A stretch of DNA of 64,000 bases, from NCBI GenBank assembly GCA_003194525.1, contig NBIV01000088.1, positions 62,001 through 126,000 of the forward strand, given 5' to 3'. The notes beneath the pieces are model-generated. The model saw only the letters and a program-made list of their open reading frames with translations, did not search any database and had not been told where the DNA came from. Positions 1 through 64,000 of the stretch are shown here, piece after piece; positions within the stretch are counted from its first letter, which is position 1, and each line of letters begins with the position of its first letter. The position numbers and the translations under genes are program-made. This stretch comes from Gracilariopsis chorda. Lineage: Eukaryota; Rhodophyta; Florideophyceae; Gracilariales; Gracilariaceae.

Positions 1-2
1 TT

Positions 3-566
3 AAGCTCGGTGCGTTTGAATCCGCCCTCAGATCTACCATAGAAAATACAAAGCATTTACCTGAGGAGCTAGCCCTCTCTGGAGAGATTACCGCTTCGCG
101 GAGCGAAATATCGCGATTGATGGGACAGCTTTTTCTCGCCAGATATCGCTATCATCTCAGCGGTGACTTGCTCATGACGCCCAACTTTTTCTGGGAGAAT
201 GAGTTGTATCTCCCAACCTACAACAGGGTAAAAAGGTACCTTGAAGTTCGAGAACGCGGTGAGATTTTGAACACGCGTGTGGAAGTCATGCAAGAGTTGT
301 ACAAATTGCTTGGTGATGAGCTGACCCATAAGAACTCTATGGCTCTTGAACTGGCGATTACGGTTATGATTGCTTTCGAAATTCTCCTCACACTCATCAC
401 TCTCGCGAAAGAGAGCTTGCAACGCATGTTCTCAGCCTGTGCTCTCTTCGTCTGTCTTGTTAGTGCGGGTTGGGCTTTGTGGTTGTTGTATCGCCGCCGT
501 CGAAGAGTTGGCTTCAGAAACCGCTTGTCAAGACGACATCACAGTCTTGATGATTGGAGTATATAG
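3..566 (+). CDS. RMD1/DUF155 family protein, 5' end outside window
   Basis: This is the C-terminal part of an RMD1 (DUF155) protein. The open frame runs to the left edge without a start codon, so the gene begins outside the window. The reading includes a KHLPEELA stretch, GQLFLARYRYHLSGDLL, TPNFFWE and LNTRVEVMQELYKLL, the usual order of the conserved DUF155 C-terminal half. The family includes yeast Rmd1/Sif2/Sif3 and mitochondrial RMND1, which act in mitochondrial inner-membrane or meiotic functions. A hydrophobic segment (AITVMIAFEILLTLI) fits the usual C-terminal membrane anchor. A second hydrophobic stretch (CALFVCLVSAGWALWLLY) followed by an Arg-rich tail extends beyond it and is less usual. 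The gene converges on the capping-enzyme gene, with about 80 bases between stop codons. Confidence 0.85.
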   Translation, partial: KLGAFESALRSTIENTKHLPEELALSGEITASRSEISRLMGQLFLARYRYHLSGDLLMTPNFFWENELYLPTYNRVKRYLEVRERGEILNTRVEVMQELYKLLGDELTHKNSMALELAITVMIAFEILLTLITLAKESLQRMFSACALFVCLVSAGWALWLLYRRRRRVGFRNRLSRRHHSLDDWSI

Positions 567-643
567 AGCATTGTTGAATTGCCATCGCGGTGAGAACTGC
601 CTGGGAAGTGTGGAGGGTATTGGTCAAATGGAACGCAAGTGGC

Positions 644-1735
644 TCACTTATCGGCTTCTAGCAAGATGCGCACAGTGTTGACGAGGCATGTCGCAATGTC
701 GAAAAGCTTAGAGCTGTCATCTCCCTGTCGATACTTTTTGACTTCGTCAAATAGACGAGCTGAAGAATCGATTTCAATTTCCACTTCGTACGTTCGAAGG
801 CTTCCACTTGTACCTCCAAGCGTTTCCATGTGAACGCAAGTTATATCTATACTGAGATACTCGTACCTGTACGATATTCGGTCCTTTAACCTCTGTCGCG
901 TTGGTACCATGTTGGGTTGTATTTCGGCAGGTTCTTCACGGCTTGCTGAGTAACGCATATCCAGCTGAGCTATTGGACAGAGAACGTTAAGATCGCCTAA
1001 CCGAGTCTTTGACTGCACATGGATGGTTTGGTAGTACTCGGAACCATCCGCCCTCTTTCGGATTTCCTTGACCTCTCGTATGTTTCCTGAATAATACACG
1101 TCAAGGTGCCTGGATCGGGTGAAGCTAACTTTGTTCTTAGTTTCCCGTTCTGTCTGTTCTACTCTTTGATTGAGCCTGTTGTTGAGGTTGAAGAACATTT
1201 GTTCGCCAACATTACTCTCAAATCGTGTTTCGTGATTTGATTGTTGATTAATGGCGGTCTCGCACGTAACAGGCAGAACCTGTGTGGCACGCACGTTGTG
1301 TTCTTTTGCTATGAGAAGACCCAGCTTTACTTCAATCTCTACGTTGGAACTGTCGACATGCTCCAAGATGAAATTGACAATGTATCGAATGCGGTCATCG
1401 ACGACAGGAGGGATGCCGAAGATGGTCGTCGGTTCCGCGTAGACGATTTTCTCAACAACTGTGGGTTGTGGGCGTTGTGGTTCGATCTGTTCTGCAGAGT
1501 TTCTCGATGGTGCATTTTGTTGACCTGGCGCGTGGCTCTGGCCGTTTTCGCGGTTAGGTTCCGTGCGGGTTCGCTTTCGCGCTTCAAAGGCACCCCATTC
1601 CAGCGAGGTAAGCTGCACATCGCATATCGGAGGTCTTCGAAATGCTACAAGCTTTTGAACAGACTGCTGTCGGGGATCGTCTGATGCTGAACCAAAGGGG
1701 TCGTAAACCATTTTGGTATAACTGAAACAGAGCAA
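644..1735 (-). CDS. mRNA-capping RNA 5'-triphosphatase, Cet1/TTM type
   Basis: This is predicted to remove the gamma-phosphate of nascent mRNA 5' ends, the first step of capping in the nucleus. The 363-residue product has the tunnel-fold signature of the metal-dependent triphosphatases: EIEVK near residues 133-137, KTRLG near 243-247, the RYSASRE strand near 261-267, KDRISYRYEY near 284-293, and the acidic strand EVEIEID at 317-323. The glutamates of the first and last motifs bind metal in yeast Cet1. The first 100 residues are low-complexity. A second Met at residue 9 is an alternative start. Land plants and animals use a cysteine-phosphatase capping enzyme instead, so this type fits fungi, protists and algae. 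No guanylyltransferase domain is fused to it. Confidence 0.85.
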   Translation of the reverse strand: MLCFSYTKMVYDPFGSASDDPRQQSVQKLVAFRRPPICDVQLTSLEWGAFEARKRTRTEPNRENGQSHAPGQQNAPSRNSAEQIEPQRPQPTVVEKIVYAEPTTIFGIPPVVDDRIRYIVNFILEHVDSSNVEIEVKLGLLIAKEHNVRATQVLPVTCETAINQQSNHETRFESNVGEQMFFNLNNRLNQRVEQTERETKNKVSFTRSRHLDVYYSGNIREVKEIRKRADGSEYYQTIHVQSKTRLGDLNVLCPIAQLDMRYSASREEPAEIQPNMVPTRQRLKDRISYRYEYLSIDITCVHMETLGGTSGSLRTYEVEIEIDSSARLFDEVKKYRQGDDSSKLFDIATCLVNTVRILLEADK

Positions 1736-2360
1736 AAACCTCAGGGAATGGAGCCCTGCACGACGATACCTTTCCGCGACTCGAGGTAGTGGAACGTCGG
1801 TTGATGGTACAGGTGAAGCTTGCTTGGTGTCTCTCGAGGAAGCGTGAGAAACAACGTGATCCTCAAACTGTCCTGTCAGTCACGGGCATCGTTGGGGTAA
1901 CCCTTCTGAAAGGCTACCGTTGGAATCTATCTAGGCTACGTGATGCTGTACCCTTCGTACCTGTACTGTGTTTCGCGCTCCCAAAACTGTTCAGTTACGA
2001 AACTGCCGATAATTCGTAGATAGCTACTGCTGAGTGAGTTCAGGTACACAGTTTTTGCTCGAGTTTTTGCTCGAGTTTTTGCCGTTGTACATACTGTAAT
2101 ACCAATCGGAAAGACAAATGAAGCCATTCCCCCACTTCATGTGAACGGCACTGGCGGTATCTATCTGTGCTCAGGTTGAGAAAACGCCCAGTCTTATAGG
2201 AGGTGTGGTACGCAGCGTGGGCTTGTAAGGGTTAGCGGTATCTCTTTAACATTTCTTTCCTTAAGCAAGGGTTGCACTCTTGTTCAATTAGCTCTTGTCT
2301 TGTTTGAAATTTGTGCCAAGAGTGCGCTGTTCCGCCCAAAGGCTCAAGCACCGGGAAGAC
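1736..2360. other. divergent intergenic spacer
   Basis: This spacer separates the divergently read triphosphatase and ceramide-synthase genes and should hold both promoters. No convincing gene is visible. A short tandem repeat of the 13-base unit GTTTTTGCTCGAG, about 2.5 copies, lies at about 2048-2080. Confidence 0.5.
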
Positions 2361-3380
2361 ATGAGCGTATTCGTGAAGGACGAGTTTTGTCGCCCTGGCG
2401 GCCTGCTCCGGCTGCCATGGTTCGTAAAGGATTTCATTCAAGTTGTGAGAGACCAACAGCAATATCGCTCGCCTGAAACGCCTTCTCTACTCAACCCTGA
2501 TCGGACAATGGACGATTTGTATACAACTGCCGTTCTTGCGCTTCTGTTTTTGACGATTCGAATTCTGTTGGACAAGTTTCTGTTTGGAATCATTTTCCGA
2601 CGTTTCCCCCCAAAAGTTCAGCCCAAACTCTCTGAGAACCTATTCTATTCGATGTACTACATGGGGGCGTTTGCGTTTTATATGTTCCGAGTAAGGCCTT
2701 CCCTCGAATGGAGTGTGGACCTCTTGTCGAATGATTCACACGTCGTCAAGGACCTAGTGCATCCATACCCTCCACACATGGTGGCGAGTGAGCACGAATA
2801 CTACAATCAAGCCGGTGCGTTCTACATTGCAGCCAGCATTTTTCTGATAGTGTTCGATTCGCGCCGGTCGGACTTTATGGAGCATTGCCTTCACCATTTT
2901 GTTACGCTTGGACTAGTGTCTGTTAGCTATATGTACGGGTACGTGCGAGCCGGAATCGTGATCCTGGCGCTGCACGATGTGGGAGACATCTTTCTGTACT
3001 CTGCAAAATTCGTTCATTACCTCGGGTTGGCCGGGCTTGACACGGCCGTTTTTGCTACATTTGCAGTGACGTTTTACGTGACGAGGCTGGTGATGTTTTC
3101 GCGACTGGTGCACATGATAAGCATAGAAACGTTGCAAACGGTTTTGGTAGATCCGGGGTTCAACAAGTGGGCGATGTTTTACGATACGTATCTGCTTCAC
3201 TACCTGTTTTTCGTCGGCTTTGCCGGGACGCTTCTGTTGCTGCACTGCTTTTGGTTTGTGCTGATTTTGAAGATGATCTACCGCGAGCTTTTCGAGGGCA
3301 AGAAGATATCGGAAGAAGGGGATATTAGAAGCGACGATGAAGGAGACGAGGAGATCCGGGAATTCGAGAAGGAGGACTAA
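2361..3380 (+). CDS. ceramide synthase-like TLC/LAG1 membrane protein
   Basis: This is a multi-pass endoplasmic-reticulum membrane protein of the TRAM/LAG1/CLN8 family, most likely sphingoid-base N-acyltransferase (ceramide synthase). The Lag1 motif is clear: DFMEHCLHHFVTLGLV, with the adjacent histidine pair, followed by RAGIVILALHDVGDIFLYSAK, containing the family's HD...D pattern. Six to seven hydrophobic segments can be seen. The C-terminus is a highly acidic tail (DDEGDEEIREFEKED), as in many yeast and plant Lag1 homologues. I chose the ATG at 2361. An upstream in-frame ATG at 2295 would add 22 residues with no family resemblance. The product from 2361 is 339 residues, close to the family norm. 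Confidence 0.85.
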   Translation: MSVFVKDEFCRPGGLLRLPWFVKDFIQVVRDQQQYRSPETPSLLNPDRTMDDLYTTAVLALLFLTIRILLDKFLFGIIFRRFPPKVQPKLSENLFYSMYYMGAFAFYMFRVRPSLEWSVDLLSNDSHVVKDLVHPYPPHMVASEHEYYNQAGAFYIAASIFLIVFDSRRSDFMEHCLHHFVTLGLVSVSYMYGYVRAGIVILALHDVGDIFLYSAKFVHYLGLAGLDTAVFATFAVTFYVTRLVMFSRLVHMISIETLQTVLVDPGFNKWAMFYDTYLLHYLFFVGFAGTLLLLHCFWFVLILKMIYRELFEGKKISEEGDIRSDDEGDEEIREFEKED

Positions 3381-4105
3381 CTGCTGGGATTGTTTTCGTG
3401 TAAACATGGTAGAAGCATCGTTTGCTGTTCTGCTGGTCCTGACCGCTGGCGTGGGGGAGACGTAAACTTCAAAGTACCGAGTCGTTCAGAGTTTACTTTG
3501 AGAGATTCGGCAGAGTAATATCGAGGTGCACAACGTTGCGGTGGAGCGACAGTGGAAATGGCCGCTTGTGAGGGCATGCACGGGCTGCAGCTATGGCAGG
3601 CATTTTCATTTATTTGGTGACGTTTTCATGTAAAGGCGGCAATTTTCAAGGAAGTACAGTATGAGAATGGGCATTTGAATTCTTCGTCAGCCGTCCGACC
3701 TTGGCATGGCCTCAACAGATTTCGTATCGTACCATTCCCTTGAACTCCACTCGCTACCCTGGTACGTAGTACGTAGGCCCATGCAACAAGCATGCGGACG
3801 TCATAACTTTTGCCAAAAGTTAGAAGGATAGCATTGCTAACCCTCAGTCCTTCACCACTGTACATCCGAGTTCGAACGTTGCGACTTGCACGCGGGCCCG
3901 TTCCATTCACTTTACCTTAGCGCTCCCAGCCCGCAATACGAACCGTGAACTTTCTTGCGAGGTCCAGAAGTACGAGACACTTCCCACGTCCCGTACCCAC
4001 GCTGCAGAGATCTCAACCCAGCTTTTTCGCAAACTCCTTTTAAGAGAGTCTAGCCTGTTCCTGCTTTGCTGCGTTTTGCTGCCCAACATATCGCCTTTCG
4101 TTGTC
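3381..4105. other. intergenic spacer
   Basis: This is a spacer between two plus-strand genes. No supported gene is seen, and short open frames on the minus strand resemble nothing known. Confidence 0.4.
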
Positions 4106-4840
4106 ATGCTTGATGATCCAGACTCGGACACAGAGCTTCTTGCTCAAGACGGAGGTGCGAAAATGGTTTCTTACTATAGCAAGCTCAACGACGATGACGA
4201 CGATGATGATGACGACGACGACGACTTTGACATGTTGGCCGTATCACTCGCTAGCAGCCGAAAGAGATCAAGGGGCCGCCCTCCGAAGATCAAATCTCTC
4301 CCACCCTCAAAGAAACCAGCCACCGCTGCCCGCCGTTCTAAAACCGTCTTTGACATCTCCGACGATGAACACCAAGTACGAATTACTAAGGTACATGAAA
4401 AGGAATTGGATGCGAAAGACAAAGAGGCAAGTCTTGCCGCCCAGCGCGCTCGACATGTACTTGCATCATCTATGAAGGAGAATGCTCTGGTAGAGCAAGC
4501 GATACGAAGAGAAGAGGAAAGACGTGCGGAAGAAGAGGCACAGCGGAGAAGGATTAAGGAGCAAAGCGAAAAAGCACAGCTAATTGCGAGGCAGAATAAG
4601 CCACAACAAGGTGTTGTTTTCAAAGCCCGTCACGGCGACAACGTTAAGAAGGTCCGCATGCGCACCACAGACCCCGTCACAAAGTTGTTGCCAAAGTTTT
4701 GCAAGGACTTTGGACTGGATGTTAAGAAGGTCTACATGGAGTTCGATGGCGAAGAAGTGGGTGCTAATGATACACCGGCAAGCTTGGAAATCGAACAAGA
4801 TGAGATTGTTGACGTATACGTTCGCGGTTCTAGAAGATAA
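4106..4840 (+). CDS. Rad60/Esc2/NFATC2IP-like protein with C-terminal SUMO-like domain
   Basis: This is predicted to be a nuclear SUMO-pathway adaptor for genome stability. From the ATG at 4106 the product is 244 residues; an in-frame ATG at 4076 would add ten. Order: acidic N-terminus, an uninterrupted run of 12 aspartates encoded at about 4189-4225 by GAC/GAT repeats, a basic segment with an AT-hook-like GRPPK and likely nuclear-localization residues, a charged coiled-coil rich in E, R and A, then a ubiquitin-fold domain in about the last 75 residues (from GVVFKARHG to VDVYVRG). That domain matches the Rad60-SLD type, for example VTKLLPKFCKDFGLD and YMEFDGEEV. It lacks a processable terminal di-glycine, as expected for SUMO-like domains that bind E2 enzymes rather than being conjugated. 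Confidence 0.75.
   Translation: MLDDPDSDTELLAQDGGAKMVSYYSKLNDDDDDDDDDDDDFDMLAVSLASSRKRSRGRPPKIKSLPPSKKPATAARRSKTVFDISDDEHQVRITKVHEKELDAKDKEASLAAQRARHVLASSMKENALVEQAIRREEERRAEEEAQRRRIKEQSEKAQLIARQNKPQQGVVFKARHGDNVKKVRMRTTDPVTKLLPKFCKDFGLDVKKVYMEFDGEEVGANDTPASLEIEQDEIVDVYVRGSRR
4189..4225 (+). repeat. GAC/GAT trinucleotide repeat coding poly-aspartate
   Basis: The coding microsatellite lies in the Rad60-like gene. Its antisense frame gives a spurious poly-serine reading. Confidence 0.85.
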
Positions 4841-5075
4841 ACCGTCCACAACACAGCCCACCGTTCATTTTTTTCTATCACCTACCACATGCGTTATATC
4901 TGCCAACCTTTTCCGTGGTGGACAGTGCTAGCGTTTCCCTAACTTCAACACACAGGGTATCCTTACTATCTCGGCTCTGGGTCACTGACGGAGTGCGTAT
5001 ATGACATGTAAATAATAACGGCTGTTTCTTGGTTTTGTATACAGTTTGGCTGTTCTTTCGACCGGAGGCTGTGGA

Positions 5076-6948
5076 TTAATCTGTCGACTCGCATTTCCCA
5101 TTGCCTTCCGTGTGAACTTTCTGGTCAGCTAGCGAGCGCGGAGCAGAGATACAATACGTTCGCAAGATGTCACGCTCCTCTTCAAGGGCAGCACGCCTAT
5201 CCACTATTACAACCGTATCCCTATCCAGTTCGAAGCGCAGGTCCCGGACATCACTAGGAAGTGCATCTAACAGCTCCGCAAGATGATGCAAGTTATTCAC
5301 TGGCTTAGAATTGAGCCGCTCTACAATTCTCACAAAGTATTCACGATCGCTTTCGTATCCAGTAGTGCAGGCCGTTGACAAAATTTGCGTGAGCAGCACC
5401 ACTTCGGAGCGTCCTGCTCGAGTCTTGGCTCCATTATAGTATAATTCAATCAGCGCAACTGGGGCCTCGTAAAGCCAGCTGTCTCCATAAACCGCTCGCA
5501 AAAAAGGTTCACTCAGAGACTGAAAAACCAAACCACCACAAACTACATATTCGGGTTGCCTTCTCTCCATGTGCTGTGCGTCATGAACTTGAACCAGTGA
5601 ATGAGCTCCCATTTGTGATAGTTTGTACGACTCCTCGTGTCGTTTTCCATTCCTCTGAAATGTTACGGAAAGAATGTCGCCTGAAAACTTGCTCGTTACC
5701 AGGTAGTCCAGATCAATTCTTTCTCCGTTACGGAAGGGTATTGTTCCAGCATTGGATATGCTGACCCCATCCATATGAGTGATGACGTCACCCTTCTTCA
5801 AGACACGGGTGGCATCGACGGTCTCTGCGACCCAGGTCACGAGAATCCCGGAGCTGCTTGATTCCATACCGTAGGCTCGACGAAGATAGTGGTTTTCCAT
5901 TTTTTGCCAACGGAAACCACAGAAGGGAAACCCAGTATATCGTTTGTGCCGAGATATGTCGTCTAGAAAATGGTCGACGACACTATATGGAATGAAGTAC
6001 CCAACCGAGTCAGCATGCGATGGGTCTACAGACTGAAAAGCAATCCCTGCCGAAATTCCATAGTTACACATGTTAGAGGCAAAGTACAAACATTCCATAC
6101 CTACATTACCTGGGATTGATCTGAGTACACTTACCAATAACTTGCAGATTCTCATTAATTACTGGGCCACCACTGTTCCCAGGGTTGATCTGCGGAACAT
6201 TTCAAGCACGGATATCAAACACAGTCAGAAACGAAGGGTGTCGTTTGTCACCAAGAAGTGTGTTGCGAAGGATGAAACCTACCGCAGCGTCAATCTGAAC
6301 GGCCAGTAGTTCACCTTGCCCATGGGCATAATGCAGCATTTCAACCCGACTACATACACCAGCAGTGATGCCAAGTTGGTTGCCTGGGGATGGATACCCG
6401 ATAACGCGGACGGGGTCCTGAAGTTCCGGTAAAGGCCCAGGGTGAAGGAGCTGACCCAACTTGTGATATTCCTCGAATTCTTGCCAGAATTCATCGTCGT
6501 CAACCTGCAGAAGAGCAATATCGCATTCGTTGCCGATCGCAATGACATGTGCGTCGTACTTGATATCGGAGTACCTCTTCTTGACACGAACTGCTGTGTG
6601 ATGTTCTACAGAATGTGCATTTGTTAGTATTCTCCGGCCTGGAATGATGAATGCGGAGGATGTGGAATGGCGCTGTGGAGTCATGGCCCATGGTAACTCG
6701 TAATTGGGTTCACAGTGCGTGCAGTACACCTTGAGCACAGAATCCAGCACAATATCGTATGAAAGCTCCGAAACCTGAGGATGGGGAGCGGCTTGTTGAG
6801 TCTGCGGCACGGCAGTTTGCAGAGGCTGATGAGGGGCTTTCAGCTTTGGTTGTGGCCGGGCAGGCGGCCGTCTTCGTTGTCTGTCCAAGCTCATGTGCGG
6901 CCGCGAAAGAAAAGATGGTCTGGAGAAGTTAAGAAAAGCTACGGACAT
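5076..6948 (-). CDS. Deg9-like serine protease, three exons
   Basis: This is an HtrA/Deg protease of the plant Deg9 type. The coding sequence reads as complement(5076..6046, 6135..6189, 6283..6948), giving 563 residues. The proposed introns have GT..AG ends: 6190-6282 (GTAGGT...CCGCAG) and 6047-6134 (GTAAGT...CGGCAG). Splicing restores the trypsin-like motifs: His112 in TNAHSVE, Asp143 in ECDIALL, and Ser228 in NPGNSGGP. It also joins the frame into VIGIAFQSVD, as in Deg9 homologues. A PDZ domain follows (GILVTWVAETVDATRVLKKGD, FRNGERIDLDYLV), then a C-terminal second PDZ-like region. The N-terminus is basic and rich in R and P. Arabidopsis Deg9 is nuclear/nucleolar; the location here is unknown. 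The catalytic serine lies in the 55-base middle exon. Confidence 0.88.
6047..6134 (-). other. intron 2 of Deg9-like gene
   Basis: This is an 88-base GT-AG intron that splits a glycine codon. Near its 5' end it carries CAGATCAATCCCAGG, which resembles the start of exon 2 (CAGATCAACCCTGGG) and could be a decoy acceptor. Confidence 0.82.
6190..6282 (-). other. intron 1 of Deg9-like gene
   Basis: This is a 93-base GT-AG intron between codons 222 and 223. It is divisible by three but contains an in-frame stop, so retention would truncate the protein before the catalytic serine. Confidence 0.85.
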
Positions 6949-8166
6949 TGTGAGATAGTTTTAGTTTTACCAAGGAGAGCTGTGTACGCCGCTGCAAGAC
7001 GACGGAAAAAGAAAGTGAGATTATTCTCGTTCGTATAAATGAACAGAACCGTTGTAAACTTGGTAGAGTTGCACGTTCACATGAAGCAACCGGTCCTCGA
7101 GTAGTGAGTTGTAAACTTCTACATATGTACCTGAGTGATCAAGGTGATATCCGGATGCGAGGCCGTAATATAATAATGTAAAACTCTGCACCGGTGTTGA
7201 TCGTGGCACAGGGAGATCAGTGCACACTTCATGACAACTGTGCAGTGGAGTCCAAATATCTAAAAAACCCAACTCCTACTAGTAGACCCCTTGCACATGG
7301 GTACAGATGGGGTTCAGAAAACTTACCCCTAAATACACCTATGAAACTGAAGGGTTTTGGGTTCTGAACTTCAGAACCCAAAAAAGAGGGTACAGAAAGC
7401 CAAACAATATACCAGGATACCTTATCAGAGCACAGCATATGCCTTGCACTGATCACGTCGGGCAACTCGAGCAGGAAGCTTGCGAAGCACTACCCAAGGG
7501 TAGACGTGTACAGTAGTTGCCCTGGCCGGGTTGCTTCCTCACAGCCTTAAGAGGTAGATGGGTCTTTGCAGGCAGAATAGAATCCTTGAACAAGCTATCT
7601 AACCCAATTGATGTCGGCCACGGAGGGTTATGCAGTGTGCTGTCCACACACCGACAAATCAACACAAAGCAGCACCCTTGGCGAAACGCATCTCGTGCCC
7701 TTCGAGTCGGAAGGATGCAAGCTTCTACGAAGGGTACGAGCATCAAACGCAAGTGATTTACAACCGTCTGGTCTTGGACACCTTTTCCGTCACAAGATTC
7801 TTGCTCTCACCGCACAGTAAAGTCACCCCCCTCCCATTCCGCACCCCAACTCCCAACAGTAGAATCTTGTGGATATGGATGTCTCGTTGGTCTTCGTATT
7901 CGACAGCCTATTCCGAGTGCAAATAGAGTGCGAGTGACAAACACACGGTCTTCCGATGTGATTCGCTCTGCTCTCTGTCAGGTCGGTCTGGTAACGTTTG
8001 CTGCCCGTTCTGTTTACAAATCCAGTCTTTGTATGAACAAGAGTTGTTTATCCGTAGACGATGGCAATGTCTGTGTATCGCGGATTTACATCAAGAGAAT
8101 GCAACAGTATGCCCAGGGGGGGTGTAACGAGCTCATAAGCTAGACAAAGAATATTTGTGACAAACC
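6949..8166. other. intergenic spacer with a perfect palindrome
   Basis: This lies between the Deg9-like promoter side and the MSH2 3' end. No gene is recognised. It contains the inverted repeat at 7355-7383, which has its own entry. Confidence 0.45.
7355..7383. repeat. perfect inverted repeat, 14-base arms
   Basis: The arms TTTTGGGTTCTGAA and TTCAGAACCCAAAA are separated by a single base. The repeat lies in non-coding sequence. It could be the hairpin of a small element or a cruciform; no flanking target duplication was identified. Confidence 0.8.
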
Positions 8167-10953
8167 TCAACTTTCGGCCAACAGGGCTGAAACATAAGCA
8201 TTCTCAGAATCCACCACCTTTTTTCTCAATGCTTTCGCGGTACTAACCGATGCTCTAACCTCTTCTGCGGTTGATGTGGGAAGCTGCCGTACTTCATCCA
8301 GGAACTTCGCGATGAGATTGTGTCCAGCTTCTCGCTCATCTTCAGAAACGTTCGCCATTCTAATACGTTTTGTGGGTGCACTGAACCCTTCAAGTTCTGC
8401 AGCCTTCCTCTTAGCAGCGTCAACAACACTTGGCGGGAAATTTGCCATCTCGGCTACGTTGACACCGAAGCTCTGATCGCACGCACCTGGCTGCACTTCG
8501 TACAAGAAGGTTAACTTGTTGCTACTAGGTTCCGTGAAGGCTGATACGTGGGCATTCCGCACCGAGTGCAAATCGTGTTCAAGAGCCGTCAACTCATAGA
8601 AGTGGGTGGCAAACAAACAAAGGCACTTGATCTTTGTAGCAATGTGTTTGCTTATCGAGTATGCAAGCCCGTAGCCATCCATCGTACCCGTTCCGCGTCC
8701 CAGTTCGTCGATGATAACTAAAGACTTTGACGTCGCAGACTTCAAAATTGCAGCTGTCTCCAACATCTCAGACATAAAAGTAGAAATAGCGCGATGCTGA
8801 TTGTCCCCAGCCCCGACCCTTGCGAAGATTCGATCCGTGATAGGTATATGGGCTTCAGTGGCCGGAACAAACGAGCCCACATGAGCCATAAGAGTAAGAA
8901 CGCCAGCGCTTCGTATGTACGTTGACTTTCCACCCATGTTCGGCCCAGTGACCAGCAAGAGCGAACCATCGCACCCTTCTTCATTTTCAGAAGAACTTCG
9001 AGTAAGCTCCAGATCATTGGCCACGAATACCGAAGCATCTACCATGTTCTCTTCCACAATGGGATGCCTAGCTCCTTTGAGAACCAGATTTGTACCTGAT
9101 AACTCCATCTGCGGGCGACAGTACATCCCTCGACCTTCAGCAGCCACTGTAGCAAAGGCACACAACACGTCAACTTCCGCAATAATGTTTGACACGTCCA
9201 GAAAAACCTCAACATAAGTTCCTGCAACCTCGAGAGTCTTGATACGCATTTCACTTTCGCGCTCTTGATATTGCTCTGCAAGCTCTTGGTATGCAGAGGA
9301 AAGTCTTTGTAATCCCTTGGTCTGAAAACGTACACCATCCTTTCTTGTCTCGAGCACTATGAATTGTTTCTTCCCTCTGATGAGCCTCTCTTCCTTTCGC
9401 GTTAGACGAAATATGTACCCAAGATTGTCTTTTCGTTCGAGCTTCAGCGAATCGCTCTTGAGCCCGGAGATAGATGCCACTGCCTTGTGGTACTCAGTAT
9501 CAATATCGGATAATATTCCGTCTTGTTGAGCCCGCATCTCCTGCAAATCTGGATGAACTGTCGGGCTAACTACAAATTCCCCGTTTTCAATTTGATCGAG
9601 ATCGATAGTCGTTTCAACCAAGGCTTCGAAGTTGGACAGCTCCGCAACAAGCTTACGAAGGGGGTCAGAGAAGCGCTTTTTCAACAGCTCAGTATGATCT
9701 TCACCATCCAGTTCTTCCGAAAGAAATGGTAAGCGAATGGAACACTGATACAACCTGACAACATCCTGGAGCGACGCCTTTGCCCCGCTGTTCTTTGTAA
9801 AACGATTACACAACAGGTTCAGATCTGGTAGTTTGTTAATGTGGTCTTCAAGTATGCTTCGTCGGCGACGTTGGTTGTCTAGAAAAGTGGTGACAATATC
9901 CAGTCTTTCGTTAATAGCACGAATGTCTTGCAAAGGTTGTGAGAGCCACTTGCGTAACAGTCGTGCTCCCATTGCACTCTTGGTCTTTTTCAAGAGACCG
10001 AACAAACTTGCCATTCGCCCACCGTCGCCGGGATATGGTAAGATGTTTAGGGCGCGAATGGCAGAATTGTCCAAATGCATGTACGCTGAAGTTGTGAGAT
10101 GGGTGAGTTTCACTTTTCCCTCCCTACCTGGGTCCCGTAGGAGGCCAATGTAATCGATAATGGCGCTAATGGCAGAGGCAATGTGCTGTGACTCCAGGAA
10201 TGTTGCGATGGTATGCTTCGAGCCAACGAGTTTTTCAAGGTCACACGCAGCGTCTGTTGGATTAAACGAACGTTTCTTAAGAGACGTGATAGCAACACCG
10301 CACTTAGTGAGAACATCCTGCAATTTTGCCATCTCAAATGCAGAAGCGTCCATATCACAAAACAAAGCCTCTCTAGCGTTGGTTGCCACAATAATCGTTT
10401 CCAGGTTGGAAAACGCATCGTCTTCTATTAGTTGCACAACGGAGAGAGCAGACGTGGCGTCATCCCAGGCGCACACTGCCATGACTCGCTGTGCGTTTTT
10501 CTTCACGATACGAACGCTGATGACCGTACCTGCATCAATCGCACCTCTGCCTGAATCATCGAGCCAGGGCTCTAGGGTTCCGAGGTTACCCGGAGATGCC
10601 TCCATTCGGGAGACAATACGACCATCAGTACAGACACCCCACACACGGATCTTGAGACCATCCTGCAGCGCTATGGAAGCAAGAGTGCGGGCAGTCCGAA
10701 CGTCAAAGTGGAGGGTTGGCAGCGGGGGATTGCCCGGGAGCTCATTGGGGGTGTGGCAGTCATTGGGTAGAAGACGTGCAGCCTGTTGGGTGTGGATTTG
10801 ACCGTGCAAAGAGTACTGACAGTTGCGGTGCTCAAAGAAGGCGAGCGTTGCGGGGCACGCAATGGCAGAGTTTATCGCACGCGTAAAGCGGATTAGAGTT
10901 GAAGGCTCCAACTGCAACGCAGAAGCTATGCTAGAATCTACGGTCATGTTCAA
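8167..10953 (-). CDS. MSH2: DNA mismatch repair protein MSH2
   Basis: This is a MutS homologue of the MSH2 type, the common subunit of the MutS-alpha and MutS-beta mismatch-recognition dimers in the nucleus. The product is 928 residues, close to the human and yeast length, with no introns. Motifs include the Walker A GPNMGGKSTYIRSAGVL near residue 668, ARVGAGDNQHRAISTFMSEML, the Walker B LVIIDELGRGT, and the H-loop LFATHFYELTAL. The N-terminus lacks the Phe-x-Glu mismatch-binding motif of MSH6, as expected for MSH2. The LLRDPG and LRKWLSQPLQDI stretches match the MutS core. The upstream region carries a palindromic E2F-type site. Confidence 0.95.
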   Translation of the reverse strand: MNMTVDSSIASALQLEPSTLIRFTRAINSAIACPATLAFFEHRNCQYSLHGQIHTQQAARLLPNDCHTPNELPGNPPLPTLHFDVRTARTLASIALQDGLKIRVWGVCTDGRIVSRMEASPGNLGTLEPWLDDSGRGAIDAGTVISVRIVKKNAQRVMAVCAWDDATSALSVVQLIEDDAFSNLETIIVATNAREALFCDMDASAFEMAKLQDVLTKCGVAITSLKKRSFNPTDAACDLEKLVGSKHTIATFLESQHIASAISAIIDYIGLLRDPGREGKVKLTHLTTSAYMHLDNSAIRALNILPYPGDGGRMASLFGLLKKTKSAMGARLLRKWLSQPLQDIRAINERLDIVTTFLDNQRRRRSILEDHINKLPDLNLLCNRFTKNSGAKASLQDVVRLYQCSIRLPFLSEELDGEDHTELLKKRFSDPLRKLVAELSNFEALVETTIDLDQIENGEFVVSPTVHPDLQEMRAQQDGILSDIDTEYHKAVASISGLKSDSLKLERKDNLGYIFRLTRKEERLIRGKKQFIVLETRKDGVRFQTKGLQRLSSAYQELAEQYQERESEMRIKTLEVAGTYVEVFLDVSNIIAEVDVLCAFATVAAEGRGMYCRPQMELSGTNLVLKGARHPIVEENMVDASVFVANDLELTRSSSENEEGCDGSLLLVTGPNMGGKSTYIRSAGVLTLMAHVGSFVPATEAHIPITDRIFARVGAGDNQHRAISTFMSEMLETAAILKSATSKSLVIIDELGRGTGTMDGYGLAYSISKHIATKIKCLCLFATHFYELTALEHDLHSVRNAHVSAFTEPSSNKLTFLYEVQPGACDQSFGVNVAEMANFPPSVVDAAKRKAAELEGFSAPTKRIRMANVSEDEREAGHNLIAKFLDEVRQLPTSTAEEVRASVSTAKALRKKVVDSENAYVSALLAES

Positions 10954-11493
10954 CTTGCTCCTGAAAGTACCCCGGTGAAGGTGCTCCGTACCAAGCGAGA
11001 TCTCTGGCGGCGCAGGGCTGCCCTGTGCAACGACGATGTATCAATGGCGATGAGACATGTTCACGAAAGAGTTGAGGCGTAAGGAACATAACACAGTCCG
11101 TTTCGGTCCATTCTTGGTTTTGGCGCCAAAAACAAACCAATGTACGAAGGGTACTGCAGATCACCGCTGGACAAAAGATTTAGGTTTTTATTTCTGGAAA
11201 TATCACAGAGGGTGGCTGAAACTGTGATGACAGAACAGATGCCCAGGGACGGCGCCGGTCAAGGTGGTGACGCTGGGTGTATTTATGGGCGGATGAGCTC
11301 CTGGAACGTGGCCAGGTGTGTGTGCGTAGCCACAGAAACTACGTAATCGGCTTTTGCTGAATATACATAATGTACACAAAGAAGAATTTCTACCAATCAG
11401 TGCACGGAGTTCAGTCTCAGCTGTAAGCAGAGGTCCACACAAACTCTTGCTGATTTACCTTTTTCAGCAAAGCCAATCAGCATTACCCTTGGT
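10954..11493. other. MSH2 upstream region and Copia-A left flank
   Basis: This is non-coding sequence upstream of MSH2 that ends at the Copia-A target duplication. Apart from the E2F-type palindrome, nothing is recognised. Confidence 0.4.
11118..11131. promoter_or_regulatory. palindromic E2F/DP-type site upstream of MSH2
   Basis: TTTTGGCGCCAAAA is a perfect palindrome that contains the E2F consensus TTTSGCGC on both strands. It lies 165 bases upstream of the MSH2 start codon. In plants and animals many replication and repair genes, including mismatch repair genes, are E2F targets, so S-phase induction of this gene is a reasonable inference. Confidence 0.65.
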
Positions 11494-11498
11494 ACAGT

Positions 11499-11738
11499 TG
11501 AGAGATGTGCTTCGGATATCTTACCGAAGTTCATGACTGCGCAGTGTAGGGAAGGGTCTGTCACAAGCAAACAACAATGTGGCACAGCTGCCTTGTCCCC
11601 CCTTACGGCTATCTGGGGGAACTGGTGTGCCTTTATATACGTTAACTACGCGACCTTTGGGTTACTATGGCGTACAACTTATACTCATGCAATGTAATAT
11701 TATGTACGTTATGTCCTAAGTTGTACGTCAATGTCACA
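11499..11738 (-). repeat. Copia-A 3' LTR
   Basis: On the minus strand it starts TGTGACATTG and ends TCTCA. It pairs with 16183-16422 and has the same length. Confidence 0.92.
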
Positions 11739-11749
11739 CACCCCCCCCG
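11739..11749 (-). other. polypurine tract of Copia-A
   Basis: On the minus strand a run ACGGGGGGGGTG sits directly before the 3' LTR, the expected place for the plus-strand primer tract of an LTR element. Confidence 0.7.
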
Positions 11750-14700
11750 TCGTGTTAGTGCCCTTTCAGAGGAAGCAACATTCACTGCCAAGATTTGTGA
11801 TCATGGGTGGTGCCCTTGGACTCATCTATGTTCCAATACCCGGTAGCCAACATTCGATTCATCTCTGCTGATTGAGTCGTGCTACGCTTCGTTAATGCGT
11901 CGGCAATATTTTTCCGTCCCGGAATCCAAGATATGCTATCAATCTTACCGGATTCGAAAGCGTCTCGCAGCATTGTCACTGTTTTGCGCAGCCAAAACTC
12001 TCAGCATTCGTGTAGGGTAGTCAATGTATCAAGCAGAGCCTTCGAGTCTACTAGCATTCGGTTCCTGATATCGCAGTCCTGGAAGATGTTATTGAACGAT
12101 TCCTTAATGTCGTACCCACGATCTTCTGCTTCCGTGCAAGCTAGGATCTCTGCCCCGAACGATGAGTACGTTATTCAGTGTTGTTTTGAGCTCGCCCAGT
12201 ATAGCGGGTGGAACAAAGGCTTGTCGTGCATGTCAGTCGTAAGTTTCAGTCCACAGATGAGTCCCGTTTGTCCATATGGTTGTTGGTTAGTCCGTGTGAC
12301 GCGTCCGAAAGGCTAACAATATCCACTGCTGATATTCCCAATGGGCACACGAACTTGATCACAGGGTGTAGATTTCGTATCTCACTCAGCATGGTGTTGG
12401 CTTCGACGATGTGTTTAACTCTCAAATCTCCTATTTGTTGCTGCATTCTAGACGTGACGAAAGATGCTTGCGGTAACACTCCTGATCAAAGGTACATCAT
12501 CGTCCCGGCCAATTATCTATACTCGTGCGTCTCGTATTCGGTGGTTTTGTCCTCCCTTTGTCTTCTCCTGGCCCTAGAGAGATCTATGCTGTTCAGGCGC
12601 TGTAGATAGGGCTCCATGGATAGATATACGTCTCCTTCGTCGTTGATATTGATATCACATCCTGCGAAGTTGAGTTTGCTGTCGAGTCTGATCTTTCCTA
12701 CCTCGAATTCTTCTTGTAACTTCTGCATGAAGTTTGATATATCCGACGTATGCCCCGCTACTAGAAGGTCGTCGACGAGTTTGATTACTGCAAGATATAT
12801 ACGACCTTCATCGCGTCGGAGGAACATTTGGTTCACTCCGTATACGCGTTTGAATGCCATGGTATCGAGCAGCCAAGTCTCTATACTTTTGGCCCATTGT
12901 CTGCCTCCTTCGACTATGCCGTATGGTAGCTTCGTGAGCTTCCACAGCACGTGTCTCTTGATTCTGAACTCAAGCGCCGGTCTGACGTATATATCCCTGC
13001 GGATTGGTCCGCTCTGTAGGTAAGCGCCTTTAATGTCTGCCACGCCAAAGGAGAATCCTAGACATAGAGCGATGCTGATAAGGAGTCTGACGATTATCAT
13101 GTCTGCATTTGCACAATCCTTCCTGATCTCGTCTTTGTGGTCATCCTTGTTTCCGTGTGTAACGAGTCTGGCTTTGAGTTTGCGCATTTCGTCCTCATCC
13201 TGTTTCACCTTGTACACTGTATGCGGCGAAATGATGTTGGCCTCGTCTGGTAATTCTGATTCGTGGACTTCCTCGTATGCACCGATCCAGTTGTCTCTGT
13301 TTTCCTTTTCTGCGGCTTTTTGGAGCAACCATGATGGTGCGAACTGGACTTCGCGAGCGGTGACCTGTCTAGTGCCGATTACTTTTTGCATGCTCTTGAG
13401 TACTTCTTGTTCCTGGCTATTCAGGGTATTGGGTCCCTCCATCTCCGAATTCTCTAGCAGTTCTTCGGTGTATGCTCCCATGTCCTTGCATATGCGTTCC
13501 TCCTTCTGCATGCTAGCCATGAGAGATGCTGAAACCCGTGGCTCGTTCTCCTGACCGTCGCTCTGGTCGGGGCTTAACGTGAGGTCGATGTAGTCCTCCA
13601 TGAGTCCTTCTGACAGCTCCCTAGTGAGTGCTGAGCTGGGTCGAAGTCGTATATCCTCGTAAGCGACTTTTGATATAGGTCCTTTCTCCTTTCGTCGCAC
13701 TTCCACATAATGAGGGTGTGCTCTTACTACGGTTGCCTCTCTCCACTCGTCGGGTACGTTGTGTGCAGATGTCTTGAAGTAGAACAGGATTTCATCTCCT
13801 GGGTTTATATGCAGTTGAGATAGAGTGGAAGGGTTGCGTGATCGCATGACCTTTTGTAACGCACGGGTCTCGCATTGTTCCATATATGCCTGCATGAGTT
13901 CTTCTGATACCATTCTCCTTGGTGCACCCAGTATTGAAGGGGCGTATCCTTTGGCTAGTTCGAACAAGCTAAGCACTTTTGAACCGGTAAACAGGTTTGA
14001 AAGGAAAACCGCGCGTGAAAATATGGTCTTGTCTGTGTCAGTAGAGTCTTCTTTCTGGATCTTTTCCAGTATGCGTTTAACGACGCCGTTCTTACGCTCG
14101 ATGATGCCTGTTTTGTTATGTCGTCTAAAGGGTCGTACTTTCAGCTCAATGTTCCTCCCGTTCAAGAATCGTCGAATCTCTTTGGAAGTCATTTCGTCGT
14201 CTGCTGACAATGCTTCTGGTGCCCCGTGTCGATTGATCCATTCGGTCTCTATCAATCTAACGGTCGTGTTGGATTTTCGGTCACTTACTATTCCCGCTTC
14301 GGAGTACCCGGTGCCGCAGTCAACCATATGTAAACAAGTATATTGCGTTCCTCGGATATCTACAAACGTGAAATCGATTTGTATTTCTACGTTGAATGCC
14401 TGGTTCACGTGGTTGATCGATATCTTTCGCATTGGCTTTGGGGGTCCTGATTTGGCGCAGATGAGGCAGTTGTCGGATATCGCTCTTATTTCCTCTTCGA
14501 CTGATTTCGAGATGTGTCCGGACCTCCTACATAATTTTATCAGCTCTTCTGGTGGCGCGTGTGTCAGTCGATGCAACCTTTTCGCGAGTGTGGTCGGCCT
14601 TATGTGTTGGGAGTTTGCTGACAGGAGTGACTTCATCATATAGTTTATCCGCATGTGTGCCCTCGAGTTGTATCGAGAAGAGGTGACGTACACTTCGACA

Positions 14701-16170
14701 GTTCTAGGCTTCGAGTCTTCTGGACGCTTTATCGTCATCGTGGCTGGTTTCGAAGTCATGTCCGTTACACTATACCTCCTGATATCCAGTTCAATCGTCA
14801 ACGGGGATTCGTCGTCAAATAAGTCGAATGTGAGTTGTATTGGTTGGTTATGAATGTCCTGGAACGAAACGGACCATGAGCACAGAACTGGTTTGGGCTT
14901 GATGCACTCGTTCCCCCATCCTCTATGGTAGCGGGACCTTGGTCTATCTGGTTTGAATTGTATGTCGACAGCGGCACACAGTCTCAAGGCGGCTCTTATA
15001 CTTCCCGAAGATATAGGGCTTCCTTCGTCGAGTATGGGATTCGGATCCTCTTCCGAATCCCTTATTGAAAAAAGGTTTCGAGCTTTTCTGACGATGCTTC
15101 TCGCTAGGCCGTGGTTTGTAGCCTTCGCGCTTGTCATCGCGTCCGCGTTTGGTGATCTGATTCAATTCAGTACCATTTTCGACTGCTTTGGCCTCTACCA
15201 TTTTCCGCTCAGCATCTTCGTTCGACGATTGCTTACCGTTTCCTGATTCGTCAGTATCCCGGTTGCGCTTCCTGTTCTTCTTGAACATGCGGTTGGTATT
15301 CCTGAAAGACCTGGATTGACTGTCGTTCGGCTTATTAGGCTTGGACTCGTCTTCTAAATCCTTTCCTTCGAGTCCCGCTTCTTCTAGTGCCAGGATGGCA
15401 TCCTGCAGACCTATCCAGGATTTCGCATCCCCGGATTGGTGGGATTTGGTTTTCTGGTCTAGAGCTGCTCTGAGCGCAAGGATGGACGTCTTCGATTCTT
15501 CTTGAAGATCGGTAGACGAAGAATCCGATTCAAAGACTTTGAGTATCGTAGCGATTCTTTTCGTAGATATTGGGATTATGGAATCCGTCTCAGAAGTCCT
15601 ATTCTTGGAACTTGCAACGAGATTGCTGATGATATTGCTGAAGGTCTGTGAGGTAAGCCGAGCATTTACGAGCAGAACAATTGCGAAGTTCTGACTGTCC
15701 GCGGATTCCTGTTCTGCATTTGTCAGATTAAGGTATGACAATGCAGCGCCGGCAAAGCGATTAACGAAGTGGGAGATTGATTCTCCCTCTGATCGAACAC
15801 AGGAATTGATTTCCTTATACAGACGCACGATGCGGCGTAAACGGTCAACAGTAGAATCTTTGGCGACAAGATCGACTATCTTTTTCACCACTTCAATCTG
15901 CGTTAGGTGTTGATCTTCTGATTGTGGCGTCAATATGATTTCGCCCCTGCGGACGGCCTTTTTGACCATTTCTTTTCTTCCAAACTCTAGAGAGCGGTAC
16001 AGAGTCATACCGAGGGTGGCTGCTCCACCTTTAGCTCTAGAATCACCACCTTTGGCTGCAACGCATAGATTTTCGGCCCATTCGAAGACGGCTTCTCTCC
16101 AAAGGATTTTATCTGTCTCAGGGCGGATTTTCGGGGGTAGTAATATGTTGCTTGGGGAGAGCTCCTCCCC

Positions 16171-16182
16171 TGGGCCCATAAC
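16171..16182 (-). other. primer-binding site complementary to initiator tRNA anticodon region
   Basis: On the minus strand GTTATGGGCCCA directly abuts the 5' LTR. Its complement TGGGCCCATAAC is the conserved anticodon stem-loop sequence of eukaryotic initiator Met-tRNA. Drosophila copia primes from a half-tRNA cut in this region, so the same mode is inferred here. The same bases include a likely gag start codon. Confidence 0.75.
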
Positions 16183-16422
16183 TGAGAAATGTGCTTCGGA
16201 TATCTTACCGAAGTTCATGACTGTGCAGTGTAGGGAAGGGTCTGTCACAAGCAAACAACAATGTGGCACAGCTGCCTTGTCCCCCCTTACGGTTATCTGG
16301 GGGAACTGGTGTGCCTTTATATACGTTAACTACGCGACCTTTGGGTTACTATAACGTACAACTTATACTAATGCAATGTATTATTATGTACGTTATGTCC
16401 TAAGTTGTACGTCAATGTCACA
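16183..16422 (-). repeat. Copia-A 5' LTR
   Basis: This is the partner of 11499-11738. The primer site abuts its inner edge, and the target duplication ACAGT follows at 16423. Confidence 0.92.
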
Positions 16423-16457
16423 ACAGTAGAACTGCGTAGATGGAGGTAAATGGAGGT

Positions 16458-16640
16458 TGTATAGCAATCCGTTGGAACGAGCGATATGAGCCACCTGGTC
16501 TAATTTGATCTACTAAACAAAAAACTCGCTCCACTTGCGGCCCAGGATCCGACGAAAACGGCGAAGACAGCCTCTACGCAATGTACAATCGCTATATGGT
16601 AGCATCCCATGCGGTTATTGATAAAATCTTGGGCACGTAA
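16458..16640 (+). repeat. fragment of a lineage-B Copia 5' LTR and leader
   Basis: The stretch ends ACAATCGCTATA followed by TGGTAGCATCCCATGCGG, which matches the LTR end and primer-site region of the B elements (TGGTAGCATCGCATGCGG at 56275 on the minus strand). It also has the GTTGGAACGAG motif of B LTR hairpins. It is cut off near the piggyBac left end. The left boundary is uncertain. Confidence 0.55.
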
Positions 16641-16660
16641 GACGCATTGTTAGCACTAGT

Positions 16661-16691
16661 GTCTATCTGACTAGCGACCTCATATGAGGTC
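16661..16691 (+). repeat. piggyBac left terminal inverted repeat
   Basis: It contains the perfect 16-base palindrome GACCTCATATGAGGTC at 16676-16691, preceded by GTCTATCTGACTAGC. Confidence 0.65.
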
Positions 16692-16863
16692 AATATTAAT
16701 TACTCTAGAACTTTATCAAAACCTTAAAACTTTTCCAAAAACTTTTTCACTTTGGTCTTCTCATCATGTCTTCTACGCCGGCAGCGCTGAACCATGTCCA
16801 CAACACATCACCAACAGTCGTAGCTGTCACATCAAGCACTATTGTCAAAAACATTCGTACACA

Positions 16864-17274
16864 ATGGCCCCGTCCACAGATCTTCGCAGAACTGTTGGAA
16901 CAACTGTCAACAGTCATGCTCGTCTGGTTACAAATGACGCTGAATGCAAACGTTATTACGGATCTCTATGGAAGTCAACAACGGTACAAGGTTCTGTCCT
17001 CAATGTTGACATACGTAAGATCAACAATCGAAATCTCACTTTTCTGACTGTGAAGTTTCGTCTACCGAACCGAGAAAAAGAAGTAACTCTACCTCTATCT
17101 AGTTTCAAGCTAGGTACCGGTGTTGACGAAGCCGTGAATGCTGCAGAAGAGCCTATTACCGAGGTTGAACCCATTAATACGCAAAATATCGAGGAAGATG
17201 CTCTTGTCACACCATCTCAGATGCAAGTTTTGCAGCCGCAAACAAGTTTATTAAGCGAAAATGCACCTGTCTAA
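16864..17274 (+). CDS. piggyBac N-terminal accessory reading
   Basis: This reading of about 136 residues lies just upstream of the transposase in the same frame, separated from it by a single TAA at 17272-17274. It includes a small beta-rich segment (TTVQGSVLNVDIRKI ... LTVKFRLPNREKEVTLPLS) like the N-terminal module seen in some protist piggyBac transposases. It may be a separate protein, or the N-terminus of a transposase interrupted by one nonsense change. A further in-frame ATG exists at 16684. I recognise no catalytic motif. Confidence 0.5.
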   Translation: MAPSTDLRRTVGTTVNSHARLVTNDAECKRYYGSLWKSTTVQGSVLNVDIRKINNRNLTFLTVKFRLPNREKEVTLPLSSFKLGTGVDEAVNAAEEPITEVEPINTQNIEEDALVTPSQMQVLQPQTSLLSENAPV

Positions 17275-17280
17275 TCAACT

Positions 17281-18966
17281 GTGATTCACGGTCGTGTGTG
17301 GGAAACCTGTACGACGTTGAGTCCTCTGAATGGTTGTATGCAAATGCATCAGTGGAAAGTGGTTGGCCCAGCTGGAGATTTTATCTCACCACGTCACGTT
17401 CCTCCAAACATGAGTGCATTAGATTTCTTTCTTTGGATGTTCCCTATGCAGCATTTGCAGTTCATAGTGAACAGAACAAATTTTCGGTTAGAAAGCAAAG
17501 ACGTTCGGAGGACTTCAGGGGGAGAATTGCTCAAATTCTTTGGAATTCTTAACCTCATGACTCGCATTGAGTTCTCTAACAGACGGGATCTTTGGAGCCT
17601 CGAGCCTTTTTCTAAGTTTATTCCTCAGCCAAATATTGGTCTTGCGATGTCACGGAACAGATTTGAAATGCTTAGAAGTTCAATATGCTTCAGCGGAAAT
17701 GGTGTGACTGAAGAGCAGGGAATCGCACGTTGGTCCTTCGTAACAGATTTTGTGAAGGCTATCAATGACCATCGTCGGTCTTTTGTCACGTCATCACATG
17801 CCTTATGTGTTGACGAAGGAATGTCACGATGGTACGGATTAGGCGGTAATTGGATTGATGTCGGGCTTCCGCACTATACGGCATTAGACAGAAAGCCGAA
17901 AAATGGTCTTGAAATGAAGGCCGTATGTTGTGCACGAAGTGGCATAATGCTGAACATTGAGCTCAATATGGGTGCAAATATTCCGGAACAAGTTTTTGAT
18001 TCTGATAACGCCCATGTAACGGCAGTCTTACTTCGCTTAGTGCAACCATGGTTTGGATCAGGACGGTTGGTATGTGCGGATTCCTTCTTTGCGTCTGTCA
18101 GTACAGCGAAAGCATTACTGGAAAAGGGTTTAAGGTTTACTGGAGTTGTCAAAAATGCTACTCGTGAATATCCGATGACACATCTCTCCGAAACTACTTT
18201 ATCAGACAGGGGAGATTTTGTATCTATGCTATCGAAAGGAAGCATTATCAATAATGATATAATGGCTGTAATGTGGATTGACAGAGAAAGAAGGTATTTC
18301 GTATCAACCTCTGGCACGGTTAGTCCTGGCTGTCCTATTATTCGAGAAAGGTGGAGACGGGAGGGAAATATTTCTAAGAAAGTGGAAATGGAGGTCGCAA
18401 TTCCCGAAGTGTGTGAAGAGTATTACAAAAACTGTTCAATGGTCGATCGCCATAACAGATGCAGACAAGATGATCTGAATCTGGAGAAGAAAATTGAAGT
18501 GAAAGAGTGGTCACTTCGAGTGAACTGCTCTCTTTTATCGATTTGTATTGTGGACGCCTGGAAGTTGTACAAAGCCGCAAATGGAACCCGAAACGTGAAA
18601 AGTCCGCACCACTTCTATTGCCAATTGGCTGATGAACTAATTCAGAATACATGGGATACCACAGGTCTAATGAGCAGAGATGAGCGAGAATGTGAAAATG
18701 ATCATGAGAAGCCAATGTTTGCAGGCACTGGCTTGCATTTAATGCAGACGAATAGAAGGAGAAAAAACAAGGATGGCAAGATTACAAAAGCTTTATATCA
18801 AGGAAGATGCAGTTTCTGCAAAGGTAATACAAAGTCCAAGTTTTTTTGTTCTGGCTGCTATATCAGAAAGGAAAAAGAAGTGTTTATATGTCACACTGGT
18901 ACTAATAGATATTGTTTTATGAAACACATTGAAGAGTGTCACGGTATAATGAAGTTCAGAAGCTGA
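17281..18966 (+). CDS. piggyBac transposase (DDE_Tnp_1_7)
   Basis: This is predicted to cut and paste the element at TTAA targets. The frame runs about 560 residues from a GTG at 17281; the true start may lie upstream. It shows the piggyBac order: PPNMSALDFFLWMFP-type N-terminal region, CVDEGMSRWYG with the first catalytic Asp, LVCADSFFASVSTA with the second, and CSMVDRHNRCRQDD in the region of the third. A Cys-rich C-terminal finger follows (CSFC ... FFCSGC ... CHTGTNRYCFMKHIEECH), as is typical for the family. No interruption is seen within this part, so the catalytic core looks whole. Confidence 0.85.
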   Translation: MIHGRVWETCTTLSPLNGCMQMHQWKVVGPAGDFISPRHVPPNMSALDFFLWMFPMQHLQFIVNRTNFRLESKDVRRTSGGELLKFFGILNLMTRIEFSNRRDLWSLEPFSKFIPQPNIGLAMSRNRFEMLRSSICFSGNGVTEEQGIARWSFVTDFVKAINDHRRSFVTSSHALCVDEGMSRWYGLGGNWIDVGLPHYTALDRKPKNGLEMKAVCCARSGIMLNIELNMGANIPEQVFDSDNAHVTAVLLRLVQPWFGSGRLVCADSFFASVSTAKALLEKGLRFTGVVKNATREYPMTHLSETTLSDRGDFVSMLSKGSIINNDIMAVMWIDRERRYFVSTSGTVSPGCPIIRERWRREGNISKKVEMEVAIPEVCEEYYKNCSMVDRHNRCRQDDLNLEKKIEVKEWSLRVNCSLLSICIVDAWKLYKAANGTRNVKSPHHFYCQLADELIQNTWDTTGLMSRDERECENDHEKPMFAGTGLHLMQTNRRRKNKDGKITKALYQGRCSFCKGNTKSKFFCSGCYIRKEKEVFICHTGTNRYCFMKHIEECHGIMKFRS

Positions 18967-19251
18967 CGAAGATGTCCACAACCTTGTCAACCTTCGTTTT
19001 TTATATTAAAAATCTATGTTTGAATGCAAAAGTTTACAATAAGTTCATTTTACCTTTAGCCCCCTACTAATTCAATCCGCGTTATTTAGACTTGCTAGAT
19101 TATTTAAACTCTATTACGAAACTGCCCCTTTAACAGATGTCACCGTATTCTTTCTGCTGTTCAAGTGGGTGTTATAAACGTTCTGAGAGTTTAAAGATAT
19201 TTAGAATTAGTCGAGCTCCCGAAGGAGTTTTGGAGTTTTATGAAACTCAGC

Positions 19252-19330
19252 GAGGTTCGAACTCATGTTTTGCTGCTCGCATGTGACCTGACGACCACTG
19301 AGCTGCTGTTATGGCTCAGTGGTCGTCTTC
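19252..19330 (-). other. tRNA-like (A box/B box) sequence inside an inverted repeat
   Basis: On the minus strand CAGCTCAGTGGTCGTC resembles a Pol III A box, and about 32 bases on AGTTCGAACCT resembles a B box, which is tRNA-like spacing. The A-box part is also one arm of a perfect 14-base inverted repeat (19290-19303 and 19314-19327). A complete tRNA cloverleaf is not evident, so a SINE-like or tRNA-derived relic is more likely than a tRNA gene. Confidence 0.3.
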
Positions 19331-19443
19331 TACAAGTACTTATAGTTAAAAGACCACCCGGTAGGCCATGTTTCAAGTTCAAAATTTGAAATGTGGGGCC
19401 ATGCGGATCAGATTTCAATTTTTTTTTAATTTTGCGTGCCGTT

Positions 19444-19487
19444 GCGCTGACCTCATATGAGGTCAGCGCACCGGTCCGATAGACACG
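19444..19487 (-). repeat. piggyBac right terminal inverted repeat
   Basis: This is the inverted counterpart of the left end. Here the palindrome GACCTCATATGAGGTC lies at 19449-19464 and extends to a perfect 26-base palindrome at 19444-19469. The shared outer motif GATAGACAC follows. Confidence 0.65.
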
Positions 19488-19644
19488 AGGCATCACGGCG
19501 CTTAGAGCGTCTACGGACGCTATTTCGAGCGTTAGCGAGCAAACTGCTTGGAGAGACTTCAAAAGCTACTCAAAAAACAAAGCTACTACCCCAACGCGGC
19601 ATGTAACGCCACTTGTGGCCAAACGCCACATCTACTTGTCTTTT

Positions 19645-19770
19645 CTATAAGGTTTTGCTATGGTATAGGTTATTAACGGTGGTTATTAAGCTTCATAATC
19701 AGAAAATAGTTTACTCGCAATCTCCGCTCAATGAACTTCTTGCGCGGGACGGTGTAAATGGAGCCATGCT
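19645..19770 (+). mobile_element. 3' end relic of an older lineage-B Copia element (left half)
   Basis: From about 19645 the sequence matches the internal 3' end of the B element at 50-56 kb, through the polypurine tract (GCGGGACGG) into the first 18 bases of an LTR that starts TGTAAATGGAG at 19753. The LTR is then split by the insertion of the B element at 19771 and resumes at 25580. The relic is truncated on its left. Confidence 0.75.
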
Positions 19771-19906
19771 TGTAGACGGACGCAGAATTGTTCTGGTCCA
19801 CTGATTGGAACGTGCGGCACGAGCCACACGTTCCAACAGTATAAATAAAGGGCCCCCTTCTGTACCCCTTTGAATGAAAGGAAGCAGCGAGAGAGAAACA
19901 GCTACA
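19771..19906 (+). repeat. nested Copia-B 5' LTR
   Basis: It starts TGTAGACGGACG and ends CAGCTACA. It contains an inverted repeat (GGAACGTG...CACGTTCC) directly followed by a TATA-like AGTATAAAT. The primer-site candidate TGGTAGCATCGCA abuts its end. Confidence 0.9.
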
Positions 19907-19919
19907 TGGTAGCATCGCA
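19907..19919 (+). other. primer-binding site of nested Copia-B
   Basis: TGGTAGCATCGCA directly follows the 5' LTR, and the same bases follow the LTR of the 50-56 kb element. It would pair with the CCA 3' end of a tRNA ending GATGCTACCA. Initiator Met-tRNA ends in GCTACCA in some eukaryotes, but the red-algal tRNA itself is not in this window. Confidence 0.6.
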
Positions 19920-22900
19920 CTGGGTGAACCGACACCCAGGCGATTATAGAGCCGTATATACAAAACATATCGATAACGGCCGCCGCTGAACGCCCCATCA
20001 GCCTCAGCGCCAACGAATATAATCAAGAGCCTCACGAGTGCATCCCTGCGCCGCGCTACCCTGACGCAGAAGTCAACCCCCTCGCCGCGGTGCCGCTCGT
20101 GCTCGCAGCTTCTACGCTGCGCGCCTAGGCCCTTCTACGCTGGATATCCGCCTGCGCGCCGCTTTACCTAAAAGCCTACCCCTCCGACGCTGCGCCGAAG
20201 TTCTCTCTCTCTCCTACCCTGTCGTGCGGCCGCGCTGCTTCAGAGTCCTACCACCCTCACGCTCTCCCTTCCCCCCCGCCCGGCGAAGCACTACAAATCA
20301 CCCCCCAAATCACTAAGGACGAAGAGTCGGCCCTTCCCCCCCCTCCCGCCTGGCATTAAGGGCAAGTGTGCGCCCGCTCTGCCACCTTCCCCCACTCCCG
20401 CGGACACCGACAAAGAAGAGTGTGCCCCCCCCCCCCCCCCCCCCGCCCGCACTCAAACAAAAACCCCCTGGCACTACACTACAACTGCTTACCTCTCCCT
20501 CTCACTCCTCAAAAACTGAGACCTACTACGCTACGCACTCTATCACAACCGGGTAAGACCCGACCGTAAGACCTGAGTAAGGCCTCGCCACCGATTACCC
20601 CGTAAGGGAAGTTCGGCACATAAGACGAGAGAACAAAAGTCCCGAACAGGGCCTCCGCCGCTATTACCCCGAGAGAGAAGTTAGCACTTGGCCGAGCTAA
20701 GATTCGCAAGCCGAGTACCGGTTGGGAATCGACTGGGGACTTGAACTAAACCGGCGGGTTGCGCACTTGCCGTATAACCGGCTCTGCTGGGGTGAGTGTT
20801 GCGCTCGTTCGGGGACAGGGTGTCTCGTCGTTCGGCCCGGACCTTAGTAAGCACAAGAACTTTATACGGAGTACATCTCGCTGCGCAAGCAGCCGCAAGG
20901 ATCTAGAGGGAGTGTATTGGTGAAGGCATATCTACTGGTCATTAACCATTCCCTGGACGATCTGTACGTTACACGCACCTTTGTCCTGGATTGCGCAGGA
21001 CATAGACAGGCAGCTGAAAGCGCACCTCACTGAGAGAGTCTAACTCGGAGCCAGGGTTCTGACCCTTAGGGTACCAGAGATAGTATCTCCTGTCATTGGG
21101 CCCGGCTACTCAAAGAGTGGCAGAAGGATCCCTCGCCCGGTAGGGGACCGGTGAAGTATATAAACGATCTGCCCCTCTGGATAAGTCTCGCGTCGAGAAC
21201 ACTCCGCGATGGACACAGAGCGAGAATACGACAATAAAAGAATACCCCGACTACAGGGGAGCGCCGACTACTACACTTGGGGCATCTTTGTAAGTGATCT
21301 CATGCACTCATCGCAATCACTTTTCGTCCTCACCGAACCTCGACCCACCGAGGGAAGCGCAGCAACCCGAAAGCGCTGGGACGATGCCGATGGCAAAGCA
21401 CGCTCCGCGATCGTGCAGAACCTTGGAACACAGCCGATTGTCGCTGTATCAGAACTCCTGGAAAGGGAGTACTGCTCCACTTTGGAAGTGTGGACCAAAC
21501 TAGAGGCCACATACGAGAAGGACAACATACAGTCAAAGTTGAACCTTCGCCAAAAGCTTAGCACCATGGCATATAAAGACGGTGAGGACATACAAAATCA
21601 CCTCATTACCCTTGAACCACTTTCTTAGAACTCGTACGCCTAGGCGACCCAGAGACAGATAAGGAAAGGACCGCCACATTACTTCGTTCCCTTCCAGAGT
21701 CACTCATGACCATCACACTACTGGCTGACGCTACAAATATAGAATACGACCAGGTGGTATCCCTAGTGCGATCAGAAATGGACCGTAGGGCTCATCGCCC
21801 AAACAACACTACGGCATCGAAAACAAACGACCGCACACACCCATACCCGGCCGCAAAGAAGTCTTCACAAGGCAAAAGACAGCACACAAAGCCAAAGAAA
21901 AGAGGCGTAAAATGTTGGAACTGCGGGCGTATCGGACACATTCGTTCCGAATGCTGGAGGAAAACGAACAAAAAGTCCTCGGAAACCACTCAACACGGTA
22001 AAAACAAGAGCAATAACACAAACCACTCGTGGGATTCAAACCGAAACGGGACTAACCAGCAAGGAAACCATCGACAGGATGCCAACCGCAACAACAACAA
22101 CAAACACAACAAGCAAAACCAAAACCACCGCAGATTCGTAGCGATCGCCAACGCCAGCGTACATTCCGAGCAACACACATTGACATGGTTGGACTCAGGG
22201 GCAAGTCACTTCTTCATCAAAGACAAGTCTTTATTCTGGGAATATCACACAACCCCACCACAAACCGTGAATACTTGCGATAATACATCCGACAGCGTGG
22301 GACTTGGGAAAATAAAATTACCTTTCGGCGCAAACGGTGTGATGTTACCAGCAAAGCATACCCCAAGCTTCGACTCCAACCTAATCTCCCTTTCCACTCT
22401 GGCATCACAAGTAGACGTCGAATTTTCCACTGAGGCAGAAACCAGCTTCATTATAAAGCACAAGAGCACAGGAGAGGTATTCTTCACATCAAGGCCAAGA
22501 CACGGACTCTACCCACTTCCCAACCCCTTACCCTCCCCTATGGCTCACATGGCAATGCGACAGATTGGTGACAACCCTCACGACTGGCATGAGAAACTCG
22601 GCCACCCTGGCCGAGACAAACTACTCAAGTGCGTTGAGACATCTCACGGGGTACCACGATTCTCAAGTGAGGAGGTACGCAACATCATATGCAACCCATG
22701 CATACAAACCGGAACAAAACGGGCTCCACTGCAACAAATTGAAAAAACTGCGAGCAGGACCCTCGAACTCACTCACACCGATGTCAGCGTACCCATCACG
22801 CCACCTTCGCTGCATGGATCGCGATATATGCAAGTCCTTATCGACGACAGGACAAGGGCGAGTGCCATTTACTTCCTTAGTAAAAAGACACAATTCTTCC

Positions 22901-25443
22901 AATCCATTCGTTGGTACAAGGCTCGCGCGGAAAACGAGGTGCCTCCGAATCGAATGTACCGCGTTCGCCTTGACGGGGCGGGTGAGAATCGCTCCGATGA
23001 CTTCGTCACATATGCGATGGATAATGGCCTCATCCTTGAATTCACCCCACCATATGCGCATCAATCAAATGACGTCGCGGAGAAGACCATTCAAGATCTT
23101 TGGAAAGTTTCCCGCACCTTCCTGTTTGAGTCCAAGTTACCACAGGAACTCTGGGAAGAGGCAATCTCTCACGCAAAATATCTTAGCAATCGACTACCAA
23201 ACCAAGAGGTAGACATGAGAGTCCCGTACACCCTGTGGTTTAGTGAGAAGCCTGACTTCACCAACCTATTAAAGTTTGGACAGCCAGGACATGCGTTCAT
23301 ATACAGATCAGACACCGCACCGAATAAAAAGCTACTACCCCGGGCACTTCCTGGTAACTTTGTTGGTATACAAAGTCCCCGCACTTTGTACAGGGTATAA
23401 ATCCCATCGACTGATAAAGTAAAAAAGTGCCGCAAGGTAGACTTCAAAGTAAGCAAGGACAAACTACCATCCTTCAAAGACCTGATCGACTTCTCTTCCC
23501 TCCGAAGGCAGCATGCCGAGGTGAACATGGATGAAGATTCCGAGGAACACCTCGATGCATCTCTGGCACACTGTCTCGTACCCTTCTCGCGCTCCGAAGT
23601 TCTTAGGGAGGACGGCAGAGTCCCAAAGAACTTCGACGAAGCGCGGAAGATGAGAGGATGGGCCGAAGCTATCGACAGGGAGTACAATGCCTTGGTAGAA
23701 AGAGGGACATGGAGGCTTATAGACAGGAAGCCTGGGGTGAAACCTTTACCATTCCTTTGGAGGTTCATTGCCAAACTCCTTTGCGAAGACTCACCTCGTA
23801 TTCTACCTAAGGCACGTTGCGTTGCACGGGGCGACATGCAACGCCCCTACATCGATTTTGACCCTGAGAACCTATACGCACCGGTTGCGAGACTCGAAAC
23901 CATCCGCATGGTCTTTGCAAAAGCCGCAGCACAAGGCTTGATCTTAGAGACCATGGATGTGAGCAATGCGTATCTCTATGGTGATCTAGATGAGCCTCTT
24001 ATCATGGAACAACCAACTAATTCCTCTGGATCCTCCTTTGTCCCAGGAAAGGTTTGCTTACTCCTAAAATCGATATATGGAGCGAAACAAGCCGGAAACA
24101 TATGGGACTCATTGATGCACAGCGAGTTCATTCGCTTGGGTTTAAGACAGTCTACCACAGACATTCGGCTACACCTGTACTCGTCCAAGAGTGGTACCCT
24201 AATACTCTATAGTCGTGGACGATATTCTTATGGCCTGCAACTCATATAGTCTACTCCAGGACTTCAAGGCCGAGATGAAAAACCTGTTCAAGGTTAAGCT
24301 CCTTGGTGAGGCAAAGTCATTTGTGGGGCTACAGATCGAGCGAAACGACCAGGGCATTATGGTCACCCAGACTAGTTATATCGATAAGATAATAAAAGAG
24401 AACGGGCTTGAGAACTGTAACGTCTCTCAAACACCCCTTCCTACCAAGGAAGATCTGACCAGCCGCCACGATGAAGAGCGCGCCGTGTCTACAGGAACAC
24501 ACAACCGATACCGGAAGTTGGTAGGTTTTTTGATGTATTTGGCCGTGAACTCCAGGCCTGACATCATGTTTGCAGCCTTGATGCTGGCAAGGCAAGTCCA
24601 TGACCAATGCTTGCGGCATGTTGGACTAGCGAAGAGAGTGTTACGATACCTCAAAGGTACGAATGGTCTTGGCTTGTTCTATCCCTCTAACACTACGGCT
24701 ACAATGGAAGCGTATTGTGACACTGATTGGGCTGGATGCCGCGAAACGCGGAAGTCCACGACGGGAGTTATAATAAAGGTGAACGAAGCACCAATTATGT
24801 GGACGACTAAGAAGCAATCTCTAATTACCCTGTCGTCTGGTGAAGCTGAATATGTGGCTATGTCGTACTGTGGGAAAATTGTGACCGGGATCCGAAGACT
24901 GTTCTGGGAGCTGAGCGCTGAAAAGGTCCTTGACGATGAACTGGACATGTACCCAATATCTACATATTCGGATAGCTCGACTGCGCTGTCGATAGCTAAA
25001 AATCCGAGAGTCTCTGAAAGGAACAAGCACATAGCTCTAAAACATCACCATATCAAAGAGCTCGTTGAGACTGGAGTCATTGACATAAAGTTAATAAGGA
25101 CAGACACGCAAGCCGCTGATATATTTACAAAGTCACTCCCGGTTGAACGATTGAAAGTTCTCACAGTATTATGTGTGCTTAAAAGCAAAACATCCACTTA
25201 ATAAGTATGTGTATCTATATTGCCAAGGTAGCTAACGTTTGAGTTTGTTTTTACTTTTTGTTTTCGAATCCAGATATGTTAGTTTATTAGAGTCGCGAAA
25301 GGGGCCCGTACCCTTTCCTAGATTGCAGATTTTTGCCTATTCGGTTTTTGCTGCAGTACAAGTTTTTAATGGCGGGTACCAAGACATCTAGTCTGTTAGA
25401 CTTATTTCGCAAACTAAGCTGCTATCTTATTTTCGAGGGACGG

Positions 25444-25579
25444 TGTAGACGGACGCAGAATTGTTCTGGTCCACTGATTGGAACGTGCGGCACGAGCCAC
25501 ACGTTCCAACAGTATAAATGAAGGGCCCCCTTCTGTACCCCTTTGGATGAAAGGGGGCAGCGAGAGAGAAACAGCTACA
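25444..25579 (+). repeat. nested Copia-B 3' LTR
   Basis: This is the partner of 19771-19906, preceded by the polypurine tract GAGGGACGG. Confidence 0.9.
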
Positions 25580-25710
25580 ATGCTGGCCACCAGTTGGAAC
25601 GTGGTTTACAGCCCACTCGTTCCAACTGGAGGCAGAAAATAAATGACCTCGCTGATGTGCCCTCCCCGTAATGACGGGGAGGACATACAGTGAGAACGCA
25701 AACAGCTACA
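25580..25710 (+). repeat. rest of the split LTR of the older lineage-B relic (right half)
   Basis: This continues the LTR begun at 19753. ATGCTGGCCACCAGTTGGAA and the following stretch through AATAAATGACCTCGCTGATG match the LTR of the element at 50265-56431 base for base over long stretches. It ends CAGCTACA at 25710. The first five bases, ATGCT, are the target duplication made by the nested element. Confidence 0.8.
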
Positions 25711-25860
25711 AAATCGACCCAGTTCATGGAGTAGCAGGGCGAACACCTCACCGGAGACGATGTTCTGGCTTATCACGTGAGTAGCCTCTTAGACCTGTAG
25801 GAGCTGCGCAAAATGGCGGCTTCCGTAAAGTGCATCCAAGCGCCAGCTACAGTCGCTACA

Positions 25861-26760
25861 CTACCGGGTAGGAGACTGAAACACGATCGGCCGCTCCTCG
25901 CAGCGCAAACAAACATGTGCGAAATATTCATCTAGATCGCCGATGCAGATGCCAGAGCATTCGTCGTAATTTAACAGTAGCGCATTCCCGTGTCGGTCAT
26001 ACGGATGCCACCGTTTCGCATCATTTTCGGTGTACTCCGAGCTGGCAATCGTCAGCAGATGCGACATCTTTGTCCCGCAGTTGGGGCATTTCGCCTCCCC
26101 TGCATACTGCGTGTAGTACTCGAAGCCGCCGATTTTTGAGCCCAGAGCGACAGAAAACTGCTTCGTAAAGTCGGCTGCTCCGCTATCAGCGTCTATGTTG
26201 ATCGCTTCAAAGTCCTGGCGCGCGTTCACACGAACCCAGCTTTCGATTTCTTCTAACTGGGATGATGTGATCAGCTCTTCAGACAAAGGAAACTCTATCA
26301 CGCGCACGGGGTTGGGCGAGCACTTGTGTGGCATGTGAGGGCCGGTGAGCGGTATCGCTTGCTTGGGCATGTCTTCGAGCAGTCGTTGATCAGACAGCTG
26401 AGACACATTCCTCCAGCGGAATGTGGGCAGTGGTAGAAGGAGCGTAAACGTATCGTCAACAGCTTCTCTTACGTTCTGCGGCGAGCGAAGGGCGGCTTCT
26501 GGGTGTAGCTCTTCCGAGCACCAAAGGATCTGCAGCAGATCGGCGGACAGTGCGCAGGGGAGCTCCGGGAAGTCATCCCGATGAAGCTGTAGTACGGGGA
26601 CGTAGGGGCAAGCGTGGTGACGGCATCGAGGCCATTGTTCGGCTTGCGGCCAGGCGGTACGAACTTGGACCCGAATGGATCGGGCACAGTTCCGCGCACT
26701 GGACGAAGCAGCACGGCAGTGCGCGATAAGACTCTAGGAAAGGGAAGACGGTGCACAAGT
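25861..26760 (-). pseudogene. DUF1963/YwqG-like gene, apparently broken
   Basis: The open minus-strand frame from about 26600 down to 25861 reads like a DUF1963 (YwqG-type) protein. It contains LQLHRDDFPELPCALSADLLQ, then KIGGFEYYTQ with a zinc-ribbon pair CPNCGTKM, and a C-terminal CLRCEERPI. Upstream of about 26600 the most protein-like reading (VPDPFGSKFVPPGRKPNN) is in another frame. The gene therefore has either a frame change or an unrecognised intron there, and no good start codon is visible. YwqG-like proteins have no settled function. The family assignment is tentative. It lies beside the nested Copia block and may be decaying. Confidence 0.4.
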
Positions 26761-27777
26761 CAAAAGACGGCGTGTAGATTAAGCGCAGGTTCGCGTTGAG
26801 CATTGCCATGGTGGATTCTTGGGGCAGGCGCACGGCTATAACAGATACAAAGGCTCCAGGAGTCAGCGCTATCCGACACCCTGCCGAATTTTGTGCTTCG
26901 CAGTTCCTGGTCTGGGAACCTCAGCGCGAAACAGAGGCCGGGTTCGTCCCCTGTTCCTCCCTGAAACCCTGTTCATATTATCAGTTCATATGGAGCAGCG
27001 GGTAAGTTCGAAGGGCCAACGGTACCAACTTTTGCGTAGGCAAGGAGAATTTCTGGAAGAAACAAAGCTATCTCACCCACTCCACTCTATCCTAATTTTC
27101 ATGGGCTATTTCTCCCAGAACAACCTCTGTTTTGAATTCCGTACTCTGCAGAACTGATCTCCTGCGCAAATGCAACGTCCTACAATCCTATATTAACCGC
27201 TATTTGCCAAAAATAACATGATAAGCCTTTGCTACACCTTGTCCGCAACGTGTCTCGCAGGAAACGAGTAGCGAAGCTGAGGGAACATGATGCGTTTCAC
27301 CTTTTCGCCATGAAATCGAAGGAAAGTCAATTTGCAACTGTGTGTTTATGATGTTGTTGGCGAGAAAATCGCAGCAGCCAAATGCGATTAACAGGAATAG
27401 ATACTCTTGTATGTCCATGTAGCAAGAAAAGTTGGATTTCTTGAAGCTGGTGGTGTGATGGCCTTCCTCTCATCACTCCGGGTTCCTCCTTGTCTGCTCG
27501 TATGAAATGTTCACGCAGAGTACCAGATTGAATACAATCCACTAAAATCCACTAAAATCCACTAGCAACGTCATTTTATTCTCTCTCCTTTTCTGTACTT
27601 CATCATCATCAATACATGTCCAGCCACGATACATGATAAATACCTCCGAAGCTTTATACACCAGTTTGGTTCAATATAGAATCCCCGGCCCGCCTTCATC
27701 TTCCCATTTTCCTAACCATCCCAAACCAAAGCTAGATTTGTCGTGTTCCAAAAACATCTTCCCAACAACTTTGAAAA
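26761..27777. other. unassigned spacer
   Basis: No gene is recognised. A short tandem repeat of the 11-base unit AATCCACTAAA, about 2.5 copies, is at about 27538-27564. Confidence 0.35.
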
Positions 27778-27950
27778 TGATAGGCTTGTGTTGGTTGTTT
27801 TTTGCAACCCTGTTTCTGTTCCTTTCCGTCTCACGCGGGGATAGTATATCTCATGGCACCACCACAGCAGCTGACTGTATCAGATTAAGCGAATTGCGAA
27901 GGGGGGTAGTATCCTGGAAATTGAGTCTACCAAGGCTGCAAAAAAATTGA
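27778..27950 (+). CDS. short hypothetical protein with a signal-peptide-like start
   Basis: From the ATG at 27778 the 57-residue reading begins MIGLCWLFFATLFLFLSVSRG, a strong signal-peptide-like hydrophobic stretch. It then continues without any recognised domain to a stop at 27948-27950. The same frame stays open for about 47 codons after that stop, up to about 28090, so this could be a decayed or spliced secreted protein. I do not recognise the product. Confidence 0.25.
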
Positions 27951-30724
27951 GAATTTGACCTTGATGAATTCAAAAACTCCATCGTTCGTCTGACACGCTT
28001 CGCAACCTTTAGTGATCAAAGCAGCTTGAATAGTTTGCCGCAACAAATATCGCCAACACCGGGGGGAGGCCACCTGCACTTGAGGCAGCAATAACAACGG
28101 ACAAAATCCCTTTAATGTTCAGGCAAAACCAGTCACGGTCCGTGGAATAACGGCAGTTAGGCTGCAAGACTTGGTTTCTCAGCATATGCGACGGTTGTCC
28201 ACCGGCCGGAATGTATTGCTCAACAAAATGGAAGTCAGCCCAAAAGGTGTTCATCGTGGACGTCTCGTACCACATCGACTCGGAAGATCAGCCCAAGATG
28301 TTTGGAATTCTGTTGCAATGTGCGGGATCGTGAATTTACGCCATCTCGCAGTTTGGCAGAGAAAGACGAACGCTGCTTTCGACAATTATCTTGTTCCCCA
28401 GCCCGGCTGCATTGAATGTTGCATCGCTTACAAGTACACAGCAACAGGGACAGTCTCGATGTTTTTCGGGCCACTGTGTAGCCTATTCTCCCTCGATAAC
28501 ATAATCGAATTCAGTTTTATGTGAATATGAATTTTAAGATACCCTGTCAGCCCAACGTGGCGGAAAGCACAGCAGCCATTCAATAGGACGACAGCTTCAA
28601 AGTTCCCAACACTGAACAACCGTGGTCGTTCGCAAGCTCCGCAGAATTGGCAGACTTCCAAGAATAAGAATTTGCCCAGTAGGTTATGTCATGCCGTGTT
28701 GGCCACAATATAGCTTTTGTTGTTGTTTTACCCTTACATTGGTTGAATCATTTGGTTTTTTTCATGCTTTCATATTATTCGACATATGCTTGTCGCCCTT
28801 AATGTTTGGTATAACTACTTACCAACTTGGAAGGCCATGCATTCTGCCTAGAATAACCTGCGCAGTACTTGTGTGTGTAGTGCTCTCCAGGTATCATTAG
28901 GAACAAGATATACTAATAAGGAGAGAGGCGTCTACAAGTTATAGTAGACATAAAACCGATATAAAATGTTGTAATACCAGTTAGTAAAGGGCTGACAAAT
29001 ATAAGCTGAGTACTCTAGACGCTACAAAGAGGGTTAGGATTGCTACTAGTCGGCATATGTTCTGGATATCGACCCTAGCACTATCCGCGGGACATACCAC
29101 ACAATAGTAGGGCCACTGCCAGACACTCGAGAGCCGAAGTATCTTTAGCACGACGTTTGTTCTGGCATCCTGGGGCTAGTTACCTGAACGCTGAAAGAGT
29201 TCGTGGTCGAGTAGACCATAAGTGACAAGCGACATTGATTATTATAAATTTGTTCCCTCTTCCTAGTTTCCAGTCTGAAGCAACCAGCCGGAAGTGCACC
29301 AAACTCTACGATGAAAAAGTTTATGGTTTTACCACATATCCGAACTGTATCGAATCAAAACAAACGCTTCGCTTTATAATAAGTCACAGGTCGACTGGCA
29401 CGGTGAGGGTGATTTATGTCCACGGACTCGTTCTTGTCGAAGAGAAAGCACGATCACATCATTTTTGCCCTTGTTGTGGGCTTGAGCTTATCTGCCTTCT
29501 CGAAGTGTCTCCGTCCCTCGTACGTAGCGAGAGAACCGAAATGGACACGCAAATGGGTCTCCACAAGGGACAAACTCGAAAAGCAGCCTTCGTTATCTGC
29601 TATTTGATATGGAAAGCGTTTTCCACGCCGTCATGGGCACCCTTGGTTCTAGGGAGACTACCTTTGATAGCTTTAGGTAGTCTACGAACGTAACAATATA
29701 AATCATTACAAGACAAGAACAAGACAAGAAGGACAAGGCGTTTGGTGCCATGTATCAAGCGACAATCTCTCTGTCAAGGTTTGTAATGCACGTCTTTCCC
29801 ATTTTCTCAGGGCATGCTTCGTTCGAACGGTTTTTAGAAACAAACAGTGCTTCTCGCCTTGGCCTTACATCCCAAGCCGTTACACGAGTGTGATAATCAG
29901 CAATAATGCCTGTTGCCTCCTCCCCCTTTTCTCCTCCCTTGCACCTGCAATGATTCTTGCGCTGTATGAAGCCCTTTCTTTTGCCGAGAAATCACCCCAC
30001 GAGACACACTTCCAACACATGAACGGCAATTTTTTGGGGCGGTGCATGTTGTATGTGGACTGAAAACTGGGTTGTGAGAAAGTCGTTCTCCTTGTCAATA
30101 TCCTCCGAGATATTTGGTACATCTGTTTTTGATGTTCAACGATCGGTTCCAGTTTGAAACGAAACAGTGATCCTGCTAGCTAGCGCAAGTTGTTTTCAGA
30201 CGTGTGGGTCTGAGTGCGTATCATATCATATTGCACTAAACATACCAGTCAATGAGGTTTTTTCGAATGTTGTACAAAGAGTTGTAGCTCTCGACTTTCT
30301 TTTTTCCACTGGGGCGGTTGCTACGCGGCAACGCGATAGCTGACCATGGAAAGGTGAAACGAATGGTTGTTGCGCAATTGCACATTACCTTTTTAGCATT
30401 GAAAAGATGTTTTGCACTTGTGCCCGTTATCTTTCGTAGCTGAGAACATAAACGCTTTCACGAGCTGTGTGATGTAGCTGCACAAAGACTATCGAGAGCG
30501 GTCGAAAGCACTTTCGCACCTTAGCTCAGTCTTCCTAAATGGAAAGAAGGCCAAGCATTTGTGAAAGCGCCGAACGGAAACGAAGAGCAGAGTACGAAAC
30601 CACCATATGTTGGCGAACAGCCATTTATTTACGAACGCACGTACTCTACACGCATCGAAACGCAGGCGAACAGAAGCATACGCACACAGGTGACACACGC
30701 ACAGGAAGCTGTGTGTGAGGAAAG
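27951..30724. other. 2.8-kb region without a recognised gene
   Basis: Only short open frames are present. Some minus-strand readings between 28.0 and 28.7 kb (for example a Cys pair CQFC and TCKRC) have a transposon-like look, but I could not assign a family. An isolated plus-strand frame at 29235-29693 has no recognisable features. Confidence 0.3.
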
Positions 30725-31855
30725 CTATCTACAGGCCTCACTGAATGTACGTTTCTTCACGGTACGTTGGCCAGGCGACGAAGGAGAAGAAGAAGAAGAA
30801 GAAGATGATGGTGATGAGGGAACCGGTGGCGAACGAGGAGCACGGAGATGGGAACCAAGCTCACATCCCGAACCATTAAGGCGAGGGCCGTTTGCAGTAT
30901 GGTTATGATGTCCTTCTTGAAGAGCTGGCAGTTTCGCAAGCGAGCGCGAAGAGCTCTGCTTGCGGGGGTGCGATTTGGAGGTGCCAGGAAGGTGTTGAGT
31001 GCGTGAAGGAGAGGAGAGTTTCGGGGATTGCTTGTTTTTCCGAACACTCTGGCGATATTTCTGCAAGTGACTAGCGACGTTTTCTCGGGTTAAACCAGGA
31101 ACGTTCATAGCTCGCAACAGTTGTTTCGGGACGACTTGATCGATTCCATAGCGCTCTGCGGCTTTGACAAACTTGGCATGCAGATGCGGGGTCCACTGCA
31201 AGCGGCGCTTTTTAGGCGTTAATTGGGGGAGCATGTAGTGGGGATGTGGTATGTAGTATGGCGTTGGTAAGACGGGCTGTACTGTTGATGGAGGCACTAC
31301 TTGTGGCAATCGAGAAGTTGGGAGATGAGAATGAGTTTGTACGATGCTGTGGGTTGTGGTTGTTGGGTGTTGGGGCGGCGGGGCGTAAGCCGGGGTAAGC
31401 ATGTATGGAGGTCGCATGGGTGGGAGCAACACGTATTGGTGGGGCGGAGCGGCGGGCGGGAGGTAGGGGTAGGAAGTTGGTGGAGGTAGATGTGCATGTG
31501 GAGACGGATCTGCAGGCGGCCAGGAGGTGGGTTGATGCGGGGGTGGAGTAGGCTGCGGATGCGCGCAGACCGAGGTGGTGTAGTATGAGGAGCAGAACGA
31601 GGAGTGACTGTGGGGGTGTTGCTGTGGGAGGGGGGTATCTGACAAAGGCGGGGTGCTTGGGGGGTAGGCTACACGATGACCGTGGGGATGCGAGTAGGGC
31701 GCTGCGGAGAGTATAGACATTGTCGGGGTGTGAGGTTGAGTGTGTGCATGTCGCGAAGGAGGAGGCGAGACAAGACGCGGGTCGTTACGCATCGCTGGAG
31801 GTGGAGGGGGGGAGGGTGGGGGGGAAGGAGGGGGGAGTGGGATCGGGCAAGGCAA
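30725..31855 (-). CDS. GARP (G2-like) MYB-type transcription factor
   Basis: This is a predicted nuclear DNA-binding protein of 376 residues. A single GARP domain near residues 214-275 reads [19 protein letters not shown], then [19 protein letters not shown] and [16 protein letters not shown]. This is the signature of type-B response regulators, LUX/PCL1 and related plant and algal factors. The first 210 residues are extremely rich in proline, histidine and serine and look disordered. The C-terminus is a basic and serine-rich tail. No receiver domain is present, so it is not a response regulator itself. The target genes cannot be inferred. The ATG at 31855 is the first in frame; a Met at residue 22 is an alternative. 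Confidence 0.88.
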
Positions 31856-34259
31856 CGCTGGGAGTGTGGTGGGTATGCGAATGCGAAGTGATGAGTGTCA
31901 CAACTTCGCCTTTGAACACCCAACATCCGCCACCAACTTGCCTTCAGCGCTCATAGTATGAGGGTTGGACGAGTTGGTGGCGGATGCGACGACCATGTCG
32001 ACTTGAGATATATGGCGGCGGAATGGACTGACGTGTGGCGTTGTGCAGCGCTTCTCGCTGCCGCCCCCCGTAGTCGGTGGCCGTTTCGTACTCTGTGAGC
32101 ACCGGTTGGCGTCGTCAACCGTCGCTCCAATGTGCGCCGCCTCAAATATCTCAAAAATCACAACGGTGCAACTTGGTGAGGCGCAGCTCACACATGGGCC
32201 CACGCGGACACGTGCGGGAACCAGCGGCCATCGGGCCACGGGCGAGCACGCGCTCGGTGTGGCGCTCTCGAGAGTTGTGGACACGCGCCGCTGCGTCGCT
32301 CTCGAGAGATTGCGCGCGTCGCGAGGCATGGGCGCTCAACAGCCTGCACGGGTGCACGTGCGCGGGTGCCGGGATTCGTGGACAGCTGTGCTGCTGTAAG
32401 CCACTCACATCTCCACGTCTTCCGAAGGTACGAAGATCATCTGCTTCGCAGGGCGATGTGCGCACTGGCCGGCCTGATGGCGCGCACGTGAACCACGTGC
32501 GACCCAGTGTGTTTGTACAAGCTGCTTGTCGAACATAACGCCCAAAGTCATCAACCACGCTCCCTCGCCTTGCGGGTCTCGCCAAGCCTGAATGTGCCAT
32601 CTGGTTGTGCCGTTTCGCAATTGCATCACCCGCAGTCGTTCCGATCTACGTTCGACCACCTTGTGCAGAGAATTTATTTCACCCGTCCACAAGCTCACAC
32701 GCACAATACACGCATGCAGCCTTCAAACAAGCTGTCTCCTATTCACGTCGCACTCATTGTCACACAACCTTGCGGGTAAACAAAACTCCAAACCCATACT
32801 CTCCCCACATCCTGAAACAGTTCTTCGGCGCGCACTCTTCCACATCACCAATCGTCCAGCTGCACCCTGGGAGGGGGATTTCGCCGCCATTCATGCCACA
32901 TTCGCCTCCACGTCCGTCCGTTACGGACCCATTTCGAAGAACACGAGTGTTCTCATCCCCGTCGCCCTTCCCCACCCATCCCACAGAAAGGGAAGCCACC
33001 CCTACCTATCTACGCGTCGTCGTTTATGTGTACATCAATGTAAAAACTGCATAGTACCGTTCCAAAAGCGCTGCAACTGCCGCTGCCCATGACAACATGT
33101 CCCACTGCACATCGTCATCACCTGTTCATACCCTATTACTGCCCCCGTCTCCATGCACAACACTGTCGCGCACACATCCCCACGCCGCCATCCTCCAAAC
33201 GCATTCCTCCACACACCCCCGCTTTGTTACTTACATACAATACGTGCATCCAACGCACATCGCCCCGCGTACGTATCTACATAGGCTACCCGTGGGAAAC
33301 AATACAAACTCGCGTCTACGTGCATGTGCACTGCCCTACCACCTCTATCATATCTATTTATTTAGGCTAGTGTACAGTGTCATACCGCCAAGCTGCCACC
33401 CGCCGTCGCCCGCGCCCGCCCGCCATGAACCATTCCTCCCACGAACTGCGCTCTCAAACAGCGCCCAAATCGCGCGCTCTTCCAAAGTTTAAAATAAAAC
33501 GCCGCGCCATATGAAGCCGACAGCGACGAACAATCTCCTCACCCGTCACTTGAAAAACACCAAACCCAATGTCTCTGCAGCTGCCATGTGTGCTGTAAAT
33601 GTGCCCCGAATTGCACTAGTGCCGTGCGCATTCAAGTGTCACGCCCTCGGGGTGGGGGAGGGGGGGGGGGGGGGGGGGGGAAGGGTGGGGGCTGCCGGTG
33701 GGGGCAGGGGCATGGCGGACACATGTGCGCTCACGTCGAGCAACGAAGCATTAAGATTACAAAATGTGAGCACTCACCGCTGGCCGTGCCGCGTCTCTCA
33801 CAGCTTGCAGACACCTTTTTCTCTTTACAACGACCGATACGCATATCGTAACAGCCTACCAACCGTAACCTTTACCATTTCACAGCTTTTTCGCCTGTCG
33901 CCCAACACGTACACGTCAAACTTGCCAGAAGAATGTCTGTCCGCCAAGTTGCAATACGTAGTCAATCAAAACCAGAAGCGCGCGCTCATCAAGGCAAACA
34001 GCAGCAGCAACAGCAGCAGCAACATACACAGACGCAAAACACACACAACACACACGAACGGTTCACATACAATGTTGATAGATATGATTGCTTGGCTTCA
34101 GAAATACAACAAGTAATAGAGAAAAAGGTACACGAACAACGGATTAACTTGCCACAAGCGAAGCAACACACAACAGCAACTCCGACGCATCCGCGTAGCA
34201 AAAGTAGAAAAGGGAGCATGGTGATGCAGAAAAAAACAAGTTAGTGACAACGAAAGAGG
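31856..34259. other. long spacer with homopolymer and CAG tracts
   Basis: This is GC-rich, low-complexity sequence upstream of the GARP gene. It contains a poly-G run at about 33659-33680 and CAG/CAA repeats at about 33997-34020. Open frames here lack family features and overlap one another, so I call none of them genes. Confidence 0.4.
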
Positions 34260-35045
34260 TCAAGTATCCGAGGACGGCGCCTGCAACGCCAACTCTGAAG
34301 ATTTGTTCCACGCATCTGTTACAAATATTGCCAAAGCCATGTAGAACGATACCAAAGCGGCCAGAATACCGGAGATGGCTGAGACAATGGCGGCCCAACG
34401 ATGGTCAAAGACGGCAACGGCATCAAACGTAAACACCATAATGAGCAAGAAGAGAGTAGTACACACGAATCGGTCAATACGAAAGCTGGGGATCCACAGC
34501 ACTGTGGTAGATATGGCAAGCAGACAGTTATACACAAGCATGTCTATGCGGTCGGCCTTGGGCACGGCGGCTATGGATGGGAATGCATGCACCATTTCCA
34601 GCACGGCTTGCGAACACCAGTGAAAGCCATACAGGCCAAAGGTGTTTGCGGCATGAAGGTTGTTCAGCAGGAAATGGTAGATGGCGGCGAGGATCTGTGC
34701 AAAGCCTCCAAGAAAGAGCGCGACGGCGAAGAACAGCGGGTCCGCCGGGGGGCGGGCGGCGAGTTTCGGGATGGAAACTAATGTGATGGCGATTGCGAAT
34801 CCGAATAGACCGAGCGGACTGGGGTTGGCGATGGGGCGGTATGATTTTGATGCGTACGATAGTGGAAGGAGCGGTTCCTTGGGCGAGTTCATGATTGTTG
34901 AAAGAAGCGCGGCTTGAACGCGGGCGTTCTTCAAGCGGAGCAGGACGGAGGGGAGGGGGCGCTTGGTGGCGGGGCGTGGGTTTGCCGATTGGAAGAAGGA
35001 CATGGCGGAGGGAAGTTGGGAAGGAGCGGGACGGAAAGAAGGCAA
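34260..35045 (-). CDS. GPR1/FUN34/YaaH (AceTr) family membrane transporter
   Basis: This is predicted to be an acetate/succinate-type transporter in a cellular membrane. The product shows about six hydrophobic segments and the family signature NPSPLGLFGFA at residues 74-84. A second conserved region runs from GGFAQILAAIYHFLLNN through LHAANTFGLYGFHWCSQ. The reading is 261 residues from the ATG at 35045, 234-247 from nearby starts and 210 from the ATG at 34892. The last gives the length usual for the family, so the true start is uncertain. The substrate is inferred from the family only. The gene is followed on the left by spacer rather than an operon partner. Confidence 0.8.
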   Translation of the reverse strand: MPSFRPAPSQLPSAMSFFQSANPRPATKRPLPSVLLRLKNARVQAALLSTIMNSPKEPLLPLSYASKSYRPIANPSPLGLFGFAIAITLVSIPKLAARPPADPLFFAVALFLGGFAQILAAIYHFLLNNLHAANTFGLYGFHWCSQAVLEMVHAFPSIAAVPKADRIDMLVYNCLLAISTTVLWIPSFRIDRFVCTTLFLLIMVFTFDAVAVFDHRWAAIVSAISGILAALVSFYMALAIFVTDAWNKSSELALQAPSSDT

Positions 35046-36504
35046 GCAAGGAGGGAGGGGGTGGGTGTGGGGACGCGCGAACGGAAAGGGGAAGTGAGAA
35101 AGCGAAAAGAGATCACACGGATTCGAGGAACGAAACGAAAGAAGGAAGGGGAAAAGTGAACGAAAGTGAAGGATAACGGCGAGACGAATCGCGCTATTTG
35201 GACAAGCGAGGGCATTGCGACGGGGGGGGGGGGGGGCTTGAGATAAATGGGCGCGGGGCGTGTGTGTGTGTGTGGGAGGGTGTGTGTGTATCTACAGCTG
35301 CGCGGATGCAGCCGTGCATTGGAATGGCGGAGCAAGCGGCGCGGGGTTTGAGCGTTTGAGCGCGACAAACTGCCAGCGTAGCACTCTTTTCCTTCAGAAA
35401 AAAAGCGGTGGGTGGCGCACTTCGCACAGCGAGCGCGCGGCGGAGGGGTGCCGCGGCGCTTGTCGGAGCGCGCTGCTATGCTACTTTTGCTCGATGAAAG
35501 TTGGGCACAGGCGGCGCGGCGTGCAAGCAAGCGCGTGTGCGGACGCGTGCCTGAAACAGGTGCAGTCTTGTTTGCCGCCATTCAGCGCGCCCTTGCGCCC
35601 CGTCTTGCGCTCGACGCGCTCGTGCTGCCGGTGCTGAGCGCAGAGCACCGCCACCTGCGGGCGCCTCGCTTCGGCGCTGTTCAAGTCACCAAGCGTAAGC
35701 GCGCCCGTTGTTCTCGCCTATTTCAGGCAGCCCCTGCCGCCAACCGTTCGGCGCAGATCAGTTTCGTCCTGCGTAACGCGCGCCGTACGACAGCGCGTGA
35801 TCCCCACCCCTGCGCAGCCGCACCTATCTACTTGCTGCCACGCGGCAGCGCCTTAAAAAAGGCTCCCTCAAACAACGGCGCTCAAACAGATACAGTATGA
35901 TGAAGAGAGGCAGCTTGGCCCGTCGAGAAGGTGCCGCCCGCGGCTGTCTCCCCACCCACCGCACAAATAAAGCGTCCGACGCGGCTGAAAGTGGAAAGTC
36001 TGCACGCCCACATACGCAACTAAAACTATGCACTTCTTCCCTGCAACTGCGCCCCGTGTCTTGCTTGAGAACAACTTACGGTTGGAATACGATGCTTGTG
36101 CTGCTTGCTGCTGCCCGTCCCGCCCTCCTCCGCCACCTTTTCGCCCACTTCATTCGTAGTTGAGGTGCATCCGCCACCCGCCGCCGAACACCCCCCTACG
36201 TGCTGTACTTGTCACATTGTAATAGTAGCCACCGTGCTGCCGTGGCCACCTGTACGCGCCGTACCATTCCGAACGTGCGCGTCCCCCACACCACACACCG
36301 CGCTCCACCACCTCGCCCCACCTCAGATCACATCGCCGCTGTCATAATACTCTGCGAACCATTTTTCTTCATCTGAACACACTTTGCCCACTTTGTCCCA
36401 GGAACAACTCGCACTACCCTTGTACGTAAGACTCAACCACCCACCAACATCCCATCCACTCCCAACCCCCGCTTCCCCCTCATCTACCCCCCTTACCAGA
36501 AACA
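35046..36504. other. spacer between divergent transporter and UBL-FKBP genes
   Basis: This GC- and C-rich sequence holds both upstream regions. A poly-G run lies at about 35221-35236. A plus-strand open frame at 35412-35900 has biased composition and no motif and is not called. The CT-rich stretch before 36505 is probably the 5' leader of the UBL-FKBP gene. Confidence 0.4.
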
Positions 36505-38049
36505 ATGTCTATCACCATCAAAGCAAAATGCTTCAACGGCCAGTCCTACGATCTCACCTTCGACTCCGCCGCCCCCACCGTCAACGACCTGCAATCCAGC
36601 ATTTCATCCGCCTCCGGCATCACGCCTGACCGCCAGACAATTCTCTTCAAGGGCCAAGTCCTCGAACCCGGATCCACTATTTCCGACTACTCCCTCGCCG
36701 ACGGCCACACCATAAGCGTTGTACGCCGCATCGGAAAGTCTGCGCCAAAGTCTTCAACAAAGCCTCCACCCGCATCCAAACCCCTGGCCGCTCCCCCTTC
36801 ATCTGCAACTCCCGCAAACTCAGACCTCGCCGCAGACCCCTCCGCCCCGCAGCCGCCCTCTCTGGAGGACATGATGCGCTCCCTGAACATGGGTGCCGGC
36901 GCTGCACCGCCTTTAGGCGGTGGCGCTGCGGGCGTCCCGCCCATGCCGGATCTCAGCGCCCTGCTGGGTGGCGCAGATCCTTCCACACTCGGTGCAGCCG
37001 GCGGAGCTGCTGCGGGAGGTGCCGGAGGTCTGGAGCAGCTCTTTGCGCAGCTCCCACAGATGATGAACGGTTTCTTCAATACTCCCATGTTGCAGGACTA
37101 CCTCAACGACCCCGAAAAGCAGGAACAAAGTCGCGACGCCATTCTGAACAACCCGTACATGAAGAAGCTCTTGGAGAGCGATCCGGAGTTTAAAAAGGTT
37201 GTTAGTGATCCGAGTAAATGGCGTGACAGTATGGATGCTGCCAAGAAGCTTTTCAAAGTGTCTGAGAAACAGGCTGATGACGATGCGGACGGAGACAACG
37301 CTTCCCGATCGCTTGGTGCTGCCGCTTCCAAGTTGAGTACTTCGACTAGAAAAACTGCCGCAGACATGGCGCCACCTGGAATTAGTATTAACAAACTGTC
37401 AGAGTCGTACGGGCATGCACTGGGGCAGTCACTCATCAATTCGGGACTCGGTTTGGACCCAGAGCTTGTTGTAAAAGGGCTCAAGAGCGCTGTGGAGGGA
37501 AAGGCGTTCCCCATGTCGCTGCCAGACTATGAACGATCCATGGCAACTATGCAGACTATTGCGTCGGAGTTTCTGACGAAGGCCAACTTGGAGGACGCCG
37601 ACAACTTTTTCGAGGAGATTAAGCAGTCTAGCGACGTTGTAGTGCTGGAGGAGGGTAAGATTGCGTATGAAAAGGGCGACGAAGCGGTGGATACTTCGCT
37701 ACCGGCTGCTGAACAGAAGTCGACCGTTTTGATTATTGTTACTGCTAGATTACTGGATGGGCGGCACTTCTTCACGTGCCCTGCCGCTGATGAGTCGGGG
37801 GAGTCTGTGCACCCGCTGACGCTGGAATTGGAGAGTGCGCCTGGTGCGTTGGCTAAGGGCATTGTGGGAATGCATGAGAATGAATCGAGACTGCTTTATG
37901 TGCACCCCACGGCATGTGACGGGATGTCAGATATGTTTGGCGACTTGCTGCCACCTAATGCGTTGCTGATATTCGACCTGCAGCTGGTAAGCGCGAATGC
38001 GCCGGAAGAAGATAACGTTGGTGAAGCGTACTACAACAAAGCGAGCTAG
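36505..38049 (+). CDS. UBL-STI1-FKBP fusion protein
   Basis: This 514-residue protein combines three module types. Residues 1-75 form a ubiquitin-like domain (MSITIKAKCFNG ... TILFKGQVLEPGSTI) without a terminal di-glycine. After a P/A/G-rich linker, residues about 190-245 resemble an STI1 repeat (MLQDYLNDPEKQEQS, ILNNPYMKKLLESDPEFKK), as in ubiquilins. Residues about 304-390 resemble the helical dimerization domain of Mip/FkpA-type FKBPs (SYGHALGQSL, PELVVKGLKSAVEGKAF). Residues about 391-496 resemble the FKBP fold (ARLLDGRHF, LLPPNALLIFDLQLV). The FKBP pocket looks eroded: the DSS after VF, the GW motif and the AYG tyrosine are absent at the aligned places. A cytosolic ubiquitin-linked chaperone adaptor is a reasonable inference, while prolyl isomerase activity is doubtful. 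Confidence 0.75.
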   Translation: MSITIKAKCFNGQSYDLTFDSAAPTVNDLQSSISSASGITPDRQTILFKGQVLEPGSTISDYSLADGHTISVVRRIGKSAPKSSTKPPPASKPLAAPPSSATPANSDLAADPSAPQPPSLEDMMRSLNMGAGAAPPLGGGAAGVPPMPDLSALLGGADPSTLGAAGGAAAGGAGGLEQLFAQLPQMMNGFFNTPMLQDYLNDPEKQEQSRDAILNNPYMKKLLESDPEFKKVVSDPSKWRDSMDAAKKLFKVSEKQADDDADGDNASRSLGAAASKLSTSTRKTAADMAPPGISINKLSESYGHALGQSLINSGLGLDPELVVKGLKSAVEGKAFPMSLPDYERSMATMQTIASEFLTKANLEDADNFFEEIKQSSDVVVLEEGKIAYEKGDEAVDTSLPAAEQKSTVLIIVTARLLDGRHFFTCPAADESGESVHPLTLELESAPGALAKGIVGMHENESRLLYVHPTACDGMSDMFGDLLPPNALLIFDLQLVSANAPEEDNVGEAYYNKAS

Positions 38050-38680
38050 GGATAGCTTTTAGCATCTGATAGACGAGTGGGCGATAGATGGCGAGGTTTT
38101 GGCGGTCTTGGGGCGGTGGTGGATAGGGGTGGCGTGCGATTGGGAAAGCCTGCGAGCTGAGGAACAAGGAGTACCAATGTTACCAGGGTATCTAATAAAC
38201 ACAAGTGCTTGAAGGTTTCGGTACCGTTGGTACCGACGGACCGTAGATACGTCGAGAGCTGTGGGGGAAAACGTAAGAAGGCCTTTGCAGCTTTTTTCCT
38301 TTTTTTTCGGTTCTTTTTCATGCACGCGAAAGAGCATGCGTCCGTGGAGCTGTCGGCGTGCCATTGCCCAGTGGAACCCCCCCCCCTTGCGCCTCCCCGC
38401 TTTCTGTCCGGTCGCGTTGGTGTGTGTCCCCAGCTGCAGCTCCACGACCGCTCGAACCCTCACCCCCCCTTTTCTTCTCGAGCTCCACTTCTTCTTTATG
38501 CCCCTCACTCCGCGCTACCCCCTTCTTGCTTAAGCCTCCCTTCCTCCCCTGTGCCTTGGCCAGAGACCCGCCCCCCTCGTTTCCCCTCCACGGCTCCCCT
38601 CCCCCCTGCGTGCGTTTTTCGTTTCGTCCCCCCTTTTCACCATCCCCGCTCCGCAACCCGCCCCGCTTTACCCTCCTCAC
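38050..38680. other. spacer upstream of PP2A-A gene
   Basis: This lies between two plus-strand genes. From about 38370 it is strongly C/T-rich, which probably marks the promoter and leader of the PP2A-A gene. No further gene is seen. Confidence 0.45.
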
Positions 38681-40744
38681 ATGACGACCGCCGTCGCGCA
38701 GGAAGAGGAGCTTGACGCCTCGCTCTACCCGATCGCGGTCCTTCTCGACGAGCTCAAGCACGAAGACATTCAACTGCGTCTCAATGCCACGCGCCGCATC
38801 AAAACCATTGCCGATGCCCTCGGCCCCGAGCGCACGCGCGGCGAGTTGCTACCCTTCATAACCGAGACCGTTGACGATGAAGACGAGGTGCTGCTAACTC
38901 TTGCCGAAGAGCTAGGCGACTTTCTGGAAGAAGTTGGCGGCCCCCCGTATTCGGCGGTGCTTGTGCAGCCCCTCGAGACTCTCGCCAACGCCGAGGAAAC
39001 CGTTGTGCGTGAGAAGGCTGTCGAGTCTCTGTGCAATCTTTCCAACCAGGTGCAGCTCCAGTCGGAGGACGACGCCCGTTCGCTTCATGTGGATCATCTG
39101 TTCCCGCTTGCGCAGCGCTTGGCCAATGGCGATTGGTTCACTTCGCGAATGTCAGCGTGTTCCCTTTTCGCCGACCTCTATAGTCGCATCCCCGATGATC
39201 ACACCGACCTTCGCACCGAGATTCTCGATTTGTACAAATGCTTGGTGCATGATTCCACCCCCATGGTTCGTCGTGCCGCTGCTTCAAATATTGGCAACTT
39301 TGCTACCGCCGTCTACCAACACTCGCCTACACTTGTCTGCGAGCAGTTACTGCCCTTGTTTGCCGATCTTGTTGAGGACGATCAGGATAGCGTTAGACTT
39401 ATTATCGTCGAGAACGCACCAGTTTTCGCGGCACTCTTGAACCCGATAGACACTTTGGAAGTTGCTGATACCTCAATGTCTTCTGAATCCCAAGAGCCTA
39501 ACGGATTCGCATCATCTAATACGCCTCTCAATTGCAACCCCGACCGTCAAGCTGACAGTTCAGATGCCCGTCCTAACGCCGCCGAGAGACCGTCCAACCT
39601 TCCCTCTGCCCCGACTGGAAACGGACCTCTGTCACATCACCGTACTGCTACAGAGCGTATCATTGATATGGTGCGCGGCTTTTCTGCTGACAAATCGTGG
39701 CGCGTCCGCTACATGGTTGCAACACGTCTCAACGATCTGTGCGATGCCTTGGGTCCTGAAGCTACCAGAACTGACCTTCTACACGCTTACATGACTGTAC
39801 TCCAAGATAATGAGCCTGAAGTACGAACTGCCGCTGCGTTTAAAGTGGCAGATATTGTCAAGAAACTTGTCGCATTGCCGCCGAAACCCGGCTCTTCTTC
39901 AGGTTCTGATCATGTCATTTACGACATCTTTCCGAACGTCGCACAGCTCGTTACAGACAGTTCGCAACACGTCCGTGCAGCTCTGGCTTCTAATATTATG
40001 GGATTAGCACCTGTGCTTGGCGTCGAAGTTACAGTAAGCCATTTGGTCGAGATTGTGCTTTCGTTGCTTAAGGATGAATACCCGGAAGTTCGATTGAACG
40101 TCATCACACATTTGGACAAGGTTAGCTTTATCATGTCTATCGAAAAGCTGAGTAGTGAGCTTCTTCCTGCAATTGTGGACCTTGCCGAGGACAAGAACTG
40201 GAGGGTGAGACTCGCCATCATTGAGAGAATTCCTCTTCTTGCGAGACAGCTTGGCAAGGACTTCTTTGAAGAGAACAACAAACTCGGTGATCTCTGTATC
40301 AGCTGGCTAGGAGACTGCGTGTTTTCAATCCGCGAAGCTGCTATTAAGAATCTCAGAGCGCTTACAGAGATTTTTGGTTTGGAATGGGCAAAGAAGTATA
40401 TAGTCCCTCAAGTGACAGACATGTACGACGAGTCTGGAAACTACCTTCTGCGAATGACTGCACTGCATGCAATTGGAATCCTCTCTGAGGTTCTCGGTCC
40501 CGAGACTGTTGAGGAATCATTTTTGCCTATTGTGACTGAGAGGGCATCGAGGGATCCTGTGCCTAACGTACGGTTTTGCTCGGCTAAAACTCTCAATCGG
40601 GTTATTCCTTATGTCAGGGAAGATGTCAGGGAGAGCAAGATTCGCCCATGTTTGATGACACTGGTTGATTCATCCGAGAAGGACCAAGACGTTAATTACT
40701 TCGCGCAACAAGCCCTTTTGAAACTAAGTTCTTGTCCGACGTAA
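38681..40744 (+). CDS. PP2A 65-kDa scaffold subunit A (HEAT repeats)
   Basis: This is the structural subunit that bridges the catalytic and regulatory subunits of protein phosphatase 2A. The 687-residue product is made of HEAT repeats with the family's recurring motifs: LYPIAVLLDELKHEDIQLRL near the start, EEVGGPPYSAVLVQPLE, DKSWRVRYMVA, NWRVRLAIIERIPLLA and SGNYLLRMTALHAIG. The usual length is about 590 residues. The excess is mainly an insert of about 60 residues near 255-320, rich in S, N, P and D, between two helices just before DKSWRVRYMVA. The insert is in frame and lacks GT-AG intron features that I could see, so it is probably a real loop. Confidence 0.92.
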   Translation: MTTAVAQEEELDASLYPIAVLLDELKHEDIQLRLNATRRIKTIADALGPERTRGELLPFITETVDDEDEVLLTLAEELGDFLEEVGGPPYSAVLVQPLETLANAEETVVREKAVESLCNLSNQVQLQSEDDARSLHVDHLFPLAQRLANGDWFTSRMSACSLFADLYSRIPDDHTDLRTEILDLYKCLVHDSTPMVRRAAASNIGNFATAVYQHSPTLVCEQLLPLFADLVEDDQDSVRLIIVENAPVFAALLNPIDTLEVADTSMSSESQEPNGFASSNTPLNCNPDRQADSSDARPNAAERPSNLPSAPTGNGPLSHHRTATERIIDMVRGFSADKSWRVRYMVATRLNDLCDALGPEATRTDLLHAYMTVLQDNEPEVRTAAAFKVADIVKKLVALPPKPGSSSGSDHVIYDIFPNVAQLVTDSSQHVRAALASNIMGLAPVLGVEVTVSHLVEIVLSLLKDEYPEVRLNVITHLDKVSFIMSIEKLSSELLPAIVDLAEDKNWRVRLAIIERIPLLARQLGKDFFEENNKLGDLCISWLGDCVFSIREAAIKNLRALTEIFGLEWAKKYIVPQVTDMYDESGNYLLRMTALHAIGILSEVLGPETVEESFLPIVTERASRDPVPNVRFCSAKTLNRVIPYVREDVRESKIRPCLMTLVDSSEKDQDVNYFAQQALLKLSSCPT

Positions 40745-41258
40745 GATGCAGGGAGTACCTAAATTAAACTGGAATCAGTGTATAGCATAACAAGAACCAA
40801 TACCCATATCTTCGCCCTAAAGTGAAGCAAACCGTGAGATCGTGCTGAAAGAAACTTGCAGGGGCGTTCTTTATCTTACAGTATACCTGTTTCTCGCGTG
40901 GCACCAACATTTCGTGGAGCATTCCGAATCGTGAGCAAACACTTAGCAGTAAATCTGACTCTCAATAGCGTTCACATAAGTCACGTTCTACTCTCTTTAT
41001 ACGCAGCTCTTCACTGCTCAACAAGGGGTGTGTCTGCGCGCAGATCGACTCGTACTGAAGTGGGACAAGCACAATCAGAAAGCCTTGCAAAAGTTTGAGA
41101 GATGAAAAGCTATATCTACTTTTACATTCCGAAACAGCGGGGTAGAGAAATTGTGGAGCTGTGTGTGATAGATCAGTTCTTGCTCGAGTGTGACTGGTAC
41201 TTTGCAAAAAAATGAGCATAAGCAGGGTATAGGTCCGCAGTTTGGACGACAGCTTGAA
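40745..41258. other. convergent spacer between PP2A-A and DHCR24
   Basis: Both neighbours end here. Nothing else is recognised. Confidence 0.4.
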
Positions 41259-42992
41259 CTAGGAGCGGGCTGCCAGAGCCGAAGCACTCGAGTTCTTCTT
41301 ACCTACTTTGTAGTAAACATCCATGAAGCTCCCTTCAGCATTATACTTTTCCCGACACTGTTGATACAAAGTCTTGTCAAACATCTTCCAAAAATCAGAT
41401 TCATTGAGTTCAGTGATCGCGTACAACGTCTGATAACCATGGTTCTCGATGAGCCATTGTTCGAGTTTGTGACTTGCCGCTGCGGCATCAAACTTCTCCT
41501 TACGAAGGATATGACCTGGGGTATACCAAATCCCAAGGTCAGTAAACATCTGTGCCTCGTTTGTATCGCCCTGAGCCATCTCACCACTATCGTAATCCTT
41601 TTCGCAATCCAACATTGTTCCCATACGTGTCTTGAACACACGGTGAGGGCATAACCAAAGAGGATAAATGTCGTAATCATCATGCATCAACTCCATGCAT
41701 GCTGCGGTCTTGTGTAGAGGTACCAAAATGTCTTGGGCAACAAATCGAGCGGTGTAGTACTCCCACATCTTTCCAAATGTAGTCAGCTTCAAAAAGCTTA
41801 CCCTTGGGGGCATGAGCCATCCAAGGAGCCAACGAAAGAGAACATGGTTTCCCATCGGAACGAGCAAATCCGCCTCCCAATACAGACTTCTGGTGTGTCG
41901 ATGGTAATAATCTCTTGTCGGTACATATTCAACGACTGGCGAACCGTCCGTGGATTTATCAAGAACGGACTCTTTTACGTGCTTGTGGAACCACGGCTTG
42001 AACCAGTAACCCATTCTGTTAATCTTGCCAGTTCGAGCTTCCTGTTCATCTACATAATCAGCAGTCATTATAACTCCTCGATTAGAACTATATATCAAGC
42101 CTTCCACATATTCTGCCCACAGTTTATCCTCGGGTACGAGAAAATGATTCCAGGCTTTGCACATCTCTTCAATGGTTCCTGCAACTGGGTAATAAGTAAC
42201 TTTCATATATGGCTTCACTTTGATTAGCCGCATTTCCACTCCAACGAGCATCCCAAGAGCGCCATAAGACCAAGGAATAGCGTGAAACAGATCCTTGTGC
42301 TCGTTATCTCTTGTTGCTGTCACTACACGACCTCCAGCGAGTACAATTTCCATTGATACCACTTCGTCATAAAACAAACCATATTTGTGACTGGAACCTT
42401 CTATTCCGTATCCGCACACAAGCCCTCCAACAGTAAGGTCATCGTATTCCGGGACGACAGGGATGCAAACGCCCAGTTTCAGCAATGTAGCAGTGAGATA
42501 ACCCATCGTTACATACGGTTCAATTTTTACTACCATTCGATTCAAATCGACGTTGACGATATCTGCCAAGTCAGATAGATCGACCTCATATCGGGAGCCG
42601 CGTTTGTAGGCCGAATCGCGATTCGTTACACTCCAGAAAGTCGGACGTGCTGTGCAGACTAACCCGTGGTAACCCGAGCGGTGCTTTGCAACAGCGCTTC
42701 GCACACGTTCTACGCGATCGAGGTGTTTGCGAAGTGTTGCAGGGCCTCGAATAAGTGACTTTATCCAGGCTCGAAGCAAGTGAGCACGAGCCCAGAGAAA
42801 CGAAAGGGGAAGCACGATGGGTATAATAATAATCCATCGAAACTGCATCAAAAAGTCTAGTAAGTGAAAAGGAGCGCGGGGATGATGGCATAGTGGACGA
42901 GCCGGAGATTCGGGATTCCACCACCAGTTCCCTGTTGCCTTCTTATTGACCAATTCAGCAGGAGCATCACATGTCTCTTCCTTGGAAGCCAT
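41259..42992 (-). CDS. DHCR24: Delta24-sterol reductase (DHCR24/DWF1 type)
   Basis: This is a FAD-dependent, NADPH-using enzyme of the endoplasmic reticulum that reduces the C24(25) double bond in cholesterol or phytosterol synthesis. The 577-residue product has an N-terminal membrane anchor (FRWIIIIPIVLPLSFLWA). A FAD-binding type 4 domain follows, containing VKIEPYVTMGYLTATLLKLG, VVPEYDDLTVGGLVCGYGIEGSSHKYGLFYD in two parts, and SYGALGMLVGVEMRLI. The conserved C-terminal half includes YYHRHTRSLYWEADLLVPMGN, PLWLCPHR and WYTPGH. Length and order agree with animal DHCR24 and plant DWF1. Many florideophyte red algae accumulate cholesterol, which fits this enzyme. Confidence 0.95.
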   Translation of the reverse strand: MASKEETCDAPAELVNKKATGNWWWNPESPARPLCHHPRAPFHLLDFLMQFRWIIIIPIVLPLSFLWARAHLLRAWIKSLIRGPATLRKHLDRVERVRSAVAKHRSGYHGLVCTARPTFWSVTNRDSAYKRGSRYEVDLSDLADIVNVDLNRMVVKIEPYVTMGYLTATLLKLGVCIPVVPEYDDLTVGGLVCGYGIEGSSHKYGLFYDEVVSMEIVLAGGRVVTATRDNEHKDLFHAIPWSYGALGMLVGVEMRLIKVKPYMKVTYYPVAGTIEEMCKAWNHFLVPEDKLWAEYVEGLIYSSNRGVIMTADYVDEQEARTGKINRMGYWFKPWFHKHVKESVLDKSTDGSPVVEYVPTRDYYHRHTRSLYWEADLLVPMGNHVLFRWLLGWLMPPRVSFLKLTTFGKMWEYYTARFVAQDILVPLHKTAACMELMHDDYDIYPLWLCPHRVFKTRMGTMLDCEKDYDSGEMAQGDTNEAQMFTDLGIWYTPGHILRKEKFDAAAASHKLEQWLIENHGYQTLYAITELNESDFWKMFDKTLYQQCREKYNAEGSFMDVYYKVGKKNSSASALAARS

Positions 42993-44463
42993 GATGTATT
43001 TGCTGGGGAGGAAGACTTGGAACGAAATGCACCTCCAGGATGTCAGATCTTCTCAGATCGACCAACACGCAATGTCAGAAGTTCTGGCTCAAGAACTCGA
43101 TGCACAAGGAGGGTCACGAACGAACGAAAGTCTTTATTCATTTACGGGGGTCACGCAGTGGCCATTCTGTTACGATACGTAGTAGAGTTAGGCATTGTTA
43201 ACCCTTGGTAACCCTGCGTTAGCATTCCCCAACTAGTCCAACATTTTAGAAGGAATACAGTACATCTAACGGATGTAGTAAATTCCAAAAAGAGGACCAA
43301 AAATTTCAGTCTGCCCTCATGAAAAGAGCCTCCATTTCGGATACGGAGATTCAAATTTGATACAAAGCCAGCGGATCTCGATCACGAGACTAGGTCATCT
43401 CTGACAGTTGGACAACAAGTGCTCTCTCGCTAGTAGTAGAGAGAACGGCAAGAACAAATAGCATGATGAGCATGCCACCTTGTAGATATTCAACTCGTGA
43501 TCAAACGCGTCCAGAGTCGATAAAGACTCTAGACGCCGTGAACGCTTGTTATGAAATCATCATTGTCCCCTGGACGCGTTAATCAACTTTCTCAAGAGCA
43601 GCATTTATGGCACCTGTATAACACGAGCGAACTTTGATGTATGGTAGGACAACTGCATGTTCTGTTTGAGGCGCGTCTACTCACCAAACCTCGTACGCGC
43701 TTGCATCTCCCTTTGCTTGCATTCTGTAATAATAAGACTCCGCTCACCGTCCTTGTCAGGCGATGAAGAAAAAGGAGATGGAATGGACTATCTCATCATT
43801 CTTGGGGATGCTGAGAAAGCGTCCTGCCTCTCATCATCCCCGACGATGGTGTGATGGCTTCGTACAGTGCCGCATTCATGCGAACATGTTAGGACTAACT
43901 ACCGAGAAAGACGACTAGCGTCTTTCTCTCTGAGTATAAAAAGAGGAAACAGAGCTCGGCCTTTGCCTCTCGTCTGTTTTCCAACCCATTTATCATCAAT
44001 CCTACCTCTCTAAGCAAAGGAATCCTCCTTTTTGGGCCGCCCCTTTTTTCTAACGTATTATTTCACAACAAATTCAGCAGTTGATTTTGAGACAGTGTCC
44101 GTCAGCACGTGATACGTTCATCTTTTCCTCGTCATATTGTTTTCCATCTTGTAAGAATCCTCATAACGAATCCGCAATGGTTCTTCATTTCGAATGACGA
44201 TATTCTTACAATTTGCACTTCGGAATCAACTATGAACACATATTCATGTTCTCTATCAAAGCCCGTAATCCCCGAAGGGGGGGGGGGGGGGGGCATTGCA
44301 TTCATTGGATTTACATGAGCATGTAGTCATTTCACTGTCTTCAGTAAGGTGGCAATCGCTACCCCTTTCAAGTGTAGTTCTCACTCGATACCATGTCTCT
44401 GTTGATCGCTTCTCTGTATTTCAATTAGTTTACACCTTCAGCACTTCTAGAGTCCTTACGGCT
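42993..44463. other. 1.5-kb spacer with hairpin, TATA box and poly-G run
   Basis: This lies upstream of DHCR24 and downstream of the ligase gene. It holds an inverted repeat GAGAAAGACG/CGTCTTTCTC at 43904-43928, directly followed by TATAAAAA at 43935-43942. That layout recalls the LTRs elsewhere in the window. A poly-G run lies at about 44278-44293. No gene is recognised. Confidence 0.4.
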
Positions 44464-47175
44464 TCAAGCCACCGCCGAAAGCTCGGTGGCGAGGTGCTGC
44501 ACCGCGTACTGCAAGATACGGTCAATGAACTCATACGGGGTGTAGCCCTGCAGCGCCGTCTGGTGAAAGATCGCCGTGGCGGGCGTCATCCCAGGTAGCG
44601 AGTTGGCTTCGATCACCACTGTCTCCGCCCTCTCGCCATAGACACGGACGAATGCGTCGATGCGGGCGTAGCCCTCGATCCCGAGCACTCTGGCCGCTCG
44701 CTCCAGCTCAGCCTGTACCTGACGCGACAGCCTCGCACTTGTCTCCTTGTCCGAAGCGAAGCGCGCCGGTGTCACATTCAGTCCCTCTCCCGCGAGGAAC
44801 TTCTCATCCAGAGAAAGAATCCCCGCACTGGCCACCGACTCAGATGGTTCGAACATTTCGTATACAGGGCCATTCCTTCCGTGCTTGGTCAGCAGACCGC
44901 CAGTCACCTCAAGAAAATGGTCTGCCCCGTTGGCGCCGATCAGCTCTTCTACAAGGAAGACTGATTTGACCGGGAACTCTTCGCCAGGTGCCAGTGCTAA
45001 CACCCGTACTTGCTCCGCCAGCAACGTCATGTCTTCGCGGAAGATTTGCCGCGCAAATGCCACTAGCTGGGCACGATCGGTAATCTTCTTCACCGCAGAG
45101 CTGCACCCGTCGTCTACCGGTTTCGCGATCAGTGGATATGAAAACCGGGTCTCAATCTTGTCCAGGACAGCAACCGCGTTGCTCACCCACTCGCTTTTCT
45201 CCACGAGTGCGTGCCTCGCTACTGCAAACCCAGACTGCCGAAGTAGCTTAATCGTCTCGAACTTGTCTATTGTGATTTGGGCACTCTTCGGCCGCGATCC
45301 ATTGTACGGTATACCGACTGCTTCCAATCGCGCTTGCACATGCCCGTCCTCCCCTGGACGCCCATGCAGCGCAATAAAAGCGACATCCGTTCGCTCTTCT
45401 AAGCCTTCGAACGTGAGTTCCAGAGGCCTGAAGATCGTTTGTTGGGCATACTTCTTCGTCAGCGCTGCTGCCCGCTTAATCGTCTCTTGAGTTACCGAGT
45501 GCACTGGATCCTTCAGTGCTTTGTGTATTTTCTCTCGGATGTCGTCAGCATTGTCCTTTAGTAGCAGATTGGTAGGAATCTGGTACAACTCTATCCCATT
45601 TGGATTTCCCGTAAGGAACACAGGGACAGGCGCGTATTTTGCGGAAGACGAGAGCTTCTCAAAAACATTGCGACCGCTTTCGACAGAGATGTGACGCTCC
45701 GTTGAATAGCCACCAAGCAGGACTGCAACACGCGTTTTGCTACTCTCCGCGTGCTCCAGATTTGTGATGCAGTCATCAAGATTGCTGAGCAGTCGCTCGA
45801 CATTAATAACATGCTTACCGTTTCGAAGACGGGCGGCTAACGAGGTGCGGATGATGAGCGTAAGAAACTGAGACGGGTTCAGACCGATTTCGGCCGCTTG
45901 ATGAAAGAAGAACGACGATGGCAGCATACCAGAAGTAGTGTTGGGATCGTTGAGGAAAATTTCTCCGCTAGGGGTTAAGAAACCGTCAAGACGTGCATAG
46001 ACCTCAAAGTGCAGTTTCTCAAAAAGTTGACAGCAGGCTGACTGAATCTTGCGAAGAGTAACGTTGTCCACAGAGCTCGGAGTAATTTTGCGTGAGAGAC
46101 CGGGCAGATACTTGGCACGATAGTCCAGAATAGGTAGACTCTTCCTGATCTCGGTCGGGGGAAGCGCCAGTGGTCTACGGTCCTCCCCTTCAATGACGAT
46201 GCAACTGAACTCAAGACCTTCAATGAACTGCTCGAATATAACTACCGACTCACTGGAAAGCGCTCGAAGAGTGATCGGTTTCGTTTGCGAGTCAAGCCAC
46301 TTCCAGAGCCCATCCGGAAGATAGAAACAGGCCTTTTCACCCCCAGCAGAAGCCTCTACAGGCAGCCCAATTCCAGAACGAATATCAGTGAGGGCGGCGA
46401 GATACTGATGCTTGCCTTCGTCAGACATATCGAGCCAGTCGGCTGGTGCGAGTTGTTCTACGAAGAAAGAGCGATTGACAGCGAGCTCGAAATCCTGCAG
46501 CGCTGGCTCTTGCAGGACGGTCACGCCTATGGATGAACCCTGGTGTGCCGACTTGACCACGAAACGAGTGCCCAGCTTTCTGCACAAGTGATTGAGGAGA
46601 ATCGGACGGTCTGTAGATTGCCATTGAGCCCAAGAGATTTCATGATGATCTGGACTCGCGAAACCGCAGTCTCTTAGAAGCGCCCGCTGGAGGCTTTTGT
46701 CAATGCCAACGGCTGAAGGAAATATGCCTGAACCAGTATAAGGTATGGCATACCATTCAAGAAGACCTTGCAGGCTGCCATCTTCGCCATGCAGACCATG
46801 CAACGTGACAAAAGCGAGGTCGAAATGGTCGGAAAACTGGTGCGGGTACAACGGGACGCCGACCTCGTGGGCCATGCGTTGCCAGTCTGCGTCCGAAATG
46901 TGGCCGAGAGATTCAATATAGAGCTGGAATTCATGGTTCATGCGCGGCAGATGTGTGACAGGAGGGTAGAAATCGCGAATAGAGCCCTTGTAGATAAACG
47001 ACCAGCGGAGCAAAATGAAGCGGCCTAGGCTGTCCACAAATATTGGGACTGGTTCAAAGAGCGACTTATTGAGGTTGTCGTATACGGTTCGGCCACCCGC
47101 GAAGGAGACCTCACGCTCACGGGATGGGCCGCCGAAGAAGATGCCGACACGAAGCCGACTGCTGTTTACGGTCAT
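44464..47175 (-). CDS. tandem D-alanine--D-alanine ligase (two Ddl units fused)
   Basis: This ATP-grasp enzyme is predicted to join two D-alanines. The 903-residue product contains two Ddl copies in tandem. Copy 1, about residues 1-470, has RVGIFFGGPSREREVS, LHGLHGEDGSLQGLLE and YARLDGFLTPSGEIFLNDPN. Copy 2, about 483-903, has RVAVLLGGYSTERHISVESG, ALHGRPGEDGHVQARLE and YARIDAFVRV followed by IEANSLPGMTPAT. Plant nuclear genomes encode a similar tandem Ddl, linked in mosses to plastid peptidoglycan. No obvious transit peptide is visible at the chosen start. The role in this organism is open, because red-algal plastids are not known to have a peptidoglycan wall. Confidence 0.85.
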   Translation of the reverse strand: MTVNSSRLRVGIFFGGPSREREVSFAGGRTVYDNLNKSLFEPVPIFVDSLGRFILLRWSFIYKGSIRDFYPPVTHLPRMNHEFQLYIESLGHISDADWQRMAHEVGVPLYPHQFSDHFDLAFVTLHGLHGEDGSLQGLLEWYAIPYTGSGIFPSAVGIDKSLQRALLRDCGFASPDHHEISWAQWQSTDRPILLNHLCRKLGTRFVVKSAHQGSSIGVTVLQEPALQDFELAVNRSFFVEQLAPADWLDMSDEGKHQYLAALTDIRSGIGLPVEASAGGEKACFYLPDGLWKWLDSQTKPITLRALSSESVVIFEQFIEGLEFSCIVIEGEDRRPLALPPTEIRKSLPILDYRAKYLPGLSRKITPSSVDNVTLRKIQSACCQLFEKLHFEVYARLDGFLTPSGEIFLNDPNTTSGMLPSSFFFHQAAEIGLNPSQFLTLIIRTSLAARLRNGKHVINVERLLSNLDDCITNLEHAESSKTRVAVLLGGYSTERHISVESGRNVFEKLSSSAKYAPVPVFLTGNPNGIELYQIPTNLLLKDNADDIREKIHKALKDPVHSVTQETIKRAAALTKKYAQQTIFRPLELTFEGLEERTDVAFIALHGRPGEDGHVQARLEAVGIPYNGSRPKSAQITIDKFETIKLLRQSGFAVARHALVEKSEWVSNAVAVLDKIETRFSYPLIAKPVDDGCSSAVKKITDRAQLVAFARQIFREDMTLLAEQVRVLALAPGEEFPVKSVFLVEELIGANGADHFLEVTGGLLTKHGRNGPVYEMFEPSESVASAGILSLDEKFLAGEGLNVTPARFASDKETSARLSRQVQAELERAARVLGIEGYARIDAFVRVYGERAETVVIEANSLPGMTPATAIFHQTALQGYTPYEFIDRILQYAVQHLATELSAVA

Positions 47176-47604
47176 CTTGACTGGAGTGTGGTTTTGTGTA
47201 AGGCAGAGATCAAGTGCATACCGCTCTCAAAGAACAGAGAAAACGTCGTCTTGCGATGTTCATCATGTTCACAGAATAGGAATAGGGCACGAAGTTCCAA
47301 AGAGGAAGAACGGCAGACTGCAATTCGTACTGTATGCCAAAGGCCTCCTTTATAAGCATGTTGCGACAGGATTCCCTTAATCATCCAAGGGTGGCTATTA
47401 GAGGAGGTAAAGGGTAACTGCTAACCATATACTATCGAAGCATGTCGCGACTGAATTCTCGCAATCGTCGAGTTACAAGGGTGGCTAATAGAGGAGGCCT
47501 TCTGGATGCAAGTATACACTGTATACCTCCGCATATATATTATACAGCATCATGATCATCATCATGATGCAGTGCTTCTGGGTGCTGCTTCAAAGACTAG
47601 TGTC
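47176..47604. other. Ddl upstream spacer
   Basis: This is probably the promoter region of the ligase gene. No other feature is supported. Confidence 0.35.
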
Positions 47605-47609
47605 TACTA

Positions 47610-47747
47610 TGTGAATGGACTGACTGTGGCCGCTCATTGGAACGAGCCACAGGGTCCACACACTAGTCTTATGGAGCTAGTATATATAGACTGAATGTTT
47701 TCACTCCCTTAAGGAGAAAAAAACAAGGCAGAGCGACAATCGCTACA
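47610..47747 (+). repeat. solo LTR related to lineage-B Copia
   Basis: The 138-base unit starts TGTGAATGGA, as does the LTR of the 50-56 kb element, and ends CGCTACA. It contains the ATTGGAACGAG motif and a TATATATAG box. It is flanked by a perfect 5-base duplication, TACTA, at 47605-47609 and 47748-47752. No internal Copia sequence adjoins, so it looks like a solo LTR left by recombination between two LTRs. Confidence 0.78.
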
Positions 47748-47752
47748 TACTA

Positions 47753-48476
47753 GAGTTAACTTGCTGCCAAGACAGCAGGCATCCACTGAATAAATCCTAT
47801 CAGTAAGGCTACCAAGCCGATTACAACGTCACGCTCCCGCAAGTCTGAGCTATTTCGACGACCGAGTGCGGATTACGGGGCACGAGAAGGGGCAAAACTG
47901 GTCCCGAGCCGCAGACGAGGTACCAATTTACCCGGCGAGTGACCCGTACTTGCACCAGTTCTTCGATATATCGTGCTTATAGCACTGTTACCCGACGTGA
48001 AGCCAATCAACCGCGAGGCAGGAATGCTTGGGAAGTGAAATGAACAAGAGAAATAATATGGATATCACCATCGATGGAGTGAGATATGAACCATGAACCG
48101 TAGAATTCCCCTCGGTGCTTCCATGCGATGAATTCCCATCAACTAACCCTTTACCCCATATGGTTAAACTATCTTTTTGACTATCTCCCACTGTCGTTAC
48201 TTCATAGCACGAGATCGGCCAATACTGCTAGGAGTGTCGATCATGAATCTCAAATCAAGCTTAGAACAATTCAATGCAAATCATTTGCATTGAATTGCTC
48301 TAAGCATGATGTTCTATTAAAATACTAAGCTATCTACCCTTTACATCACTGCGAAACAGCTCCCCGTCAGCCGCAGCCAGCCCCTGTCCACGCACCAGAA
48401 CCAATGCCTTTTGCACACGGCAAACCGCTAATCACGTAAGCTGTATTCTGAGCAAACGAGCATTTGACGGAGAAAA
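47753..48476. other. spacer between solo LTR and cystathionine beta-lyase gene
   Basis: No gene is recognised. A perfect inverted repeat AATTCAATGCAAATGATTTGCATTGAATT is visible in two halves at about 48269-48297; it probably forms a hairpin. Confidence 0.4.
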
Positions 48477-49886
48477 TCATGAATAGTCCACCAGTCTTCG
48501 AAAGCCGTTGTGGAGATCCACGATCAAGTCAGACACGTCTTCTAAGCCCACATGGATACGCAACGTTTGTCCACACCCATCACCGTACTTCCACTTTTTT
48601 ACTGTGCGAAAATTGTTTATCTTTGTCTCCATCAACAAACTTTCGTGCCCGCCCCACGAGAGACCCAGCGAGAAGAAGTACATACCGTCCACCATTGCGT
48701 CTACGGCGCCCTGCGAAAAACCTTCTACTAGCTGAAATCCAAACAGGCCGGTCGAGTTAGTATACGAAGTCCTGAACAATTCGTACTGCGGGTGTGAATC
48801 AAGGCCTGGGTGCATTACGCGCGCCACTTCTGGCTGTTCTTCAAGCCATCTGGCTACCTTAATGCCGTTCGTGGCATGGCGCTCGAGACGGACGGATAGA
48901 GTACGCAGTCCACGCAGAGCCAAATAAGCGTCATCCGGGCCCGGTAGGATCCCTAGTGTCGATACGCAGCTCTTCAAACTGCGGTAAGTCGTGTGTTCCC
49001 TTGCAGCTACGACGCCCATCATAAGGTCCGAATGGCCGCTGACGTACTTGGTGAGTGAGGCCACGACAACATCACATCCATTATTCAGAGGTTTGAATAA
49101 GGTCGGTCCCCAAGTGTTGTCCATTATCACTCTTACCCCTTTCGCCTTTGCACGCTTCGCAAGTTCTGGCACGTCTGCCACCTCAAACGTCATGCTTGCT
49201 GGTGATTCGATGAATATTACTGTAGTATTCGGTAAAATGAGTCGCTCCAGGTCATCAGGAGTAATAGAGGGAGCATAATAAGTTGTCGACACTCCGAATC
49301 GAGCAAGGAACCCGTCACAGAAACTCCTTGTGGCATCGTAAACGCCATCTATCATGAGTAGGTGGTCACCGCCCTTCAAGAAAGTGAGAAGAGCTGCGTT
49401 GATAGCAGCCACACCCGATGAGGTCAAGCACGCATTATCAGCGTCCTCGATGGCTGCGAAAGCCTTTTCCAGGACGAACAAGGTTGGGTTTCCGTACCTG
49501 CCGTAGGAAAGCGCAAGGTGAGGCCAATTCTTCATGGTCGCTCTGAACTCTTGAGCATTTGGGAAGACAATCGTAGATGCATGGTACACTGGTGGGTTGA
49601 TAAACGATCGGTTGAGAAGACCGGTAACGCCTTCGTCACGATGAACGCCGCCATGCACGAGGCGTGTGTTTCCCTGAACTTCGGATAGGACGTTATTCTT
49701 ACCGTTGCAATTGGTAGCGGAGTTCTTGGAGAAGATCATGTTCGAGGTGTTCCCATTGACCATTGTGATAGTTGTAGTGCGATTGCAATGCTTGAAATCG
49801 TAAGAGAGATTCTCAGAATTGGGAACCAGGACATATACATTGACAGAGACTGCTGCTGGGCGATCGGGGGCTGTTGCACTGGCCAC
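48477..49886 (-). CDS. cystathionine beta-lyase-like PLP enzyme (MetC type)
   Basis: This Cys/Met-metabolism PLP enzyme is predicted to cleave cystathionine to homocysteine, pyruvate and ammonia in methionine synthesis. The 469-residue product has SYGRYGNPT near residue 128, the PLP aspartate region VIMDNTWGPTLF (Asp256) and the PLP lysine in SLTKYVSGHSD (Lys280). It also has the MetC-type stretch GPDDAYLALRGLRTL with RLERHA, and the C-terminal SWGGHESL. About 65 residues precede the first conserved segment (GNTRLVHGG). They are rich in S, N and T and could be an organelle-targeting sequence, since plant CBL is plastidic. Other family members such as cystathionine gamma-synthase cannot be fully excluded. 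Confidence 0.85.
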   Translation of the reverse strand: MASATAPDRPAAVSVNVYVLVPNSENLSYDFKHCNRTTTITMVNGNTSNMIFSKNSATNCNGKNNVLSEVQGNTRLVHGGVHRDEGVTGLLNRSFINPPVYHASTIVFPNAQEFRATMKNWPHLALSYGRYGNPTLFVLEKAFAAIEDADNACLTSSGVAAINAALLTFLKGGDHLLMIDGVYDATRSFCDGFLARFGVSTTYYAPSITPDDLERLILPNTTVIFIESPASMTFEVADVPELAKRAKAKGVRVIMDNTWGPTLFKPLNNGCDVVVASLTKYVSGHSDLMMGVVAAREHTTYRSLKSCVSTLGILPGPDDAYLALRGLRTLSVRLERHATNGIKVARWLEEQPEVARVMHPGLDSHPQYELFRTSYTNSTGLFGFQLVEGFSQGAVDAMVDGMYFFSLGLSWGGHESLLMETKINNFRTVKKWKYGDGCGQTLRIHVGLEDVSDLIVDLHNGFRRLVDYS

Positions 49887-50259
49887 TATGACGAGTACTG
49901 GTCAGCTCCGGATCCCTGGACGTGAGGTTAAATCTCACCATGGCCGAACACGAATTACTGTTCCTCTGCTTCCGAATAACCCTTACCCGCGGTAAGTTAC
50001 CAAGGGTATTCTTCCGTCCGTACAATCAGTATCAGTATTTAGTCACAAAGGTCACTGTTGTCAGCATCTAGCGTGACGTTTGAATGTAGAAAACAAAGCT
50101 TGACTGCTTGGGTGGCGATAAGCGGTAAGTTACGACAGTCGGACTCCGACTTACCCTTGTACGCAAATATGCCACGGAAGGTGGCGTCTATGGAAAGAGA
50201 GCATTGTTTTCGGGAAGCGTATACAGCGCGCGCAACTTCCTTAAGCACACCCAGCCACA
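49887..50259. other. cystathionine beta-lyase upstream spacer
   Basis: This is the upstream region of the minus-strand lyase gene, ending at the Copia-B target duplication. No other feature is recognised. Confidence 0.4.
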
Positions 50260-50264
50260 AGCTT

Positions 50265-50420
50265 TGTAGCTGTATCTAGCTTTGTGTCTTTTCCACTGTC
50301 TCCCTCCTCCCATCATGCTGGTGAAGGCAGATCAGCGAGGTCATTTATTTGGTGCCTCCAGTCGGGACGAGTGGACTGTAAACCACGTCCCAACTGGTGG
50401 CCAGCGTGTCTCCATTCACA
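50265..50420 (-). repeat. Copia-B 3' LTR
   Basis: This is the partner of 56276-56431. On the minus strand it starts TGTGAATGGAGAC and ends CAGCTACA. It has an inverted repeat (GGGACG...CGTCCC) upstream of AAATAAATGA. Confidence 0.92.
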
Positions 50421-50686
50421 CCGTCCCTCGCAAGCAAGTCATTCGGCGCAGATTGCGACTAATCTACTCTATGATTATGAAGCATAGTAACCACCATTAA
50501 AAACCTGTACCACAGCAAAACCTTATAGGAAAAATCCGCGGTCTAGGAAAAGGTATGATACTCTTACTACATCCAATACTAATCACCATGAAATATAAGA
50601 ATCTACTTTCAAAACAAAACTTGGAAGTATAGTAGCAAGGTTAGTTAGAAATCAACATATTCAGATAATACTTACAAGTAGCAATA

Positions 50687-53600
50687 CTACTTTGTCAAGC
50701 CACAAAGTAATGTCAGTCTTCTGAGCTTGTCAAAGACAACAGGCTTAGTAAATATGTCGGCAGCTTGCACATCAGTCCTTATTGACTTCACGTCAATTAT
50801 CTTGGTCTCCAGCAGCTCTTTTATGTAGTGATGTTTTAGAGAAATATGCTTGTTCCTTTCCGAGACCTTCGGACTCTTCACGATCGACAAAGCAGTCGAA
50901 CTGTCCGTTGCTATGGATATACGGTACATTTGAGGTTCATCCTCCAGGACTGATTCGTTGCGTAGTTCCCAGAATATTCTACGCAACCACATTAGTGTTT
51001 TTCCACAATATGACAGTGCAATGTACCCCGCCTCTCCAGACGACAGAGCAACAAGAGTTCGCTTCTTTGTCGTCCACATTACAGGTGCTTCGTTCACCTT
51101 TATTAATAATCCTGTCGTAGACTTTCTCGTCTCACGACAACCGGCCCAATCTGAGTCACAGTATGCCTCCATTGGTGCTGTGTTATTAGCGGGAAAGAAC
51201 AAGCAAAGACCCTTTGTACCCTTCAAGTATCTCAGTACTCTTTTCGCATGCCCAACATGCCTCATGCATGGATCATGGACCTGCCTTGCCAGCATTGAAG
51301 CGGCAAACATGATGTCTGGCCTCGATGAGACGGCTAAGTACATGAAACTTCCTACCAGTTTCCGGTAGCGGTCATGTACGCCTGATGGAATACGCCGTTC
51401 GTCCTCTCGAGGAGCTGTGATGTCACATTGTGACGGCAATGGAGTTCGAACAACGTTGGAGTTAACCAGACCATTTTCCAGCAGTATCTTGTCAATATAC
51501 CTGCTCTGTTGTACCTTTATTCCGTTCTTGTCCCTCGTTATGTCAAATCCAACGAAACGTTTCGCCTCTCCAAGGACCTTAACCTTAAAGAGGTGCTGCA
51601 TCTCTGTCTTGAAGTCTTCCAGAAGAGACCGGGAATTACAAGATGTCAGTAAGTCATCAACGACCACTACGATGGCCAAGGTTCCGCTGTTGGACTTGTA
51701 TATATATAGTCGGCTATCGGTGCTCGACTGCTTGAATCCCAAGCGCAATAGCTCATTTTGCATGAGAGATCCCCATATTTGACCGGCTTGTTTTGCGCCG
51801 TATATTGACTTTAGAAGCAAGCATACCTTTCCAGGAACAAATGAGGATCCAGATGCGTTTTGGGGTTGTTCCATGATTAGAGGCTCGTCTAGATCACCGT
51901 ACAGGTATGCATTGCTAATATCCATAGTCTCTAGTACCAAGCCCTGAGCTGCGGCCTTTGCCAACAAAAGACGAATGGTTTCAAGACGGGCAACCGGGGC
52001 GTACAAGTTGTCTGGGTCGTAATCCAAGTACGGGCGTTGCAGGTCGCCCCGTGCTACGCAACGCGCTTTTGGAAGGATACGCGGAGGGTCGGAGCTTAAT
52101 AATTTTGCTAAGAACCTCCATAAGAATGGCAATGGTTTCATGCCAGGTTCTCTATCGATCAGCTTCCAAGTTCCTCTTTCCACCAACGCATCGTACTCTC
52201 TGTCGATTGCTTCTGCCCATCCTGGCATCACTCTGGCTTCTTCAAAGCTCTTGGGGACTCTGCCATCATCCCCGAGGTCTTTGGAGCGTGAGTGTGCGAT
52301 AAGGCAATGAGCAAGAGAAGCGTCTAGATGGTCTTCATCTTCTTCACCCATAATTTTCTCGGCTTCGTATCGTCTGAGAGACGAGAAGTCCATAAGGTCT
52401 TTGGTTGAAGGGAGGAACTCCTTGGTAACCTTGAAATCTGCCTCGCGGCACTTTATTACCTTTCCCATGGATGTGATGTATATCCTATACAGTGTCCGCG
52501 GGCTTTGCATCCCCACGAAGTGTCCAGGAATAGCGCGTGGTAGGAACTTCTTATTTGTGACGGTTTCAGGCCTGTATATGAACGCGTGGCCTTCTTGCCC
52601 GAACTTCCGTAAGTTTGTGAAGTCCGGTTTTCGTCCGAACCATAAGGTGTAAGGAACCTTCATTCCTGCTCGATGATTTGGTAGGCGATTTCTCAAGTAG
52701 TTTGCGTGTGAAATGGCTTCTTCCCATAGCTCATGCGGTAGCTTGGAGGCGAACAGGAATGTTCTAGCCATCTTCCACAAGTCTTGGATGACTTTCTCTG
52801 CTACACCGTTCGATTGGTGTGCGTACGGTGGGGTGAACTCTAGTACTATACCATTTTCCATCGCGTATGAGACGAAATCGTCTGACCTATTCTCACCCGC
52901 TCCGTCAAGGCGAACGCGGTACATTAGGTTGGGAGGTAGTTCGGTTTCCGCGCGAGCCTTGTACCAGCGGACAGATTCAAAGAATTGTTTCTTCTTACTT
53001 AGAAAGTATATTGAGCTTGCCCTTGTGTTGTCGTCAATGAGGACTTGCATATACTTCGATCCTTGTAAAGAGGTTGGGGTTATGGGTCCAGTGAGGTCGG
53101 TGTGCGTTAACTCCAAAGGTCTCTGCACTACCGAGTTTGATCGTTGAAGTGGAGCACGCTTGGTGCCGGCGTCAATGCACGGAGTGCATATGACGTTGTC
53201 GACTTCATATGGGGAGAGTTTAGGTACCCCTTGACATAAATCAATGCATTTCAAGAGTTTCTCTCTTCCAGGGTGTCCGAGTTTCTCGTGCCAATCTTTG
53301 GCTCTGTTGTCAGGTGCATGTGTTGCAGCTTGTACCTGTGGTGGTGATACGGGGCTCGGTAGGGGATAGAGTCCGTCCTTCGGGGTGGAGTGTTGTATGA
53401 CTTGGCCCGTTGTGCGGTCTTTAATTACGAATCCGTTTGAGTATTGCACCTCGACGTAATTCACCAGGACAGATAAGGATACCAAGTTAGAGTCGAAGGT
53501 TGGGGTATGTTTGGCGGGTAACATGAGTCCGGTTCCTAAGGGTAGCTTTATTTTTCCACAGCCTACGATCTCTGACTGGTGGTCGCAAGTGTTTACGGTT

Positions 53601-54673
53601 TGCGGAGGTGTTTGGTGATATTCCCAGAACAACGATTTGTCCTTGATGAAAACATGACTAGCCCCAGAGTCCAGCCATGTTGGGGTTGTGTTGTCCTGGT
53701 GGAGACTGGCATTAGCTAATGCTATGAATCCGCGGTAGTGGTTCCTGTCTCTGTCGCCGTGGTGGCGGTTAGCGTTTGGTCGCCCTTGGTTGTGGGCGTT
53801 GGTGAAGTTGTTAGAGTCCCAAGCTCGATTGTTATTGCGTCCTTCGCCTTTGTTATGTTTATTATTATTGGTGTTTTTATTGTTGGGCTGTTGTTGGTTT
53901 TTATTTTTCTTGCGCCAACATTCGGCCCTGATGTGGCCTATGCGTCCACAATTCCAACATACAACTCCTTTCTTGTTCCCTTTTGCATGCTGCTTGCGTC
54001 GGGTTGTAGTCTTCTTCGCAGCGGGGTAAGGGTGAATGCCATCTTTCTTGGCTTCTATAGCCTTCGTGGTATATGTCGATGCCCGATGAACACGTCGGTC
54101 CATTTCGGATCGCACAAGCGAAACAACTTGATCGTATTCCATGTTGGTTGCGTCCGCCAATAATGTGATTGCCATTAGTGAGTCTGGCAAGGTACGGAGC
54201 AGAGTCGCAGTTCGCTCCTTTTCCGTGAGTGGGTCACCCAGTCTAGCAAGTTCTAAGTAGGTTGTCTCCAACTCGAGTAAATGTCTCTGTACGTCGTCGC
54301 CATCCTTGAATGTCAAGGTGCTTAGCTTTTGGCGGAGGTTCAATTTGGATTGTATGTTGTCCTTCTTATATGTAGACTCGAGTTTATTCCATACCTCCAA
54401 AGCAGAGCAGTGTTCTCTTTCGAGTAGTTCCGAAACTGCGACGATCGGCTGTGTGTCAAGGTTTTGGACGATGGCCGATCTTGCCTTTCGATCGGCGTCG
54501 TCCCATCTCTTTCGAGCTGCAGCGGGTCCTTCATTTGGACGAGGTTCCGAAAGCACGAATAATGATTGGAGAGAGTGCATGAGATCCCTAATGTATATGC
54601 GCCAAGTGTAGTAATTGGCGCCCCCTTTTAGACCGGGTATACGTTTATTTTCTTGGTAAGTCTCAGAGTCCAT
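50687..54673 (-). CDS. Copia-B gag-pol polyprotein
   Basis: A single reading of 1328 residues carries all Copia parts in order. First comes a UBN2-type gag region with LRTLPDSLMAITLL, then a CCHC knuckle CWNCGRIGHIRAEC. The aspartic protease LDSGASHVF follows, then a pre-integrase DWHEKLGHPGREKLL and the integrase core (LELTHTDLTGPI ... RLDGAGENRSDDF ... HQSNGVAEK). Next are the reverse transcriptase (APVARLETIRLLLAKAA, VVVDDLL) and RNase H (YCDSDWAGCRETRKSTTG, ADIFTKP). It is closely similar to the broken reading of the nested element at 19.8-25.6 kb. It looks whole, and activity is not known. Confidence 0.92.
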   Translation of the reverse strand: MDSETYQENKRIPGLKGGANYYTWRIYIRDLMHSLQSLFVLSEPRPNEGPAAARKRWDDADRKARSAIVQNLDTQPIVAVSELLEREHCSALEVWNKLESTYKKDNIQSKLNLRQKLSTLTFKDGDDVQRHLLELETTYLELARLGDPLTEKERTATLLRTLPDSLMAITLLADATNMEYDQVVSLVRSEMDRRVHRASTYTTKAIEAKKDGIHPYPAAKKTTTRRKQHAKGNKKGVVCWNCGRIGHIRAECWRKKNKNQQQPNNKNTNNNKHNKGEGRNNNRAWDSNNFTNAHNQGRPNANRHHGDRDRNHYRGFIALANASLHQDNTTPTWLDSGASHVFIKDKSLFWEYHQTPPQTVNTCDHQSEIVGCGKIKLPLGTGLMLPAKHTPTFDSNLVSLSVLVNYVEVQYSNGFVIKDRTTGQVIQHSTPKDGLYPLPSPVSPPQVQAATHAPDNRAKDWHEKLGHPGREKLLKCIDLCQGVPKLSPYEVDNVICTPCIDAGTKRAPLQRSNSVVQRPLELTHTDLTGPITPTSLQGSKYMQVLIDDNTRASSIYFLSKKKQFFESVRWYKARAETELPPNLMYRVRLDGAGENRSDDFVSYAMENGIVLEFTPPYAHQSNGVAEKVIQDLWKMARTFLFASKLPHELWEEAISHANYLRNRLPNHRAGMKVPYTLWFGRKPDFTNLRKFGQEGHAFIYRPETVTNKKFLPRAIPGHFVGMQSPRTLYRIYITSMGKVIKCREADFKVTKEFLPSTKDLMDFSSLRRYEAEKIMGEEDEDHLDASLAHCLIAHSRSKDLGDDGRVPKSFEEARVMPGWAEAIDREYDALVERGTWKLIDREPGMKPLPFLWRFLAKLLSSDPPRILPKARCVARGDLQRPYLDYDPDNLYAPVARLETIRLLLAKAAAQGLVLETMDISNAYLYGDLDEPLIMEQPQNASGSSFVPGKVCLLLKSIYGAKQAGQIWGSLMQNELLRLGFKQSSTDSRLYIYKSNSGTLAIVVVVDDLLTSCNSRSLLEDFKTEMQHLFKVKVLGEAKRFVGFDITRDKNGIKVQQSRYIDKILLENGLVNSNVVRTPLPSQCDITAPREDERRIPSGVHDRYRKLVGSFMYLAVSSRPDIMFAASMLARQVHDPCMRHVGHAKRVLRYLKGTKGLCLFFPANNTAPMEAYCDSDWAGCRETRKSTTGLLIKVNEAPVMWTTKKRTLVALSSGEAGYIALSYCGKTLMWLRRIFWELRNESVLEDEPQMYRISIATDSSTALSIVKSPKVSERNKHISLKHHYIKELLETKIIDVKSIRTDVQAADIFTKPVVFDKLRRLTLLCGLTK

Positions 54674-55439
54674 CGCGGAGTATCACTCAACGCGAGACTA
54701 AAGGAGACTGGCAGATAGAATTCTTCACTGGTCCCCTACCGGTTGAGGGATCCTTCTACTACTTTTGCGTAGCCGGGTCCACTGGCAGGAGATACTATCT
54801 CCGGTTCCCTAAAGGTCAGACCTCTGGCTCCGAGTAAGACTCTCTCGGTGAGATGCGATTTCAGCGGCCCACCCAAGTTCTGCACAATCCAGAACGAGGG
54901 TGCGTGCAACCTACGGAAGGTCCAGGAGAGGTTACTAAAACGTGATATGTGTTCACCAGTTGGCCTCCTCTGATTCCTTACGGCTACTTGCGCGACGATC
55001 TTGCTCCTTGAAACGTCCTTGTCTTCACTAAGGTCCGGGCCGAACGACGAGACACCCTGTCCTCTTACGAACAGCTACATTCACCCCAGCTGAGCCAGTT
55101 ATACGGCAAGTGCGCTATCCGCAGGCTTAGTTCAAGTCCCCAGTCGATTCCCAACCGGTATTCGGCTTGCGAACCTTAGCTCAGCCAAGTGCTAACTTCC
55201 CTGAAGGGTTAATAGCGGCGGAGGCCTTATTCAGGACTTTATATAATAGTTCCGGTTCACCGTCTGTGTTCGTGGTCCAATGATGAATGCGGTTATGCGG
55301 AGCGTGCAGTAACTGCGATGTGTCGCCACTAGAAGCTTCAGGTGATCGGTCCAGACCACAAGCCAGGGGCAAGGGTTGTTCAACGACACGGTGGCTTTCA
55401 AGAAGCTTCTAGTGCGCACGCTCTAACGCAACGCCAGAT

Positions 55440-56050
55440 ACGGGGGGGGGGGGTTTGGCAGCGACTCAACAATGGGCGCAGGCGGGGGAAGGTTGTCCGG
55501 CGTGTAGATGGCAGAGTGTGCACGGGCTGCCGGGGGGGGAGATTGTTTGAGAGCGCCACACCAGTAGGCCCAAGTCTTGCGCGGAGAACGCGGAATGTGC
55601 ACGGGCTGCCGGGAGGGGGAAGTTGTTTGAGAGCGCCACACCAGTAGGCCCAAGTCTTGCGCGGAGAACGCGGAATGTGCACGGGCTGCCCGGGGGGAGA
55701 AGGTTGTTCGTAGTGTGTGTGGTTGTCCGGAGTGTGCAAGGGCTGCCGGGGGGCGGAAGACAGTTTGGGAGCGCAACACGAGTAGGCGCAAGTCCAGCGC
55801 GGAGAGGGCGGAGTGTTCACACGAGTAGGCGCAAGTCCAGCGCGGAGAGGGCGGAGTGTTCACGGGCTGCCGGTGGGGCGGAAGACGGTTCGGGAGCGCA
55901 ACACGAGTAGGCGCAAGTCCAGCGCGGAGAGGGCGGAGTGTTCACGGGCTGCCGGGGGGGCGGAAGATGGTTCGGGAGCGCAACACGAGTAGCGGGAGAT
56001 GGTCTGGGGGCGCAAAACGAGTATGCGCAAGTCCGGGAAAAGGTGGGTGG
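55440..56050. repeat. G-rich minisatellite, about 80-base units, in Copia-B leader
   Basis: About six to seven imperfect units repeat the pattern GTTCACGGGCTGCCGGGGGG, GGAAGATGGTTCGGGAGCGC, AACACGAGTAGGCGCAAGTC, CAGCGCGGAGAGGGCGGAGT. A poly-G run opens the array at about 55442. On the coding strand it is C-rich. The leader of the nested element also has a C-rich tract at the same relative place. Confidence 0.8.
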
Positions 56051-56275
56051 GCGCAAGGCGCGCCGAAGGCGCAAGTGCTATAGAGAGTGGAGAACGTTGG
56101 CGTTTCTCACTCTTTTGTGCAGATAAGCCTTGCGTTTGAGAGAAGCCTAAAGCAGGGTTTATTCAGTGTCGGCTTTTGCGCCGGCGGTTGCTGTGTCCGT
56201 TACGTTTTCGGTATTGTTCTCGATACGTCTTTTTCACGTCGACGGTGTTATCGATAACCGCATGCGATGCTACCA

Positions 56276-56431
56276 TGTAGCTGTGTCTAGCTTTGTGTCT
56301 TTTCCACTGTCTCCCTCCTCCCATCATGCTGGTGAAGGCAGATCAGCGAGGTCATTTATTTGGTGCCTCCAGTAGGGACGAGTGGACTGTAAACCACGTC
56401 CCAACTGGTGGCCAGCGTGTCTCCATTCACA
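56276..56431 (-). repeat. Copia-B 5' LTR
   Basis: This is the partner of 50265-50420, with about 2 differences in 156 bases. Confidence 0.92.
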
Positions 56432-56436
56432 AGCTT

Positions 56437-58403
56437 TTATTGTGAGGTTCGGCATGCAATCTCGGTATAACGCTGTGATTGAACGTTGCACATCAGTTAA
56501 TCGAACGTTGTAGACACGTTTTGTCGCAGTCTATGACTCATAGATAACTACGGTTCTGCAATCATTTAAACATGTTGCGAAACTCTTTTGAACACACTAA
56601 AAACTATATGACACATGTCACAAAATAGGCGGAACTTTCTTCAAATTCAAAATCCTTGCCTAGTATTACATAGTATCTATCACTGCAAACACCCTGCCCA
56701 TTATCTCTCTCATTTCCACACTCTAAAATAGTGAGAACAAAATAGTAGTCTCAGTACAAAAGAAGACAAATACCCAAACTTCGCCACTAAAAACCAGGGT
56801 CGTATTTGTGATTGACTAAATTTGACAAAAATCTCTCCATCTCAACACCACCCCGTACTATATTGATTTACACATGTATGAGGGGGGTGTTGTTGATTGA
56901 CGGGAGGCGTTGCGCCAAAAAATCCCTTGCACGCCCCCTTCAGTGCATGCAATTTTCACGCCTCCCCGCCAATCAAAAAATTCAGCAGTAGCAGCAGCAA
57001 CAGCAGCAGCAGCAGCAGCAAAGGTCAGAGCTCATTGGCTGCTGCTGCATGTTGACTGCTGCAGCTGCTGAGTGGCTGGCACTGCAGCAGTGCTAGCCAC
57101 ACCGCTGCACAGTGGTTGAAACTGCAGTTATTTTGGCAGTGCCAGCCAATTATAATCTACTGTACTCGACATACACCCTGCAGTGCCAGCCCATCACCAA
57201 CGCGCGGGCGCTCCAGTGCAACTCTATTCCATATTCACTCTCAGCGCCGCAGCCCTTATTGGTTTGCAGGCCGTTTGTGAGCGATAGGGAGCAGAAACGG
57301 CCTGCAGATCCCCCAAAATTACTCCAGTTCAGCGGCACGCAGCGCCGCCCGCGGCCGAGAGCCGCTTCTACTTGTCTCCATTATAGGCATTTACAAGCGT
57401 ATGAGCACCTACATCCTGATTAAGCGGAGGCATTGAGCCAATAAACACGCCCGCACGCCTTCTACAGCGCATGCATAAACCTCTTTTGGTGCAACGCCTC
57501 CCTGCCATTCAAAAAATTCACCAGCAGCAGCAGTAACAGAGCTCAGAGCTCATTGGCTGCTGCTGCATCTTGACTGCCACTGCTGCTCAGTGGCTGGCAC
57601 TACAGTATCAGTAGCTGGCACTACATTAAATGACAGAAGTGCAAGCCACTCAGCAGTACCTGGCGTGCACGACACGTGGCTGCCTTTTTGCACTGCGCCA
57701 GGGCAGTACAATTCACGTAGCATATATACTGCACTGGCCCAGTGCAAAAAGCATCTCGCTTGCTGACCCTAACCACTTTTTTCATCTCCCATTTCAGGCT
57801 GGCCAATAGCGCAGTGTCGTAACCTTTTGCTACTTTGGGCACTGTTTGCTGGCCCCGGACCTAGGCAAGGCCGAGCTCGTGTGCAGGTCACCACGAGAGT
57901 AACCCACTAAGTACCACGGATCTGGGAAAGGTCAGGTGTTCCTCTGTGGTATACTGGTCGTTTGACGGCGATCAGGAAGTTTGAGGGTTTACCGGACCTA
58001 ATATCAGCTTGCTGTGCAGGGTGTGGGTCAGCCACCGTGTCGTACCTCTTGGGGCCGGAAAGCACACTTCGGTGTGTGAGTAAAGGCAGACCAAGCCTTA
58101 CAACCGGACGCGGGTTTAACATCAAACGGCTTGAAAACCGGCTGGGCACACTCCGCCCGTCATAATCCAACAGGAGTGTGTCGAGAGTCCCTGTGCTGCG
58201 CACGACTACATCGGGTAAATATAAGCCTTGCAGCAATTTGTTTTAATTGGTGCATGCGACTAGGCCCGGTGGGTGCAAAGCAACAAACTGCAACCATTTT
58301 TTCACACTCAAATTTTTGTTATATTGGAAATTATTCTGGAACTCTGGCAAATTTTTTACCGATTTAAACAAATAGAATTGTTTCCTTTTTTTTGTGAATT
58401 AAA
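56437..58403. other. 2-kb repetitive spacer left of the Helitron
   Basis: No gene is recognised. CAG/CTG tracts occur at about 56983-57065 and 57515-57595. They are embedded in two related segments (about 56930-57100 and 57455-57610) that share CTCATTGGCTGCTGCTGCAT and AGTGGCTGGCACT. The Helitron left end probably lies in the last few hundred bases but could not be placed. Confidence 0.45.
56930..57610 (+). repeat. pair of related CAG-rich repeats
   Basis: Segments at about 56930-57100 and 57455-57610 are in the same orientation. They share CATTCAAAAAATTCA-like and CTCATTGGCTGCTGCTGCAT blocks around CAG runs, which suggests a tandem or segmental duplication. Confidence 0.6.
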
Positions 58404-58404
58404 A

Positions 58405-58802
58405 TGACGCGAGGAGGTCCACGGCCAAATTCTGGTGGGGCCAGACCGAACTCTGGAGGTGCTTGAAGAAATTCTGGAGGAGCCAGAGCCAATTCTGGAG
58501 GTGCACGAGCCGATTCTGGAGGTGCTTGAGCCAATTCTGGAGGTGCACGAGCCAACTCTGGAGGTGCAAGAGCCAATACTGGGGGTGCTCGAGCCAATGC
58601 CGGAGGTGCCAGAGATAATTCTGGAGGTGCCAGAGCCAGTTCCGGAGGCGCCAGACAGAATGCCGGAGGTGCTCGTGCAAACGCTGGAAGCGCCAGAGCC
58701 AATTTAGGAGGCGCCAGAGCCAATTCCGGTGGTGCCAGAGCCAATTCGGGAGGGGCCAGAGTGAACTCTGGCGGCGCAAGGCCAGGAGCTGGACGACCTC
58801 GA
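58405..58802 (+). repeat. 21-base minisatellite encoding NSGGARA repeats
   Basis: About 18 copies of a 21-base unit (AATTCTGGAGGTGCCAGAGCC and variants) follow the ATG at 58404. They encode tandem NSGGARA heptads that end in GGARPGAGRPR, an AT-hook-like GRPR motif. Two units have GCTTGA in place of GCTCGA, which gives in-frame TGA stops. The antisense strand reads as an APPELAL-type repeat, which is an artefact of the same array. Confidence 0.85.
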
Positions 58803-58832
58803 TGATTACCAGTTCCTCCCGCTCCAGATGAC

Positions 58833-60158
58833 ATGCCGTTAAATGGGAGCGGAGTGCACGTGCGAGGACCCATTGTTCCAGCCGTGGAAGAGGACGAAAT
58901 TACTCCTGCACCTACTTTAGTTGCAGCTGCAGATAGCACAAGCGGCGCTGGAGCCAGTGGGTCCGTTTCCATAGGTCTACCAACTTCGTGCCCAATTCCT
59001 GGGTTTCTGGAGTTTGTGAGAGGATTTCCAAGTCACATTCCACCGCCTCCGATGCCTCCCCGTCTCCCACCGATGCCTGCAGAACCGATGCCGGTTGCGA
59101 TGGAAGTGGAAGAGGATGAGATCATCCCTGCTCCTTCACAGGCGCTGCTGTCACCACGGCCGCCACAGCAGCCTGCTCTGCCACAAGCTGAACAAGAGGA
59201 AGAACAGATGCCAGTCCCGATGGAAGTGGAAGAGAATGAGATCAACCCGGCTCCCTTACAACCGCCGCCGCAGCCTACGCTGCCACAAGCTGAACAGGAA
59301 GAACAACAGGTGTCCATTCCGATGGAGGTGGAAGAGGGTGAGATCACACCGGCTCCCTCACACCAGCCGCAGGATCAGCCACAGCAACAGCTTGATACGA
59401 CGATCATGCAGTGTGCTGGACGTCCGGATCGAGGACTGTATCGTGTGTACTATGCGTGGGATACCGCGGCTGATGAAGCTTGGAATGATCCATCCATCCG
59501 GGCAAGCGTTCCAGAGTTTGAGACGCTTTCCACTGCGGGTCAAAGGCGATGCGGAAGATGCAGCGAGCACGCACACACGCTCTCCTCCTGCCCGTACGCG
59601 GAATGGACATTGAGAATTCATAGCTGCAAGTACTGGGGATGCGTTTTGCTTGGCAAAGAAACCAATGGAGTGTGCTGTGGAATGAAAAGAATGTCAGGGT
59701 GGGGCGTCACGTTCCGCAGAAGTCATAGCAGTGAGTTGGTTTGCAGTCTTTATAGCCTGAGAGCCTTTCACAGCCATTTCCTCAACTTTAATACGCTCTT
59801 TGCAACGACGCAAGCGTTCATGGACATATCTTATGTGACGGGAGGCGGTCCCTTTTTTCTCAGACTTGAGGGCAACGCAGCTCTCGCTCTGCCCACGCAG
59901 AACCAGAACAACACGCGCTACAGTTTTCTGTGGGGTACCGGTTCGCCTTCCTTGGATACCTCTCACTTTGCGCGTGCCAATTTGCGTGCGTTCATTAAAG
60001 ATATCAACGAACGAGATATCGTGCCCAAGTTGTACGATGTGATCCAGCCCAAGCCAGAGATAGTGCGCGAGGGGTACCGATCCATGCTTAGCACGCAAGA
60101 ACAACAACAAAATGCAGATAAAGTTGTCGATATCAGCATGCAGGCAGCAGAAGAATAA
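58833..60158 (+). CDS. Helitron N-terminal region protein
   Basis: This segment of about 441 residues is in the same frame as the Rep-helicase that follows. The first 190 residues contain three to four acidic repeats of the form MEVEEDEIIPAP with P/Q-rich spacers. A Cys/His-rich part follows (CGRCSEHAHTLSSCPY ... CKYWGC ... CCGMKR). It then has the Helitron N-region stretch FHSHFLNFNTLFATTQAF and GGPFFLRLEGNAALAL. The segment ends at a TAA at 60156, after which the frame continues with VVVRGYEGT, so the boundary with the next part may be a single nonsense change or an intron. A short intron near the CCGMKR stretch is also possible. Confidence 0.65.
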   Translation: MPLNGSGVHVRGPIVPAVEEDEITPAPTLVAAADSTSGAGASGSVSIGLPTSCPIPGFLEFVRGFPSHIPPPPMPPRLPPMPAEPMPVAMEVEEDEIIPAPSQALLSPRPPQQPALPQAEQEEEQMPVPMEVEENEINPAPLQPPPQPTLPQAEQEEQQVSIPMEVEEGEITPAPSHQPQDQPQQQLDTTIMQCAGRPDRGLYRVYYAWDTAADEAWNDPSIRASVPEFETLSTAGQRRCGRCSEHAHTLSSCPYAEWTLRIHSCKYWGCVLLGKETNGVCCGMKRMSGWGVTFRRSHSSELVCSLYSLRAFHSHFLNFNTLFATTQAFMDISYVTGGGPFFLRLEGNAALALPTQNQNNTRYSFLWGTGSPSLDTSHFARANLRAFIKDINERDIVPKLYDVIQPKPEIVREGYRSMLSTQEQQQNADKVVDISMQAAEE

Positions 60159-60260
60159 GTAGTCGTACGTGGTTACGAAGGAACCCGAAGTGCCACAGTC
60201 AGTGCTCCTCACGCAGGTGCTGACCCTCTCCCTGAAGATGTTCCTTGTGGCGGGCCAACA

Positions 60261-63200
60261 ATGATGAGAACGCTCGTCGTGGATCCAACTGGCCTGTATC
60301 GAGTGGAGTCTCAAGTACCGCGCTTGGTAGAAGGAACCGTAACCGAAGAGCACGCTGCAGTGACGAGTGCTGCTGCTGCTGGAGCAGGGGCAACTGCGAA
60401 TGCCGCAAACAATGCGCAAGTGCGGTACCGACTTCTAAAACCGGCATCCAAACTTGCAGAGAAGGGTACTTTCCCTCTTCTCTACCCGTACGGGGATCCG
60501 CACGAACCGTTTCACATCGACCTGTTCCTGGATGCAAGGAACTCCACACAGCAAAGCTCAGGTCTCAGCGTCAACGAGTGGAAGCTCCGAAAGCTCACCT
60601 GGGCTCAGAACGCGAAGCGACGTCTGTACTCGCAGAACATCCTCCTCAACAATGGACCGTTGATGCAGATGTGGATGCTCTGCACTGACACAAACATTGA
60701 GGACATGCGACTACGCTTCCTGGAGAGAGAACAACAGACACGTATTGTACATGAGCAAGAGATCCAGCAAGCACAACAGCAAACAGCTCATGTGTCACCA
60801 CCACAGTTCGCACAAATGGGACGCATATTTCTGCCCGATGACTCGGTCAACTCAGCAACGTACTGGAAGAACAAGCGCATGGATGTACAGGCGATCGTAG
60901 CGCGGATAGGACCGCCTTCTCTTTTCATTACAATCACCATGAACATCTGGAGAGAGGACATCCAGCGCCTTAGTATGGATACCAGCAATCGGAGCGCATT
61001 TAAGGCACAGAGTAACCGCCCTCGACCGTTTGACCGACCTGATCTGATTGTAAGGGTGTCCAACCAGTACGCAAAAGACTTCATGAAGGACTTGGAGAAG
61101 AACTCGGAGCACATCTTTGGATTGAAGTGCCTGGGGCTTGCATCAAAGCTCGCGTTTCAAGAGCGCAATGTGCCTCATCACCACAAGCTTGTGTGGCTCG
61201 AAGGAGGCGTGATTAAAGACGTTGATGTGATCGACGAGCTCATTCGTGCAGAACTTCCTCTTCCAGGTGAAGACAACGCGTTGCGTGGCCTCATTCGTTC
61301 CATGCACAGGCACCGCCACTCCCCCTATTGCCCAAATCGCGCTGGGCGTTGCAAGTTTGGATACGACCGCAACATGATTGTGCCGGAGACGTACATTGAA
61401 GAAGGCACAAATCGCGTGGTCTATCGCAGAAGAAGGCAACATGACCTCAAGATAGTGCCGTACAACCCAACTCTGACCAAGAAGTACCGCTCTCATATCG
61501 ACGTAGAGCGCACGCAAGGAGGGGGCGCAGTGGCTTATCTGATGAAGAACGCGTTTAAGCAGCCCAAAGCTCAAGAGGTGGTGCTCAATTTGAGTGGTGC
61601 TAATGAGACAGGCACACACAACGCGCAGCAACAAGAGCCGCAGGCGCAGAACGACATTCGTGCACACATGCGAGCGCGTGTGGTGGGCGCCGTCATCGCA
61701 GCTTGGAGAATTTTCGAGTTTCGACATGTTCACATCGTATCACAAGTAGAGCGACTGGCCATTCACTTGGAAGGAAAGCGAACGTTTCTGCTCAGAGCTC
61801 CAAATCAAATCCATTCCGCATCGTCGCCGTCTACGTTGGAGAGATACTTTGCAAGGCCCGAAGCATATGCAAACCTCGACTACCTTTCGTACTTTGAGAA
61901 TGTTCGATTGTATCGCACGCTTACAGCCCGCGTGCTTAACCAATACGACGGAGACAGCACTCAGGTGCCCACAGACGACTGCGATCCCCCCATGTACGTG
62001 GTACAGTGCACGGAAGACGAGCAGTGTGTCGCAAGGATCAGAGGTGTTTCACCGTCGGACATTGAGCTCTTTGCTCTGCGCTTGCTGCTCATGAATCACG
62101 GGTCGAGCTCTTATGAAGAAGCAAGGACTTTCAACGGACAGCAGTATGGAACGTATCGTGAAACTGCGATTGTAAGCGGACTGCTCGCGGACGGATCCGA
62201 GTTTGATATTGCATTCCAAGAAGCAGTGCAGATATACAGCACGCCCTCCGAGCTACGACGTCTGGTTGTCACACTATACCAACAAGGCGCAGACCCAGAA
62301 AAAATGGCCGTCGAAAACTGGGAGGCACTATGTAGCGATATACATACAGGAGATGAGCAGCAACGAAAGCAAGATATGTACCGACGTGTGGTGGAGATCT
62401 CAGACCGACACGGAGGACGACTGCTTCGCGATCACAGCTTCTTCTCCCAACACCTACAGCAGAACCATGGAGCCTTGACTGAGGCAAATCGAGCTACAAC
62501 ATCTCGAAACGCGCGAGTGGTGCGAAATTGGTCAACTTTGCAGTCAAGGTACGCCACCTCAAAACCTAGCCAAAGACAAGTCATTGACAACGTCATTGCC
62601 GCATGGCAACAACGAAAGGTGCTGCAGGAGCGAACAAGCACTCCTGGGAACGTTTTCTTTGTGCAAGGATCCGCAGGAACTGGAAAGACATACGTGCTCA
62701 ACCTCCTTCGTGATATCGCTGAGTCGGAAGGAATGCTCGCCGAAATGACTCCTACAACAGAAATTGCAGCATCGTTGTACGAAGGTGGCCGCACTTTACA
62801 TAGCCTGCTCGGACTGGGTGTAGCTGATAGGGACAGCACAAGCAGCACTACAGCCACTTTGTCAAAGTACGGTCCCCGATCTCGACGTGCAGAACTACTA
62901 CGTGAAATACAGCTGCTCGTCTTGGATGAAGCTTCCATGCTCTCATGAAAGCTCTTCAAACTCATGGATGCGTTGCTCAAAGATCTTCGCTGCAGTGGAA
63001 TGGAAAACCCGCCTCCGTTTGGGGGCTTGACCATCGTTCTATCCGCTGACTACTCCCAGCTGCTTCCAGTGGTGCCGCAGGTGTACATGGAGGCCGAGCC
63101 AAGTAGAAATATGAGACGAGTTTACACAAACATTCTCAACGAATTGCCGTGGAAGAGTGATCTGTGGACATTGTGCTCGGTTCAAGTGCTGTACCACACC

Positions 63201-64000
63201 GCACAAGTACGCCAAGCCGATGATACGGCATTTGCGTCACTGTTACGTTCCATTGCACGCAACACAATATCCAACAACGCGCCAGTACCACTCAGCTCTT
63301 CCGGTGGCATGCAAATCGCCTACCAATTTCTGTGGAAGTGGCTCACAACACGACGCAAGGAGGATGTGGATCTCAGCAAAACGCTCATTGCCTCCACAAA
63401 CCAGTTTGTCGACGAACACAATGCGGCAGCGCTAGATCTATTTCCTGGTGAACGCTTCACTCTACCGTCAGCTACGACGGTACAACCTGTTCGTGGACAG
63501 AATCCAGAGTCTGACTTCGCCAGTTCTATCGTCCCCGAGTTTGCATATCAGTATTCGCCTACCGGAGTACCGCCTCATAACTTGGACTTGAAGATTGATG
63601 TGCCAGTTATGTTCATTCGGAACGTGCTGCATCCCACTGTGGTCAACAAAAAGCTGTTCGTAGTCGTGCGTGTCGATCAATTTACGATGCGGGTGGGTCG
63701 ATTCGACGAGAACAGACAGGTGCTGGAACGACAGCTCCTGCATCGTATCGATTTCGAGTTTTCTTTCGCAGACATTCGCATGATTCGAAGGCAGTTCCCC
63801 ATTCGTCTTTCGTTTGCAGCTACAGTTCACAAAGTACAGGGAAAAACCTTGGATGGCTTGGTTGTGGATGTACGATCCAACTTCTTCTTCGCCGGTCAGT
63901 TGTGTGTCGCATTGTCGCGCGTTCTATGGAACGACCATGTGTTACTCCTGCATGACCTGCAGCTTACATCCACAAATGCGCACACAATTCATCCCATGCC
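60261..64000 (+). pseudogene. Helitron Rep/helicase, one in-frame stop, 3' end outside window
   Basis: The Helitron-like Rep region contains DDSVNSATYWKNKRMDVQ, the HUH motif in NVPHHHKLVWL (about 61168), and a catalytic-tyrosine region GGGAVAYLMKNAFK (about 61522). The Pif1-type helicase follows: Walker A GSAGTGKTYV (about 62668), Walker B LVLDEASML, motif III LSADYSQLLPVVP, motif V ATVHKVQGKTLDGL and motif VI VALSRV. A TGA at 62946-62948 sits directly after LDEASMLS, and the helicase motifs continue in the same frame to the window edge. The helicase is otherwise well preserved. The stop may be a recent CGA-to-TGA change. Confidence 0.85.

What the first reader, a model, noticed from the sequence alone, without database searches (positions are those of the whole stretch)
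36505..38049. Ubiquitin-like, STI1 and Mip-type FKBP domains fused in one protein with an eroded FKBP site
Seen: a UBL start, an STI1-like segment, a helical FKBP N-domain and an FKBP-like fold in one uninterrupted 514-codon frame. Known: ubiquilins are UBL-STI1-UBA, while Mip/FkpA FKBPs are FKBP_N-FKBP; I know of no standard protein that joins them. The aromatic and acidic residues that form the FKBP pocket (FDSS, GW, AYG) look absent. Inference: a ubiquitin- or proteasome-linked chaperone adaptor in which a pseudo-FKBP replaces the UBA domain.
Basis: partly seen in the sequence, partly recalled or inferred. Interest (0 to 1): 0.75.

Follow-up and report, generated by a model that had tools for sequence, protein, structure and literature searches.

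The report
Chlamydial chaperone fused to ubiquitin-like protein
One gene in a probably algal genome joins the front half of a ubiquilin, a protein that carries damaged proteins to the cell's shredder, to a folding-helper domain that most resembles one from chlamydia bacteria, which suggests that a captured bacterial chaperone was rewired into the cell's protein-disposal system.

Summary
Window 36505-38049(+) is one 514-codon frame with ubiquitin-like, ubiquilin-type STI1, FKBP_N and FKBP_C domains, all above Pfam cut-offs, and no UBA match. By ungapped alignment the FKBP pocket has lost the equivalents of FKBP12 Y26, D37, W59 and Y82.

It hits 138 of 151 Chlamydiota genomes (best E 4.3e-33); the best among 711 genomes of four other phyla is 4.3e-11. 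A mixture-model tree groups it with 32 chlamydial rows against 46 others at 100/100. It scores 159.7 bits on a chlamydial profile, 66.4 on a non-chlamydial one.

Loss of D37 and W59 is already the rule in the chlamydial Mips compared; Y26V and Y82D are new here. Best reading: a chlamydial dimeric chaperone was fused behind a UBL-STI1 module and now forms the probably non-catalytic, client-holding, dimerising end of a UBA-less ubiquilin-like adaptor. The origin is well supported; the mechanism is inference. No eukaryotic collection could be searched, so spread across algae is unknown.

The parts
36505..38049 (+). whole open frame, 514 aa (P0001)
   Evidence: longest open frame in 200 base shuffles 278 codons
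36511..36729 (+). ubiquitin-like domain (residues 3-75); no C-terminal Gly-Gly
   Evidence: Pfam ubiquitin 1.2e-11; ubiquitin fold in the model, pLDDT 69-85, TMt about 0.9 to ubiquitin variants; sequence
36730..37059 (+). Ala/Pro/Gly-rich linker (residues 76-185), predicted mostly disordered
   Evidence: composition of residues 80-175; pLDDT < 50 at 76-110 and 128-189
37060..37251 (+). ubiquilin-type STI1 domain (residues 186-249)
   Evidence: Pfam UBQLN1 1.2e-7 above cut-off; helical, pLDDT 80-91 at residues 201-250 but 44-68 at 181-200
37381..38016 (+). chlamydial Mip homology region (residues 293-504)
37393..37668 (+). FKBP_N, the dimerisation domain in Mip proteins (residues 297-388)
   Evidence: Pfam 2e-8; half tree
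37708..37989 (+). FKBP_C domain with altered pocket (residues 402-495)
   Evidence: Pfam 2e-5
37738..37740 (+). V412 at the place of FKBP12 Tyr26
   Evidence: Tyr in 32 of 32 chlamydial and 95 of 95 other rows
37771..37773 (+). F423 at the place of FKBP12 Asp37 (ungapped reading; MAFFT sets an Asp of the insert there)
   Evidence: Gly in 29 of 32 chlamydial rows, Asp in 95 of 95 others
37849..37851 (+). L449 at the place of FKBP12 Trp59
   Evidence: Phe or Leu in 32 of 32 chlamydial rows, Trp in 90 of 95 others
37918..37920 (+). D472 at the place of FKBP12 Tyr82
   Evidence: Tyr in 30 and Phe in 2 of 32 chlamydial rows, Tyr in 94 of 95 others

Best explanation
A eukaryote (probably an alga) acquired a chlamydial mip gene and fused it, without its signal peptide, behind the UBL and STI1 parts of a ubiquilin-like gene. 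The protein most likely works as a UBA-less, ubiquilin-like quality-control adaptor: the UBL docks on the proteasome or another UBL receptor, the STI1 groove holds hydrophobic stretches of clients, the Mip-derived FKBP_N domain makes the protein a V-shaped dimer, and the altered FKBP domain holds clients or a partner without (or with little) prolyl isomerase activity. Having no UBA, it cannot use a UBA to bind ubiquitin chains or to close on its own UBL as Dsk2 does, so its clients would be recognised through STI1 and the FKBP cup. Shown: domains, their order, chlamydial kinship of the back half, pocket substitutions. Inferred: the transfer direction (from the conserved chlamydial locus and the eukaryotic front half), dimerisation, UBL docking, loss of catalysis.
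For: Domains. Chlamydial origin: the top 3 of 76 loci lie in Chlamydiota (E 5e-30 to 9e-28; next 7e-12); 138 of 151 Chlamydiota genomes hit, 135 of them at 2.9e-16 or better, against 106 of 711 genomes in four other phyla with best 4.3e-11; tree 100/100; 159.7 against 66.4 bits on the two profiles, while 63 held-out non-chlamydial rows all score at least 104 bits lower on the chlamydial profile than on the other; 20 chlamydia-only against 4 other-only columns, where non-chlamydial control rows have at most 5 chlamydia-only columns. Direction: of 33 chlamydial loci (two being the same locus) 28 hold aspS and 28 hold trmL near mip, and no UBL-STI1 is joined to mip in the three loci read frame by frame; the front half, searched in 116 Chlamydiota genomes, gave only weak UBL-only matches in 3. 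Function: the N-domain of Mip-like proteins dimerises (PMC4114562, passages); ubiquilins shuttle clients and Dsk2 closes through its end domains (PMC13336661, abstract and section headings); the window protein's branch is about 3.2 times the median end branch in FKBP_N but about 8.2 times in FKBP_C (1.11/0.35 and 2.31/0.28, quick trees), as expected if catalysis was released first.
Against: No second eukaryotic copy could be sought, so the fusion could be private to this genome or under decay. The window protein is a long branch (1.63). Its place inside or beside Chlamydiae is unresolved (Chlamydiae alone as one clade not rejected, p-AU 0.239), and the one non-chlamydial placement tested, chosen after the tree was seen, was rejected only narrowly (p-AU 0.041). 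In the FKBP_N-only tree the smallest starred set holding it also takes in 4 non-chlamydial rows. The chlamydial rows used in tree, profile and pocket counts are the 30 best matches plus three, so they lean towards likeness; the other rows are best matches too. Cyanobacterial and eukaryotic FKBPs were not sampled. The FKBP half folded alone without an alignment failed (pLDDT 36.9), so the good FKBP model leans on the alignment. D37 and W59 are lost in chlamydial Mips too, one of which is reported active. No experiment links it to proteasomes.
Confidence: 0.55

Rival explanations
1. Same chlamydial fusion, but the FKBP domain is still a working prolyl isomerase with a chlamydia-style pocket, so the protein is a UBL-guided folding enzyme and not a pseudo-enzyme.
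For: The chlamydial Mips compared lack D37 and W59 as a rule yet a Chlamydia Mip is reported active (title only, reference list of PMC4376002). F36 and F99 are kept.
Against: Val at Y26, Asp at Y82 and Pro at I56 occur in none of the 32 chlamydial or 95 other rows (Tyr26 in all 127; Tyr82 in 124, Phe in 3; Ala at V55 does occur, in 3 chlamydial rows); two inserts lie beside the pocket; FKBP_C has the longer branch relative to its median.
Confidence: 0.2
2. Mip-type FKBP of other origin (mitochondrial, plastid or general eukaryotic) that resembles chlamydial Mips through long-branch attraction or convergence.
For: The row is long (1.63); published doubts about other chlamydial gene transfers (PMC4374161, abstract). 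Eukaryotic and cyanobacterial FKBPs were not in the tree.
Against: Kinship shows in raw similarity and profile scores, which tree artefacts do not create, in 20 shared columns, and under a mixture model meant to resist such attraction.
Confidence: 0.08
3. Two genes, or an alternative transcript, read as one: a UBL-STI1 protein and a separate FKBP starting at Met288 just before the chlamydial homology.
For: Met288 lies at the junction; the stretch before it (residues 251-290) has no Pfam match and low pLDDT.
Against: Frame continuous, no stop, no step in codon third-position composition; by eye no signal peptide follows Met288.
Confidence: 0.07
4. Decaying fusion without function.
For: Strong divergence of FKBP_C.
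Against: 514 intact codons; core motifs such as LLPPNALLIFDLQLVSANAP are kept; a confident model of the FKBP half, though it leans on the alignment.
Confidence: 0.07

Closest known systems
Ubiquilin / Dsk2 (UBL-STI1-UBA shuttle factors)
   Same: N-terminal UBL, low-complexity linker, ubiquilin-type STI1
   Different: no UBA; a chlamydial Mip module stands at the C-terminal end
Chlamydial Mip (gene near aspS and trmL; CT541 in Chlamydia, recalled)
   Same: FKBP_N plus FKBP_C over about 210 residues, up to 41% identity, D37/W59 changes and 20 shared columns
   Different: no signal peptide (by eye), fused to UBL-STI1, Y26V and Y82D, inserts of 6 and 4 residues near the pocket
E. coli FklB and FkpA (Mip-type FKBPs)
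   Same: same two domains in the same order
   Different: 24-25% identity; full classical pocket; no UBL
Rad23
   Same: UBL at the N-terminus and, from general knowledge, an STI1-like domain
   Different: scores 30.2 bits against a cut-off of 207.3; no UBA
Non-catalytic eukaryotic FKBPs with TPR (AIP, FKBP38-like; recalled)
   Same: FKBP domain used as scaffold in chaperone work
   Different: no TPR match here, UBL present, FKBP part of Mip type

Membership tests
Ubiquilin/Dsk2 | N-terminal UBL | tested here: met
   Pfam ubiquitin 1.2e-11
Ubiquilin/Dsk2 | STI1 of ubiquilin type | tested here: met
   PF23195 31.7 bits, cut-off 27
Ubiquilin/Dsk2 | C-terminal UBA | tested here: not met
   no UBA match with limit E 10
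Mip-type FKBP | FKBP_N followed by FKBP_C | tested here: met
Mip-type FKBP | classical FKBP pocket (Y26, D37, W59, Y82) | tested here: not met
   D37 lost or displaced
Mip-type FKBP | dimer through the N-domain | not testable with these tools
   only monomer prediction offered
Mip-type FKBP | prolyl isomerase activity | not testable with these tools
   needs an assay
Chlamydial Mip clade (FKBP half only) | groups with chlamydial Mips against other bacterial Mips | tested here: met
   100/100; profile scores
Chlamydial Mip clade (FKBP half only) | signal peptide and setting near aspS and trmL | tested here: not met
   UBL starts at residue 3, signal peptide judged by eye only; window neighbours are eukaryotic genes; expected after transfer and fusion
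Rad23 | NCBIfam rad23 cut-off | tested here: not met
   30.2 of 207.3 bits

The most novel reading that the evidence does not exclude
An algal lineage captured a chlamydial dimeric chaperone and, by fusing it to UBL-STI1, made a new class of proteasome-shuttle protein in which a bacterial pseudo-isomerase took over the client-binding and dimerising role of the UBA end; the fusion is old and shared among red algae, and so is a chimeric (eukaryote plus chlamydia) gene that records a chlamydial contribution outside the plastid.
Probability: 0.3. Interest if true: 0.8.

Novelty: new variant of a known kind. Interest (0 to 1): 0.62.

Why it matters
Whether chlamydiae shaped early algae is a long dispute, fought largely over plastid functions (for: PMC2376095 and PMC2394758, passages and abstract starts; against: PMC4374161, abstract). 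A chlamydial domain welded to a UBL-STI1 module cannot be a contaminating bacterial contig, would sit in the protein-disposal system instead of the plastid, and offers a datable event: find which algae share the fusion. It also gives a natural experiment in how an FKBP loses its pocket step by step: D37 and W59 changed in Chlamydiae, Y26 and Y82 changed after that.

Tried and rejected
Rejected: ordinary ubiquilin (no UBA), Rad23, FKBP half from another bacterial phylum, chance open frame. Whole-protein scans of viral and genome contigs gave no relatives; viral contigs with the FKBP alignment gave none. The STI1 part alone against PDB sequences gave nothing useful. The FKBP half folded without an alignment failed.

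Literature: searches for the architecture and for chlamydia with alga and FKBP or chlamydial Mip listed no paper that, from its title and the start of its abstract, describes this fusion; several lists were capped (20 of 297, 20 of 74, 20 of 22, 12 of 103, 15 of 48). Term searches in the main texts of PMC2376095, PMC2490706 and PMC2394758 found no FKBP, peptidyl or Mip; supplements were not read. PMC6629376 names a peptidyl-prolyl isomerase orthogroup (OG0001938) among gene-transfer candidates of Cyanidiales red algae, and says that phylogenies with Chlamydiae as sisters were set aside as endosymbiotic transfers (passages); whether that orthogroup is related to this gene was not followed and could lessen the novelty.

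Rows dropped: of 142 loci, L068 and L076 gave no phmmer hit; 15 of the other 140 were dropped before as duplicates or partial (L001 and L002 were replaced by their translated proteins), leaving 125 loci plus E. coli FklB and FkpA plus the window protein, 128 rows. The tree used all 32 chlamydial rows, 44 hand-picked of the 93 other loci, and both E. coli proteins. Chlamydial loci are the 30 best matches plus 3, less one duplicate.

Full report
OBSERVATION. The frame 36505-38049(+) encodes 514 residues without a stop. Two hundred base shuffles of 34000-41000 gave at most 278 open codons. Pfam finds four domains above gathering score: ubiquitin 3-75 (44.7 bits, cut-off 25.4), UBQLN1 186-249 (31.7, 27), FKBP_N 297-388 (35.4, 22) and FKBP_C 402-495 (25.3, 21.1), and no UBA at a limit of E 10. 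In phmmer against PDB sequences with the last 227 residues, the best E-values are those of a wheat FKBP with several FKBP domains (1.1e-8); the Mip chains next in the list (from 1.9e-7) align collinearly over residues 9-210 of the 227. Codon third-position composition shows no step at the junction, and the next gene has a similar 5'-to-3' fall. The neighbours are eukaryotic: a PP2A-A-like HEAT protein, an mRNA capping triphosphatase, a TLC-domain protein, and copia, Helitron and DDE_Tnp_1_7 elements.

STRUCTURE. AlphaFold2 with 22 bacterial rows that cover only the FKBP half gave block-mean pLDDT of 84-96 over residues 291-500 except about 75 at 421-440, 80-91 for residues 201-250 of the STI1 part (44-68 at 181-200), 69-85 for residues 1-70 of the UBL, and low values in between. 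Foldseek's ten best PDB matches are full-length Mip, Pseudomonas FkbA and FkpA (E 3.2e-12 to 7.5e-10, TMt 0.54-0.65, rmsd 5.0-7.5, so the two domains sit at different angles); a single LpMIP FKBP domain reaches TMt 0.83 and ubiquitin variants about 0.9. The UBL had no alignment rows, so its fold is independent support. The FKBP fold is not: folded alone without an alignment it failed (pLDDT 36.9).

ORIGIN OF THE BACK HALF. Three stand out at E 5e-30 to 9e-28, then a gap to 7e-12. Two are titled Chlamydiia and Chlamydiales; the third, titled Verrucomicrobia, lies in the same phylum draw as the others. In all three aspS lies upstream of mip; a trmL-like gene follows in L003 and L005 but was not found in L004. 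Of 33 chlamydial loci (two being the same locus) 28 hold aspS and 28 hold trmL. Across whole genomes the FKBP half hits 138 of 151 Chlamydiota, 135 of them at 2.9e-16 or better, best 4.3e-33, against 26 of 145 in the Verrucomicrobiota draw (best 1.8e-10), 44 of 299 in the Pseudomonadota draw (4.3e-11), 26 of 148 in the Bacteroidota draw (9.8e-10) and 10 of 119 in the Planctomycetota draw (5.5e-10). Phylum names are those of the locus that centred each draw. Cyanobacteria could not be reached, for want of a handle.

A tree of 79 rows under LG+C20 (PMSF) puts the window protein with 32 chlamydial rows against 46 others at 100/100; inside that group its place is weak (88/79), its own branch is long (1.63), and the bootstrap had not fully settled. 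Chlamydiae alone as one clade appear in 10% of 200 bootstrap trees but are not rejected (p-AU 0.239), so sister or nested stays open; placing the protein with Pseudomonas Mips, a test chosen after the tree was seen, is rejected narrowly (p-AU 0.041). By halves (quick trees, few columns), FKBP_C gives the same grouping (SH-aLRT 100); for FKBP_N the smallest starred set (96) holds the protein, all 32 chlamydial rows and four others. Profiles: 159.7 bits on 32 chlamydial rows, 66.4 on 95 others and 66.4 on a random 32 of these; no other one of 464 window frames and 200 shuffles passed 2.9 bits; 63 held-out other rows all scored at least 104 bits lower on the chlamydial profile than on that of the random 32. 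Columns: 20 shared with chlamydial rows only, 4 with others only; the 95 other rows have at most 5 chlamydia-only columns, 1.4 on average; chlamydial rows have 19 or more, 25.5 on average. Both row sets are best matches to the window protein, not random draws.

DIRECTION. The front half is a ubiquilin-type, eukaryotic module; searched in 116 Chlamydiota genomes it gave 3 with weak matches, confined to the UBL (best 2.4e-6). The chlamydial gene is widespread in its phylum and mostly keeps its setting. Transfer from a chlamydia into the eukaryote, with loss of the signal peptide and fusion, is the simplest account; it is inferred.

POCKET. Of 95 non-chlamydial rows D37 is Asp in 95, W59 Trp in 90, Y82 Tyr in 94, Y26 Tyr in 95. 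Of 32 chlamydial rows D37 is Gly in 29 (Ala, Asp and Ser in one each), W59 is Phe in 25 and Leu in 7, Y26 is Tyr in 32, Y82 is Tyr in 30 and Phe in 2. The window protein has V, F, L and D at Y26, D37, W59 and Y82 by ungapped reading; the MAFFT alignment sets an Asp from an insert at D37. Two inserts, of 6 and 4 residues relative to chlamydial Mips, lie near the pocket. P446 stands at I56, whose backbone NH binds ligand in FKBP12 (recalled); a one-residue shift would make it Ala instead. So the change came in two steps, the first before the transfer. Since a Chlamydia Mip is reported active (title in a reference list), only the second step argues for loss of activity. The window branch is about 3.2 times the median in FKBP_N and 8.2 times in FKBP_C, and Pfam FKBP_C scores run 108-118 (two E. 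coli), 72-83 (two chlamydial) and 25 here, against 76-77, 50-69 and 35 for FKBP_N: the supposed catalytic half has changed most.

MECHANISM (inference). Mip-like proteins dimerise through the N-domain and bind substrate with the C-domain (PMC4114562, passages). Ubiquilins shuttle ubiquitinated clients, and Dsk2 closes by contact of its two end domains, the closed state being tuned by the disordered regions and STI1 (PMC13336661, abstract). A protein with UBL and STI1 but no UBA, and a Mip dimeriser at its end, should have a free UBL and two STI1 grooves per dimer, and would choose clients by hydrophobic surface and not by ubiquitin chains. I hold the origin at about 0.9, the adaptor role at about 0.5 and loss of catalysis at about 0.6.

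KNOWN AND NEW. Term searches in the main texts of three lists of chlamydia-like plant and algal genes found no FKBP or Mip (supplements not read). Literature searches (several lists capped) listed no paper that, from title and abstract start, describes the fusion; the library lacks most subscription papers. One paper names a transferred peptidyl-prolyl isomerase in Cyanidiales (PMC6629376, passage) whose relation to this gene is unknown to me. Published trees have disputed other chlamydial transfers under better models (PMC4374161, abstract), which is why a mixture model, profiles and column counts were used here. Chlamydiae living in an alga have been reported (dinoflagellate; PMC11317633, abstract).

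Noticed in passing
window 44464-47175 (-): A 903-aa tandem double D-Ala-D-Ala ligase lies 6.4 kb from the fusion gene. Matches running across both ligase units occur in 2 of 50 Chlamydiota, 5 of 16 chosen Chlamydiota and 1 of 120 Pseudomonadota genomes (the best score). PMC2376095 lists a D-Ala-D-Ala ligase among chlamydia-derived plant genes (passage).
   Followed up: partly
Joint transfer or coincidence is open.
   Followed up: partly
L151 (G035) and L152 (G076): Ubiquitin-like stretches in two Chlamydiota genomes, weak matches to the UBL only.
   Followed up: no
window 12513-15137 (-), 17338-18966 (+), 21706-23400 (+), 50687-54673 (-), 60261-62948 (+): Mobile elements: copia-type polyproteins, a DDE_Tnp_1_7 transposase and a Helitron-like helicase.
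   Followed up: no
window 36505-40744 (+): Third-position G+C falls from 5' to 3' in the PP2A-A-like gene and, less evenly, in the fusion gene, where C gives way to G along the frame.
   Followed up: no
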